Shown here in pieces: positions 1 to 64,000 of a DNA stretch of 64,000 nucleotides. The translations under genes and the position numbers were made by a program. The first letter of the stretch is position 1. The number at the start of each line of letters is the position of its first letter. Source of the stretch: Serpula lacrymans var. lacrymans S7.9 (lineage: Eukaryota; Basidiomycota; Agaricomycetes; Boletales; Serpulaceae); NCBI RefSeq assembly GCF_000218685.1, contig NW_006763292.1, positions 2,867,909-2,931,908 on the forward strand. The letters are read 5' to 3'. The notes under the pieces are model-generated. The model had not been told where the DNA came from. It ran no database searches and was given only the letters and a program-made list of their open reading frames with translations.

Positions 1-613
1 CAACAAAGCTTTTCTAAGCTTCACACGTTTGCTCTTTAGGTTTAGGCCGCAGTACTGCCTGCAAAAGAGACGCCGTAAGGGGACAAGAGGAGCCTTGTAC
101 TGCAACCTGTATGTTTTCTGTTCGATCCTAGCGTCAGGCTGCGTATTTCTGCATGTCTCAGGAGGCAGAGGGTCTTCGCGAGCACAGAATCACCGAACCA
201 TCATTTTCCTTGAAGACTCCGTATGACTGGGCCACATCAAAGCTGTCATTCCTGTTTGCACCCGGCTGCACTGCACACCTCCAAGTTGTATGGCCACGCC
301 ATGAAACGTTGGGAGACTATGGGGATACACATCTCTGGGCAAGCCTCCAGCGAGCTCGTCGTCTCTTGCAGCGTCGAACGCGTCTGGAGCACTGCACGCG
401 ACGGGGGAGGCCGAATGTGGCTGCCGGGGAGACATCGGCTATTTTGCGAGCGCAAGAACATTATACCCAAGGCTAGTCAGCTGGCTTTGACGGTATAATA
501 GTAAGCAAAGAGCGTTTAAGCATGCTGTCTTCGAAGATACAGTTCTGCTTCTCCCAAGGCCCTCCAGACCTGTTGCCTCTTGTGGTTATACCCCGTATCT
601 TCCACTTATACAG
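1..613. other. No recognisable gene; upstream of MFS transporter
   Basis: Short overlapping ORFs occur on both strands (about 65-107 codons), but none has a recognisable domain or fungal splice pattern. The last part is presumably the promoter and 5' UTR of the transporter that starts at 614. No clear TATA box or other element stands out. Confidence 0.5.
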
Positions 614-3010
614 ATGTCCATGTCTTCCCGCACATCAGGCACCTTTAATCCCGCTGAAGGGACAAAGGAAGAAAAAATACCAACACCATTAGACGCTATG
701 GATCCCTATCTAGTCCTCCTTGAACCGACAGACGATCCACAGAACATGTCCTCCTGCAGGAGATGGCTTGCTGTTCTCGTGATCAGCTCGGCATCTCTTT
801 GTGTTACCTGTGCTTCTTCCATTGTGAGCATCGGATTCGTTATTCCAAACCCTGTCCATTTACATACTTCATTCAGGCTGCTTTCACAGAAGACGGTGTT
901 GCCCAGACTTTTGGCGTCTCTCATGAGGTAACTATCCTTGGTATCAGTTTGTTTGTCGTCGGCTTGGGACTTGGCCCATTGTTAGTTGGCCCTCTGTCGG
1001 AGGTTTATGGTATGCGTCCCAGAGCTATACACTTTAGGCGGTGCTCATCATTCACTTTTCGGCAAATCAAATAGGTCGCAATGTCGTCTACCGCATGTCG
1101 TACGCTTTCTTCTTTATATTCTCGTTTCCAATCGCTTTCGCGCCAGACATAGGTAAGATCCGGAATGTCAACAATATCATTATCAAAATGTCTCACATAC
1201 ACCGGTCACCATTGCAGCTGTCTTCTTGGTATTTCGATTCATCACCGGTCTCTGTGGCGCAGCATTCTTGAGTGTAGCAGGCGGAAGTGTCAGTGACATG
1301 TTTTCCAATGCCACAGTTGCAACGTAAGCCTCCCGGTTTCTGCCTGTTCAGAGCTACGGTTAAACCCTTATCAACAGTCCCATGGCTGTTTACACGCTGT
1401 GAGTCGTCTGTAAATTTAGGACTGCTGGTAAGGAGCATGGCTCTGACAGATTTGGACAAGATCACCCTTCATTGGTCCTGTCCTCGGGCCGTTAATCGGA
1501 GGGTAAGATGTCTCACGAACCTGTCTCGAACAAGCAGTCCGTTAACAAAGTTATCCCGTAAACGCCATTATCATTCTAATAGCTTCATAAATCAGGTCAG
1601 TGAACGTGAATAGAATTTTGAGGCTGCAACTGATGTAGCCACATCATAGAACATCGATTGGAGATGGACTTATCGTGTATTATTGTGTTGGATATTCGGT
1701 GAACTCATCGCCTTGTTATTAGTTAGTTGCTGCGGTAGAGCTTCCATCCAGTGTTCCTGTACTGATGTCCTCTCAGTTGGTTCCAGAAACTTACGTACCT
1801 GTTATCCTGAAAAGAAAGGCAAGCAAGTGGGATATACAGCTCTATCATCATCATTGCATCTCTGTTGACCATCATCATAATTATCAGAATGCGGAAATTG
1901 ACGGGGGACCCCAAATTCTACGCACCTCTAGATAGACGCGATGGGAGTTTACTTTCTGCTATCTTGTTTAGCTGCTATAAACCTTTTCGTAAGTTTTACC
2001 TATTTTCTGATGCGGCATGCATGACGCCGTCGCTCATTCTGTCACAGAACTTCTCCTATTTGACAGAATGGCATTGCTTTTAGACACATGGTACAGTTTT
2101 TCCCCTTCTCAGCAGGTCCCATGCGCTTAACGGCAATTAAAAGGAATGCCCTATTACTCGGGATCCTGTACCTAGCGTTCCAAGCCTTTCCCATTATTTT
2201 CGAGACCAATCACGGATTCAATGTCCAATCAACCGGGTTGACCTTCCTTGGAATCGGAATTGGAATGCTCGTCGGTATCTCCTCTCAGCCCTTCTGGAAC
2301 AGGTGAACATTCAGATGAGCGTTTTGTTGATTTACGCCCGCTAAAATACAAATCGCAGATTGTACGCCCGCATTGCCGCGGAGAACAATGGTAACCCGCC
2401 TCCAGAAATGCGTCTTCTGATGGGCCAAGTGGGAGGAATACTGGTCCCAATAGGTAGGCTCCACCTTCATCTCATCTCATCTCATCACACACACAAACCA
2501 CAACCATAATCCACAAACGATAAAACCTCTCACTCAAAAAACATCTTTTCTTGAAAAAATTCTGATGCTGATCGAAACCACCGCCTACAGGACTATTCTG
2601 GCTCGCATTCACCACGTACCCGCACGTTCACTGGATTGCCCCCATCATCGCGTCTATCCCGTTCGGAACTGGGGTCTACTTCGTGTTCACATCGACGTTC
2701 ACTTACCTCGTCACTGCTTATCGCCCGATAGCGGCATCTGCGATGGCGAGCAATAGCGCCCTTCGATCCGCGTTCGCCGCTGCGTTTCCCCTGTTCGCAG
2801 GGGCCATGTACGATCGCTTGGGTACAGTTGGGGCAACAGCGCTACTGGCTGGTCTCACGACGCTAATGGCCCCACTTCCGTAAGTACAGAATCTCAACGA
2901 CTAAGCCATGAGCGTCACTCTGATGTTCAAAACATATCTTTTTTTACAGTTTTATATTCTATCGGATCGGAGCGCGTCTGAGACAGAAATCACCTTTCGC
3001 CGCTTCATAA
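614..3010 (+). CDS. MFS transporter, DHA1 drug:H+ antiporter-like, multi-exon
   Basis: This is a major facilitator superfamily membrane transporter of the multidrug/polyamine (DHA1) type. The start at 614 gives a hydrophilic N-terminus followed by the first membrane segment (SRWLAVLV-type, about residue 50). Introns at 824-876, 1010-1074 and 1153-1217 join the exons in frame. Recognisable blocks are GPLLVGPLSEVYGRN (the G-x-L-x-D/E-x-x-G-R motif A region), the FRFITGLCGAAFLSVAGG segment, SPFIGPVLGPLIGGFINQ (antiporter motif C-like), WRWTYR, VPETYVPVILKRKA, and late membrane segments with AFPLFAGAMYDRLG. The last exon encodes FYRIGARLRQKSPFA and stops at 3008-3010. Splicing around 1570-1660 and 1980-2150 is not obvious, so a small defect there cannot be excluded. 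Expected to act at the plasma membrane; substrate unknown. It lies 30 kb from the diterpene cluster, so a link is not implied. Confidence 0.82.
2465..2495. repeat. (TCATC)n microsatellite in an MFS intron
   Basis: A run of TCATC pentamers followed by CA dinucleotides lies inside the intron that separates the LVPI exon from the LFWLAF exon of the transporter. Confidence 0.7.
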
Positions 3011-3604
3011 AGTTTTCTTTGACGCCTGCATTATAGTACAGTTACACAACTTCTCTTGGGATAGATTTACGCAATATCGTGTCACATCTGGATGAACAGT
3101 CTCAACACTATACATCACTTGTACGCTAATCAGCCACGCAATTTCGATAGATCGATATATAATTCACTAGACGTGCAGCTGCGGTTTTGCAGGTGTTATG
3201 TTGGAGTGCGTTCTCACTATCGTTTATGCTATGACAAGGGGCGACCCCTCTCAATGTCGTCCACCGAACGCTATAAAAAGTACATGTTCTCATTTTGTAG
3301 CCATTATGTTGATGATGAAAGCTAAGAAGCTAATTAAGTATGTATGCTATGCGAGTGTGAATGGAAAAAAGTAGAGTACTTTCAAGGTATACAGGGTGGT
3401 ATGTATGTATGTGCATTCAGACCATGTTATGATTGAGAGGAAACGAAATCGAAGTAGCGCAGCAGTTGTGCCAAAAAAAACAAGACGAGCGAAAGCGAAG
3501 GCGGAAAAAAGTTGACAAGTCGAATTGCCATAACACGCCCAACAATGAAGAACGAAACCCAAAAAAAAATAATACACAAAAGGCGAAATCAAAACCAAAA
3601 AAGT
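3011..3604. other. Intergenic, convergent 3' ends
   Basis: This is the spacer between the 3' ends of the MFS transporter (+) and the coiled-coil protein (-). It is AT-rich with several A-runs (3470-3480, 3560-3572). No gene was recognised; the ORFs here are low-complexity Lys/Arg stretches caused by A-rich sequence. Confidence 0.6.
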
Positions 3605-6600
3605 TCACGAATCGAAGCCCTCACCGTCATCACTCATACTGCGCAGATCCAGACTTGCCATATCCCCGAGATGCAGTTCATGCTCAGGGCGAAGATGCAG
3701 ACTCCCAGGAGAGCCCGTCATCTCCGTCATGCAAAAACTCGCCGTGGTAGGAGAAATGTTCCCTGTAGATGACGACACGGACTGCTGATTAGAGTTGGTG
3801 TGTCTCATACTGTCGCTTCGCTTGGGCAATGCGAGCGTAGGCGAGGGCGGAGAGATAGACCGACATGAGAACGCGCCCGCACGTTCTGATACACCGTCTT
3901 CCAACATCAACATCGACATATTGGTGGGTAGGTTTGGAAAGACAGAAGACGTTGTACTGCCTCGCCGCCGATGAGACTTTGGGACAGGATCGAAAGGGTT
4001 GGGAGAAGCTCCCATAGAACCGGTCGGACCCTGCCGTTCGGGCAAAAGTCTTGTATTTGTGTCGGGCAGAGCCGAGTGATGCGAGAAGTGCCGCTGGAGC
4101 GGGGGCTTTTGAGGTACTTTGTGGGGAGGATGGACTATGGTTTGATCGAACACGGTCCTTGAGAAAGACGGTGGTGGTCGTGGAGTAGGCGCAGGCCGAT
4201 GAAGCTGCTCTAACAGCTCGCCCACCCTGTCTTCGAGAACACAAATGCGCTCTCGCAGTTGCGTGTTCTCCTCACGTAGCATTTTGCTCGAGCGTTGCGA
4301 GTCAGATAGGGCGGAAAGCAGTGCTTCCGTCTCGAGCTCGTGCTTCTCTTTCATCAGCTGAATCGTAGCCTGCTGAGCAGACGACGAGACTGAGATCGAG
4401 GTAGGCGCCGTTGAACCACCAGAAAACGTCGTCCTAGGGGTAGATGAGAACGTAGGGCTACCAGTCCAAGCCATTCCCGCCTCTGACGGTGTCATTGTTC
4501 GAGAAATGCTACCATTTCTACCCCATGAAGAAGTGGAGCCGGCCTCCGATAGCGCCATCCTCGAAGGCGTATATCTGGATTCTCGCTCACTGCTCGTCCT
4601 TATGGAAGCATAGCGAGACGCTCCTCCCCCACTCTGTGCTTCTCGACTGTCCCGCTCGGGATCCAACAAACCAGCAGCAGCAAAAGCTTTCGCTGTTCGT
4701 GGCCCCAGCCACTCCGTAGTGGGAGGCCTGTTGGACAGCGACGACGACGGTCGCACTTCATGTGGAGCACCGTAGGAAGAGACAGAATGTGGAGAGAGGC
4801 GCGTTTCCTCCACACTCATGCTCCTTTTCCTATTGAAAAACAGGTGGGCGCGCCTTTTCTTGCTGACCTCTGTTTGGCCATTCATATCCAAACTTGGACG
4901 AGCATAGTGGGGGCGCCGAGAATCGGTGGCAGCACTTAGAGATGAAGGGGCTCTAGATGGGGGCGAAACAGATCCTGCTTCAGGCAGGACAGGGTAAGAT
5001 GGTGCATCGGGAGTGCGGAAAGGTCGTGTTGCAGGGGTGTATGAAGAGGCGTGCCGACTGGGCGTCGCAAGCCGCGACTGCAAGGGTCTCCTGGCGGAAG
5101 ACTCGCCGAGGTTATATGGCTTGTTAGATGAAACCGGGGAATAACCATTCGATGACAGGGGGGAGGGAGGCTGATGTCGTCGTTTCACCGCAGCCGACGA
5201 AATGTGACGCACACTATCATCAGCTCCAGGCTTTTCCATTGGTTCCACATCTGGAGGGGCAGGAGCGCCCGTCACGGAGCGCATAAGCCGAGGAAGGGAC
5301 GAAGGACTCTGCCGTGACGATGGACCTCTTGAGAGCGATACAGAGCGCCTTGCAGGAGATGATTGGGCGCTAACGAGAGGCGATGGGTGTTGGTATGTAA
5401 ATGTATCTCTACTGCTTCGAGGGGATTTTTCAGGCGACGAGAAAGAATCGAGCATCTGAGAGGCGGACTTCTGAGGACTGTCGCCTCGACTGGGCGTGAC
5501 GGAATGTGATCGTGGTGGGACAGCAGGAATAGAACTGTGGAAGGGCGCAGTGCGTCCTTGAACACGATTGGGGCTCAGGAGCGCTGCGAGATCGGGATCC
5601 AGAGCGTCGAAGTTGAAAGTAGCATCAGCTTCTTTTCCGCCATGTCCATTATCGTCAACTGCCATCAAGTCGGTAGGGATGGGAGTAGCTTCCTCCACGA
5701 CGATTCCGTTCACGCCATTTAGCCACTCGGTTGCCATACCCACGTCCTTCACCATTAGAGCATCCATGACTTCGGCCGTCAGCTTCGAAGTAGAGAGGTC
5801 AAGAGCAGAAGCATCCCTAGAGTCGGGTGTATGCAGTCCATCCAATACTCGGCGAGAGGGGGACACTGGAGAACAACTCCGGCTGCTTTCAAGTACATGG
5901 GATTCATCCAGTTGTGGTATATACTTTGAAATACCAGAATTCTCAGCTTCAATTATCGTTGAAAGATCAGTTCCAAGTGGTGGTCCAGGAGATGGAGTCG
6001 GAAGGATTTGTCCTAAGATGAAAACGCGTCAAGTAACGTAGAGAAAGACCATACAATAACGCACTGTAGTTATCATCGCTGTTACTGTTGCGAGATGGCG
6101 AATGTGACTCAGCCAAGTCAGGACCTGGTTTCACCAGATAACCATGCTCCCTGTCCATCGCATCCAACTTCGTATTTGCCTCAATCGAAATGACAGGATA
6201 CTCCTCTGAATCCTCTACTCGGGGAAAAGTTCCGGAACCTTTCCTTTCTCCAGTCATAGAACGACGTATGGACCCAAAGGTGACAAAAGAGTGTTTTGAA
6301 GGATTAGGACTTGCTACCTCGACATTTGCAGGTAGATTAGGCCGAAAAGACAGAAGGTTGCGAAGAGAACGAAAAGAAGGTATGGAGGACGCAGGTGTAT
6401 TGGAGCCATTGGAAATGGTGTAGGTAGAAGACACTGGACTAGCATGGACTGGCGTGCTATGTCCTGAAGGTCGACGGGAATGCGTGGCGAGTGTTATTTG
6501 CGGCAAGGATATCGCATTGGAAAGTGCACTCCGGGAAGACTGGGGAGTTGAGATATTAATCGGGATGCGGGAATGGTTCGGAAACGGTGAACGCTGAAAT

Positions 6601-6614
6601 GGGTCTTCAGGCAT
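3605..6614 (-). CDS. Large Ser/Pro-rich protein with central coiled coil, function unknown
   Basis: This protein of about 985 residues is encoded in two exons (6065-6614 and 3605-6012). The 52-bp intron begins GTGCGT and ends CTTAG; the alternative donor would give an improbably short 37-bp intron. Most of the protein is low-complexity, rich in Ser, Pro, Thr and Arg, as in a disordered, phosphorylation-prone protein. A helical segment with a heptad pattern is visible around residues 690-745 (LMKEKHELETEALLSAL, then LREENTQLRERICVLED), a probable dimerising coiled coil. A block reading TEWLGPRTAKAFAAAGLLD precedes it and looks like a conserved motif of Agaricomycete hypothetical proteins. There are no membrane segments, signal peptide or catalytic motif. 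The start ATG at 6614 gives MPEDPFQRS. I do not recognise a function; a scaffold or cell-cortex role would be a guess from composition only. Confidence 0.85.
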
Positions 6615-7269
6615 TGTGTTTTGTTCACTCTAAAGGTCTTCTTGCTTTGCTGATATTGTCGTCTAATGGATACTAAAGAAAACCAGCAACTTCATCCCGA
6701 AAAACGCGTATTTCTTGACGAAAGCCCAAAGCAAGTGGAAGGAAAACAGAATGAACCAGTGATTGTGGGAGAAAGGCGGCTAATGTGGCTTATCGACCTC
6801 TCGCTCTTAAATTCGCACTGGCAACAGAATTGCTTCCAATGTCGATATGCTACGCCAGAATTGTTGCAATGGCGATGATATAACTGCAACTTGCAACTCA
6901 AGCACCAAGGCCATTCCATAGTAATAGCAAATGGAAACATTCGAACAACGCGGCAACCGGACAATGACTCGGATACAATACCTTCACTTCGTCATCTCAA
7001 TCTGAACTTACAATCAGCCATTTGCAATGATGGGAGAGCACATTCACTATTATTACGAAAAATCATAGGCATGCCCGAGCCCGCAGCACACCCAAGTACA
7101 TACATCGAACAGACTCAACAAAGAATCTGTCGGCCTCTGCCCTATCTTTACAGCATTTTTTTCTAATCTGCGTCTGTATTCTCGCAATGAAACATATAGT
7201 ACCAGATGTAGGAAATGTGAGAGAATGGAATCGGTACATGGGAGGACCTCAGCAAAGAGGGCCCATATC
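6615..7269. other. Intergenic, no recognised gene
   Basis: This spacer lies between the start of the coiled-coil gene and the stop of the ATO-type transporter, both on the minus strand. Short ORFs on both strands have no domain and no consistent codon pattern. It should hold the coiled-coil gene promoter and the ATO 3' UTR. Confidence 0.55.
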
Positions 7270-8424
7270 TTAAACGTTGGAGGGCGCGAGGATGAGAGGA
7301 GGGAGACGGATGTACGAGAAAGTGGTCTGCTGCGTCCAGAAGAGCGAGAGCGCTCCATAGTAAGCACCAAACGATGCCACAATGCCCAATGCGCCACCGG
7401 CCGTGTTCAGGTGCGCGTTTCCTACCAAGGTTATCTTTCAGTTATCAAGGTTTCATGAAAAGAACAAAGAAGTCCTACCTGTGAAGGAACTTGCCGACAG
7501 ACAGCTAAGGGCACACACTGTAAAGAAGAGTGTCACTACAATAGGTGCAGTTGTTCGGATAGCCCCGAGGCTGGTAACACTTCTTAGCACCCTTGAAATA
7601 GGATAAACAGATTATCCGTTACTTACCAGAAAACGAAAGTGATCAAACTTAAAATAGAGACTGTTAGTCTAAAATTGTCTTGCGCCAGGAATGTGACTCA
7701 CGCCCATATTCCAAGGTAAATGCCAATGGCATGACTGAATTCCTCGCCTACCACGCCATCAACCGTATATGCTGCCCTGGTGGAAAGTCAGTTCCTTCAC
7801 CATCATGACTAGCGACGAAGACGTACGCAAGACCCATTTGTGGTAGGTACAGAGCACCATAGCTAAAGTTGAAACCACCGTATGTAGTGAAGACAGTACT
7901 AAAATCGCATGTTAAGCTAGTGAGACTAAGAAACGGTGATAATTCGTGTTGACTTACGCGCTAAAAGTGTTACTGCGAAGAAACGACCTCAGGACGGTGA
8001 ATCAAAGAGAAAGTGGGATAACATACCCAAGGAACATTTCCCACATGCCGACCAATGTTTGTGATATACCTCCGTAGCTGTGCAGCGGGTGAATACAACA
8101 GCCTCATGTAGACGGGGGAAACAACTCACAATGTCGCAAAGACGAGGACAAGATTGGGTGTTGTCACGTTGCCGGCATGGAGAGTGAGGATGGATGAACA
8201 GAGGAAGACAGTGCCATAAGCCAACATCCCAAGAGGTGCCTATACATCGTCAGAAACTGTCAGTCATAGGCACAGAAGAGAGAGCAACAGCTACTGACAG
8301 GATTACCATACGTCCGCTGATAGGGCTGCATCATTGGTTGTGCTGGAGGAGTATCTGGGCTAGCAGCCTGAACGTAATAGCTGTCATTCCGACCATCTTT
8401 CTCGGTGATAGAGTTGGCCGACAT
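7270..8424 (-). CDS. GPR1/FUN34/YaaH (ATO) family acetate/ammonium transporter-like protein
   Basis: This small polytopic membrane protein belongs to the ATO family, whose members move acetate and related monocarboxylates or affect ammonium export. The gene has about eight exons. Exon 1 starts at the ATG at 8422-8424 (MSANSITEKDG) and carries YGNP, completed after the first intron by APLGMLAYG; this is the NPAPLG family signature. Later exons read FYGGISQTLVGMWEMFLGNTF, GGFNFSYGALYLPQMGL, VDGVVGEEFSHAIGIYLGIW, TTAPIVVTLFFTVCALSCL and NTAGGALGIVASFGAYYGAL, matching the family's six membrane segments in order. The last exon ends WTQQTTFSYIRLPPLILAPSNV and stops at 7270-7272. Reading frame is kept across all inferred GT-AG introns. 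Substrate specificity cannot be read from sequence. Confidence 0.9.
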
Positions 8425-11400
8425 AGTGAATCGCTAGAGCTGCGACAGGAGGGTGCTATGTTCAGGGGAAGAGGAAGAGCAGAGATTGGGAAAAGAAGTA
8501 TCTCCCTTCATTTATACTCGCAAAACAGAAGCAGTCCGTAACACGAACCTTTTTTTCAGTTGGAGCGGGATACGCCTTTGGATGCTCGCACGGTTTGATG
8601 GGAAGTTGTGACAACCGCCATCGTTAATCTTCAGTGCTCAGAAAGGTTCATATGCCTGAGACTGCAGTGTTCTCCTGCAAAGATGGTATCAACCGACTGA
8701 TTAGGACTGATTGGACAAAATCCGTGGGTATTCCCACCACAAGATCTGCTCCCGACGATCTTGCGAGTCTCCGAGGAGGAAACGACAAATCATTAAAACC
8801 GGAAAATCACACCTTTTCTTGTACAGACTCCGGGACCATCAAGAGAGAAGGGACAAGTGCTCAAACGCGTGCTGCATCGTATACGTTGTGTTCCCACTGC
8901 ACAACCGCCCGTTTGGTACCGACCTTGCGGAGGAATATGGACACGAATTGATCAGCCTCGATCGAGAGGTAAAACTGTAAACGCAGCCGGCACGGTCTAC
9001 AAACCTGGCACTCACGTCCTTACCACTGCACCCGTCCTGCGAAATATTACCACTTCAAACGTGTCCAGATAGAATGTCCACAAGTCAGCGTTCCCGGGCC
9101 TGTTCAAGGTAAGAAGACTCTGGCAAACCTCGAGTGACTGGGTCAGGTGAGAGAATTGCATTAATTTACGGTCTTCATTCTTCCATTTACGTAACGACTA
9201 TGATATCTTCTATGAGAGAAGTCACATAAACCTCAGGGTGGCGTTAGAACACTCCAAAAATCCTCTTTATCATACTAACATCCAGTTTACAGGGAAGATA
9301 CGCTGTTCAGGCACGTACCTTTTCGCATGCAGAGAACTGTAAAAGATAAATAGGCATGTCCCTTTCATCAAAATCACACTGACATGTATCACATTGGCAG
9401 CCCCCTCGATATATATATGATAGCTCTGCACCCTTGAGAGCCTCCTCTCCGGCAACGGCCATCCCCACTCCCACTGACGTCTGCCCGTGTAGGTACGCAT
9501 TGCCTTTTACTGTCCAGACTTTTCGTCACGCGCGATAAACGCACCGCTGACAATCTGATATGAGACCACACAGATGCGCCGGGGCGACAGGTCGACAGTT
9601 GATCACTATTGTATTCTGATATTGTCTGTGGCGTAGTACCTGTTCGCTGCAAGAAGGAGGATGTGGATATTGGTACACGTGAATTCCCATCTTATCACGC
9701 GAATGCTGCTTATCTATCGTGAATACCCGCCCAGCGTTGAATTGTCCACCTTATGCGTGTAACAAGATGTATCAGGTCTTACAACCTCAAACCAGACTGC
9801 GAGCACTCACGGTGATTAACCTCACATCAACACTCGTCGGCAGCAAGACCCAGCGTCTAGATTAACGAGAAAGACGTGATGATAACGCCAACAGGCAGCC
9901 TGTAATACTAACTGGCAACAAAGAACTCATCAATCTAGGCCTTCCGCTTTGCACAATGATGGTCGACATGCCAGGTTCTCACTGTTGATACTATTCTCAC
10001 CTCCTTGCGCGAACAGGCCAATAACCGGTAAACAGCGCTTCTTCAACTCCTTTTGTGAAACCTGCAGAGTGGCTTCGTTCCATCCTACACTACGCACGAC
10101 GTACAATCGGTCGTGTCTGTACTCCGTGATTGTGGATAAACAGAGCTTATCCTTTCGCTCCCGCTAGACCCATGTTTTTGACATGGTAAGGCTGACATCC
10201 CCGACGGCCCGGTGATTCACCGGTGAGAGACCTACAGTATAGTGACTCGTCACATTCCAGCGCCAACTGCGCCAACTCGCAGCAATCTGCATATTTTTAT
10301 CCGCAAGGTGGGATTTTCAAGAATACGAAGATCTTCTAGATAACTTCGTGTTCAATGTGTGGAGTGAATTCAACCAGCGCAACGTCCACGGACGCGTGCC
10401 TTCCAGGAAGGTTACTAGGACACGCGCATGGAATGGACGTTGCATTGTTTGTGTCATTTTTAGTTTGATGAATGACATGAGAAACGGTGTGTGGTATTCA
10501 TGACTGTGATTGAGTCAAGCTTCAAAGCTGTTTTGCAAATTGCGGAAATGCAAGAACAGACCGGTCAGGGCATCAAAGTGGGTTTGACATCGCTAATTCA
10601 GACCTCGACAGGCATGGGCTCGCTATTTACTAAAGTGGTACTCGACGAAGAGGCAATGGGGATGCGGTTCGTGGTTTGCCTGATAACAGCAAAGTTTACG
10701 GCATCAGACAATATCAGAAATAGATGCTGGAAAAACACACACCATATTTGACTATAAGTTGTATGGTGTCAACTGATCAGTCCGCGGTCAAGTTTGGACT
10801 GTCGAATACCCGACGTTCGTTACGAGGGGCAAGAGCAAGAAACAACTGATTTATCCCATACTTCCGTGAGGCGCGCAATGTAACTTCACGCCATGAATGA
10901 ATTCAAGCAAGCGCAACCTGTGTGTGCTGCTACTAGGCTACACATCATGTCGAATCAACACCTTATGGATAAAGGGCGGGATAAAGTGTATTGTGGCTGT
11001 GAGAGCCAGGGACGAGTTGACGGAGGTTGTCGGTAATTCTATAGGCATGGTCCTTCACACACTGTGCGACCGTACAAGATTTGATGGAAGGACAAGAATG
11101 GAATTATACCTTGCACACCATTTTTGAATTACTTCGTTAATATGGGGTACTGTTTGCAAGCGATAGCATCACAAGCACAGGCGGTCGTGTGTGATCCCGC
11201 CATTCTCCGTCGGGCTTTCTCTCAACCAATATCGCGACGCACGATGAGCTGAATAATCCTGACAGCCCTCTAGTCCAGAAGTAGGACGTATATTAAGCAA
11301 ATAAAGTAGGTTGACCTCGACGGCCGCCATCGAGGCAGCAAGATGAATGTCGGTCCCGATAAGTCCCACTTTATGTCCATCGCGATCGTGACAGGATATC

Positions 11401-12015
11401 ATGACGAGTAAAGGTTCGCGCCAAGCTGAGAAGACCGCTGCTTGTGGAATTTTCAGGGGCGGTACGACGGCCCAGTCAGTGATCCCGGGTTCTGTGAGCG
11501 ATACGCGCATATCCCTTAGTGTCCCACATATTCAATATCTTCAGGAATTCTTACCGAAGCCAGTTGACTATTTCTCCTCTCATATCGTTTTGCATACCCA
11601 ATATCTCGAAGGGCTATAGGATCATCACAGGATGGTGCGAACGGCGAACGGTGGCTATACGACTTTGCCTGCGAGAAACTCGGTAACCTTCTTTGTTATG
11701 TTCATTCCAGATTCCCGACGAAAAGGCCATAGAACGTAACTAATCCACGTAGTCCAGAGACGAGCAAGAGCAGTTCGTCACATTGCCAGAATTCGCATTG
11801 TGCACGTTGGGGAACTATGGAGGCACGTGACACCATGAGGCTAGTCTGAGCTTGAAATACTTCCAAAAATAGTAAGTAATGTATTTACATTCCGAATTCC
11901 GATTCCCCATATTCCGACGTGCTCAATTTGCATCTACCCACGAAGTGTTCTTCCACTTGAAGTCTTTGCATCTCAACAACTTCGAGTCTCACCCAAGCTC
12001 ACAAAAGTATCTGTA
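8425..12015. other. 3.6 kb without a recognisable gene
   Basis: Only scattered ORFs of 60-115 codons occur, on both strands, with no domain, no in-frame exon chain and no long hydrophobic or low-complexity segment. The longest, on the minus strand at 11169-11510 and on the plus strand at 10491-10751, do not resemble any family I know. No LTR ends, terminal inverted repeats or tRNA signatures were found. It includes the ATO promoter (from 8425 up) and the Mpv17 promoter (up to 12015). Confidence 0.5.
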
Positions 12016-13082
12016 ATGGCATCCTTACTGAGACTGTACAAGTACGTGTCTTTTTTAAGTCTGTGACTACTTATTTCACAGCACTGTTTTGGTTATCACA
12101 GCGCTGCACTAATTCGCCGTCCTATGCTTACCCAGAGTGCGACTGCAGCTTTCTTATTCGGAGCTGGGGACGTGATTGCTCAGCAAGCAATTGAAGGCCA
12201 AGGCAAAAACCATGATGTGGGTTAATGTCCGCACCACCTACATGGAAAATTTTCACTCACATAACAACTGTGCTTCCGTCTAGTTCGCGCGTACTGCGAG
12301 ATTAACTCTATACGGAGGTCCGTCTCGTTTCATCCCGATTGGGTGGAAGTATCTTTGTCTCATCTTGCATTTCAGGAGTCGCCTTTGGGCCCGCCCTGAC
12401 CAAGTGGTACCAAATGCTGAATCGCATCAAGTTTTCAAGTCCCACGAAAGCGGTTATTTATCGTGTAAGATTCCTATTTCCTCGCACTTCCTATGACACA
12501 GGGACCATGACTCATCCTTTCCACAGGTCTGGCTTGATCAAGCTGTTCTGACACCTGGTACGTTGACGCATCCTTATTTGTAATTTCGCCCTTTTGACCA
12601 CTTGTATTATGCAGTTGCCGTCGGATTCTTCTTCGGCTCCATGAGCATTATGGAAGGAAAAGGTATTGCGGGCGCACAAGAACGAATCACTTCTGTAAGT
12701 AACCCGCCCTTGCTTTGCTTTTGAAGATGTACTTACTTCCACCTTTCAGGCTTACACACCAACGCTCATCCGTAACTGGTAAGGCGTGCCCATCCATACC
12801 TGACAGTCAATGCTTACTGAAACTAAACCCTCACTTCCCAGGACGGTCTTCATACCAACGCAAATTATCAATTTCGCCATCGTGCCTCATCATTTACGTT
12901 TCGTAGTAGTCAGCGTTGTCAGCTTGTTCTGGAGTAAGCATTCCCGTTTGCTTGGCTTTGATCCCGTCTCACATTGACATAAATCGGCAGACACATACCT
13001 TAGCGCTGTCAATGCTCAGCAGCAAAAGATCGCCGACGTGGCCCACTTTGAAACTCCTGCAGAGTCGGAGAAAACAGAATAG
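12016..13082 (+). CDS. Mpv17/PMP22 family membrane protein (Sym1-like)
   Basis: This small four-helix membrane protein belongs to the Mpv17/PMP22 family, found in the mitochondrial inner membrane or the peroxisome. The gene starts at 12016 (MASLLRLYN) and has about eight short exons joined by GT-AG introns that keep the frame. Family landmarks appear in order: RRPMLTQSATAAFLFGAGDVIAQQ, RLTLYGGVAFGPALTKWYQ, VWLDQAVLTPVAVGFFFGSM (the WxDQxxxxP block), and NWTVFIPTQIINFAIVPHHLR with LFWNTYLS (the NWxxxxPxQxxNFxxVPxxxR...WxxYLS signature). The C-terminal tail ends in ETPAESEKTE and the stop is at 13080-13082. In yeast the Sym1 relative is needed for growth under heat/ethanol stress. The gene looks intact and independent of the neighbouring repeats. 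Confidence 0.92.
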
Positions 13083-14541
13083 ATACGCTCTCATCAAGAA
13101 CACCTAGATTATTATAAAGCAGCCCTATTGGATACCTAACACATGTAGATACCATTTTGAACAAGCCATTTGCAAAACTCGTTATGGAGGCTGTGGGGCG
13201 TTGCATTACTCAAACCCGTGACAGGCTTGGGTGATTGAGTGTGGAAGGGCCCCCCTGATGCGAAGTAGGAAGAGCCTCTTCCTTAGCAGGGTGTTAGTCT
13301 TGGTACTGTCACTCGCTCACTATCTGCCACCGTCTACAGTAGCATTTGGACGGAAGTCCGGTATTTTGATATACTGATATATATTATTTTGCAATGATAA
13401 CCCTCGTTATCAGGATTGTATTGTGGTTTAAGGTGTAGTTTCAACGACTCACATCATTCGGGCACTGACCCTGTTGCAGCGGTGGAAGAATGATGTCCCA
13501 ATGTTCCTCTTGGACAAAGCAGGTAGACAGCTTCAAGTCGTACCTACGGTTCCGAATTACACACCGCATACTATATTAAAGCAAACTGAAGTACCATCGC
13601 TCTACCATTTTCATTTACCTGCACTTATCAAGCTTCACGTCATCGGCCCCGGTTTCAGACAATTTGTATTCAACGACTTAAGGCTTATCATCATCAAATT
13701 TTGAATCGTCTCATTCCCGCGTTCCTTGGAGATTTCTAGAGGCAATCATCGGGCTTCTTGCCTTGTCTGCCGACCTTGACCGCAAATTTGAATTTCAAGA
13801 TGAAATCGACTGAAACGTTGTTAGTGGGAGGGTGATAAGGCCTATCAGGACACTGGGTAATATATACTACTTATATTCGTGGCCTCCACTGATAGTCTTT
13901 GTTTTAGCTCGTTATCACCCTGGTTAGCCAGTGATTCGAACGGAGATCTACAGCGAGGTACGGTTCTATCGGGAACATCGAAGCGCTAGCACGGAGGACC
14001 CTCGCATACGCTGATCGTTAAACACGCTCCACCTACCTGTAAATGGAGCCGCGGTACACTCCATAGCCTGTGACGGCGATGGGCATAAGTTGAAGACGAG
14101 GTGAAAGCGGCCCATCTGAATATCCCCTCACTGCCAACCAGTTCGGCCTACATCTAAGTTTTATACGCGACTTTAAAGCTCTCAAGTGACTTTAAAGCAG
14201 AGCCATTTGGGAATAGGCTCGATTCAGCGCGTCCCAGTCTCGATCCATTGTGTCACAGCTAATTGTAGTATTCTTACCTTACACATCTTCAGCAATGGAT
14301 ATATTTTCGAATGATAAGATCGTTGGGATTCAAATAGTACGAAATCCTTCGGTTTTAGATAACAATAAGCCTTAGGATAACTATCAAGCGTAATCAGCAT
14401 AGTCAGACACTGTACTAGTATTATCTGTCTACACAAAAACAAGATTGAATGGTACAAGAAAACACGCTAAAAGTTTGTATGTGAGGCCTCGTGAAATATA
14501 GTGTTACCCTGTGTAACAAGGTGATTCAACGGAGCTTCATA
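13083..14541. other. Intergenic, no recognised gene
   Basis: No ORF with a recognisable domain and no repeat ends were found. An isolated T-loop-like string (GTTCGAATC on the minus strand near 13930-13940) lacks the remaining tRNA arms. Confidence 0.5.
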
Positions 14542-15391
14542 TCAAGTGCAAATAGGAAGGTTTTTCAATATAACATCATCAACTATGTGTAGAATATAAT
14601 CATAAAATTCACCAAATTTTGCCATAGCAAATCCCTCATGGTAGTCTTCTCCACCCACATACTCTTCTAAACAGCAAGTCAGAGAAGCCCCAACAGTTCC
14701 AAATGCAAACTTGAGGGATGCGGTGGGTTCCAGGAGATGAGCATAACCACTGCGCCACACAAAATGAAGAACCACAGAAATGAAGACCTCCAACTTGAAG
14801 TGTAAAATGACAAACAACTGACCCATTGAATCTTAGTAGATAGACAAGTCGGTGAAACTGGGATTTGAACTGTGAAAAAAAATTACCAGTTCTACGTGAT
14901 TCATGAAGAAATACTCTGGCTTCTTTAGTATTTGAGAAGAAACCCAAGTGCAATGGTCTATCTCCAATTTGTTAAAACCAGATGTCAATGTGTAGGCCAT
15001 ACCCAATCTCTGAAGCTCCTTTTGATAGCAACTTGGCAATATTGTGCAAGAGCGCAAGATGGTTCTTCCTTGCTATGGACCATGAATACTTGCCTTGGAT
15101 TGAGTGCGTGTGTGCGTCAGTGTCAAGACATGCTGTGATGATCAAACCTTGCACATCCCAGGTGGGCATTCCGGCTTGGTTTAAGGCCTTCTTTAAAATT
15201 TCCATTTTGGCCACATCCATGCCCACCTTGTTGAGCTTGGTATATCTGGCTTTGCTTTGGGGAGGAGGAGGCAGTGGTGGTGGCGTGATTCTCTGAGAGC
15301 CGCAAGCAGAATCAGCTAAGGTATTCATATCTCGGAGACATTGTGAGCTGACTCCTCTCAGAGATTGGGAATCAATATCTTGCACATGAGG
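14542..15391 (-). pseudogene. 3' part of a repeat-associated gene of unknown function, split by LTR B
   Basis: Minus-strand reading frames here continue the gene whose 5' part lies at 19936-20985. The 5-bp target duplication GGCTT on both sides of the B element (15392-15396 and 19931-19935) shows the two halves were once contiguous. The part nearest the insertion reads HVQDIDSQSLRGVSS, a Pro-rich linker (TPPPLPPPPQSK), then a globular-looking region with YTKLNKVGMDVAKMEILK and WSIARKNHLALLHNIAKLL. Frame changes and stops occur downstream (FNKLEIDHCTWVSSQ is in another frame). No family recognised. The gene is certainly non-functional in this form. Confidence 0.6.
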
Positions 15392-15920
15392 GGCTTTGTA
15401 AGGACCATTTTACATTTTCTTATCTTTCGTTCCATATCTTGGTTCTCAGACACCTTTCCCATTACACCTCTGGCTTTGGGGCTGGAGGTATCCTTTGCCA
15501 TCTTACTTCTCATAGTCCTAGCACATCAGGAAAACGTGACTTAGATATAAATGCAATAAATTGCAACATATATGCTATAATAGCAGAAATATCTGTTATA
15601 TCTATAAGTGTGATTATTGCACAGTCTCCTACTCTAAATGCATAAATATCAATAAATATTAGTTTAGAGTATTGCTATATCATAAAAAGTGGTTTATAGC
15701 ACAGTCGTTAAAACAAAAATGACTTTGCAATTTTTCACTATAATTCACTCTAAATGCAATTATCTCAATCCATACTCCATCATATTTAAGAAAAGCACTA
15801 ATAAAGCAAATTATATTGGTTTCTAAAAACGCTGCAGCAGTAATATTTATAAAAATAATTTGACACTTTTGCTGCTTCCTCTAAAGCATCAAAATCAAAT
15901 ATAAGCTCAGAAACATCAGA

Positions 15921-17031
15921 TGTAACAACCAAGAGCTTGTTACTCTGGCGCACAACTAGAACCAACTATAGAGAGGATGATGAGGGAGTGGTTACCCTTT
16001 AGGTTTCAACAGGTTAGTTGTGAGGATACAACAGGAGGACTTGTTGAGGAGTCTCCTTGATCTATTAGGGTATATATACTACTACAGGGTTGTTTGTACA
16101 TGTGTACTGTACAGTTAATGGAGGCAGTGGCTGATGATGTCAAGGGTCACAGCCCGTGTTGTGAGGCAACAATAAACTATAACAAAAACAAAACCTGTCT
16201 CTTACTGCACTTGCAGGGAGTAAGGGGTTCAATGAGCTTTTAAGGTCGACAGACACTAGTAAATATAGCAAGTAGAGGACTTGGGAGTAAACTCAAGGGT
16301 TTCGGCTGAGGAGTAAAGCGGGTAAATCAAGTAATAGAAAACTAAGGAACTATACATGAATAGGTAAGGCTTTATATAGCTAACCGTCCGTTCCTCAGAC
16401 CGAAAGGAGAATATACGAAAAGTGGTCTGAGGAATAAATTGTCCAATAACAAAAAGGGAACAACTATCGTACGACTTTGAATGATTAATCAGCGGGTGAG
16501 AGAATTGTACTAATAATAGGTGTTTGTTACGTGTGTTCAGGAACCGTATCCTCATGATGAGGTACGATCTGGATCAAAGTGTTTATTCGTATATCCGGGC
16601 CTTAATGGGGCTTGGAGCTGGTTGGCGAGATGCCTACTACCAGTCCCTACCCATTATGCTGGCTGGCTGGGAGTGATACCCAGTCTCTGATCTGTGATAT
16701 AAAGTGGTAGCGGTGGTTAAGAAAGCCTGTGAGGGCTATGAGAAGTAAGATAGCAAACGATACCTCTAGCCCTAGAGCCAGAGGTGTAATGGGAAAAGTG
16801 TTTGAGAACCAAGATATAGAGAAGATAAGAAAATAATAAAATGGTCCTTACACGTGTGACCAGCTCCACTGCGTGAGAGAGTTGTATCTAAAAATAAGGA
16901 AAAGGCAGCGTAGCGCGAGAAAGAGGAGTTTGAACAAAGGGGAAAGTGCCGCATGGCACAGTGTGAAAACTACAGAAAAAGGTTAAACAGGAGAATGAAA
17001 ATTAAAGGTCCAAAAATTGTGTATTGTAACA
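15921..17031 (-). mobile_element. Solo LTR family A, interrupted by a second B element
   Basis: The outer ends TGTAACAACC (15921) and ATTGTAACA (ending 17031) are flanked by perfect TCAGA duplications (15916-15920 and 17032-17036). The two halves of this A-type LTR (15921-16159 and 16858-17031) are separated by the B element at 16160-16852. Without it the LTR is about 413 bp, equal to the copies at 22544 and 56403. Orientation follows the TATATAC/TATATAAAC motif. No internal coding region. Confidence 0.9.
16160..16852 (-). mobile_element. Solo LTR family B inside LTR A
   Basis: It starts TGTGAGGCAAC and ends GGTCCTTACA, with perfect CGTGT duplications at 16155-16159 and 16853-16857. It is 693 bp long and contains no coding region. 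It is the innermost and therefore youngest layer of the nest at 14.5-21 kb. Confidence 0.92.
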
Positions 17032-17049
17032 TCAGATTGCTCCACTGTT

Positions 17050-17600
17050 ATACAACCATTCCTACAAAAATACTTGAGGTTAAGAAAATGTTTTAATATA
17101 AATATGTAGTAAGCTCTTACCAAATATATTTATCAATCTCATCAACTACAGCCACCAGGTATGTAGGAGAATATTTCTGAAAAATTTCCAGCAACCTCAT
17201 ATGATGATCCCACCTTGTAAAAGTATAATAAGTACAGATTTATAGTGATTGAGGTGACATACCTGGCAGAAAATGCTGTCTCTAAGAATTCTATTGTGGC
17301 ATTGTTGATAGCACCTAGCAAAGCACATTCAATCTGGTAAACAATATTGATTGTTAGTTTTATTTAAAAAAAGATATGAACACTTACAGAGCATGCTACT
17401 AGAGCCAAAGGCCTTTCAGAAGTAGCCTAGAAATTGTGAATAGTAATATCAAATAATGCCAACATAAATGAATTTAATAATGTCACTCTTTTAGTTTGAA
17501 GGCGGTGATGATGGAGAAGAAGTACTTATTGCAGCTCTGCCCCTGGCCATCAAATGACTGCATCGTTTAGAATATATAATCCTAGATATTAAAATCCTGA
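17050..17600 (-). pseudogene. Degenerate coding fragment within element F
   Basis: On the minus strand, short exon-like blocks separated by GT...AG gaps read LVACS, then IECALLGAINNATIEFLETAF (about 17280-17340), then WDHHMRLLEIFQ and VVDEIDKYIW (about 17120-17215). The pattern is that of a decayed multi-exon gene, possibly the coding part of element F. Family not recognised; no intact ORF remains. Confidence 0.4.
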
Positions 17601-17927
17601 AAACCAGGCCAATGATACAAGTTCAGTATATGTGGCAAAGATGAAAATACAAATGATACAAACAAATACAAATCTAAAATAATAGTTTTAGCAGGTGGAG
17701 AATTCTTGCGCACCAATATAGGGAGAATATAACAGTGAAAATATACCAAATCCAATGCACAGAGGCCCTTCTTTACAAGTACTGAGAAAGACCGGCCTAT
17801 TTGCAGCCTGAATGGTTGAACACATTTGAGTTTTTACTTTGGTTTGGTATAGTATTGAAATGACAATGTGAAAAGGTAAATAAAATTCCCACCTTTTGTG
17901 TGCCACAACAGTGATAAAATTGGATAA

Positions 17928-18000
17928 TGACCAGACCAGGGATTGAACCTGGAACCTTCTGGATACATGCCAGCTGCTCTACCAATTGAGCTATATGGCC
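17928..18000 (-). tRNA. tRNA-like sequence (73 nt), probably a pseudogene or tRNA-derived repeat
   Basis: The complement folds as a cloverleaf of exactly 73 nt: D-stem GCTC/GAGC perfect, T-stem CCAGG/CCTGG perfect, anticodon stem four of five pairs, acceptor stem with one mismatch and one G-T pair. Box A (TAGCTCAATTGG) and box B (GGTTCAATCCC) of the Pol III promoter are present. The triplet at 34-36 would be TGT (Thr), but position 33 is A instead of the near-universal T, so it is probably not a working tRNA. It lies within element F. Confidence 0.55.
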
Positions 18001-18225
18001 AAGGTTATACAATGTAGGATCTTAAACATGACATGCAACCACGGACGTCTTACGCAGAATAGCTGCTGCATACTGGGCTGGCTTACAAATTAGAGGTATT
18101 ATCCTATGGAGTATTGGTATGTCAGAGTATATTCTAACAAATAGAGGGCAGGAGTGCGCTGCAGCACAACAGCGCTTTCCCACAGTTGACAACACATTTT
18201 GCTCAATACTATAGGCATTATAGGG

Positions 18226-18738
18226 AGATCTGAACCGCTTTTTGAGACATTTAAACTCCGATTGTAACACTTTCCCACACCATTGAACGCCCACATTTGC
18301 ATTATNNNNNNNNNNNNNNNNNNNNNNNNNNNNNNNNNNNNNNNNNNNNNNNNNNNNNNNNNNNNNNNNNNNNNNNNNNNNNNNNNNNNNNNNNNNNNNN
18401 NNNNNTTATGGACTTTTAATATGAGTGGGAAAGGTTCAGATACTATATTTCAGCCCATACTTCTTGCCGCACACCAAGGTCTGTATTCCAATCATAGTGA
18501 TTGATTGGATTTCATATAAAAACGGGCAATTAGATGTTGTACCCGTTGAACCAACCCACATATATTCAATGGCAGCACGAAACCTTTTTCAGGGTATTTG
18601 GATGGTCAGTCCTCCTTACACTTCAATCTCACTTAACGTCTTTTCTTATCGGCCACAGGTGAACTCATCTGGGTCGTGGAAAGCTGCGCGGATAAGAGTG
18701 GTTTGAAGTTTAAATGTCTCAAAAAGCGGTTCAGATCT
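18226..18738. repeat. 32-bp perfect inverted repeat flanking the assembly gap
   Basis: The sequence at 18707-18738 occurs as its exact reverse complement at 18226-18257. The arms enclose the 100-N gap. This can be a real inverted duplication or a scaffold-joining artefact. Confidence 0.8.
18306..18405. other. Assembly gap (100 N)
   Basis: Exactly 100 N, the conventional placeholder for a gap of unknown length. Distances across it are unreliable. Confidence 0.99.
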
Positions 18739-18830
18739 GGCTTCAAGAATGAATGCAAGCTGGCTAACTCAGCCAAAAACTTGGCATACAGAAAATGTAC
18801 TAGACATATGTTCCACATTTTTACTTAACA
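18540..18830 (+). pseudogene. Degenerate coding fragment within element F
   Basis: Two exon-like blocks flank an intron-like gap: a block ending ARNLFQGIWMV, then, after the CACAG at 18654-18658, GELIWVVESCADKSGLKFK followed by CLKKRFRSGFKNECKLANS and a stop near 18828. Basic, Cys-containing and compact, but no family recognised. A minus-strand segment near 18226-18270 also encodes FKCLKKRFRS, because a 32-bp stretch is repeated in inverted orientation. Confidence 0.4.
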
Positions 18831-18921
18831 GTTGGACTAGCAAGTTTGCTTACCAAACAATCTGGTAGTATTAGTAGTGGATAAAATATCATGTTTTATG
18901 ACATGTATAGATCACTATAGG

Positions 18922-19250
18922 TGTTACAATTAACATACCAGCACCTTTTTGTACTTTACTTTTATTTTCCAAGTCACATGACCAGTCATGTGACACAACA
19001 CCTGACCAGTGTCTAGACTCATCATGTGACTGGTCACATGCCAGACATCGGACTTTAAACTTTATTTACAACTGTACAGTACCTCATGTATTTTAGTATA
19101 TATACAGGAGCAATACATGGGCAGGGACTCAGCGAGTCCTCCTGTTGTCTAGCACAACAAACCCGTTGAAACCTAAGGGGTGATCCCTCTCTCTCTCTTT
19201 CTTTGCTTGTCCAAGTTGTGCGCCAGAGTAAGAAACTCTTGGTCATTACA
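18922..19250 (+). mobile_element. Solo LTR family A (long variant, internally deleted)
   Basis: Starts TGTTACAATTAA and ends GGTCATTACA, with perfect ATAGG duplications (18917-18921 and 19251-19255). It carries the long-variant leader with CACATG palindromes also seen at 26223 and 60314, but lacks about 170 bp of the middle. No coding region. Confidence 0.88.
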
Positions 19251-19935
19251 ATAGGTCACTATAAATTAATATAAATCAATATAATGCACATTTTGCTATA
19301 GTTGCTATAATTGGTAAAAATTCCAATTATATCCAACTATAGCAAAATCATGTTTTCCTGATGCAGGCTTTCTAAACCATCACTACCATTTCATATCGCA
19401 GATCAGAGACTGGGTAATACTCCCAGCCAGCCAGCACAATGGGTAAAGACTGGTAGTAGAGATTTTACTAACCAGCTCCAAGCCGCATCAGTGCCTGGAT
19501 ATATTAATAGATGCTTTAGTCAGGATCATACCTCATCATGAGGATACGGTTCCTGAACATGCATGACAATACCTATTATTAGTATATTTTCCCACTTGCT
19601 GATTAATCCTTGAAATCATAAGATAGTTGTTCTTTTTCTTATTGGTTGATTTCATCCTCAGACCACCTTTTTATCATTCCTCTTTTGGTCTGAGAGATAG
19701 ACAAATAGCTATAGAAACCCTACATACTCATGTATAGTTCTTTAGTTTTTTATTACTTGAATAACCCACTTAACTCCTCATCAAAACCCTTGAGTTTACT
19801 CTCAGTCCTTTACCTTTACTTGCCATAACTCTAGCATCTATCGACTTTAGAACTCATTGTACCTCTTACTCCCTGCAAGTGCAGTCGGAGACAGGTGTTG
19901 TTTTTGTTATAGTTTAAATGTTGCCTCACAGGCTT

Positions 19936-20985
19936 CAGCTTGCTGCTGCTGGTTGGAATGTACCAAGTTTCCAGCACGGGGAATTGCAGAATACAGCTGG
20001 TAACATTGCTGGGATGAAGGGGACAATGTGGACCAGTAGATTGGCTGAACATGATGGCCTTCCAAAGGCAGGGCATTGCCAACAAAACCAGACAATGCAG
20101 GCAGTTGGTATGGTGGACACGCAGGGGGGTCAGAAGGGTCCTGTGCAAAAGAAGCTGGAATCAAAGGACATGAATAAAGATCATGCACAGATAGAGCTGG
20201 AATGGAGGGATGAGGATAACTAGCCAAATGAGCCTGCAAAAAAGGGGCTGGAATGGAGGGATAAGGATAACCAGCTAAATGAGCCTGCACAGAAGGGGCT
20301 GGAATTGATAGATGGGGGGTTGTGGGATCACAATCATTGCCTTTGTTGTCTTCTTCATCCTCATGCAGATCCCCATCATTGTACCAATCCTCAAAATTCT
20401 CAGGGCAATCCAAAATCACAGTTGTATGGCAGATGCATAGGTGGGAGATCCTCCATAGGAATGCCATGACCCATACTACCCATAGATAAAAACAAACCAC
20501 CATGAGCCAGCGCATAAACCTCCACCTGTTGAATTTCTTCAGAAATGCTCTCAAAATTAATAGCATTCCTGTTCTGGAGAGCCTGAAAGGCCTCTATGTC
20601 CTCTTTCTCTATGCCTAGCCCACATATGTTGAGATGTCTTTCAAGGTGCCCAACCCTGCATCAGCAACAGATAACAACATCTCATTTTTACCCTGAATGT
20701 CAGTCAAAAGATTGACTGCACATTTTTTCTCCTTGATCTTCCAAGCTATAGCCAGAATGTCATGATGGATTCTTTTATGGCTGGCGTACTTGAGAGAAGT
20801 AGCCTGCTTAATTGCGCTGTCTGACAAAGTGGCAAGACCTGCCTGTAAAAGTAAAATCATCATCAAGAATTGAACTAGATTAGATTAGCACAAAGACACA
20901 TACTTGTTTCACTGCATGAGGGGGCAGCAAAGAACACGAGCCACACTCAAGTCTTCTGATTGTAATTTCATGCTCAAGTGCAACC
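19936..20985 (-). pseudogene. 5' part of the repeat-associated gene split by LTR B
   Basis: Reading downwards on the minus strand: ALEHEITIRRLECGSCSLL, an intron near 20845-20904, then LATLSDSAIKQATSLKYAS, VNLLTDIQGKNEMLLSVAD and GLGTLKDISTYVG. A single-base frameshift follows, and the frame resumes as LGIEKEDIEAFQALQ and HGIPMEDLPPMHLP. A second shift leads to an acidic block (PENFEDWYNDGDLHEDEED) and a Pro-rich tandem repeat, three imperfect copies of SIPAPxxQAHLAxYPxP. It stops abruptly at the B insertion and continues at 15391-14542. The family is not recognised. Frameshifts and the insertion make it a pseudogene. Confidence 0.65.
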
Positions 20986-21059
20986 TAGTAATTTTTTCTG
21001 TTTTAAGCACATAGTACACACAAGGCTCTAGGAGGAGAAGAGCTAGATAATGGGTGCAG

Positions 21060-21862
21060 CTACTCCCAACTTTGTCCTTGCTATTTGATCAATGATTGAC
21101 TTCATCTATGCAGCAAAACATCCTGTCTAAACACCCAGTTCTATCAAGAAAAAAGTCCAATTCCTTGAACAGTTTCATCGGCATAACAGTGCTATATTAG
21201 AGGCGGAAGCTAGGAGAGGTAAAAATAGCACAATAGAGAATTTCCGGATCCCCAAGCTTGAGCTCATGCTGCACTTTGCCTGGTCAATCAAGAACAATGG
21301 TACTATCCCTCAATATATGGAGATGTCATAAATTGCCTACTTATCATGAATTGCAAGTATACGTTCCAGCAAACTAACCATGGAAAGAACTTCCTTACTC
21401 AGGTTGTGAAGATTCTGGACCACACAGTGAAGCATCAAATATTTGACCTGTATACGTATACTCTCCTCTGGTTGAGTGGCAACAGTTTCATAAACAAGGC
21501 CATTGCTTCAGAGGACTATAAATGTACACTATCACTAACAGACTACGAAGTTGTGGACACTGATCCTCACTTTGTGTGGATATTATCCATATTGCCCCAA
21601 AAAAGTCAATTCACCAGCTCTCGTTCTGTCCGCAATCAATTTATCAAGGGCATCCTTTCTGATGGCTCATTCACAGCTTTCCATATCACTGTTGCGCCTA
21701 ACATAAAAAGTTTGTCACTCCAGGACGTTAGTGCTCTGTATGGACTGCCAGATCTTGCACACACCTTTCTTCAATATTCATCTCACTACCCCAGATTTTC
21801 AGGCCCTCCCCCGTTTCAAAATATACAACTGTGGTTCAAATTCCAAATACAGCTACACTCGG
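21060..21862 (+). pseudogene. C-terminal part of a Plavaka-like transposase gene
   Basis: The frame reads IDFIYAAKHPV, FLEQFHRHNSAILEAEARRG, FRIPKLELMLHFAWSI and YTFQQTNHGKNFLTQVVKI, then an uninterrupted stretch from about 21346 (VKHQIFDLYTYTLL, LSLTDYEVVDTDPHFVWIL, GILSDGSFTAFHITVAPNIK, VSALYGLPDLAHTFLQYSS, LWFKFQIQLHS). I recognise this as the C-terminal region of transposase-like proteins repeated in Agaricomycete genomes (Plavaka-related; from memory, not a search). It is cut at 21863 by a piece of element D, and what follows belongs to the middle of such a protein, so the two pieces are probably from different copies. Confidence 0.55.
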
Positions 21863-22027
21863 TGTCAATGATGAGAATTGTTGTTAGAAAACCACACACA
21901 AAAACAAACTAACAAACAATCTTCCCAGATTCCACGGAACTTGTTTATGGGCTTTGCCTCCTAGAACAGTGGGTGCTCTGGTTGTTTGTGGGGTGGTATG
22001 TATGATGATCCTTCAAAGTCAAACCCA
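21863..22027 (-). mobile_element. 165-bp terminal fragment of element D
   Basis: This segment is the reverse complement of the last 165 bp of the element at 29513-31336, with scattered substitutions (it starts TGTCAATGATGAG; the complement of the D end reads TGTCGATGATGAG). It is a second, truncated copy, showing that D is a repeated family. It sits at the junction of two transposase fragments. Confidence 0.75.
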
Positions 22028-22543
22028 AGGATGTTGCATGTTAAAGAGGGTAAACCTTTTTGTTTTATCCTGTATGCAGATAAAACAAAACTGTCATCAT
22101 TTGGGACAGAAAAAGGCTATCCAGTGATAGCCCATTGTGGGAATCTTCCTGTGCATATAAAAAATGGAGAAGGCATTGGTGGAGGCTGAGTAGTAGGTTG
22201 GCTTCCAGTCGTGCATAATTCTAAAACTTATTACAAAAACACTGACATATATATATTATTTGATGAAGATTGCTGAGGACCAACACAAAAAGTGAAGCCG
22301 GCCTACGTGAAATTCAAGCGAGTGGTCTGGCACAAGGCTTTTTATGTGCTCCTTGAGTCAATTTCTAAGATTTCAAAAACTGGCTTTTGGTTCCAGTGTG
22401 CTGACGGTATTCTCCGCTTTCTGTTTCCTGTAATTTTGATTTTATCAGCTGACTACAAGGAGCAATAGGCTCAACATCTCTTATCAATATTACTATTTCT
22501 GTCGCTGATTACTATTTACAGATCTGTCATGTCATTCATCTGA

Positions 22544-22958
22544 TGTAACAACCAAGAGTTTGTTACTCTGGCACACAACTAGAACCAACTATAAAGATAA
22601 TGATGAGGGAGTGGTTACCCTTTAGGCTTCAACAAGTTAGTTGTGAGGATACAACAGGAGGACTTGCTGAGGAGTCTCCTTGATCTATTGGGGTATATAT
22701 ACTACTACAGGTTTGTTTGTACATATATACTATACAGTTGATGAAGGCAGTGGCTGATGATGTCAGAGGGTGCAGCCCATGTGACCAGCTCTACTGCATG
22801 AGAGACTTGTATCTAAAATAGAAAGAAAGGCAGTGCAGCGTGAGAAAGTGGAGTTTGAACAAAAGGGAGAATGCCGCATGGCACGGAGTGTGAAAACTAC
22901 AGTAGAAGGTTAAAGAGGAGAATAAAAATTAAAGGTCCAAAAATGTGTTATCGTAACG
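22544..22958 (-). mobile_element. Solo LTR family A in the Plavaka-like pseudogene
   Basis: Starts TGTAACAACC and ends ATCGTAACG, where the expected terminal CA has become CG. Flanks are TCTGA (22539-22543) and TCCGA (22959-22963), a TSD with one C-to-T change. Removing the LTR restores the transposase frame (MSFI then RGVGSKCPCP) with CGA as the original Arg codon. 415 bp. Confidence 0.88.
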
Positions 22959-23633
22959 TCCGAGGTGTAGGAAGCAAGTGTCCCTGCCCGGTATGTCTAG
23001 TCAGGTCTGATAAGCTCTTTGATCTATCATTCAAGTGACCACTTTGCACGGCTGAAGATACAAGACAAACACTTGATCAAGCCTCTCAAATGCCCCTTGC
23101 CAAACAATGAGAAGATTACCTGAAGACACTGGGGGTTTGAGATATACCAGTGAGTTGGCCCTTTATTGTCCTCACCCTGCTCACTTGCTATTACAGAATG
23201 TTTTTTGGAATGTTGAAAACAGTGATCCCCACTTGGCTTTGTCATTTGACCCCTTGCACTCATATTCAGCAGGCTTGTGGGGGGATCACCTGTGGGAAAA
23301 AGTAAAACAGAGTGTTAGCAAGTTTGGGAAGACATCTATAGATCTGGTGGATAAACAGTAAGTCTCTCATGCATCAACACGGTTGATTGGCTCATTTGAC
23401 TCTTATTAGATTTCAGGAATTCCCCCGCTGGTGTGATATCAATCACTTTGATAAGGTCATGAACATATTGTTTAGTGATGGTTCAAAATTGGAGGATATT
23501 GCAAAGGTACATGTCTTCCTTCCGAGTACAATGATCTAATCACTTCATCAGCTTACAATATTTGGTACATATTCCCAAGAGGTCGCAACACAAGTCTGAC
23601 TACCTCCTTTTGAGGTGTCTTTGTGTTACGCAC

Positions 23634-24027
23634 AAAGTGCTTAACAAAGTCTGAGGGTTCGTCGAGGTTTCTAGGAGACTTATCCGAAGACAAGCTTTGA
23701 GAAAGTAGAGTTCTTCCAACAAGAGTTGGTCTTCTTCTGAGTAGAAGTCTGATCTTAGGAGCTCAGCTTTGTAAGCATAAACTGCGTAGAATTGTATTGG
23801 AGAATACTACTACTGTTACATGTGTATTTATACTGGAAAGAATTGGTGATAGGAGTTAGGTCCTATCTAGGGCAGGTCCGTCCGTTGAGGACTAAGTACT
23901 ATAATAGGTAATGTGAATGCGAGAAGAACGGGAGTGTATGTGAAGGAAATGAGTCATCGGTCCGATGGTATAACCAATGAGTAAAGTAAAATGAGTAGTC
24001 CTTAAATGTCCAATAGAAATTGTAACA
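23634..24027. mobile_element. Solo LTR family E (single copy in window)
   Basis: Starts TGTTACGCAC and ends AATTGTAACA, 394 bp, with perfect CTTTG duplications at 23629-23633 and 24028-24032. Removing it joins RCLC to SYLWLLMYVLLQVHTEQ in the transposase frame. Ends resemble family A but the body is unrelated. No coding region. Confidence 0.88.
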
Positions 24028-25249
24028 CTTTGTAGTTACCTTTGGTTGTTGATGTATGTATTGTTGCAGGTCCATACAGAACAAACTATTAAGAAAGGGC
24101 GAGAAGAGCTACAGAAGTGGTTGTATTTAATCACAGTACATTGTCAAATCTGGTTGAGAAGCTTAGAAATATTGACCCTACATTTTGCAACATAAGTATT
24201 CTTGTGTCTCAGGCAAAAGCTGGAATTTTCCGAAGGCACACCTCCACGCCCATGTTTTTGATGACATTGAAGCTAAGGGTGTTACACAAAATTATAATAC
24301 AAAACCTAACAAAAAGCTTCATGGTCCATTGAAGAAATCTTATACTCCCCAGAGCGACGGAAAACAAGTTGCGGATCAGGTATGTTTATATACTATAAGT
24401 CTGAATATTTGTCTATGGATTGAATTTGTTTTTCCTCGAAGATCATAAAAGCAGATCACTGGTGTTTAGTTTCAGCACTTATTTGAGATCAAATTAATCA
24501 AAAAGATGAAGTGGAAAAGCAACTTGAAGGCAATGAAAATAGCACATTGAACTCTTTGCCTGGAAGTACTATGGCTGATGATCATTTTATTCTTGGGTCC
24601 GCTCAACCTCCCGTTGTGTATGGTGTACTTGAGGACGATCAATAGCACAACCCTGCATTCAAGGATCTTTGTAAAAAACTAGTCAAATTCTTGAACAACT
24701 TGCTGCCCGCATATGACATCACGCTCCCTAATAACAAGTGTATCACACTACACCCAACTGACTCAGTAAGTTGCAATAACAAATGTACATGCAATCTACT
24801 CAATTTTAGTATCTACAGATAACTGAACACCATTTCTTGAAAGTTCACTATGAGTCTTTGGTTGACTGACGCCAGTGTACTGGCTACCTCTGATGTAGCC
24901 CGCAGTATCATGGTTGTGCACGTTATGATGGTGTCCTTATATGTACAATTGACCATGAAAAATTTGCACAGCTTATTTTTATGTTTACAGTCTCCCTTGA
25001 TGGAGTCAAGTACCCTCTCGCTCTCATCCAGCCTTTGGATGCTCCCATCGGACCTCTTAGGCGAAAGGACCAAGACTTGGGCCTGATCCGACTCTGTCCC
25101 AAAAGGAGGTCAGAGCCTGAAATCATTAGTAAACACACTACCATTTGTGGGGCTTTCATTGTGCAAGGCTATGAAACCAAAACCGATTTTTTTGCTGTTG
25201 ATGTAGTAGATTCTGATATGTTTCTAAGACTTAGAAATAAATCTCAATA

Positions 25250-26222
25250 ACTGACAGATTTATCCGTTCAAAATAGCAACCTTTGCTCCTGGCTCAACCA
25301 CACAACCTGATTGCATGATACGAAGAGCATGCAAGCATAGCTTTTAACTAAGGTGAGTCATCTCACATCAATCAACAAGTATTAATTTGCTAAGTTATTT
25401 AAATGTGTTTGCCCAAGTTAGTGCCCTTGCCCACCATAGAGTCAAGCTCATCTTTGTAGTCTGAAAAACTGCCTGTATTCCACACTAATATCAACAAAGA
25501 TGCCATTCATGCTGATATTGACGCAGGATTAAATGGGTGTTCATTTGAGGACACCCATCAGTTGGTTGCGCCAGTACCCCAAGTGATATGTGGCCCGTTG
25601 ATTGCCCAAGTCCGATCAAACATTTCCCAATCTGGACTGTCTCATCATTTTCCTTTGGCCAGGGCAATATCCTCCGTTCAGCTACATACTGCCTTATCTG
25701 AAGACTATCTAAGCGGTGTTGATGTGTTGTAGTACCAAAGCAGAAATCATGGCCGCCCTTCTTGTTGCAACTGCTCTTGCATTATTATGTTGTTGTCCAA
25801 ATTAGTATATAGCCATCCACTAATATTTTTTCTTAGATTTTACTTCAAGAAACTCCTTGCAATACAACAAGTTTGGGGCACACAATTAGGGTAAGTCTTC
25901 ATTGTATCTATGCACTATTCTATTGACCGTTTATCTACTTCATAGTCTACATGCAACATTGCCGTTAGTACAACACAGGTGAGTATTAGATATATCAGGG
26001 ACACCATTATTTGCTAACTGATCTATTCAGGAGACTCGCGCCAACAATGCCAGTGCAGTGCTGGTGACCACGAAGAACACCACTATCACATCCACACGGG
26101 TTCAGATGTGCACAACATTAAATTTAATGAAATTGAGGATGGTTGATTTCAGGACATTCAGTAGATTTCTGGGGAATAGGTTTAGGATAATATCTAGATA
26201 ATTAGATTTACAAGTAAATAGG
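25250..26222 (+). other. Decayed coding sequence, family unknown
   Basis: After the transposase block, a frame around 25480-25730 reads NINKDAIHADIDAGLNGCSF and HHFPLARAISSVQLHTALSE before a stop, followed by short exon-like blocks (FYFKKLLAIQQVWGTQL; ETRANNASAVLVTTKNTT) separated by GT...AG gaps. Probably another repeat-associated gene relic. No function can be given. Confidence 0.35.
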
Positions 26223-26720
26223 TGTTACAATTGATGTACCAGTACCCACTTACACTTCTCTTTTCGTACTTTTACTTTTACTTTTTCCAAGTCACATGAC
26301 CATTTACTTTACTTTTCATTTTCGGACCTTTCCTTTAAATTTCATTCTCCGCTTTAACCTTGTACTGTAGTTTTCACACTGTGCCATGTGGCACTTCCCC
26401 TTTTAGTTCAAACTCCACCTTTCTCGCATGGCGCTGCCTTTATTCTTATTTTAGCTACAAGTATCTCACACAGTGGAGCTGGTCACACGGGCTAGGCCCC
26501 ATGACATAAGCAGCCACTGCCTCTAGCAACTGTACAGTACATATGTACAAACAAACCTGTATTAGTATATAAACCCCAATAGATCTTGGGGAAGGACCCA
26601 GTGAGTCCTCCTGTTGTCTAGCACAACAAACCCATTGAAACCTTAGGGTGATCCCTTCTTCTCTTCTCTGTTATGCTTGTCTGAGTTGTGCGCCAGAGTA
26701 AGAAACTCTTGGTTGTTACA
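26223..26720 (+). mobile_element. Solo LTR family A (long variant)
   Basis: Starts TGTTACAATTGATG and ends GGTTGTTACA, 498 bp, with perfect ATAGG duplications (26218-26222 and 26721-26725). It contains a TATATAAACCCC promoter-like motif and the extra leader of about 85 bp that distinguishes the long variant from the 415-bp copies. Confidence 0.92.
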
Positions 26721-26725
26721 ATAGG

Positions 26726-27972
26726 TGTCTCTTGTTGTAGCTTTAAAGGTGAGAATATGCAATTGACAATGTAAATGATCTAACAAAATTTTTACTATGT
26801 AGGACCTTGGACGAACAATACTACAATACTAATAGGAATAATTTGTTGATATCCTGTTCTAGTCTGTTTGTAAGTGTTTACTCAACCCAGTCCTGCCACA
26901 CATTCATGCCCTAGCATATGTACCTCAAGTTCTCGAGAAAACACACCTCCATTTTCCGCATCAGATAGCTTCTTCCTCCTTGGAGGGTTCTTAGTCCAGC
27001 ATTGATCTCTCTCTCATCATTTGTATGCTGTTCAACACCACATATCCCATGTCCAATGCTACTCGCTCTAGAATTGGGCCCCATGAAGATCATTGTTGGT
27101 GAATCTCACAGGCCCACACTTCTTGTGCATCCATTTATGCGACAATAGAGGAGGAGATGTCAGTCTTAGGGAGACAATATTGTAGCAGGTGTTCTAGAGC
27201 CTACTAAGAGCAAGGTGCACTCTCCAATCATCTCTATAGTCGAGAGATACATCAAGTTAACCTCCGGGGAGCATCTTTTACTATGAAATTTATGCTACTT
27301 TTTATTTGCAGGCAATAGTAGCTCAATGCACTAGATATGCAACAAGAAGCCACTCTGTCCTTCTTGCCTTACCTTTCCTAACAGTTCCACATGCTGGTCT
27401 GGACATGTCTTGACTCAGATCTTATCAAATCAGCCATGTCCTACATTGAACACTACTTCGCTATGAACCAACAAATCATGACACTCATCATCTTTATGCT
27501 ACCACACTTCTGTATGCCGGTCAATTGCATTCTGCCATATATCTCATCAATAACCCTCCAGATGAGCGGTGTAGTGGGAAGCAGTACATCTCTTTCTTGA
27601 TACATGCAAGGGATCTTTCACTAATTTTCATGATATTAAAAGTGACACTGAGATCACACTAGAACACATCCATAAAAATTCTGGCACCTGGGGTAATCAA
27701 ACTTTGGGTGCATATGCGGATCTTATGCACCAATCACCATTTATATTGGCTTTTAACCAGTTGCAATACATTAATATCTTTCCTGTAAGTTGCCTTTAAC
27801 TCTTATATAAAATAAATACATCTGCTAACCTTCACGTGCACAGTATAGCCTCAATATTTTCATACACAAGGTTTTAGCATGCTGTCACTAAACCAAACTA
27901 TATAAAGGTGTAAAAGTATTGCACCCCACGTATATTTCCTCCATTTGAAACTTCACTCACACCTGACAAACC
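26726..27972. other. Decayed sequence, no intact gene
   Basis: Fragments of reading frame (for example ITLEHIHKNSGTWGNQTLGA near 27650-27720, +) suggest an old coding sequence, but frames break within 100-200 bp. No repeat ends with target duplications were found here. Confidence 0.4.
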
Positions 27973-29512
27973 ATGCCCACAAGGCCGCCCCGTAGTGACA
28001 TTCAAGCAAACAGAACTGGAAAAAAGAAGAAAAACTTGCTAGCAAGGTTTGCTAATGTTGTTGCAGAACCAACTGTGATGTCCAGTAATTCCAGGCCCCA
28101 TGTATCATTGCCCACCAGATGAGGAATCATATAGTGCATCACAGTCTGATTCATCCAGCGACACTTCTGGTTCTACAGAAGAGTCATTGCCAGTGCAAGA
28201 CAGTAACATACTTTTGATTCCTGTACTAGCAGAGAACGCAAATCTCGAGGACTATAAAGAGGTAAGTGATCAAATATTTAAGTCAAACCCTGTCTAATAA
28301 GCTAATAGACATTGCAAGAAACACAACTTAGTCTAGCTACTGCACGACAACAGATTAGGACCCTGTTGATTTAAAATGAGACTCTCAGAGCCAACCAGGT
28401 CAAATGTAGTAGTGGGAGAGATGTCCCAACAGAGATTGTAGTGTGCAAGCCACAGATTACCCGCCTTGGAAAACAATATGCAGTGATGGAAAAACTGTGG
28501 GCATCCGACAAAATTTTCAAGACTCGTCAACCCAAGAATATCAATCCTAAAAGTGATTCACGCTTTAATTCAGAACTTACTAAAAGTGTTGCTCTTGTTG
28601 AAGAGCTATACCAGCTTGTTCCTATTGAGCTCCACAAGTTCATCAGAAAGCATTTGCATTTTGGTGCTAGCATAAGTTTTCACTTGTATATCTGCTGGTA
28701 GTGACTTATATTTCTACTCCTGTTTTCTAGTTCTCAAGCGGCATGTCAATGATGAGGTCTACCATTCTCAACAAGCTCCGTAACCACATCAGTTTAATCT
28801 TCCCCGAGATCCCTGCATCGCATTTCTGACATCTTTCAGACAGAACAGCAGTACCCGAACTGATATTGTTGCTCAAGTTCAATCCCAAAGACAAAGCCTA
28901 TCCTCTGTTTGCTCCTGTTCTGTTCCTTTTGTTAAAACAGGATATGAAGAAAGTTTTCAAGACCCCAGTGCTTGCAAGGGTAAGTGTTTACTGATGGTTA
29001 CTCATTTTCTCATAGTGATAACTTTATTTAGGTACTTAAAATCATTCTACTGGGCCCAAGCTCACTTGAGGGCAATACCCAAGGCCAGCCAAAATCAAAT
29101 GCTCAGTTGTGGGGTGTGACACATATTACACCTGGTTCAATAGCCTGTGAGGCAATGTTAGACTATAACAAAAACAATACCCATCTTTGTCTGCACTTGC
29201 AGAGAGTAAAAGGCACGATGAGTTTGAGGTCAACAAGTGCTAGAGATTATAGCAGATAAAGGACTTGATAGTAAACTCAAGGGTTTCTGATGAGGAGTGA
29301 AGCGGGTTATTCAAGTAATAGAAAGCTAAAGAACTATACATGAGTATGTAGGGTTTCTATAGCTAACTGTCTATCTCTCAGACCGAAAGAGGAATAATAG
29401 AAAAGTGGTCTGAGGAGAAAATCGACCAATAAGAAAAAGAAGAACTATTGTACGAGTTTAAGGATTAATCAGCAGGTGAGAGAATATACTAATAATAAGT
29501 ATTGTCACGCGT

Positions 29513-31336
29513 TGTCATGCACCAAAGTTGATTGGTAGCATGGACAGGTGTCAATAACGAAGCAAATATTCAAAAAGACTCGCCTTTGCGCCACACAGGC
29601 ACAGTGCCACGTGGAATAGTAATTAATATTGCCCTTTTTGAACTTGTGGCTGATCAGCACCACCTCTATTAGGCAATCCAGTCACGCTCACCTTTGCTTT
29701 TCCATCCGGTACTTTCCGCGTTTCGGCATTTCGGCAAATTTTCGCGTCGCCACTGGCTACACATTGCATTGCGCCCTCGCTTTTGTCGTTTCCTTCACTT
29801 CCCTTCCTTTGCCTAGCCCCACCATGGGTCCCTTACTCTCGTTTTTATTCTCACCCGACGGTCGTTTCTGGATCCCCATTTTAGTTCACTTCCCCGTCAC
29901 CTCCACCCTCCTCCTCCTCATCTTCTTTGCTCCCCCACCATTTCTGATGTCACCACTTCCTATCCGCTTCCGTCGCCGATCTGTTGACTACCACGTGCCA
30001 CTGCTGATATCAGCAAAGCCCCGGCGGCCGGTCCAAATAGGGCAACAGGTCCATCTTCATGACGTCGATCTGCCATCATATACTATCAAAACATCGGTCG
30101 CTCGTCTTGCCTGGTTGGAGCGTGGGTGGGTAGTTTTTGAGCTGGAGAAGGTTCATCCCCTTGCGTCGCCCATGTTCATTGCTGTCCCATTCACTTGGGT
30201 ACACTTATCATTTGTCCATCGTCTTCGCTACAGCTACACCTACCACACGCTGCCTGGGACTCACTTGTTCCAAATTGGAACTACTCCTCTCCCTCCCTCG
30301 TTTGATCAGGTGGTCCAACACAACCAGTCCATTGGTAAGGCCATGGAACTGTCAGATTTGGACTAGGTGGTGGACCGGTGGCTCCAGTTTCTTTTTCTTC
30401 AGCAGAACATTCATTTACAGTGCGATTATTTTTGATTTTTGAATCATTTTTATGGACACATATTTTTTTAGAATGCCTGACTGACAATAAAGGAACTGTG
30501 TTGATACTGATAGTGTTTTGCCTTGCCTTTTTTTATACTGCATCTTCCCATGACATCATGATTTTCCTGCTCTCCTTTTGCTATTGGACTTTACTTTATG
30601 GCTGTACAAACCTGTGACATTACTCACAGCATTTATTGTTCTATCCCTTTCTTTTCCTTTTTTTGACAATCTTATCCTGTACTACCTACGCAGGATTCGT
30701 CAGCGTACATTCCTTCCTTCATATTCTTTCTCATTCTTTTTGCACAGCTATACTGTGCATAGCCTACTTCTCTTTTACTATATAAACCCCTGTATTTTAC
30801 CTTGTAAAAACAACAACAAGAACTCGATTCCAGACTTCTTCTCTAATCTTAAGTCCACTTCTTACTGCTACTTGTGATCCAGTGTGGTCACAACACTTCC
30901 CACTTCTACCACTGTTAACTGCTGTCATCGTCACTCGTCACTTTTGAAAGTGATTGTCATCCCCTTCGATTAGAGTCCTTCTGAGCACTACAGTTTGTGC
31001 GTCAGGAGCCTGCTATCACTGGGAACCTCGTCACCTCGTCATCCTCGTTGTTCTCAAACCTACCTTGTGCTACGATTAGCAAGGTAGTGCTCGTCTATAC
31101 TCGCCACAAACCCCCTATCTTTCTATAAATTCAACTATCCCTCCTCCTCAAAACCCACACTCATACACCTCTGGGTTTTACTTTGAAGGATCTTTATACG
31201 TACCACCCCACGAACAACCAGACCACTCCACTGTTCTAGGAGGCAAAGCCCATAAACAAGTTCCGTGGAATCTGGGAGGATTGTGTGTTAGTTTGTTTTG
31301 TGTGTGGTTTTCTAACTACAGTTCTCATCATCGACA
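29513..31336 (+). mobile_element. Element D, 1.82 kb insertion with its own ORF
   Basis: It interrupts a B element. Starts TGTCATGCACC and ends CATCGACA; the shared flank is GCGT (29509-29512 and 31337-31340), so a 4-bp target duplication if these are the true ends. A terminal piece recurs at 21863-22027, so D is a repeat family. The interior is pyrimidine-rich with a TATATAAACC motif at about 30779. It contains the ORF described separately and no gag, protease, reverse transcriptase or transposase motif. It could be a very long solo LTR or a non-autonomous element. Confidence 0.75.
29824..30366 (+). CDS. 180-codon ORF inside element D, unknown function
   Basis: The open frame extends upstream to 29629, but the ATG at 29824 sits in a strong initiation context (CACCATGG) and is the likely start, giving about 180 residues. 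Near the N-terminus is a hydrophobic segment (WIPILVHFPVTSTLLLLIFF) that could span a membrane, followed by a Pro/Arg-rich stretch and a region with mixed polar and aromatic residues (VARLAWLERGWVVFELEKVH; FTWVHLSFVHRLRYSYTYH). Ends KAMELSDLD. An AATAAA lies 120 bp after the stop (about 30486), compatible with a transcription unit. I recognise no family. Chance ORF is possible, but this is by far the longest open frame in the repeat island outside recognised transposons. Confidence 0.45.
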   Translation: MGPLLSFLFSPDGRFWIPILVHFPVTSTLLLLIFFAPPPFLMSPLPIRFRRRSVDYHVPLLISAKPRRPVQIGQQVHLHDVDLPSYTIKTSVARLAWLERGWVVFELEKVHPLASPMFIAVPFTWVHLSFVHRLRYSYTYHTLPGTHLFQIGTTPLPPSFDQVVQHNQSIGKAMELSDLD

Positions 31337-32055
31337 GCGTGTTCAGGAACCGTATCCTCATGATGAGGTATGATCCTGACTAAAGCATCTATTAATATAT
31401 CCAGGCACTGATGCAGCGTGGAGCTGGTTGGCAAAATCCCTGCTACCAGTCCTTACCCATTGTGCTGGCTGGCTGGGAGTACTACCCAGTCTCTGATCTG
31501 CAATATGAAATGGTATTGATGATTGAGAAAACCTGTTAAGGCTTTGAGAAGTAAAATGGCAAAGGACACCTCTAGCCCTAAAGCTAAAAGTGTAATAGGG
31601 AAAGTGTGTGAAAACCAAGGCATGGAATGAAAAGGTAAAAAAAAAGTGAATGGTCCTTACATAGCCATGGCCGCTGTTCTAGTAAGTATTGCACATTGAA
31701 TTCTTACACAGCTGCTAATTATGTATCAATGGTATATCACTCACAGGTTCAGTTCATTGCTTCGCCTGATCCCTTGCTACAACCTACAGGAGAAATCAGT
31801 CAAATTCCCTATGCAACCTACTTTTGAGACTACAAAAAACTCCTTATCACCAAAGTGAATACCCGGCCCATCTGTGCCCTATATGCCTATCTCAACACAT
31901 TTGTTTTCACCTCCAACACACAGACAGCCACAAAAGTGGCTGACCAAGCCTACAAAAATTTCCAGGATGACTTGGAAAAAGCAATGGCAGTGATGGGATC
32001 AGAGGGAGACTCAGAGCAAGATACTGATGATCTTGAGCTTGCAGATGGAATGTGA

Positions 32056-33401
32056 AGTCCATCTGTCCAGGCTCAGTCTGAAATATTAGCTATACCAGGG
32101 ACTTCCTTGACCGGCAACACTTTCACTGCTACTGCTAATCCTGGGGAGACTTTGGACCAGCATCCAGTGAGCCCAGTAATTGTGAGTGTTGATAATAAAG
32201 GCTCTGAGGTTGATTTGAATGTATCTGTGTTCCCATTGTTTCACATATATCTATAGTAGTATCCTGTTTTATGGTCACCAAATTACCTTTTTCATTATAA
32301 TAAGGCCTACACTGCGAAATTTTGCTAAGTCCCGACGAACTTATATTTAGGGCTTATAATATATCAACAAAGAGCTATAAGGGCTCAATAATACATTATA
32401 TAGAACAGGTATTCCTAGTACTTAGTTGAATCTATGGTGCAGTTGTTAACATACCATGTAATATAGTGTAATAGTAGTGTACAAATGTAATAGTCAGTAG
32501 TCCGAATCCCCCCTTCAGTGATAATAAATAATGTAATATCCACAAACGAGATTAGTAAGATCAGATGTGTAACACCACCCATAGTATAATACTGATAAGA
32601 TAAGATAAACTGTAGTAATAGAACTTGTAATCAAAAGGATATAGTGTGATAAGAATAGTAATAGAATGAGGAATTATTAAGCAATGATCCATTGTAATAT
32701 GATTGTGACATTCTAAATATCCATTATCATGTGACAGATTTCCATAACAAGGCAACAAAAAGTAGCGCTCTGGAGCAAGCCTTGTGGTTCATTATAATGC
32801 CCTTATAACAGTCATTACATATTAGGAAAGGTCCATCATGATGGCTTTATAATGGCGAACACTTTCATTGTAAGACTCACTCTTTGATTATTAATAATTA
32901 TAAAGGTACAATATTATTATAAGGAATTATAATCAGATCCGGAATTTTCCGACATGGACACCGTGGGAAATTGTAGTTAAACATGATCTCAAGCCCTCCT
33001 CACACTGACATTTGAGCGTATACGCTCGACGTCCACTAGTCCCAAGGCTTACTTTATCAAAAGTTGGTTGATACAGCACCTTTCACTTACTGGCCGCGGA
33101 TGTCAATTCAAGTTTGGCTGCGTTTCAGAAAGTGCGTTTAAGCACCCACCACCAAGAGTTTACACTTTATGCTCTGCGGCCGCAACATGACTTGCTGAGT
33201 TGTGATATTAAATTCTAATATTCCATCCAGAGTAATTGAAATGGGTAGTAGATCCATTCCCATAATGGAACGGCCGTCTGTCAAAGTAGGTCTATCATCG
33301 TGTCTATCTGCGATTTACCACGGACCAGTGCAATAGTGTGAAATTTCTGCCGCAATATTAACCTTGCAGAAAGCCTAGTAGTCATCAGCAGAATATCCAC
33401 C
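32056..33401. other. AT-rich spacer and P450-1 promoter
   Basis: From 32056 to about 32960 the sequence is AT-rich with no coding frame. The last 400 bp should contain the P450-1 promoter. It includes a 14-bp perfect palindrome at 33014-33027, the palindrome TGCGGCCGCA at 33175-33184 and a CGGCCG at 33271-33276. Confidence 0.55.
33175..33184. promoter_or_regulatory. Palindrome TGCGGCCGCA upstream of P450-1
   Basis: A perfect 10-bp palindrome 218 bp before the P450-1 ATG; the identical 10-mer occurs 177 bp before the diterpene cyclase ATG. The core CGG-CCG resembles an everted or abutted Zn2Cys6 factor half-site pair, but binding is hypothetical. Confidence 0.35.
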
Positions 33402-35272
33402 ATGTCCATCCTAGATCTCAATACTGCCGTCGTCGCTGTCGTGCTTCTTGGTCTGACTGTCTGGCTCAGACGCCGAAATACTTCACCTAACGCTGTTATA
33501 AGACCTCCATATGCTTTCTCTTTAATACCATGGGTAGGAAATGCTCTTGACTACAAGAACAGGCCAGCAACATGGACACGCGAGGTTGAGAGTAAACTTG
33601 GACCTGTATATCAATCCACTGTCCTGGGTAAACCAGTCATATTCTGTCTATCCGTGAGTTCCTTAAATTTATTAATTAGTTCAAAGCTGTCGATTAATTA
33701 CCTCTGTGGTGTAGCGCACATTAATATCTCAGATATTCAAGAACTATCGCGATTTCTCATTTACTCCCATCAAAACTGATGCTCACCACCGTGTTTTCGG
33801 TGTTACTTTGGATGCTCTGTCTGACGAAGAAGGTCAAAAGACCATGTTTGCAGAGCTTTACCGGTATGTATCGTTTCTCCGAGTAACTTCATGTCATTGA
33901 TATACTCCCAGTGTCTTGTCAAAGAAGGCTTTCGGACCCATGGTTGGTCAAATTTCGGCCAATATGGAAGCTCGGTTTTCTGCTATTATAGGGAACATGA
34001 CTCCAAATGAGCGAAGGGACGGCAAACTCTTTAATTTAATGAGCCTCATTCCCCCTCTATTGTGGGTTTCTTCTTAAAGCATTTGACTCGAGCGGCTCAC
34101 TTTGAAATATTCTAGCTATGCAGCAAGTGCTCAAGGCATGTTTGGCGACACCTTCCCAGCTGATGACATATTCAAGTCCAACACCGACTTCGAGGATCAA
34201 TTTGGAGTATGTTCTTTCTTCTCTACCGTCCGAGAGTGATACTGAGTCTTTGTGTAGCTGATGTATACTGGGCTTCCTTTCCCTTGGCTGGTCAAGAGAG
34301 GGATTACTGGGCGAGACTACTGCATTGCTCGCGTGAAGGCTTCCTTGGCTCAATATGAAAGTGGAGAAGTTCAAGCACCTTACTTTATACAAGTGATGCT
34401 TGACTTGAGACATACTCTCGGCTGGACATCACAAGACCTTGCTGCTTATCTGTCTGTACTATCCCCCTCATTACAAGAAAACCTTCTCACTCATGTCATA
34501 GGCATTCTTACTTGTTCGCACTTACTTCAAACACGATATATGCCGCGTATTGGCTTGTGGTATACACATACACGCACCCAGAGGTTGTAGCTGAGATTCA
34601 GGCAGAAGTGGACCGAGCCGAAGCGGCCTTTTTGAAGGAAAACCCCAAAGAAACACCTACCGATCTTTTCGCCAATCTAGGATTCCTCGACGACAACTTC
34701 CCTCTACTGAACTCCATTATCAATGAATCGTTGCGTCTTTGCAGTAATGGCACATCTGTTCGAGAAGTTATGGCGGATATTGTGATGGATGTTCCATCCA
34801 ATTCACATGGTCCATCTGAATCACGCGCGATGCTCTTTAAGAAAGGCGATACCATTTATATGCCTAATCGTTATCATCATTGGAATCCTGAAGAATTCGA
34901 AGATGCTGAATCATTCGTGGCAACGCGATTCATGCCAGGCCAGAAACGTCAACCTGGTTTCTTCATGCCATTTGGTGGAGGCATCTCCGTCGTATGTCCA
35001 GTCTTCTTCTTAACGTATATGTTATCCTGACATGTTTGTTTGACCTGCTACAGTGTAGCGGACGTCATCTTGCCTCTGCGGAACTCAAGGCCCTTATGAT
35101 CATCCTCACGCGGTGGTATAATGTCAAGTACGAGTGTCTTGTGGATCGAAATGGCGAGAAAGTGAAGGATGCAAAACCGTTGGCAATCCCTCCATTTGAC
35201 CTGGGATCAGGTTCCGCCATCCTCCATCCTGAAGGAGACGTAGTCGTGCGCCTAAGGGCTCGTTCCAAATAG
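33402..35272 (+). CDS. Cytochrome P450 (P450-1), CYP7/CYP8-like type
   Basis: The first cluster monooxygenase is 508 residues in seven exons: 33402-33653, 33733-33863, 33912-34061, 34116-34206, 34258-34451, 34502-34991 and 35054-35272. All introns are GT-AG and the total is divisible by three. N-terminal anchor LNTAVVAVVLLGLTVWLRRR is followed by the proline-containing hinge (RPPYAFSLIPWVGNAL). The I-helix reads FALTSNTIYAAYW; the usual acid-alcohol pair is replaced by Asn-Thr, as in sterol-7-hydroxylase/prostacyclin-synthase-like P450s. ExxR is NESLRL. The haem loop FGGGISVCSGRHLA is split by the last intron just before the Cys. It probably oxidises the cluster diterpene at the endoplasmic reticulum; the unusual I-helix leaves isomerase- or dehydratase-type chemistry open. 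It is convergent with P450-2. Confidence 0.9.
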
Positions 35273-36139
35273 ATTGTTATTGTTATATATTAACTCATGT
35301 ATTTTGGGCTTATTCAAATTATTGCGATCCATTGTATGGTGTCGCGCACATTCTCGCAAGTCCCGACTTTCACCGCAGTGTATTCCGTTGTAGCATTACT
35401 TTACATATCACACTCTTTAGCCTCTATTTGATCAGCCAGTACTCTTGAGGATGATGTGGAGATACGGTATCGTGAGATTAGATAGGCTACCAGGAAAGCA
35501 CAAGTGCGCGCTCGTGCTCGTGCCGGTATCTCAAGCTTACAGTTGTTCTCCGAGCGACAGTAGATCTCTAAGGGGTGCTGAACGAATAAAGCGGACCCTG
35601 AAATGAGATTGAGTCATGTGGGCAATCTGGATATAATATATAATATTAACTATGCGCCCTATGCGTCAGCCTCAGTCTCCAGATTCCCGAGTCCATCTGA
35701 ATAATTTGAATTCATTTGGATGATTCATGTGTGCTTCATCGAAATACAGTAGTGTCCACCTTGGAAGCCACTTCGTAGATCTATTGTACTGGGATCAGCT
35801 CAGATTCAGCTGTAAGCTCGGTGTCGAGAGACCAGCACTTGGCACCAGGCGCAAGTCTATTAATAAGTATATTTCGACTTCGACTCGGACTTCGATAAAG
35901 ACCTCCATAAATGGAAGTGTCGAGCATCCTCTCAGCTCGACCGTTTATCGCTGACCCTTGAAGCTTGAAGTTCAAAGAAGTAATGTACCATACTTGCAGC
36001 AAAACGAATCTATTGAGCCCAAATGCTATCCAAGACAGTCATAATATATTAAATTACTTGTGATGATCAGAAGTACAGAGTAATATCTACACCAGCAATA
36101 CCCTTTTGCAACACAGAATGCAACCCTATGGACAATGAT
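35273..36139. other. Intergenic between convergent P450-1 and P450-2
   Basis: The 3' flanks of two convergent genes. No ORF with a recognisable domain and no repeat ends were found. Confidence 0.6.
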
Positions 36140-38204
36140 TTATGCTCGGCGCTCGTAGCCCATCCTCACAGGCTTTAGAGGCATAAACCTCTGCCAATCG
36201 TTCCTGTCAGGCTCAGGGTCCGAGCGAAGCAGTTCTCCTGACTTATCCATGGAAGAGAAATTGTATGAGGCAATGCAAAGAGCCTACGAGGGAGGGTAGA
36301 TGTGATTAATGTTGGGTTCCTTAGATCTTTATGACGCTGAATGTATACGTACAATTATAGTCTTGATCTCCAGTTTCGCCATTCGCATGCCTGTGCATGG
36401 GAATCGCGCAACTCCCCAGCCCAAGAAAGGATAAGTCGTCTTCTTCTCAGAGTCGTTGTCCACCCATCTGTTCGGGTTCCACGTCTCGGGGTCAGGATAG
36501 ATTTCAGGGTTGAGATGTATATCGTGGATGAAGTATGCCAAGAAATCGCCTTGAGCGATCTGTAGTAGATATCAATTAAGTCAAAAGGCTGCCAACAAAA
36601 GAGTGTAGTGTATTATGCGAACCTTCACACCGTCGGCCATGACAGGATCGTTGATGTTACGACGCAGAGCGATGATAGCAAAGACCAAACGAATAGTTTC
36701 CTTGATAACGAGTTCCAAAACAGGCATTTCACTCTCCCAAGTGTCCAAGGGAACGTGAGTGAGCTGTTCGACCAGTGAGCCAGTCATACCAGTGTTGTGG
36801 GCGGCTTTCTGGAGCTCTTCCATTACTGCCTTGTTCTGATCAGCATGGGTAGAAAGCTTGTTGTACAGATAATCACATCAGTATTGCAAAAGGAGGACTA
36901 TCAAGCTGGTAGCTCACATAAACCAAAGCCCAGGCAGCTATGGCGGCAGTGTTAACAGAGCCAGCGAAGAGAATCTTGAATGTATACTGTAAAAATTAAG
37001 TGAGTTAAGAGGACCGAGTTTGATAGCAAAGACTAATCCTACCTGAATGATGTCAGCGTCACGGTCACCAAGGTCAATCTGATACTGCATAGGATCATTC
37101 TCCCGTCTGCCTGTTTTCTTCCTCTCGTTAATGACGTTGGTGATGATATCAGCCAGTTCCTCGGTAGCTTTAGCAGCAGCTCTCTTCTGCCTCGTGCGTA
37201 ACCATGGGACAAGGTTAGTGCTGATAATATTTATATTTAGCCAATAAACGAGACCAACACAATAACAAAAGCTCACAAAGAGTTGGCGGAGTCTTCGATG
37301 GTCCAGTAAAGTCCACGAACGTGATCCCGGAGTTTATCGTTATCCGCGAATTCGGTGCATACAAGGAGACGACAAGTCAGTTTGAATACGAACTATATTT
37401 CTAGGTCATTAAAAGTGTATGTGATACCAAAGACAAAAACGAACCTCATAAACCCTTTGATAAGGGTCCATCTCGCCCGTCTTGCCCCATTTGCTGAGTT
37501 CACCAGTTATCTCGCTAACTATGGTTGGAAGGACTGGTCAAACCAGAAGCATCAGAATCACAATAATTACGTCAAATCGGGGACCATACCATCTGTAAGG
37601 TACTCGCGACGGATGAAATAGAGAAGACGTTCTTTGAGTTTACTATTGTCAAGCTCGATTTTCTCTCCCAGCTTAGAGGTCGTGGGGAACTGAAGTGACA
37701 GTCAAAACTGAGTATATCATAATGATATGAATAATTGATCCTTACCCCGCCCCGCAGGAAAAGGTATCCTTGATATAGACTGAGGTTCTTATCACCAAAG
37801 AAAAGCTGATGTATGCAGACGATGAGTTATAACGTCAGGATGATACTAGGTGCAATAAGTACCTTGCGCCCGGTTTCGCCATGCAATACATTCACTGTGT
37901 GTCCCACAGTGTGGAAATCGTATATACCACCGCGCTGTGGGTCTTTGTTCTGCTTGCGAAGCTTTTGCTGAGCTATTTTGAGGGTGGTGTCCATAAAGTC
38001 ATGACGAGCCGTAAAGAAGGCCAAATGTCCAAAGAAAGGTGTATGGCGAAGAACATGTTTAGTTGAACCAGAGATCCAAAAGTGGGAGAGAGCGATGAGC
38101 ACAATAGACGCTACAATTGTCCCAGAGCCGAACACAAATGCAGAAGACTGTTGCGGTATCTGGTCAAGTATATGGGAGACGTTCGAACTGATATAGGACG
38201 ACAT
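36140..38204 (-). CDS. Cytochrome P450 (P450-2)
   Basis: Multi-exon P450 on the minus strand. The start chosen is the ATG at 38204 (MSSYISSNVSHIL), which precedes the membrane segment FVFGSGTIVASIVLIALSHF; an in-frame ATG 33 codons upstream would add a His/Ile-rich leader and is less likely. Then come HTPFFGHLAFF, FHTVGHTVNVLHGETGRK, LFFGDKNLSLYQGYLFLRGG, LLVCTEFADNDKLRDHVRGL and TRQKRAAAKATEELADII. The I-helix is ILFAGSVNTAAIAAW, with Asn-Thr replacing the acid-alcohol pair. ExxR is IKETIRLVF, the PERF-like region is WNPNRWV, and the haem loop is FLGWGVARFPCTGMRMA. The C-terminus ends LKPVRMGYERRA with TAA at 36140-36142. The FPCTGMRxA loop resembles CYP51-clan-like fungal P450s. It is divergent from the GGPP synthase, sharing a promoter region of 835 bp. 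Confidence 0.88.
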
Positions 38205-39039
38205 CGTTGTCGTTGCTGTAGAAGAGAAGGTAGACTGGGGTGTCAATTTTCCAGCGAGTCCATCGATATATATGTGTATGTGTATCCATCGGTGCGATGT
38301 CAATGTCGCGTATCCCGTGCGGAGCCTAGTCTAGATGTCCTTTGATCCTCTGCGGTGGCATACTAATGTGTGATCCGTGATGCGTCACACCACAATTTGG
38401 GCTCAGCGGCAATCACCCCCAACAGGTTTATCCAAACTTCATTCGAAATGGGTGTCACCGCACAATAATGCTCGATTAGCCTCGATAGTTCCTGACACTT
38501 TCTTGTTCTAGCTCAAAGCTCAGATCCCTGTAATTGGTATACTAAATGGTTAGCGTATCTAGGAAAGGCTCATTGGTAATGCCTTATGGCCTCTGAGATC
38601 TGGCGATTGACAGTTCTCCCAAGTGAGGCGCAAAATGCAGTATAGTCAGCGGCCGTATACCACCAGTGCATATCCAAGAAGTCGGGGGTTATCGCTGATA
38701 TCTCTCAGAGAGCCTATTGGAGCCATTCGCGGGCGGTTACCTTACCCGCGGCTGAACCGCCCTGGCAGTTGTGAGCTCATCTATCTCTACAGGTCTCCGC
38801 TAACCATATGAGTTTTACATCACTATTGATGCGTGGCTTTAGGTTGCGGACTGGTAGGCACAGCATCCTATACCCATTGACAATCCATGTATGGCTCTTC
38901 TGCATATGAAGATTACTCACACTGTGACACCGTGCAGACTATTAATCGTCAACATTGCGTCTTGATTCTTTCAAAATTTTCTTCTCTTCTCCTGTCTTCT
39001 ATTCTTTCTTCTCTACCATCTTTTACCTGATTTTTTCTT
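38205..39039. promoter_or_regulatory. Shared divergent promoter, P450-2 / GGPP synthase
   Basis: 835 bp lie between divergent start codons. It contains CGGCCG at 38650-38655 and pyrimidine-rich runs just before the GGPPS ATG (38965-39035), typical of fungal transcription starts. No ORF of note. Confidence 0.5.
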
Positions 39040-40372
39040 ATGAGCCTAAGTGCATACCGTACATCCGCGTCCATGGCCGTAGCACAGTTAGCTGATCGTC
39101 GCAGTTACAACGGAATCCTCAGTGGTCTTGTCAGCTACTTCTCCGACGCCGCATCAACGATGGAAGAAACGTCATACGACTTCTCCAAGCCTCTTGTCCC
39201 CGTGAATGTCTCCTTCGACTATATAGATGGCAAGACAGAGATCACGTTGAATGACGAGGCTAGTATCTCTCTCGTCGTCGTTCGTGTCGTTGTCATTTAC
39301 ACATCTCCAACAGGAAAAACTTCTCGAGCCATTCACATATTACCGACATGTTCTCTCAGGAAAAGGCCTTAGAAAGGCTCTTCTAAATGCTTTCAACCAC
39401 CACTTGGGACTTCCACAAGTCTGGATCGACGGTATTGTATCCATTATTGAAGACTTGCACAACTCCTCGCTTTTGTATGTACACTGATATTTTTCACGTT
39501 ACGTTACTAATTTAACTTCTGATAGGATTGACGATATCGAGGATGGATCGCCTCTTCGTCGAGGTTCTCCCACAGCCCACATCAAATATGGGGTTGCTCC
39601 TGCTATAAATTCAGGGAACTACGTGTACTTCTTGACGATGGCCAAGGCGGCTGCTCTTGCCTCAGAACACGGTGCTGATAGCTCCGAGATGACCCGTGTT
39701 TTCATCGACGAAATGCTAGAGCTACACCGTGGTCAAGGAATGGAGATTTGGTGGAGACAGAACAGAGTTTGTCCCACCGTTGAGCAATATCTGCTCATGG
39801 CCGAGCGGAGTAAGTTCTTCCCATGCGCTTACTCATTCCTTAGCAAAGTGCTCATTCTTCCTCCTTTCGCAGAGACTGCTGGTCTTCTCAGACTCGGTGT
39901 TCGGCTTATGCAGTGTCACCCAAAATCTCCTGCGAAAGTCGACCTATCATCGCTTGCAGTACAGATCGGCGTTTACTATCAAATCCGTGACGATTACATC
40001 AACTTAGCTTCAACGAACTACACAAGCCAAAAGGGCTTCGCTGAGGACATTAGTGAGGGGAAGTACGGCTTCCCAATGATACATTCATTGATGGCCGCCC
40101 CAAATTCTGGTCTTGCTCGTACGAACACATTTCTCATAACAATGATCTATCCCTAACGTTGTGTATTTCCAGAAATTCTTGACCAGAAGCCCGAGGCTAT
40201 CCCTATGAAGCGGAAGGCCATTGACATCATTCGCCGGACCGGTTCTTTCGAGGCAACAGTCGAGTGCCTGGTGCAACTTCGACAGCGGTTACAAGATACC
40301 CTAGTGGCGGCTGGTCGCAATCCAGGGCTTGAGCGCTTTCTTGCAGAGTTGTCTATAGAACATATCGAGTAG
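39040..40372 (+). CDS. Geranylgeranyl diphosphate synthase
   Basis: Class I trans-prenyltransferase that condenses FPP or DMAPP with IPP to GGPP, the cyclase substrate. 369 residues in five exons: 39040-39258, 39314-39474, 39526-39809, 39873-40118 and 40173-40372. Typical landmarks follow: EKLLEPFTYYRHVLSGKGLR, HNSSLLIDDIEDGSPLRRG (first Asp-rich motif DDIED with the RRG substrate-binding pair), GNYVYFLTMAKA, HRGQGMEIWWR, then GVYYQIRDDYINLAS (second Asp-rich motif DDYIN) and FAEDISEGKYGFPMIH. The 73-residue N-terminal extension before the prenyltransferase core is Ser-rich. Intron 1 appears to use a GC donor (GAG then GCTAGT); GT donors nearby do not restore the frame in a sensible way. As a second, cluster-resident copy it would secure precursor supply for the pathway. 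Confidence 0.93.
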
Positions 40373-41007
40373 TTAGCTAGGCATTGCATTTAGGCTTAAG
40401 TTATGATCGGGTATCCATTTATTTATATTGGATGTATCTTGAAGGGGGCACTCTGTAGGCAGGCATGATAGTGATCTTTGCGCGAAGGGAATTGTTTTTT
40501 TTAACTTGATGTAAGATTTCATGTGGCCCTAGAGACAAACAGACAGAACGTGTATATGTATGTAAGAGTAGAATGCCAAAATGATTCACAGATTCATTGA
40601 TCCATCACTGGGTGGTAACGTGAACGAAGCCGGAAATAACAACTCGAGGTTACCTTGATATCATATTATCGTTATCCCTCGACTATACCCGAGATGATTT
40701 GAGGCGAGCAGTCGCAAGGTAACATTTTATTTGCTACGTGTTATATTCAAGTTTTCACAGCTAATACCTACAAATGAATTCTACACTAACTCAAATACAT
40801 TTTGTTATCGAGTAATAGCAACTGAATATTCCTTCGCAAATGTTTATTATAGAGAATATTGAGTGGGGGGTGTATGAATCTTGGACCAATTACAGATTGT
40901 ATAAATATCAAAATACTTTAAAGAGGTGATTTCTGATCGCTGTGCACGATAAGCCAGCGGGGGCCAACAGCCGACTCATGGCGGTGGGTCTTGCCTTCCA
41001 TAAAACT
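40373..41007. other. Intergenic between convergent GGPPS and P450-3
   Basis: 3' flanks of convergent genes; AT-rich, no gene or repeat ends seen. Confidence 0.6.
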
Positions 41008-43619
41008 TCAAGCATTTTCTGCTTCCTCCATCTTGACCCACATTCCTCCCTATTAGGCAATAAACATCAGCCTTACGAGTCTACAGTGCCAAGCATAAGA
41101 AACCAGCGATACTTACCACAGAGTACAAAGTTAGAGTGGCTTTGGGCCGGAACTTCTCTATGCCCTTTCGACCGCCAGCTGTAGCCCATTCGGCGGGAGG
41201 GCGACATTCAGGAGATTGAGCATCAAGATCAAGTGTGATCGATGAGAAATTTTGCAGCAGACGAATGAGCATGAAAGACATCTCGTTGTACGCGAACTGT
41301 GAGTGGGTATCGCATAGTCAGTGTACGACAACAAAAAAAAGGTTGCACAAAAACTGACTTGCTGGCCAAGACAAATACGTGGTCCTGCATTGAATGGCAA
41401 GAAGATAAACGGGTTGGGTATCAAATACTTCCTCAGCCGGTCGTCGAGGAACCGATCAGGGTCAAATTCATCAGCTATCACAAGGGTTCAATTTCTGGCC
41501 GACAAAATGTAGGTATCGTCACTCACCGTCTGGACCCCATAAATCAGGCCTGCGATGCATGAGCAGGACGGAATAAGCAACGCTAAATGTTTTTTATAAG
41601 ACTACCAGATGCACAAAGGGAAAAATATCCACGAACGTAGTCTTGGCGGGAATGAATAGTGGCTTTTCCCCAGGGTTCGGTGAAGACAACGTAGTATCAT
41701 TGATACTTTCGCTATATGCATTAAACAAGAATTCAGTAAGGCAAAAACAAGCAATAAACAACAAGATCACTGACCGCACATTGGCGGGACTGAAAGGTTG
41801 ACGTGTGATGTGAGACATATCTTTTTATTGTTTGAATATTACTTACACTGCAGGAAAAAGTCTCAATGTTTCTGAAGATAATAAAGGTAAGCTTCAGCTA
41901 AATAATTGCATGTGACGCTTTACCATTCAGGACTGCGCGAATATACTTCATATCCCTAATATCGTCATAGGTGGGCCTTCGGCTGGGTCCAATCTTCGCT
42001 AGTACCTCCTCCCGAAGACGGGTAAGAACATGCGGGTGCATTGCAAGCAAATAGATGGCAGAAGTCAAGGTCGAAGCAGTCTAAACGAAGAACGATTGAT
42101 ATTGACATCAGGAGACTGTGGCGTGACATACCGTGTCTCGACCAGCAAGAAGGATGTTGAGCACTTCATCTCTCAGTAAAATGATGTCTATAACGGGGGT
42201 ATTTAAAATTCTCAACATCCACGTCGACAAAAATGTCTTCCTTACCTGTGGTCTGGTGCACAAGATGTCCCAGAAGTGTTTCTTCGTCCTGAAACACGTC
42301 TTTGTCGGCATCAGAAGACGATTGGTGCTTTTGAATAGCTTCCTTCAAGATCGGCTCCAAAAATTCATTAACAATCTGCATGGGCCCTGCCGTTCTGTCT
42401 CCAAATAATTCCAGCAGAGGCCATGTCTGGCCGACTGTCAAGCGCTTGGCGATGCCATGTTGGGCCTCTAAAAATGCGCGCGCGAACCGCTCCGAGGAAC
42501 TGTTGTCGGGAAGTTCTGCTTTGTCAACATTATAAGGACACGGTAGTGCAGCGAAAAGTGTGTCGACGCAGTGTCCGAACAAAAATTCAGTGGCCGAATC
42601 CAAAGTAAATCGCGAAATTACATCCTTATTCCGCGGTGAACAGTATTATTACAAGAGAGCTAACGATGAAATAAACAAACACACACCTGGAAATCAATAG
42701 CGTGGCCGAGATTGAATCGCTCTTTCATCAAGGAAATTGTTTTGTCCGTATGCCGGTCAAATATATCAAAATGGCTAATCTTATCGTGATTGAAGAACGG
42801 ACGAGTCACGGCACGGTGAAACCTGAAGCAAATGTCGTTAGCCAGTGCCCATTGCCTACGGGGCAGAGTCCTTACTTCCATGTTTCTCCTGAGAATCATT
42901 AATTAGAAGTTATGGCTGTCATATATGGTGATTTACTCACCATCAGAGTTGAATACGCCAGTGCCTAAGACGGATTGAGCTGTTGCACGGAAGTTGTCCC
43001 CTATTTATGATCACCGTTAACATGATGGGAAACCAATGAAGAACGTTCGCACCTTTCCAGTAGTTGTTGAACTCAGTAGCAAGGATCGACTACATTCAGA
43101 TCGTCAAAGCGATGCATGGATGTTTATGAATACTACTCGCCTTGATATGATTTGGCTCCGTTGTCATGATGATATCCTCCCATAGTAAGTTCAGGTTGAT
43201 GGTTGGTCCGTATGTGACCATATAGTCATACATGACCTGGCCTGAGCGGGGAAATGGCATGGTGAAGTCACAGCTTGATACGACCTAGATACGAACATAC
43301 CATTATAATCATGCTCACTTCTTTTCATAATCGTTGTTAACACGTCTATGTTCCCAATCCGTTTCCCTTCAACACACGGGACTGCTCGTGCGCCCAGTAT
43401 CATAGCTCTTCTACGACGGGAGCGCTGAGTCCAAGCCACGCGAACGGCGAACGCGATCGGAGTACCACCAACGAAGAAAGCCAATATCGCCCATAACGGG
43501 AGAGAGGGGTCGTAGAATGAAAAGATACGTGAGACAGCAATGAAGAGACCAACAGCAGGAACGACGAAGGAGAAAAACCAGCGGATGAGCAATACCACAC
43601 CTGGTGTCTTCCACGACAT
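41008..43619 (-). CDS. Cytochrome P450 (P450-3), CYP52/CYP63-like type
   Basis: Intron-rich P450 starting at 43619 ([11 protein letters not shown]) with two N-terminal hydrophobic segments ([31 protein letters not shown]) and a basic stretch RSRRRRA. Exons then give [74 protein letters not shown]-helix [20 protein letters not shown] (canonical AGxDT), Exx[12 protein letters not shown], a 15-nt micro-exon (41775-41789), the PERF region [12 protein letters not shown], and the haem loop [12 protein letters not shown] then [17 protein letters not shown]. It ends [13 protein letters not shown] with TGA at 41008-41010. The FNAGPRxCLGQQFAxxE loop is characteristic of the CYP52 clan (alkane/fatty-acid hydroxylases and the basidiomycete CYP63 group). 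A terminal-carbon or ring hydroxylation in the cluster is plausible but unproven. Confidence 0.9.
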
Positions 43620-44143
43620 GTCAGTACCGGATTGAATTAGTTGTTCAAGTTGCTGCTACAGCGCTACTGGGATGCAAGAGCCACCTACAGCGATATGATA
43701 TGGTAGGAGTTTCCGACATAAACCTAGATGTCATAACATTTTATATCATTTCTGAGTTCAGGTTACTACGATTGATGGGGTGCAGATTTCGTCTGATTCG
43801 TCCCGTACATAGTAAGCATAACCGTGCCGCCTAGCGCTGCCTCGAAAGGACAGTGACGGTTGTCCGAGTCTCTCCGCAGACAAGGGAGAAAGACATTATC
43901 CGAAACACAGAGTCAGCGTCAGAATTTGATTTTCTCACGATTAAGTCTGCATGACATTTGCTTATACACCAGCCGTTCGAGTGCGTCACTGGTAGACGGT
44001 ATTGATCCGTATTTCAGGAGGTCATCCGTATGTTTTCCAGACTTTTCTCGCTCGAAATGTTGGATTTTGTCTTTTTGCATAAAACAAGATATTACATTGA
44101 TGCCTGTTGGCTCCCCTGATACTAATAACTCAATTAATTCCAT
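43620..44143. other. Intergenic between P450-4 stop and P450-3 start
   Basis: 524 bp between two minus-strand P450s. It must hold the P450-3 promoter and the P450-4 terminator. ORFs seen in it have no recognisable domain. No CGGCCG motif is present here, unlike the other cluster promoter regions. Confidence 0.55.
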
Positions 44144-46703
44144 CTATCCTTGTACTCGTTCGACAAATAGCGGCATCTCCACGGAAAGCTCCTCCCCTTT
44201 CATCACCGCCGGGACCATCACTAGCTGCATGCGTTTCAAGACATCGCATTGAGGGGGATGGAAGACAAAGTTCCGGATAAGCTCAAACAACATCACCTGC
44301 GACTCGAGAATCCTATCAAAATAGGACTTAGTTTGTTATCCCACGTCGTTGGAGATATAGCAACACTCACAAGAAACGCCATCTGGAACGTAGAAAACGA
44401 GCACAATAGTTAGTTAGATTGTTCATGGTAGTATAGACAATAGGAGTACTTGCCCTAAACATGCCCTAAGTTGATGTAGTCAGACGTGAAGTTCAACTGA
44501 TCACAGATTACACAAAACTCACTTGGGTCCAGCGATAAAATTGAACAAGCCTGCATAGACACTAGGCGCAAGCTTGCCTTGGGTAGGAGTATACCAACGT
44601 TCAGGGACGAATTCATCGGCATTTGGCCCGAAAATAGCTTTGGAGAAATTATAGGAAATGATATCAGCATAAATGACCGTGCCCTTGGGACAAGGAATCT
44701 CCGACACTGTGGAGCCATCCTTCAGTACGAGAGGTCGTGATAGATTCAGGACTGTATCTGATGTTGCCATCTTCTCGTTGAAATGCACTACGGGATAGAA
44801 TCGCATGACTTCCTGTAGAGTTTGACAGGGACAAAAAAAGATAAGACAACGTTATCTCAGCCTGATTCGACGTATCCAGGAAGAAAGTGACAAACCTTGA
44901 TGAAAGCGTCAAATAGAGGCATAGATTTCGATGAGAAGATATTCGAGTCTTGTTCAGCATCATATTGCTGGGCGTTGGCTAGAATTTCTTCTCGAACACG
45001 ATCTTGAAGCTCAGGCTGCATTGCGAGTTGATACAAGGCCCATGATATACTGTGTGACCACTGAATTAGACTGTCCATGGTATGTCTGAGATAACGCACT
45101 CACAAGGCTGCGGATGTTCCTTGAGGATGCAAACATGTAAGTTACACTAGATTACAGGAAGGATAATACGAGTTCCTACCATGACCCGCGAAGAATCTAT
45201 AGGTAGTTAAGCAAAAATATATTAACATGACAACATAGTCACATACATAGAGGTAATCTGCGCTGTCATCTCACTCTCAGTCAAGCGCCACTTGGTATCT
45301 TCATTCAAGTTTGCTTTAACTGCAGTCAAGACCCAAGTAAAAACATCAGCACGCAAGACACGCAAGGCTAAGCCAACGTACGCATAAGAGTAAGCGCGTC
45401 ATTTGAGAGCGTATCGCCATTCTTGATTGCCTCCACTCGATCTTGCACCAGGGCCCGCGCGGCTTCGTTCGCGCTATCTAGGGATTTTGTTACGGCTTGC
45501 ATCAACTTGTTGGGGATTAAGGTGAGAATGTCAATCAGCCAAGAGGGACTGTATCGAATGAAAATGGATACAGCAGACTCTTCTGCTCCCATCGTGTCGC
45601 TTCAAGTATGCGCTTTAGTGATATCCACGAAACAACAAGAGAACTGTCAACTTACAGAAGAGTTTTATAAACATCAGCTAAATTCGATACGCTTTCAGCT
45701 CCTTGCATTCGGCCGACAGCACCAAGTGTCATTCCGAACGCTGCGAGGCCGATCATATCCAAAGCAGATGCTCCTAGCCAGCTACGAAGAATCAGAAACG
45801 AGTAATTTAAATGATGATGAGAACACCTACTCGAAAACATCTATAGCTGCTTTCGCGTCCTTCTTTCCGGATTCTGCCTGTGCATCAGCGAGATTTCCCC
45901 ATGCGTCCACAAGCTGTAAGTATGGACCAGTTTTAATTTGCTAAATACGATAGTGCTATGACCTTACTGCCAAAGCCCCATGTCGGAAGTGGGGAAGCAA
46001 GTTTCTCACGGGCCCTGCATTGAACGCGGGCTACGAAATGTTTTAGAAAAATAGAAAAAACACGATATGAACTCAAGTAAGCACCGACCTGCATAATTCG
46101 CTTTATACGATGATGTGCTTCACCTACGCAATATGATCAATCTTTCCCCATCATAGTGCATCCAATAAACCACGTACCTTCAGATAAGATAATTCCACCT
46201 TTTCCAACCAGTTTTTCGCCAATTGCTGTCATTGAAGGTGGCCGAGCAAATGAATTATTCGTATCATAAACTTTCCACAGTGCAGTCGGGTCAGATATGA
46301 ACAAGCCGTCACCCTAATTAACAGATTAACAAAACAAATATGGATGTTATTCTCCAAAACTTACACTAAAGAAAGGGCCTTTGATGCGGAGCACTGTGTT
46401 TTCGTGGAATTGCTGGCGCCATATCAATGGTAACGAACCAGCACCAGAGGTAGATAGTTCCAATAAGTTTCCTGTCAGGAAGGTTTTGATGAGTACCAAC
46501 TATACTTTACGAATGATAGACGCACCAGCTAAGATGGAAGAGGATGGGGGGCCAGGAATCAAATCAAAGAATGAAGGTCTTCGGAGTCTCCTGTACGCCA
46601 AATGACCTAAAAATGCTGCTCTAAACATACAATGTTAGCATGACGAACTGATATTCTAAGAAGATTCTTACACCAGTCCCGTTAAGATGTAAAATGACGA
46701 CAT
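44144..46703 (-). CDS. Cytochrome P450 (P450-4), intron-dense with micro-exons
   Basis: The P450 starts at 46703 (MSSFYILTGL), joined through an intron to AAFLGHLAYRRLRRPSFFD and the hinge LIPGPPSSSILAGNLLEL. Then: GDGLFISDPTALWKVYDTNN, IGEKLVGKGGIILSEG, HHRIKRIMQPAFNAGPVRNL (helix C WxxHR-type region), LGASALDMIGLAAFGMTLG, I-helix RFFAGHGTSAA leading to ISWALYQLAMQPELQDRV, ExxR KEVMRFYPVVHFNEK, and the PERF region ADEFVPERWYTP. The haem loop FNFIAGPKACLGWRF is assembled from the end of one exon, a 12-nt micro-exon at 44454-44465 carrying the Cys codon, and a second 12-nt micro-exon at 44371-44382. It continues ILESQVMLFELIRNFVF and ends MPLFVERVQG with TAG at 44144-44146. It is divergent from the cyclase. 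Confidence 0.88.
44371..44465 (-). other. Two 12-nt micro-exons encoding the P450-4 haem loop
   Basis: Reading on the minus strand, GGCATGTTTAGG (44454-44465) supplies Ala-Cys-Leu-Gly and ATGGCGTTTCTT (44371-44382) supplies Trp-Arg-Phe-Leu. The intron between them (44383-44453) begins GCAAGT, a GC-AG intron. Reading through without splicing gives a stop within about 13 codons, so splicing is required. Confidence 0.7.
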
Positions 46704-47576
46704 TGACCACGTCTGTGCGTGAGAAAGATAGGTTTTGGTAGAAGTAAGAGTGCAAAGCAAATCAGGGCTTTAAGTAAAAGGCGATCTGTTGAAGTATTTG
46801 ACCCTCTACTAAGCTGTGTCTGGAATTCGGTAATATGCAGTTGATATTTGTGGTAAAGTCGATCATAACGCCCGCGTCGGTATAAGACTTTTACACTGCT
46901 ATGATAAAAATTATCTGAAGGCACCAAAAGTGGGTCCATCATGCACTTGCACAGCGGCCGTAAGACATGTAATAGACACCGCGGACAGCATGTAGTCCGT
47001 CCTAGAAAGGGGTGTTCTCGGACGTTTGGAGATAATGGCTCTGAATCAGTGGACAGCACATGATAATTGTTCCCTAAATGATAGAGCTACAAGGGCGAAC
47101 TGCAGCAGAACGAGGTGACCAGGTTTAAATTCATGTTCATTCGTCTGACTTGCGCTTTGTTGTTGTTTACTTTCATCTCCGCGCCATTCAATTAGTATTA
47201 CAGCATTTCTTCAAATCGTCGACTTCTTGATGTCCATTTTGCTTGTTCACACCCAAACATCTCCTCCTCTTAATAGTCAACTTAGAGTGGACATCTATGT
47301 TTTATTCAATTGCTAGCAAAATAACAGCGAAGTACACAGTGAAATTATGAAGGTGCAAGCGTGATTGTGCGTGAGAAAATGTGAGCAGTCTGCGGCCGCA
47401 CTTGTTTTTCGAGTCTCGAGTCTCATTTTGATCTTAGCTTAGCATACATTCCGAGTCGGTACTGCCATACAGGTGATAATGATTGAAGATGATATGGTCC
47501 AGCATGACTACGCTCAAACATATAATAGTCTTCAGCGCCCTCTTCGCATTTTACAATTCACCAACCTTTCTACGAT
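46704..47576. promoter_or_regulatory. Shared divergent promoter, P450-4 / diterpene cyclase
   Basis: 873 bp between divergent start codons. It contains CGGCCG at 46955-46960 and the palindrome TGCGGCCGCA at 47391-47400, 177 bp before the cyclase ATG. A TATAATAG string lies about 57 bp before that ATG (near 47520). Confidence 0.5.
47391..47400. promoter_or_regulatory. Palindrome TGCGGCCGCA upstream of the cyclase
   Basis: Identical 10-mer to 33175-33184 upstream of P450-1. Candidate binding site for a Zn2Cys6-type regulator; hypothetical. Confidence 0.35.
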
Positions 47577-50500
47577 ATGTCTATTACTTCTCTAGTCAAC
47601 ACCTCCTTCGACTGGCATGACCACGCCAACGCCTTGCTAAAAAGTCTTACCACGAGATATAGCGACCAATATGGGTTGGGTACTATGAGCGGAAGCATCT
47701 ATGATACCGCATGGGTCTCTCTCGTTTCCAAAACAGTCGACGGGTCCACCCAATGGGTGTTCCCTCATTCTTTCCAGCACATTTACAACGCTCAGTCCGC
47801 CGATGGGAGCTGGCAGGGAGATGGTTCTATTCCAGATGCTATTATCAACACCATGGCGTGTCTTCTGTCGCTCAAGAGTCACGAATCATCTTGGAACGGC
47901 GGCGTCAACGACATCGCTCCCCGTGCCGCCAAAGCTGCCTCCTACCTTGTTGACGCTCTCCAGGGCTGGGACATCCTCTCAACAGAGCGCATTGCGTTTG
48001 AGATGATTGTGCCCAGTCTGATGGAGCAGCTCGAGAAATACGGGCTCACGTTTGACTTCCCTCAGAAGGAGATTCTTCTCAAACTCAGTAAGAAAAAGTT
48101 AGCCATGGTCAACTTCGAGATTGTCTACAAGCACCACACCACCGTCCTGCACTCGCTTGAAGCGTTTGCAGGAAAGATTGACTTCGATCGTTTGACGCAC
48201 CACCTTAGAAACGGCAGCTTGATGGCCTCCCCATCCTCGACTGCAGCATATCTTATGTACGCCTCCAAATGGGACGAGAGCGCAGAGCGGTATCTCAACC
48301 ACGTTATCGACCAATGCCAGTCTTACGGGTACGGTGCTGTCTGCAACGTGTGGCCCACGACAGTATTTGAATTTTCTTGGGTATGTTCCTGTTCCTGTTC
48401 TGATTTCTGATCCCTAATCTAACTATTATTTCTATATAGTCTATTTGTAACCTTTTCGAAAGCGGATTTGATGCCTCGAGGTTGGACAAGGAGTGCTTAG
48501 ATCGTATTGCGAATATTCTTTACGACTCTTTGGCAGCAGAAAAGGGCATCATTGGTTTCGGTAAGTTATTTATTTCGTTCTATATCCACCATCTCGTTCT
48601 CACATCTATATATCATTTGCTTCAGCTGCTAATGTCGGACCTGACTCCGATGACACCGCAAAGGCACTAACAGCGCTCCAGTTCCTGCAAAAGCCGTTTT
48701 CCATGGATCCATTGATTAAAGCCTTCGAGTTACCCACCCATTTCCAATGCTTCCAATTCGAGCGTAATCCAAGTCTCAGCGCTAACTGCAACATTCTGAT
48801 TGCACTTCTGCGGGCTTCTAACCCAGCTGGATATGAAAATCAGATATTGAAGGCGGCAACGTTTATCACCAGCGAATGGTGGACGACAGAAGGAACTGTG
48901 GAAGACAAATGGGTATGTCTGCCTATGCGATCAGCCGTGCTATGTCGTTGTTAATTGAATTTCTGGTTCTAGCATCTCTCACGTTGGTATCCTGCGATGT
49001 TGACGTCACAGGGCTTGGTCCATCTCCTCTACCTCCACGGACAGGGCCTGTTCCCCCAGATTTCTGACGACCTCTTGAAGGTCAAAATACCTACTACCTT
49101 GTTCACGATTATCGTTCGGATCCTGCAGTCCCAACGTCCTGATGGTTCTTGGGGTGAAGGAGGAAGCCGTGAAGAGACTGCATATGCTGTCCTCGCGCTT
49201 GCAAATCTCTCATCTCTTCCATACAGCGAGCTTATCCGAGAACAAATCGCTACATCAGTCTCTCTTGCTCGTTCCTACTTAACCACGAGCAATGCCGTCG
49301 ACAACCTCCACATTGCTCCTGCTGACTACATCTGGGTTGGCAAAATTGGATACGGCGTCGAGCACGTCTGCAACTCATACATTGTCTCAGCACTGAATAT
49401 TGCTGTACCTCTGTACGAACCCAGCACCGTCTCAGTTGGAGCTCCGCCCATCCCAGTTAGTAAGGTGGAGTCGTTTACCAAGTTCTATGGACGTCTCCAG
49501 ATGTACAAGGGTTTCCCGAAGTGGCGTTTGGTGGCATGGATCGTCGAGGGCTATCTATACCTCCCAGAGTTGGCTCGTGTGCGTCTAGATGTATTTGATC
49601 GGGATGGTATGAAGAAAGACCCATACTTCGAGTACCTGCCTTTCTCGTGGACGGGCCCGAATGGGATGGAAGAGACATACACAAGTCCGCAAACTATATT
49701 TGATATGATCGTCATTTCGATGGTCAACTTCCAAGTTGACGAGTTCTTCGATCTCGTCGTACAGAAGCACGGTCCAGGAGCGATCCAGAGTTTAAAACAT
49801 GCTATCGGGGTCATTTGCGACGACCTTGAGAAAGGCATCGTCCCCAAAGCACTTCCAAAAGCGGGTACCAACGGTCACTCAAATGGTCACTCAAATGGTC
49901 ACTCGAACGGGACCAACGGTACAGAGAGCGAGCAGAAGGACTCCTCGTACCAAGACATTCACAGCCGACTCTCACACTTTGTCAACTTCGTTTTCACGTA
50001 TCCCAGAATCGAGTATGCGAGCCCCAACGACCATGGCCAGCTCCGCCGTGAGATGAGGATTTATCTCCTTGCGCACACGCAACAATGCGAAGACAACGTA
50101 CGCTTGCAGGCCCAAGAGCACTTCGACCCCTACCTAACACCTCCTTCATCATATCTTAAATGGGTGCGAGGCACAGCCTCTGACCATCTAAGCTCGCAGT
50201 ACGCTTTTGCATTTATCGCTTGTCTGCTTGGTCACAGCCAAAATAAGGCGAAAGGTGGTGTTCGTGAGGATTACTTCCCAACCGCCGAGATCAAGTACAT
50301 CGCGCAGGATTGCAGCGGTCACCTCTCCGTCATTTGTCGAATCTTCAATGATTGGGGGTCGATGCGTCGTGACAGAGAGGAGAAGAACCTTAACGCGACC
50401 TTCTTCCCCGAGTTTGAAGGTCGTGCGAAGAACAAGAGCGATGAACAGCTCAAATCGGAGTTGCGCGCGATATCAGATTACGAGCGCAAGACTTTGCAAT

Positions 50501-50652
50501 TGTCGTTTGACGAGTTGCTCCGTGTGTGTCAAAAGACAGTGGGCCCTGCTCAAGGGAAGAGACTACACGAGGTTGTGAGACTATTCTATAATGCCAGCGA
50601 GATGTATACGGAGATATACGAGTTTAGGGATCTCAGTACATGGCAAGCATAG
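47577..50652 (+). CDS. Bifunctional labdane-type diterpene cyclase (class II + class I)
   Basis: Core enzyme of the cluster: 963 residues in four exons (47577-48380, 48440-48560, 48626-48912, 48973-50652). The N-terminal half has the beta-gamma fold signatures (YGLGTMSGSIYDTAW; SADGSWQGDGSIPDA; RPDGSWGEGGSREETAYAV). The class II acid motif is DSDD at residues 315-318 (GPDSDDTAKA), which protonates GGPP to a copalyl-type diphosphate. The C-terminal half has the class I motif DEFFD at 660-664 and NDWGSMRRD at 863-871, an (N/D)Dxx(S/T)xxxE-type metal site with Asp in place of the last Glu. Domain order and size match fungal bifunctional cyclases such as that of pleuromutilin (about 960 residues). 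A linker of Asn-Gly-His-Ser repeats (about 704-719) from 12-bp DNA repeats separates the two class I motifs. The product skeleton cannot be deduced. Confidence 0.95.
49869..49915 (+). repeat. 12-bp tandem repeat in the cyclase ORF
   Basis: About three and a half near-identical 12-bp units encode Asn-Gly-His-Ser repeats, keeping frame. Likely a length-variable, disordered loop. Confidence 0.85.
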
Positions 50653-51434
50653 TATGATTCATATGACGCATTTTTTTACGCACGCATGTAGACACTGTAT
50701 AGTAATTTATGATATTTCTAGAAAATAGAACACAGATTTTCATCATCCATAATGTGGCACGTCAGAAAGAAAATGGCATTGGTAAGTACATTTTCGTAAT
50801 ATGGTGGGACTTGCTGCAAACATGTAACATGGTCAACGGTTCGCTTTGTAGACCACCACACCCTGCGGAATCGCATATAATTGTAAAAGCCTTGTAAAAC
50901 ACCTACATATGCTCAAACTTCGGAAACGCCAATTGCTGTTGCACAGACCTTGCTTGCACACAGGGGTAATAGCAATTGTAGTTTCTAATAGTATACACAA
51001 GTGTTTTGTAATTCTGCTTCAGTCCTGTTGTGGCATTGATTGTTACTGCCGCGGTTTGTTTGCGTGCTTTTGCGCGGGGTGCCAACTTCAAATTGCAAAT
51101 GAGATTCCTGAGAGAAGGTATCTGGTCCTAGAATGCACCTTGTGTAATACCTGTGCAGAATTTTCAGTTTGCCCTGTACTTAAGAGAGTCCTACAGCTAA
51201 ATTCATAACGGTAGAGTGTAAAAGCACACAAACACACACGAGTTTGACTTCCACTGAGTTAAACTGAGTTGAAATATTAGACTAAATCTTAAAACAAAGG
51301 CTCACACTACGAGCAATTGCCAAAATAACAAGTTACGACAATCTAACTATCACAACACACAATGGGATCTGCACCCGTGTACAGTGATTCTGGACCTTCT
51401 GGGCATGCAACCAATCAGTATGCTTTCCAAGTAT
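50653..51434. other. Spacer downstream of the cyclase
   Basis: 3' flank of the cyclase and the right edge of the biosynthetic cluster. A 99-codon ORF (50909-51208, Cys-rich in one stretch) has no recognisable domain. No repeat ends were found until the tRNA-like sequence. Confidence 0.5.
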
Positions 51435-51834
51435 GCCTTGGTAGCTTAGTTGGTAAAGCACCAGACCATGAAAGTAATAAAACTATGTGAAACTCAGCCG
51501 CTGCCCAAGAGGCTATAGAAATGACTATATTATTTACCTAAGTGAAACTACAATAGATGTTAGTTTAAGGTGATCTCTAATAAATGTAATGTAACATACC
51601 TCAGCCGCTGCCTAAGAGGCTATAGAAACGACTGAGATATTCCTATACTAAACCCCCTACTACTTATAGTCGGAGGTGCTACTTGCTACAGTATAATGAC
51701 TCCTAAGAGAACAATGGTGACTCCATGGAGTGGTGGCTATGCTCCATGGAGAACAATGGCTGCTTTGGCAGAGACCGGGTTTATCCGGTTTTGTCAGAAA
51801 GCTGGAGTCCCAGGTTCAAGCCCTCGCCAATGCA
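51435..51834 (+). tRNA. tRNA-like sequence interrupted by a solo LTR
   Basis: The 5' part (51435-51474) has an acceptor strand GCCTTGG, box A TAGCTTAGTTGG and a perfect D-stem GCTT/AAGC. The 3' part (51802-51834) has a T-arm with GGTTCAAGCCC (box B-like) and an acceptor strand CCAATGC that pairs with the 5' strand in six of seven positions. Removing the LTR (51475-51796) and one GAAAG gives a contiguous 73-nt molecule. The anticodon arm is imperfect (one extra base in the loop or poor stem), so it was probably already a pseudo-tRNA or tRNA-derived repeat; amino acid identity uncertain. Confidence 0.5.
51475..51796 (-). mobile_element. Solo LTR family C (Copia) inserted in a tRNA-like sequence
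   Basis: On the complement it begins TGACAAAACCGG and ends GTTTTATTA, identical in its ends to the LTRs of the Copia element at 51969-57807. Perfect GAAAG duplications lie at 51470-51474 and 51797-51801. 322 bp, with an internal partial duplication of the leader containing GCAGCGGCTGAG. Confidence 0.9.
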
Positions 51835-51968
51835 TGTTTTCTCATACTATAAACAAATGTCATAATTTGTCACTAACACCGGAGATGCAAATGGAACACT
51901 TTCACTGGTGTGCTCCAAGCTTGAACAAAGAATCAAAATTCAAAGTAGGCTTACTGTGAGTAAGCTGT

Positions 51969-52203
51969 TGACAAAACCGGATAAACCTGGTCTCTGCCAA
52001 AGCAGCCATTGTTCTCCATGGAGCATAGCCACCACTCCATGGAGTCACCATTGTTCTCCTAGGAGCACAATTGTACTCCTAGGAGTCATTATACTATGGC
52101 GAGTAGCATCTCCGGCTATAAGTAGTAGGGGGTTTAGTATAGAAATACCTCAGTCGTTTCTATAGCCTCTTGGGCAGCGGCTGAGTTTCACATAGTTTTA
52201 TTA
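51969..52203 (+). repeat. Copia C 5' LTR (235 bp)
   Basis: TGACAAAACC...GTTTTATTA. Contains four 10-12 bp palindromes (two CTCCATGGAG, two CTCCTAGGAG) before a TATAAG box, and lacks about 60 bp of the downstream leader present in the 3' LTR. Confidence 0.92.
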
Positions 52204-52217
52204 GGTTATGAGCCCTG
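52204..52217 (+). other. Primer-binding site complementary to initiator tRNA-Met anticodon arm
   Basis: GGTTATGAGCCCTG directly follows the 5' LTR. Its complement CAGGGCTCATAACC is the anticodon arm of eukaryotic initiator tRNA-Met, as in Drosophila copia, which uses a cleaved half-tRNA primer. Confidence 0.8.
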
Positions 52218-52272
52218 GTGCGCAAAAGCCACGCAGGAAATAATTCTTATTTGAAACGGCAACCCCGGAACC

Positions 52273-52968
52273 ATGACCACAGCATATGATACATCCGCAT
52301 GTCCAGTTCTCACTGGACCCAACAATTTTCAGATATGGAAACTCTGGATCATCTCAAAGCTACGTTGGGAAAAAGTTCTCCGGGTTGTTACTGGAGAGGA
52401 GCTTAAGCCCTCACCAGGAAAACCTACCTCCTTGGAGAATCCTGAGATCACCTGGATACTTAAGGATGAGAAGGCACATGGAATCATCCAGGACCACATC
52501 TCTGATACCCTCCTAATGAGGACTGGAGACCTCACCAGCTCCAAGGAGTTATTTGATAAACTTGTCTCACTCCATCAGACGTCCAACATTGCCTCGGCCT
52601 TCTATTCATTCCAGCAACTCACCAAATTGTCCTAAGATGGGATATCACCTATCCAGGACCACATTGCGAAAAACCGGACAATTGATTCACACCTCTCCGG
52701 AATGAAACTAGGAGTTGATACCAAACTTATGGCCTTTGCTCTTCTCCAATTTCTCCCATGCACTCCTGAATGGCAAATATTTCAGTTATTGGTAATCAAC
52801 ACGATTGAAGAAAATAAACTTACCTTTGATGCAGTTGAGATCCGGATCACTGCAGAAGTTGCACGACAGTCAGGGAAGGCCCCTGGAGGTTCCAAATCAG
52901 CACTCAAATCTGAGGAGAAGTGGTGTGACTTCCACAAAGCCAAATCACACAACACCTCGGAGTGTTGA
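52273..52968 (+). pseudogene. Copia C gag
   Basis: Starts MTTAYDTSACPVLTGPNNF at 52273, followed by WKLWIISKLRW. The frame is closed by a TAA after LTKLS (about 52633-52635) and continues in the same frame (GISPIQDHIAKNRTI) to a C-terminal zinc knuckle WCDFHKAKSHNTSEC, a C-x2-H-x4-H-x4-C variant, ending in TGA at 52966-52968. Nucleocapsid/capsid protein of the element; inactivated by the internal stop. Confidence 0.85.
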
Positions 52969-54043
52969 ACACTTCAGTCAGCTGGAAAAGGTCAAAGGAA
53001 GAAGGGAAAGGAAAGACACAAGGATAAAGGAAAAGAAAATGAAAAGGCAAATACGGCGGAGCAATTATCTGGATCTGACTCTGAGGAGGAACAGAGTCAT
53101 ATTGTATTGGAACATGTACATATTTCCAAGCCTCTTGCTAAACACATTCAAGCTTACCTTGTGTCAGAACCCGATAAGACCAAAACAATAATCATCATTG
53201 ACTCCGGATCAACATCCTACATGGTCCCTCACCGCTCCTGGTTTGAGCCAGGAACATACCATATTCTGCATCCTCCAAGGACAATCAGTTTTGGGGATGA
53301 ATCCTCTGTAAATGCCATTGGCATTGGAACAGTAATCCTACAAGCAACTGTTGGCAAAAAGGACTACAATATTGCACTGTCGAATGTCTTACTTGTGCCA
53401 AACCTCACTTTAGCACTCGTTTCTGTCCACAAATTGTCCAAAATGGGGTTATCAACGCTTTTTCCAGCAGGGTCAAATGCTTGTGAAGTTCGGAAAAAGA
53501 AGGAACTTATCCTCACTGTCTTACACAAGCGAGGACTTTATCACATCCAAACAAAACCCGAAATCAACCCGGAGTCAGCTTTTGCAGCAAAGATGTAAAT
53601 TTATTGCACAGGAGAATGGGACACATTGGAATGGACCGCTTGCAACAAATGGTTACAAAAGGACAGCTCCAGGACATAGACACCCTTACTGGAACCCCGG
53701 AGTTTTGTGAACCTTGCGCTTTAGGAAAGATGAAGAAATTACCTTTCAAGTCCACTGGAGGAAACCAAGCCAAGTGCCCCATAAAAATTGTGCACACGGA
53801 TGTTGGAGGACCAATCAAACCAACTTCCAGGGAGGGTTTTCGTTATTGGATTATCATTGTAGATGATTTCTCCAAATTTCCATGGATATATTTCCTAAAA
53901 CATAAAAGTGAGGCACTGGAACAATACAAGCAATGGAAAGAAGATGTCCAAACATTCTTCCGGACTCATTTGGGAGAAGAAAACTTCACTCCACTGTACA
54001 CAGAATTCCTCCAGAGCGATGGGGGAGGAGAATATACTGGCAA

Positions 54044-54459
54044 TGTTACGATAACACAATTTTTGGACCTTCCCTTTACTTTTATTCTCCGCTTTAACCT
54101 TGTACGTTTAGCTTTCACACATGGTGCCACGCGGCACTTCCCCTTTCGTCCAAACTCCTCTTTCTCGCGCCACATTGCCTTTTTTTTATTATAGACACAA
54201 CTCTCTCACACAGTGGAGCTGGCCATGCGGGCTAGGCCCCATGACATCATCAATAACTGTCGCTATTAACTGTATAGTACACACGTACAAATAACCCTGT
54301 AGTAGTATATATACCCAAATAGATCCAGGAGACTCCTCAGCGAGTCCTCCTGTTGTATACCAACTAACTCTCTGCATCCTAAGGGGTAACCACTCCCTCT
54401 TCATTCTCTTTATAGTGTGTTCCTGTGTGCGCCAGAGTAACTAACTCTTGGTTGTTACA
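54044..54459 (+). mobile_element. Solo LTR family A in Copia integrase
   Basis: Starts TGTTACGATAACAC and ends GGTTGTTACA, 416 bp, with perfect GGCAA duplications (54039-54043 and 54460-54464). Its removal joins GGGEYTG to NAFKNQL in the integrase frame. Confidence 0.95.
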
Positions 54460-56402
54460 GGCAATGCATTCAAAAATCAACTCCAAGGAGATGGTGTCAT
54501 CCAAGAAACTACAGCTGCAGATACTCCGGAACAAAATGGCATTGCAGAACACATGAATCAGACATTGGCTATATTAGCAACCACTATGCTCCATGATTCC
54601 AAGCTCCCAAAGTCATTTTGGGTAGATGCCATGCAAACAGCTGCATATATCACAGCACGCAGCCCAGCATCAGGACTCCATAGAAAGACCCCATATGAAA
54701 TACTGTTTAAAAGGAGAGTTGATCCAACTTTATTCCGCCCTTTTGCATGCCAAGCATATGCCTTGATTCAGAAAGACAAAAGGCAAGGGAAGTTTTACTC
54801 CAAGGGGCGCAAAGCCATAATGATTGGCTACACACATGGAAAGCAAGCCTACAAACTCCTAGACACTGAAAAACAAACTGTGTTTTCCTGTCGGCATGTC
54901 ATATTCATATTCAATGAATCCGGAAAGGTACAAAAGGACAACACTGCTCCCTGGAACACAGACACTAGCACAGATCAGTGGGAGGGACTCATTCCAGAGA
55001 ATGCTCACTATCCAGACCAAAAAACATTGGAGGAGGATAATCCTGACCCTCGGATCCGAGATCCAAATGAATTGCAAATGGAACCACATCTCCAAGGAGA
55101 TGTTCCACAAGCAATGGTATCATATCAGCATGGGAGGACAGCCCCTCAACATACAGCCAGCTGATGTGGAAAAAGTCTGAATACAGCTAGACAGCCTGTC
55201 CATTGGATCAGCTTCTGGAAGGCATATAACACCTCTGAGGAGTCATCCAACGCCTCCGAGGAGTGATTCAACACCTTTAGGAGTGAGTGGGGCAATACAC
55301 ACACAAATGTGTCTACTCCCTGGAGTACCTGCACAAGTTCCTAAAAGAGCAGTCATGCCTGCTGAAGTCCTAGGAGTACACGGAAGCAGTCGCCAGACCC
55401 GTCCTGCAGACAAAAACTGAGATTATCAAAGGACTCTAGATAAGGAACAGTCTTGAAAAGAGCAGCATGACAACCCCATGGAGAAACCTAACGCTCCTGA
55501 GGTTCATGAAGAAACATCTGATACAGAGGAGACATTCTTTGCTGGAATAACAAGTACCAGTCCATCTAACACAGACCTTCCAAGGACACTAAAGGAAGCC
55601 TTATCACGTCCGGATGGAGAATTATGGAAGTCTGCCTTGGAGGAGGAACTCCTAAGTCTCAATACTAATGCAGTATATGACACTGTTCCACTTCCGAAGG
55701 GAGTGAAACCCATCACATCAAAACCTGTGTTCCGGTTTAAGTTTGATCAAAATGGAAACATTGAGAGATACAAACTCCGGATTGTTGCACGAGGTTTTAC
55801 TCAAAGGGAGGGGATTGATTACCAGGAGGTTTTTGCTCCGGTTGCAAACTTAGAGTCGATCCAAATTATTCTAGCCCTGGCAGCAAAGTACGACCTAGAA
55901 CTTGATCAAATGGACGTATCCACAGCTTATCTCAATGGAGAACTTGAAGAAGAACTGTACATGCTTCCTCCAGGGGGTGTTCCTATCCAACCTGGATACT
56001 GCTGGAGATTGAAGAAATCCATCTATGGGTTAAAACAAGCTGGTTGTACATGGAACAAAACTTTTGATCGCAAGCTCCAGGAGCTCGGCTTCACAAGACT
56101 AAATGCAGAAACATGTCTCTATGTGTTCCGGGACAACAAACAAATATGCTTTGTTGTTGTCTATGTAGATGACCTCCTCCTAGGAGCTTCATCCCAAAAA
56201 TTCATGGATATCACAAAAGCCAAACTCAAATCCATATTCAAAATGCGGGACCTTGGAGAAGCAAAATACATCCTTGGAATAGAAATCCAGTGTGATCATT
56301 CAAACAAAACAATATCCCTATTGCAATGCCAATACATTGACACAGTCCTGGAGCGTACTGGAATGAAGAACTGCAAACCAGTATGGACACCAATGGCCCA
56401 TG

Positions 56403-56817
56403 TGTAACAACCAAGAGTTAGTTACTCTGGCGCACACAGGAACACACTATAAAGAGAATGAAGAGGGAGTGGTTACCCCTTAGGATGCAGAGAGTTAGTT
56501 GGTATACAACAGGAGGACTCGCTGAGGAGTCTCCTGGATCTATTTGGGTATATATACTACTACAGGGTTATTTGTACGTGTGTACTATACAGTTGATAGA
56601 GACAGTGGCTGATGATGTCATGGGGCTTAGCCCGCATGGCCAGCTCCACTGTGTGAGAGAGTTGTGTCCAAAATAAGAAGAAAGGCAATGCGGCGCGAGA
56701 AAGAGGAGTTTGGACAAAAGGGGAAGTGCTGTGTGGCACCATGTGTGAAAGCTAAAGTACAAGGTTAAAGCGGAGAATAAAAATAAAGGGAAGGTCCGAG
56801 ATTGTGTTATCGTAACA
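56403..56817 (-). mobile_element. Solo LTR family A between Copia RT and RNase H
   Basis: Starts TGTAACAACC and ends ATCGTAACA, 415 bp. Flanks CCATG (56398-56402) and CCATA (56818-56822) are a target duplication with one mismatch. Its orientation is opposite to the copy at 54044. Confidence 0.93.
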
Positions 56818-57582
56818 CCATAGATCAGAACTCCTTGCAAATGCTCCAGGGGAAGATATTGTGCAACACAAGATGCATATTGAAGGGTGCCAAGTGTCAT
56901 ACCTCTCAATTGTAGGCTCCCTTATGTATGCCATGCTCGGAACCCGCCCAGACATTGCCTACGTTGTTGGAATACTAAGCAGGCATAGCTCAGCTCCAAG
57001 GAGCCATCACTGGGAAGCTGCAAAATGTGTCCTCCAATATCTGAAAGCAACCAGGGACATGGAACTACCATATGATGGCACAGATGTCTCCATGGACATG
57101 GATTTCTATGGATATTCAGATGCAGATTGGTCTGGAGACCCAGACACATCTCGATCAACATCAGGCTTTGTTTTTATCACCATCCGAGGAGCAATCTCCT
57201 GGACAAGCAAAAGACAAAGCATGGTAGCTTTATCCTCCACGGAGTCAGAGTACATTGGATTGAGCAATGCTGGACAACACCTTGCATGGCTTCGGACATT
57301 TTTTGAAGAAATTGGACATGCTCAAAATGGACCTACAACATTGCACTGTGACAATCAAGCAGCTATTATTCTTACATGAGATCCACAGTTCCGTGCTCAC
57401 ACAAAACACATTCAATGGAAATATCATTTTATCCGAGATGACTTAGTATCAAAGGGAGAGGCAGTAATCAGATATGTTCCTACAGGAGATATGGTTGCCG
57501 ACATTTTCACTAAACCCCTCACTCACAAAAAACACTGGAAATTCTCTAAAGCTATGGGACTACGGTTGCACTCGAGTGGGAG

Positions 57583-57807
57583 TGACAAAACCGGATAAAC
57601 CCGGTCTCTGCCGAAGCAGCCATTGTTCTCCTAGGAGTTATTATACTATAGCGAGTAGCACCTCCGGCTATAAGTAGTAGGGGGTTTAGTATAAAAATAC
57701 CTCAGTCGTTTCTATAGCCTCTTGGGCAGCGGCTGAGGTATGTTACATTACATTTATTAGAGACCACCTTAAACCAACATCCATTGTAGTTTCACATAGT
57801 TTTATTA
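57583..57807 (+). repeat. Copia C 3' LTR (225 bp) with preceding purine tract
   Basis: Begins TGACAAAACC after the purine-rich GAGTGGGAG (polypurine tract) and ends GTTTTATTA. It has one CTCCTAGGAG palindrome where the 5' LTR has four palindromes. Confidence 0.92.
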
Positions 57808-57822
57808 GCTGTCACAGCCATA

Positions 57823-58486
57823 TGTGAGGCAACAATAAACTATAACAAAAACAATACCCGTCTCCAACTGCACTTGCAGGGAGTAAGAGGTACAGTGAGT
57901 CTTGAAAATCGACAGTATGGGAGTAGACTCAGGGATTTCTGATGAGGAGTAAAGCAAATAATTCAAGTAATAGAAAGCTAAGGACTATACATGAATAGGT
58001 AAGGCTTTATATAGCTAACTGTCTATCCCTCAGACCAAAAGAGGAATAAAAGGAAAGTGGTCTGAGGGGAAAATCAACCAATAAGAAAAAGGGACACCTA
58101 TTGTACGACTTTGAAGATTAATCAGCAGGCGAGAAAGTGTACTAATAATAAGTATTGTCACACATGTCCAAGAACCGTAACCTCATGATGAGGTACAATC
58201 CTGGCTAAAGCATTTATTAGTATCTCCAGGCACTGATGGGGCTTGGAGCTGGTTGGTGAGATGCTTACCACCAGTCCTTACCCATTGTGCTGGCTGGCCG
58301 GGAGCAATGCCCAGTTTCTGATCTGTGATACAAAGTGGTAACAATGATTAAGAAAGCCTGTGAGGGCTATGAGAAGCAGGATAGCAAAAGATACCTCTAG
58401 CCATAGAGCCAGAGGTGTAACAGGAAAAGTGTTCGAGAACCAAGACATGGAGTGAGAAGATAAGAAAATAATAAATGGACCTTACA
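57823..58486 (-). mobile_element. Solo LTR family B
   Basis: Starts TGTGAGGCAAC and ends GGACCTTACA, 664 bp, with perfect CCATA duplications (57818-57822 and 58487-58491). It inserted only 10 bp beyond the Copia target duplication. Confidence 0.93.
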
Positions 58487-58491
58487 CCATA

Positions 58492-58895
58492 TCCTTGATC
58501 GGAATGGTTTGGCTCATTCCATAAAGGAGTAGTCATGCAATATTAGACCCACAATTGTTTACCTTTTCACTCCCAGTTTTGGCCCAGAGCATAGCCATAG
58601 TAGGCTTCCATTCAGAGCTGTGCTTTTGGTATGTTGCACTGAGTGATTTCGGCGAATGCTCATAGTGTCAACTGATAAGGTTAGACTCTGATGGAGTACC
58701 ATGCTGGTGGCCGGCACCATAAGATTACTCACACTCCATTTTAGTCTTCCTGCATATAATTAGCTTCAGTCTCTATTTTTTAGTCTCAAACCAGACAGTT
58801 TTAGCTAGTTCAGTCAACATCTCCAGCAGGATTTTACCCTGGCTAGCTGCTGTGCCAAACTGGACCAAAGTAACTGAGTCTGAAATTTATTCATA
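58492..58895. other. Spacer, no recognised gene
   Basis: No intact frame or repeat ends. It may include the start of the PIF/Harbinger element that follows, but terminal inverted repeats were not found. Confidence 0.4.
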
Positions 58896-60313
58896 TTGTT
58901 TAACATATTATTTGCGATAAAGATATTACCAGATTATCAGGCTATAATATACTATAGTACCACTGCAATAGACATCAACTCACCCAACAATGAGAGGAAA
59001 ATGCTAATACAACACATCTTACAGCTTGCACAGCTACTATTTGACATGCAGGAAGAGCTCAATACTTTTACCACTATCATTGCTCAGTCTCTCGGCCTCC
59101 TGTCTGTTGCACTTGTCTCAAGTTCCATCAATAGACAATGTTACCAGACATTGGTGCTCACTGGTGAAGGATGGATGTGTGAGTTGGTGGAGGGTCACCT
59201 GGTTTGTATTCACTGCAAGTTGGTGGTTAGTAAAGATGTTTTCAAACAGCTAGTAAAAGTTCTATACAACGTGGGCCATCAAAGCTCAAAGTATATATTG
59301 ATTGAAGAAAAACTCTTTCTGTATATATCTGTTACAGAATTATCCATGTAACATATTGGCAAACAATTCCAGCATTCCAACAAGACAATCTCAAAGTAAG
59401 TGCTATTGTTTATTTTTTGAACATTTGCTAACTATTTCTAGATATTTCAAAAGAAGTTTTATTTGCATTTTTGTCACCTCTGATTTACACAACATATGTT
59501 CATCTTCCCTATGCATCAGATGCAACACTCATCAAAATCAGAGACAACCCCAAGCTTTTCCCATACTTCAAAGATGTGCTCGATGCCATTGATGGCACAC
59601 ACATACCTTGTGTCCCATCCGCTGCCGGATGAACTGCCACTTGCAATCAAAAGGGAGGCCTCTCCCAAAATTGTCTTGCATGCTGCACATTTGACATCTG
59701 TTTCACCTACATCATAACTGGCTGGGAGGGATCTGCGGCAGACACTCCAATATTTGATAGTGTATGAAGGCAAGATTTGCATATTCCCCCTGGCAAGTAC
59801 TACCTTGCTGATGCGGGGTTTGGACTTAGCAAATAAATGCTCATTCCCTACCGGAGGGAGCACTATCACCTTACCAAGTGGGGTCATGCAGCTCTCAGGT
59901 GTGTTCTCATTTTGATCTGCTTATATTCTGTTCTAACGGGACTACAGGCCAAGGAACCCATGGGAACTCTTCAACCTCTGTCATGTGCAGGCCCAAAATT
60001 GCATTGAGCAAATATCTGGTGTCCTGGAGTGGCAGTTTCACATTCTCATATGTCCTGCTGAATTTTTGATGGAAATCCAAGCAAGGATACCCGCTGCACA
60101 CTACATGGTCCATAACTTCATATGTCTACACAATCCAAACAACATCAACAACTATCTAGATGAAGACAATGAAAAGCCTGCCAATGCTGATTACGGGGCT
60201 CTTGCATCAGCACCAACCAGTTCCCAAGGATGTGAGGAAGTGAATAGCTTGTGCAACAGTATTGCAAGGAAGGTGTGGGAAGAATATCAGCGAGTTCTAG
60301 GTGTGAGGGCTGG
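58896..60313 (+). pseudogene. PIF/Harbinger-type (DDE_Tnp_4) transposase pseudogene
   Basis: The helix-turn-helix-like N-terminal part reads FKQLVKVLYNVGHQSS and EEKLFLYISVTELSM, then IGKQFQHSNKTISK and, after an intron (59396-59441), KYFK. A single-base frameshift near 59453 follows. The DDE domain has the first Asp in LDAIDGTHIPC (about 59580-59605), the second in YYLADAGFGLSK (about 59800-59838), and the Glu in NCIEQISGVLEWQF (about 60000-60040). Between them are TFDICFTYIITGWEGSAADT and WGHAALRPRNPWELF, the latter across an intron at 59898-59946. In-frame TGA/TAA stops (after SAAG, after FDSV, after LSK) make it inactive. The C-terminus is cut by the LTR at 60314, after which the frame ends within three codons. 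Confidence 0.85.
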
Positions 60314-60820
60314 TGTTACAATTGACGTACCAGTACCTACTTACACTTTACTTTTTTCGTACTTTTACTTTTATTTTTCCAAGTCACATGACCAGTCATG
60401 TGACCATTTATTTTCATTGGTGGACCTTTCCTTTAAATTTCATTCTCCGCTTTAACCTTGTACTGTAGTTTTCACACTGTGCCATGTGGCACTTCCCCTT
60501 TTAGTTCAAACTCCACCTTTCTAGTGCGGTGCTGCCTTTATTCTTATTTTAGCTACAAGTATCTCACACAGTGGAGCTGGTCACATGGGCTAGGCCCCAT
60601 GACATCAGCAGCCACTGCCTCTAGCAAACTGTACAGTACATATGTACAAACAAACCTGTATTAGTATATAAACCCCAATAGATCGTGGGGAAGGACTCAG
60701 TGAGTCCTCCTGTTGTCTAGCACAACTAACTCACTGCAGCCTAAGGGGTAACCACTCCCCAACATCTTCTTTATAGTGTGTTCCTGTGTGCACCGGAGTA
60801 AATAACTCTTGGTTGTTACA
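60314..60820 (+). mobile_element. Solo LTR family A (long variant)
   Basis: Starts TGTTACAATTGACG and ends GGTTGTTACA, 507 bp, with perfect GCTGG duplications (60309-60313 and 60821-60825). It carries the palindromic GTCACATGAC...GTCATGTGAC leader and a TATATAAACCCC motif. Confidence 0.94.
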
Positions 60821-60825
60821 GCTGG

Positions 60826-61463
60826 TAATGTGTAGCTTTTAACTTGTACAATTCTGATCTCAAGCGATATCAAAAACCTAGTCACAAAATAGTCACACTA
60901 AGTTACAAAACAGCCTTTGTTGTACTTGCTGTTATGTGATTGTTATGTGATTATTTTGTGACCAAGTTTCTCAGTATCAGCAAGCTAACAGATGTCACGG
61001 ACTCAAAGTTAAAACTTAAAATACTAGTAATTAACCCATCAATATAACAAAGGCTGGTTTGTGGCTAGGGTTTTAAGTATTAGCAAGCTAACAAATGTCA
61101 CTAACTTAAAGTTAAAACTCAAAAAAACTAAATTAAACTAGCATCAAACTACACGTCCAGATGATCTATTGTAGTCCACGCAGAGTGCTGAACACGGTAA
61201 TCCTTCAGTATTTTTCAGGTCTATCTGTGGTCCGAAGTATGGTCAGACTATGGAAGGAGCCCTGTGGGCTGCCTTTGAACCGAGTTCACGGTCAGACTAT
61301 GAGCTAGCCCATTGTCTACTCGAAAAATCTAAATTTATCCGCTACAATTCACCATAAGAAATGACACAAAAACAAGTGCAAAAAAATTAAATTCCACTAT
61401 CAAGTAAGGTACAACAAGTTTGATAAAAGAATATATAAGAAGAGGGAGTGTTTGAATCAGTGA
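60826..61463. other. Spacer, no recognised gene
   Basis: AT-rich. A loosely repeated block (CAAGCTAACARATGTCAC around 60980-61000 and 61083-61100) is the only structure noticed. Confidence 0.4.
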
Positions 61464-63353
61464 TTAAAAGTGACAAAACAATGCATCAAGACCAACAGGT
61501 TCATTCACAGGGGTCTTGCTGCGTTGGTGTGTGGCATTATCAAAACCATTGCAACCGCTGCCAATGTCATCGTCTCCACAACGGGCCTTGTCAAGGTTGA
61601 TGAGATTTTCAATGTACCTTGGGTCATCAAAGAATTAGTACAGTAACCCAAGCACATAATGTAACAATCAACCTTTGATATCCATCCTGGTTATTGGTGA
61701 ACTCAGTTTTCTTCCTTTGGAGATGTGCTTCAAGAGACTTCCAGAATGTCAGTTTGCCAGTGTTGGATGCAGTATTGCTGTGACTTTTCCCTCTTGAAGA
61801 TGAAGGCCTGGGAGTAACAGACCTTGACGGTGGATGACTATCGTTGTCATCCCCATTTTCCTCTGCATCTGGTTGACCGAGAATGTCCAAGTTTGAAAAT
61901 GCAAAATCACGCTGTACAATCATCAAATTAGCCAGTCAAAATAAATTATATTTGGGACACTTACTATTTGTATGTGCATAGCTAAAAGCATTGGTGGAAT
62001 GGGATATTCCACCGCTTTTGTGCTATATTTCTCCATCCACCCCACTACATGATTTTTGAGGCTTGTCTTGACTGATCCGGTCACCGCAGCATGTATCTAG
62101 AAATTTTCAGTGAGATATTATTATTCAAAAGGGGAAAAAAAACTGACAAAGTGTCATGCTGATTCCCGCACTTGATTGCACTGAGTACAAATAGCACTTT
62201 CAATTTGCTTCTTTTGTGCCTTGTTTTTCCACTGTTCAGTAATGTCTAGTTCAGTCAGTTGTTTGCTGACAGCTTTCTGCTCACTTGTAATGAATACAGT
62301 AAAATGACGGGGCCAAAAAAAAAAACATTACCATGACATCTTGGAACTATTAAGAACAAAGCTTGAAGGAAGTGTCTAGCCACTTGCTGAGAGCAATCAG
62401 GGACTGGAACTAGAGTCCAATGTGAGTAACTTTATTATTAGAGAGTATGACAGGTATACAGTACCTAGAGTCCAATGTGAGTAACTAGAGAATAGGAAGC
62501 ATTGGACTCTGCAGTACTGTCCGAAGTTTTGTAAACAAAGGTAAACAAAGCAGCCACAAAGGCAAAATAATAGAGAACACAATCAATAGTGAATGATAGA
62601 AGAATAGATAGAGAAAGGAATGAAAATATATAGGTAGCACAAAGGTGCAGAATCACCAAAACTAACAGGAACATGTTGACAAAATTAGTACGGTTGACTT
62701 CAGTCATCAGTTCACAGACTTTAGTGTTAAACTAAGCCTGTGAAGAAGCATTAGACAAGTTTTGAGTCTGATAGAAATAACATACATGGAGATCTTCAGA
62801 GACAGTCCAATTGGTTTTGGCAAGGGACCTGAGTGCAGTTATTTCCTTACTGAATGACTCAAGTGTTTTGGCATTGTTCTCGAGAATTTGCAGGACATGA
62901 CTTTCACAAGCAAAAGAGACCATGCTGGCCCATTGCTGTGGTGCGCTGAGTTGAGAAGCAACCTAGTTTATCATAATCAGAAGTGCTACAACCATTGAAA
63001 CCAGTACAAACCTTGAAATATGCCTGTAAGTCTTGTGTGCGCTCATCATCTAAATGATAACGCTCAGCCAGCATTGCAACAGCAGGAGCTGACATTGCAC
63101 CACTTTGGGCTGACTGTACAGGCTGCTGAGGCCTAGGAATAAATGCAGGCGCTGGACTGTTACCGTCACTAAACTCATCTTCATCTATCCATATGCGTTT
63201 TTGTCTCAGGTCAGATGTGTTATAGGCCTGCACATCAAAATGACGGCCTTTAAGCTTGGTCTTGATGCCTTGGAGACATATTTTGACAACCTGGTGTGAC
63301 CTGCATGTAGTTGATATGGACATTGCCCGAGCTATGATTAATAGTATGACCAC
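61464..63353 (-). CDS. Repeat-associated gene of unknown function, multi-exon, possibly decayed
   Basis: Minus-strand exon chain. The first long frame includes VQAYNTSDLRQKRIWIDEDE, a Pro/Gln-rich spacer and MLAERYHLDDERTQDLQAYF, joined by an intron (about 62963-63011) to VASQLSAPQQWASMVSFACE and SFSKEITALRSLAKTNWTVS. Downstream blocks read LMTEVNRTNFVNMF, HAAVTGSVKTSLKNHVVGWM and PIPPMLLAMHIQI, then an acidic Ser/Pro linker (DAEENGDDNDSHPPSRSVTPRPSS), KLTFWKSLEAHLQRKKTEF and a tail ending LDALFCHF at 61464. Splicing between 62100 and 62760 could not be resolved, so it may be broken there. It resembles repeat-associated genes of Agaricomycetes but I cannot name a domain. Confidence 0.45.
62410..62486. 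repeat. 22-bp direct repeat, 55 bp apart
   Basis: CTAGAGTCCAATGTGAGTAACT occurs at 62410-62431 and 62465-62486. Probably a small local duplication inside the preceding gene's intron. Confidence 0.85.
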
Positions 63354-63640
63354 TAATAGATGATTGACTCGGAGGCTGAGGTAGAAAACCCTGCTGATTC
63401 CTACCGTGTTGAACCTGATTTGAGCCTTGAGGGTGAGATGCTGAGAGTCAATTCTGCATTGGAGTATAAGGACTCATCAGTCTGCTGACGTCCATATCAC
63501 TGCAGCAAGGATCTGGGAATGATACAAATTGATGTGGCAAAGAGTTTTGACGCACTGCTCAGGCCATCTGGCTGGTCACGTGGTTTAAGGTGGTGAAAAA
63601 ATGTGAAGTCCAATTAGATAGAATAGAATCAAGCCATAAG

Positions 63641-64000
63641 CTACAATACTTCTCCCTCAAGCTCCATTTCACAAGTTATTTGCACAATTTTGTCACCGTT
63701 GAGAGGTGGTGGAGATGTAGCAAAGTATTGAATATGTTTTGCATCTCGCATTTTTGCAGTGTTGAGGACAAGCAGGTCAGTTTGGAAGTGCCGTACAGCA
63801 GGCTCATTTTCTGCTTGACGCTCTCTTTCAAGGTAGACAACTCGGGTACCTGAAAGATCACACTTGCCAGCAGCACAATTGTGTTGCACGTTCACACTGC
63901 ACAATAAACCTGTAAACCAAATATAAGTAGTTTATCTTTAAATGAAGCATTGTCGACAAAATACCTTTGGTTCAATTAAGATGCAGTGCTCTGTTGCATG
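63641..64000 (-). pseudogene. C-terminal exons of a repeat-associated protein, running off the window
   Basis: From the window end on the minus strand: HATEHCILIEPK, an intron (about 63910-63963), then LLCSVNVQHNCAAGKCDLSG, VVYLERERQAENEPAVRHFQ, LLVLNTAKMRDAKHIQYFA and PPPLNGDKIVQ, followed by a short tail to 63641. The VNVQHNC...LVLNTAxMRDAxHxQ pattern is one I recall from the C-termini of hypothetical proteins repeated in Agaricomycete genomes. Its 5' part is outside the window, so intactness cannot be judged. Confidence 0.5.

Follow-up and report, generated by a model that had tools for sequence, protein, structure and literature searches.

A catalogued diterpenoid gene cluster of Serpula lacrymans with its own GGPP synthase and a bifunctional cyclase predicted to act in the ent series

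Does a compact block of diterpenoid genes in Serpula lacrymans represent a new biosynthetic system, and what kind of product might it make? The window analysed here is a stretch of 64,000 nucleotides from S. lacrymans var. lacrymans S7.9, and the block occupies positions 33402–50652. Gene models for this region comprise a GGPP synthase (GGPPS), a class II/class I diterpene cyclase and four cytochromes P450. From left to right these are P450A (33402–35272, plus strand; seven exons, 514 aa; Pfam p450, 3.1e-29), P450B (36140–38204, minus strand; 10 exons, 512 aa; p450, 1.4e-37), the GGPPS (39040–40372, plus strand; five exons, 369 aa, with DDIED and DDYIN motifs; polyprenyl_synt, 9.4e-58), P450C (41008–43619, minus strand; 16 exons, 588 aa; p450, 7.8e-77), P450D (44144–46703, minus strand; 17 exons, 545 aa; p450, 9.7e-50, a value from a 541-aa model with a different stretch directly behind the haem cysteine) and the cyclase (47577–50652, plus strand; four exons, 963 aa). 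None of the six final gene models contains an internal stop. Within the intergenic spaces of the block the gene predictor yields at most 59 aa and no further gene was detected; two stop-to-stop frames of 131 aa (43857–44252, plus strand) and 134 aa (46682–47086, minus strand) lie between genes and are called by the predictor in neither case. In three introns GC takes the place of GT at the 5' end, among them the first intron of the GGPPS (GC–AG) and one within the haem loop of P450D. The original prediction had described six genes packed together with nothing unrelated between them; all six were found in place, and the block as an observation is confirmed.

The claim that this is a new system did not hold. 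Fischer et al. (2015; BMC Microbiol 15:221; PMC4617483) described a di-TPS/GGPPS/P450 cluster of this fungus as 'S. lacrymans_a', and the motif rows printed for it, VDALQGWDILSTERIAFEMI, ANVGPDSDDTAKALTAL and VISMVNFQVDEFFDLVVQKH, all stand letter for letter in the window cyclase. Judged from this identity of sequence, the window cluster is the S. lacrymans_a cluster and was already catalogued in 2015. The same source lists one GGPPS (EGO03064) and gives the number of P450s as four in its Table 2 and as five in its text, whereas we find four compact P450s and two more past a gap. It reports synteny with a cluster of Punctularia strigosozonata, which is more compact there, and proposes a possible transfer of the cluster between fungi (PMC4617483). 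Only five species of basidiomycetes were then known to have bifunctional diterpene synthases (PMC4617483); among the matches listed in our search, basidiomycete homologues now extend beyond these five and are mostly from Mycena. Relative to the printed account, as far as its accessible part goes, the present analysis adds a His/Asn pair in the cyclase, a link of the GGPPS to pleuromutilin biosynthesis and a related locus in Stygiomarasmius, points that may partly overlap with the paper. A product of this cluster was not found in the open-licence literature, subscription papers lying mostly outside the search, which agrees with the earlier suggestion of a possibly undescribed diterpenoid. Overall, the first interpretation of the cluster is partly supported.

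The identity of the cyclase rests on its homologues and motifs, because Pfam matched no family at E ≤ 0.001. As had been predicted, one protein of 963 residues carries DSDD (at 315), DEFFD (at 660) and NDxxS (NDWGS, at 863), so that the class II DxDD motif, the class I DDxxD/DExx(D/E) motif and the NSE/DTE motif are all present. We found 632 homologues at E ≤ 0.001, and the comparisons below refer to the 120 listed. All three Asp residues of DSDD occur in 118 of these 120; of the 116 homologues with a letter at the last position of DEFFD, 97 carry Glu and 19 carry Asp; and the motif at 863 reads NDWGSMRRD, with Asp rather than Glu at its last position, an Asp shared by 112 of the 113 homologues in which this position is filled. 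A single copy of the cyclase gene was found in the genome, where only its own exons matched. No deposited Serpula model was present among the matches listed, and the model thus derives from our own splicing and from homologues. The best match listed is VKT23_009321 of Stygiomarasmius scandens (P0002; 64% identity over 98%), a protein without a functional name, in line with the expectation that no near-identical cyclase of known product would stand in the same neighbourhood. Genes and motifs together uphold the reading of the block as a cluster for a labdane-related diterpenoid, with a cyclase of the bifunctional type.

In a cyclase tree of 48 rows, built by a quick method without bootstrap from the window cyclase and 47 homologues chosen by hand from the 120 listed, the window cyclase falls into a set of nine that comprises Stygiomarasmius, two Mycena rows, Dendrothele, Rhodocollybia, Gymnopus and two further rows. 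All 21 ascomycete rows fall on the opposite side of the tree. Three members of the clade, P0102 (Dendrothele, 574 aa), P0080 (Rhodocollybia, 576 aa, deposited as partial) and P0097 (Gymnopus, 577 aa), carry DADD and are devoid of a class I domain; perhaps they are stand-alone class II cyclases with bifunctional ancestors, or else their models are cut short. Two other relatives deviate in the acid motif. P0103 of the bdelloid rotifer Adineta steineri (586 aa, 49% over 59%) lies on the basidiomycete side of the tree, a placement for which transfer or contamination may account, and has DADG in place of DxDD. P0003 of Mycena sanguinolenta is a long relative with DADS as acid motif, Phe in place of the His of LHS and no class I motifs; its activity may have been lost or altered, unless the gene model is faulty.

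The fold was examined on the orthologue VKT23_009321, aligned with 37 other sequences, and its predicted structure reached a pLDDT of 90.1 and a pTM of 0.91. In this model residues 6–546 match class II cyclases and residues 576–936 match class I synthases; the 64% orthologue is thereby predicted to have the alpha–beta–gamma fold, with each half fitting its class. When the complete chain was superposed on three-domain enzymes from plants, the deviation was 20–22 Å, so that the mutual placement of the halves may depart from that of the plant enzymes.

For the stereochemistry of the first product, the class II site was compared with that of Arabidopsis CPS by phmmer and MAFFT. His192 (LHS; codon at 48150–48152, plus strand) aligned with Arabidopsis His263, and Asn257 (CNV; codon at 48345–48347, plus strand) with Asn322; both are proposed as the residues of the class II base. 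In Arabidopsis CPS this pair holds a water molecule to which the termination of the class II reaction at ent-CPP is attributed, and the LHS and PNV motifs are conserved in the phytohormone CPSs of plants and bacteria (PMC11795633). The site of the window cyclase thus resembles the ent-CPS type in having the His of LHS and the Asn of PNV, while the Pro of PNV is absent (Cys256), a difference that speaks against the ent proposal. Asn at this site is rare: of the 120 homologues listed, 117 have a letter there and only two of these have Asn, P0002 of S. scandens and P0006 of Mycena venus. The latter bears no class I motifs, which counts against the ent reading. The Fusarium proteins P0085 and P0121, which carry the name kaurene synthase, are homologous to the window cyclase over 98% with about 35% identity, but have DEYME for DEFFD and Gly for the Asn, and lie on the opposite side of the tree. 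Because of this Gly, the His/Asn pair supports ent-CPP and does not prove it. Even without the LHS and PNV motifs, ent-CPP can form (PMC11795633). Asn257 is neither needed for ent-CPP nor proof of it, and the LHS/PNV rule itself comes from plants and bacteria. With moderate confidence, we predict from the site residues that the first product belongs to the ent series.

As the His/Asn pair is that of the phytohormone CPSs, it would also suit an ent-kaurene pathway that leads to gibberellin-like compounds. This idea gains from the di-TPSs of Moniliophthora, which were expected to be functional since those fungi make gibberellins (PMC4617483). The features of the P450s described below and the ecology of the fungus point the other way.

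The GGPPS gives a different indication. Our model contains the deposited protein SERLA73DRAFT_120049 (P0242) whole, and the next-best matches in the genome reach 44% and 46% by exon. Over the full length it is 62% identical to the enzyme of Punctularia and 51% identical to that of Clitopilus. In the tree, which comprised 33 rows (the window protein and 32 sequences chosen by hand from 104 matches) with a very long outgroup and with no housekeeping basidiomycete GGPPS deliberately included, the window protein, the identical deposit, the Punctularia enzyme and the GGPPS of the Clitopilus pleuromutilin cluster formed one clade with support of 100/100 and a stem of 1.99. This clade was placed beside Catenaria with weak support (84/74). 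Fischer et al., using a wider set, also found the GGPPSs of Serpula and Punctularia apart from the main basidiomycete clade, but place them next to ascomycetes (PMC4617483). As judged from the tree, the GGPPSs of Serpula and of the Clitopilus pleuromutilin cluster share a common ancestry.

This ancestry runs against the ent proposal, as it leads towards pleuromutilin, and the class II reaction of the pleuromutilin cyclase gives a skeleton with a contracted ring (PMC4855138, PMC5705593). The Serpula cyclase, too, could then form a skeleton of this premutilin-like, ring-contracted kind, to be oxidised by other P450s. Such a pathway would be in keeping with the joint occurrence of GGPPS, cyclase and P450s in Serpula, Punctularia and Clitopilus (PMC4617483 and others); like the Serpula cluster, that of Clitopilus passeckerianus combines this GGPPS lineage with a bifunctional cyclase and several P450s (PMC4855138, PMC5705593). 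The likeness does not extend to the cyclase matches, as no row named for Clitopilus occurs among the 120 listed of 632, some of which are nameless, and among the 104 matches to pieces of the GGPPS, P450E and P450F (two P450s beyond the window, described below) the only such row is the GGPPS. Moreover, the Clitopilus cluster differs in having acetyltransferase and SDR members and three P450s (PMC4855138, PMC5705593). An acetyltransferase is absent from the six genes here, and the sole match to PF02458 in the genome, the one family searched for this activity, lies on another contig (C15). The P450 set differs as well, so that the gene set is indeed unlike that for pleuromutilin, as had been noted at the outset. 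Weighing both sides, we regard a pleuromutilin-like pathway as unlikely. The absence of an SDR had also been claimed: none is present among the six genes, but an SDR gene lies beyond the window (see below).

The four P450s of the block are 20–31% identical to one another over their aligned parts, values computed with models of P450C and P450D that preceded their last correction. P450A is letter-identical to the deposited SERLA73DRAFT_176582 (P0127). By PDB rank its closest solved structures are prostacyclin synthase and CYP7A1 (CYP8/CYP7), and P450F (31%) is the only clear relative that it has in the genome, apart from one marginal match at E = 1e-3. P450B is CYP51-like by PDB rank; a deposited Serpula model was not found among the matches listed, and its model likewise derives from our splicing and from homologues. 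P450C equals the deposited SERLA73DRAFT_158706 (P0129) except for 26 residues missing from that deposit. Protein matches assign it to the pc-1/pc-2/pc-3 type, which we take to be CYP63-like, and exon paralogues are present in the genome at 86% on contig C2 and at 80% on contig C19. P450D is letter-identical to SERLA73DRAFT_158707 (P0130); its haem loop, FIAGPKACLGWRF, is spread over two 12-nt exons, and its I-helix reads AGHGT. When the four were used as a joint query, P450C was the best piece in 118 of the 120 matches listed, P450A and P450D in one each and P450B in none; the listing was swamped by P450C, and orthologues of P450A, B and D may still exist outside Serpula.

All four P450s had been credited with complete haem loops. 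The cysteine loop is indeed present in all four; in P450B, however, the loop FLGWGVARFPCTG (WGVARFPC) keeps the Cys but has an Ala at position Cys-4 and a Phe at position Cys-2, a departure from the consensus. Three relatives of P450B in the genome, spliced by eye, carry WG(A/V/I)G(L/M)HPC at this place, and a fourth stretch (L027) gave no readable loop. This departure is a further point against the pathway proposed below. The P450 types also bear on the route to gibberellin-like compounds, against which both the structural neighbours of P450A and the pc-1/pc-2/pc-3 type of P450C argue. S. lacrymans is a wood-decay fungus not known to have a plant host, and with this taken into account an ent-kaurene pathway to gibberellin-like compounds is the least probable of the explanations considered here.

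The cluster had been taken to consist of the six genes of the block. We rejected these six as the likely whole of the cluster, as two further P450s lie beyond the window after a gap of 25 kb: P450E (about 2944.0–2946.2 kb of contig C3, which holds the window; minus strand) and P450F (about 2946.6–2948.6 kb, plus strand). They stand 25–30 kb past the cyclase, P450A to P450F spanning about 47 kb. In Punctularia the relatives of P450E (75%), P450F (65%) and the GGPPS (62%) share one contig of 2,271,234 bases. In S. scandens the relative of P450F, VKT23_009315 (56%), is six locus tags away from the cyclase VKT23_009321, and for both proteins the contig is given as 1,074,579 bases long; this locus is like that of Serpula in its His/Asn pair, its 64% identical cyclase and its relative of P450F. 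A common large contig is weaker evidence than adjacency. Because of this co-occurrence with the GGPPS or the cyclase, and of the kinship between P450F and P450A, P450E and P450F probably belong to the cluster, and the locus probably runs past the window. To the right of P450F lie a FAD-dependent oxidase with a BBE domain (L021:8369–9957, minus strand) and the SDR (L022:1764–2974, corresponding to C3:2953.4–2954.6 kb, plus strand), 35 kb from the cyclase; both are possible further members. On the left, a major-facilitator-like gene at 132–2880 (plus strand; labelled from reading the sequence) was tried as a transporter of the cluster and rejected, as it is 30 kb away with other ORFs between, including one of 807 aa and a fragment at 12 kb that is presumably Mpv17/Sym1-like. 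Pfam matched no family on the ORFs at 3608–6028, 12067–12222, 29623–30363 and 56816–57376.

Repeat families are present in both flanks of the block. Remains of a fragmented copia-type retrotransposon (52255–57376, plus strand) lie in the stretch that separates P450E and P450F from the six genes, with Retrotran_gag_2, SH3_retrovirus and RVT_2 found in three of the four ORFs scanned. An assembly gap of 100 N (18306–18405) falls within the repeat-rich left flank. About 48 kb to the left of P450A lies a P450F-like relic (L031:4692–5068, minus strand; C3 about 2852.7–2853.1 kb), which matches over 65 residues at 45% and over 45 residues at 33% with an E value of 0.11. Repeats, copia remains, relic and the altered haem loop of P450B could together be read as marks of a cluster that transposons have invaded and that, decaying or silent, makes nothing today. 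Yet the six frames are open and the motifs of the cyclase intact, and P450E and P450F have full-length deposited models in strain S7.3. We consider decay or silence unlikely and favour with fairly high confidence a working diterpenoid cluster of a known kind.

In the proposed pathway, the GGPPS of the cluster would supply GGPP. The class II site, with DSDD as acid and, as base, a water molecule bound by His192 and Asn257, would convert GGPP into ent-copalyl diphosphate. At the class I site (DEFFD and NDWGS, with Mg2+) this intermediate would be ionised to yield a tri- or tetracyclic diterpene of ent type, e.g. an ent-pimarane or ent-kaurane. P450A–D, probably together with P450E and P450F, would then oxidise the diterpene to a polar and perhaps defensive compound. 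Taken as a whole, the reading as a catalogued Serpula diterpenoid cluster with its own GGPPS, an ent-CPP route, an ent-type diterpene and oxidation by P450s seems to us somewhat more probable than not. A bolder view, which we put forward tentatively and hold to be doubtful, is that Serpula, Punctularia and Stygiomarasmius represent an agaricomycete cluster lineage. It would combine a GGPPS of the pleuromutilin line with the His/Asn pair of phytohormone ent-CPSs, which Serpula and Stygiomarasmius have and which would have been retained or reacquired separately from almost every other fungal cyclase in the comparison. Up to six P450s would complete the set, A and F being mutual best matches in the genome with kinship to CYP7/CYP8; together these might make an undescribed class of ent-diterpenoids.

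One basidiomycete bifunctional diterpene synthase makes the skeleton of the antibiotic pleuromutilin (PMC4855138, PMC5705593). A related pathway is predicted in a sequenced fungus that rots buildings, and its cyclase predicts a specific stereochemical series that is directly testable. The cluster itself is known; added here are the probably longer locus, the link of its GGPPS to pleuromutilin and the sharper prediction of the product from the His/Asn pair. The Serpula cyclase could show whether the His/Asn rule of plants and bacteria holds in fungi.
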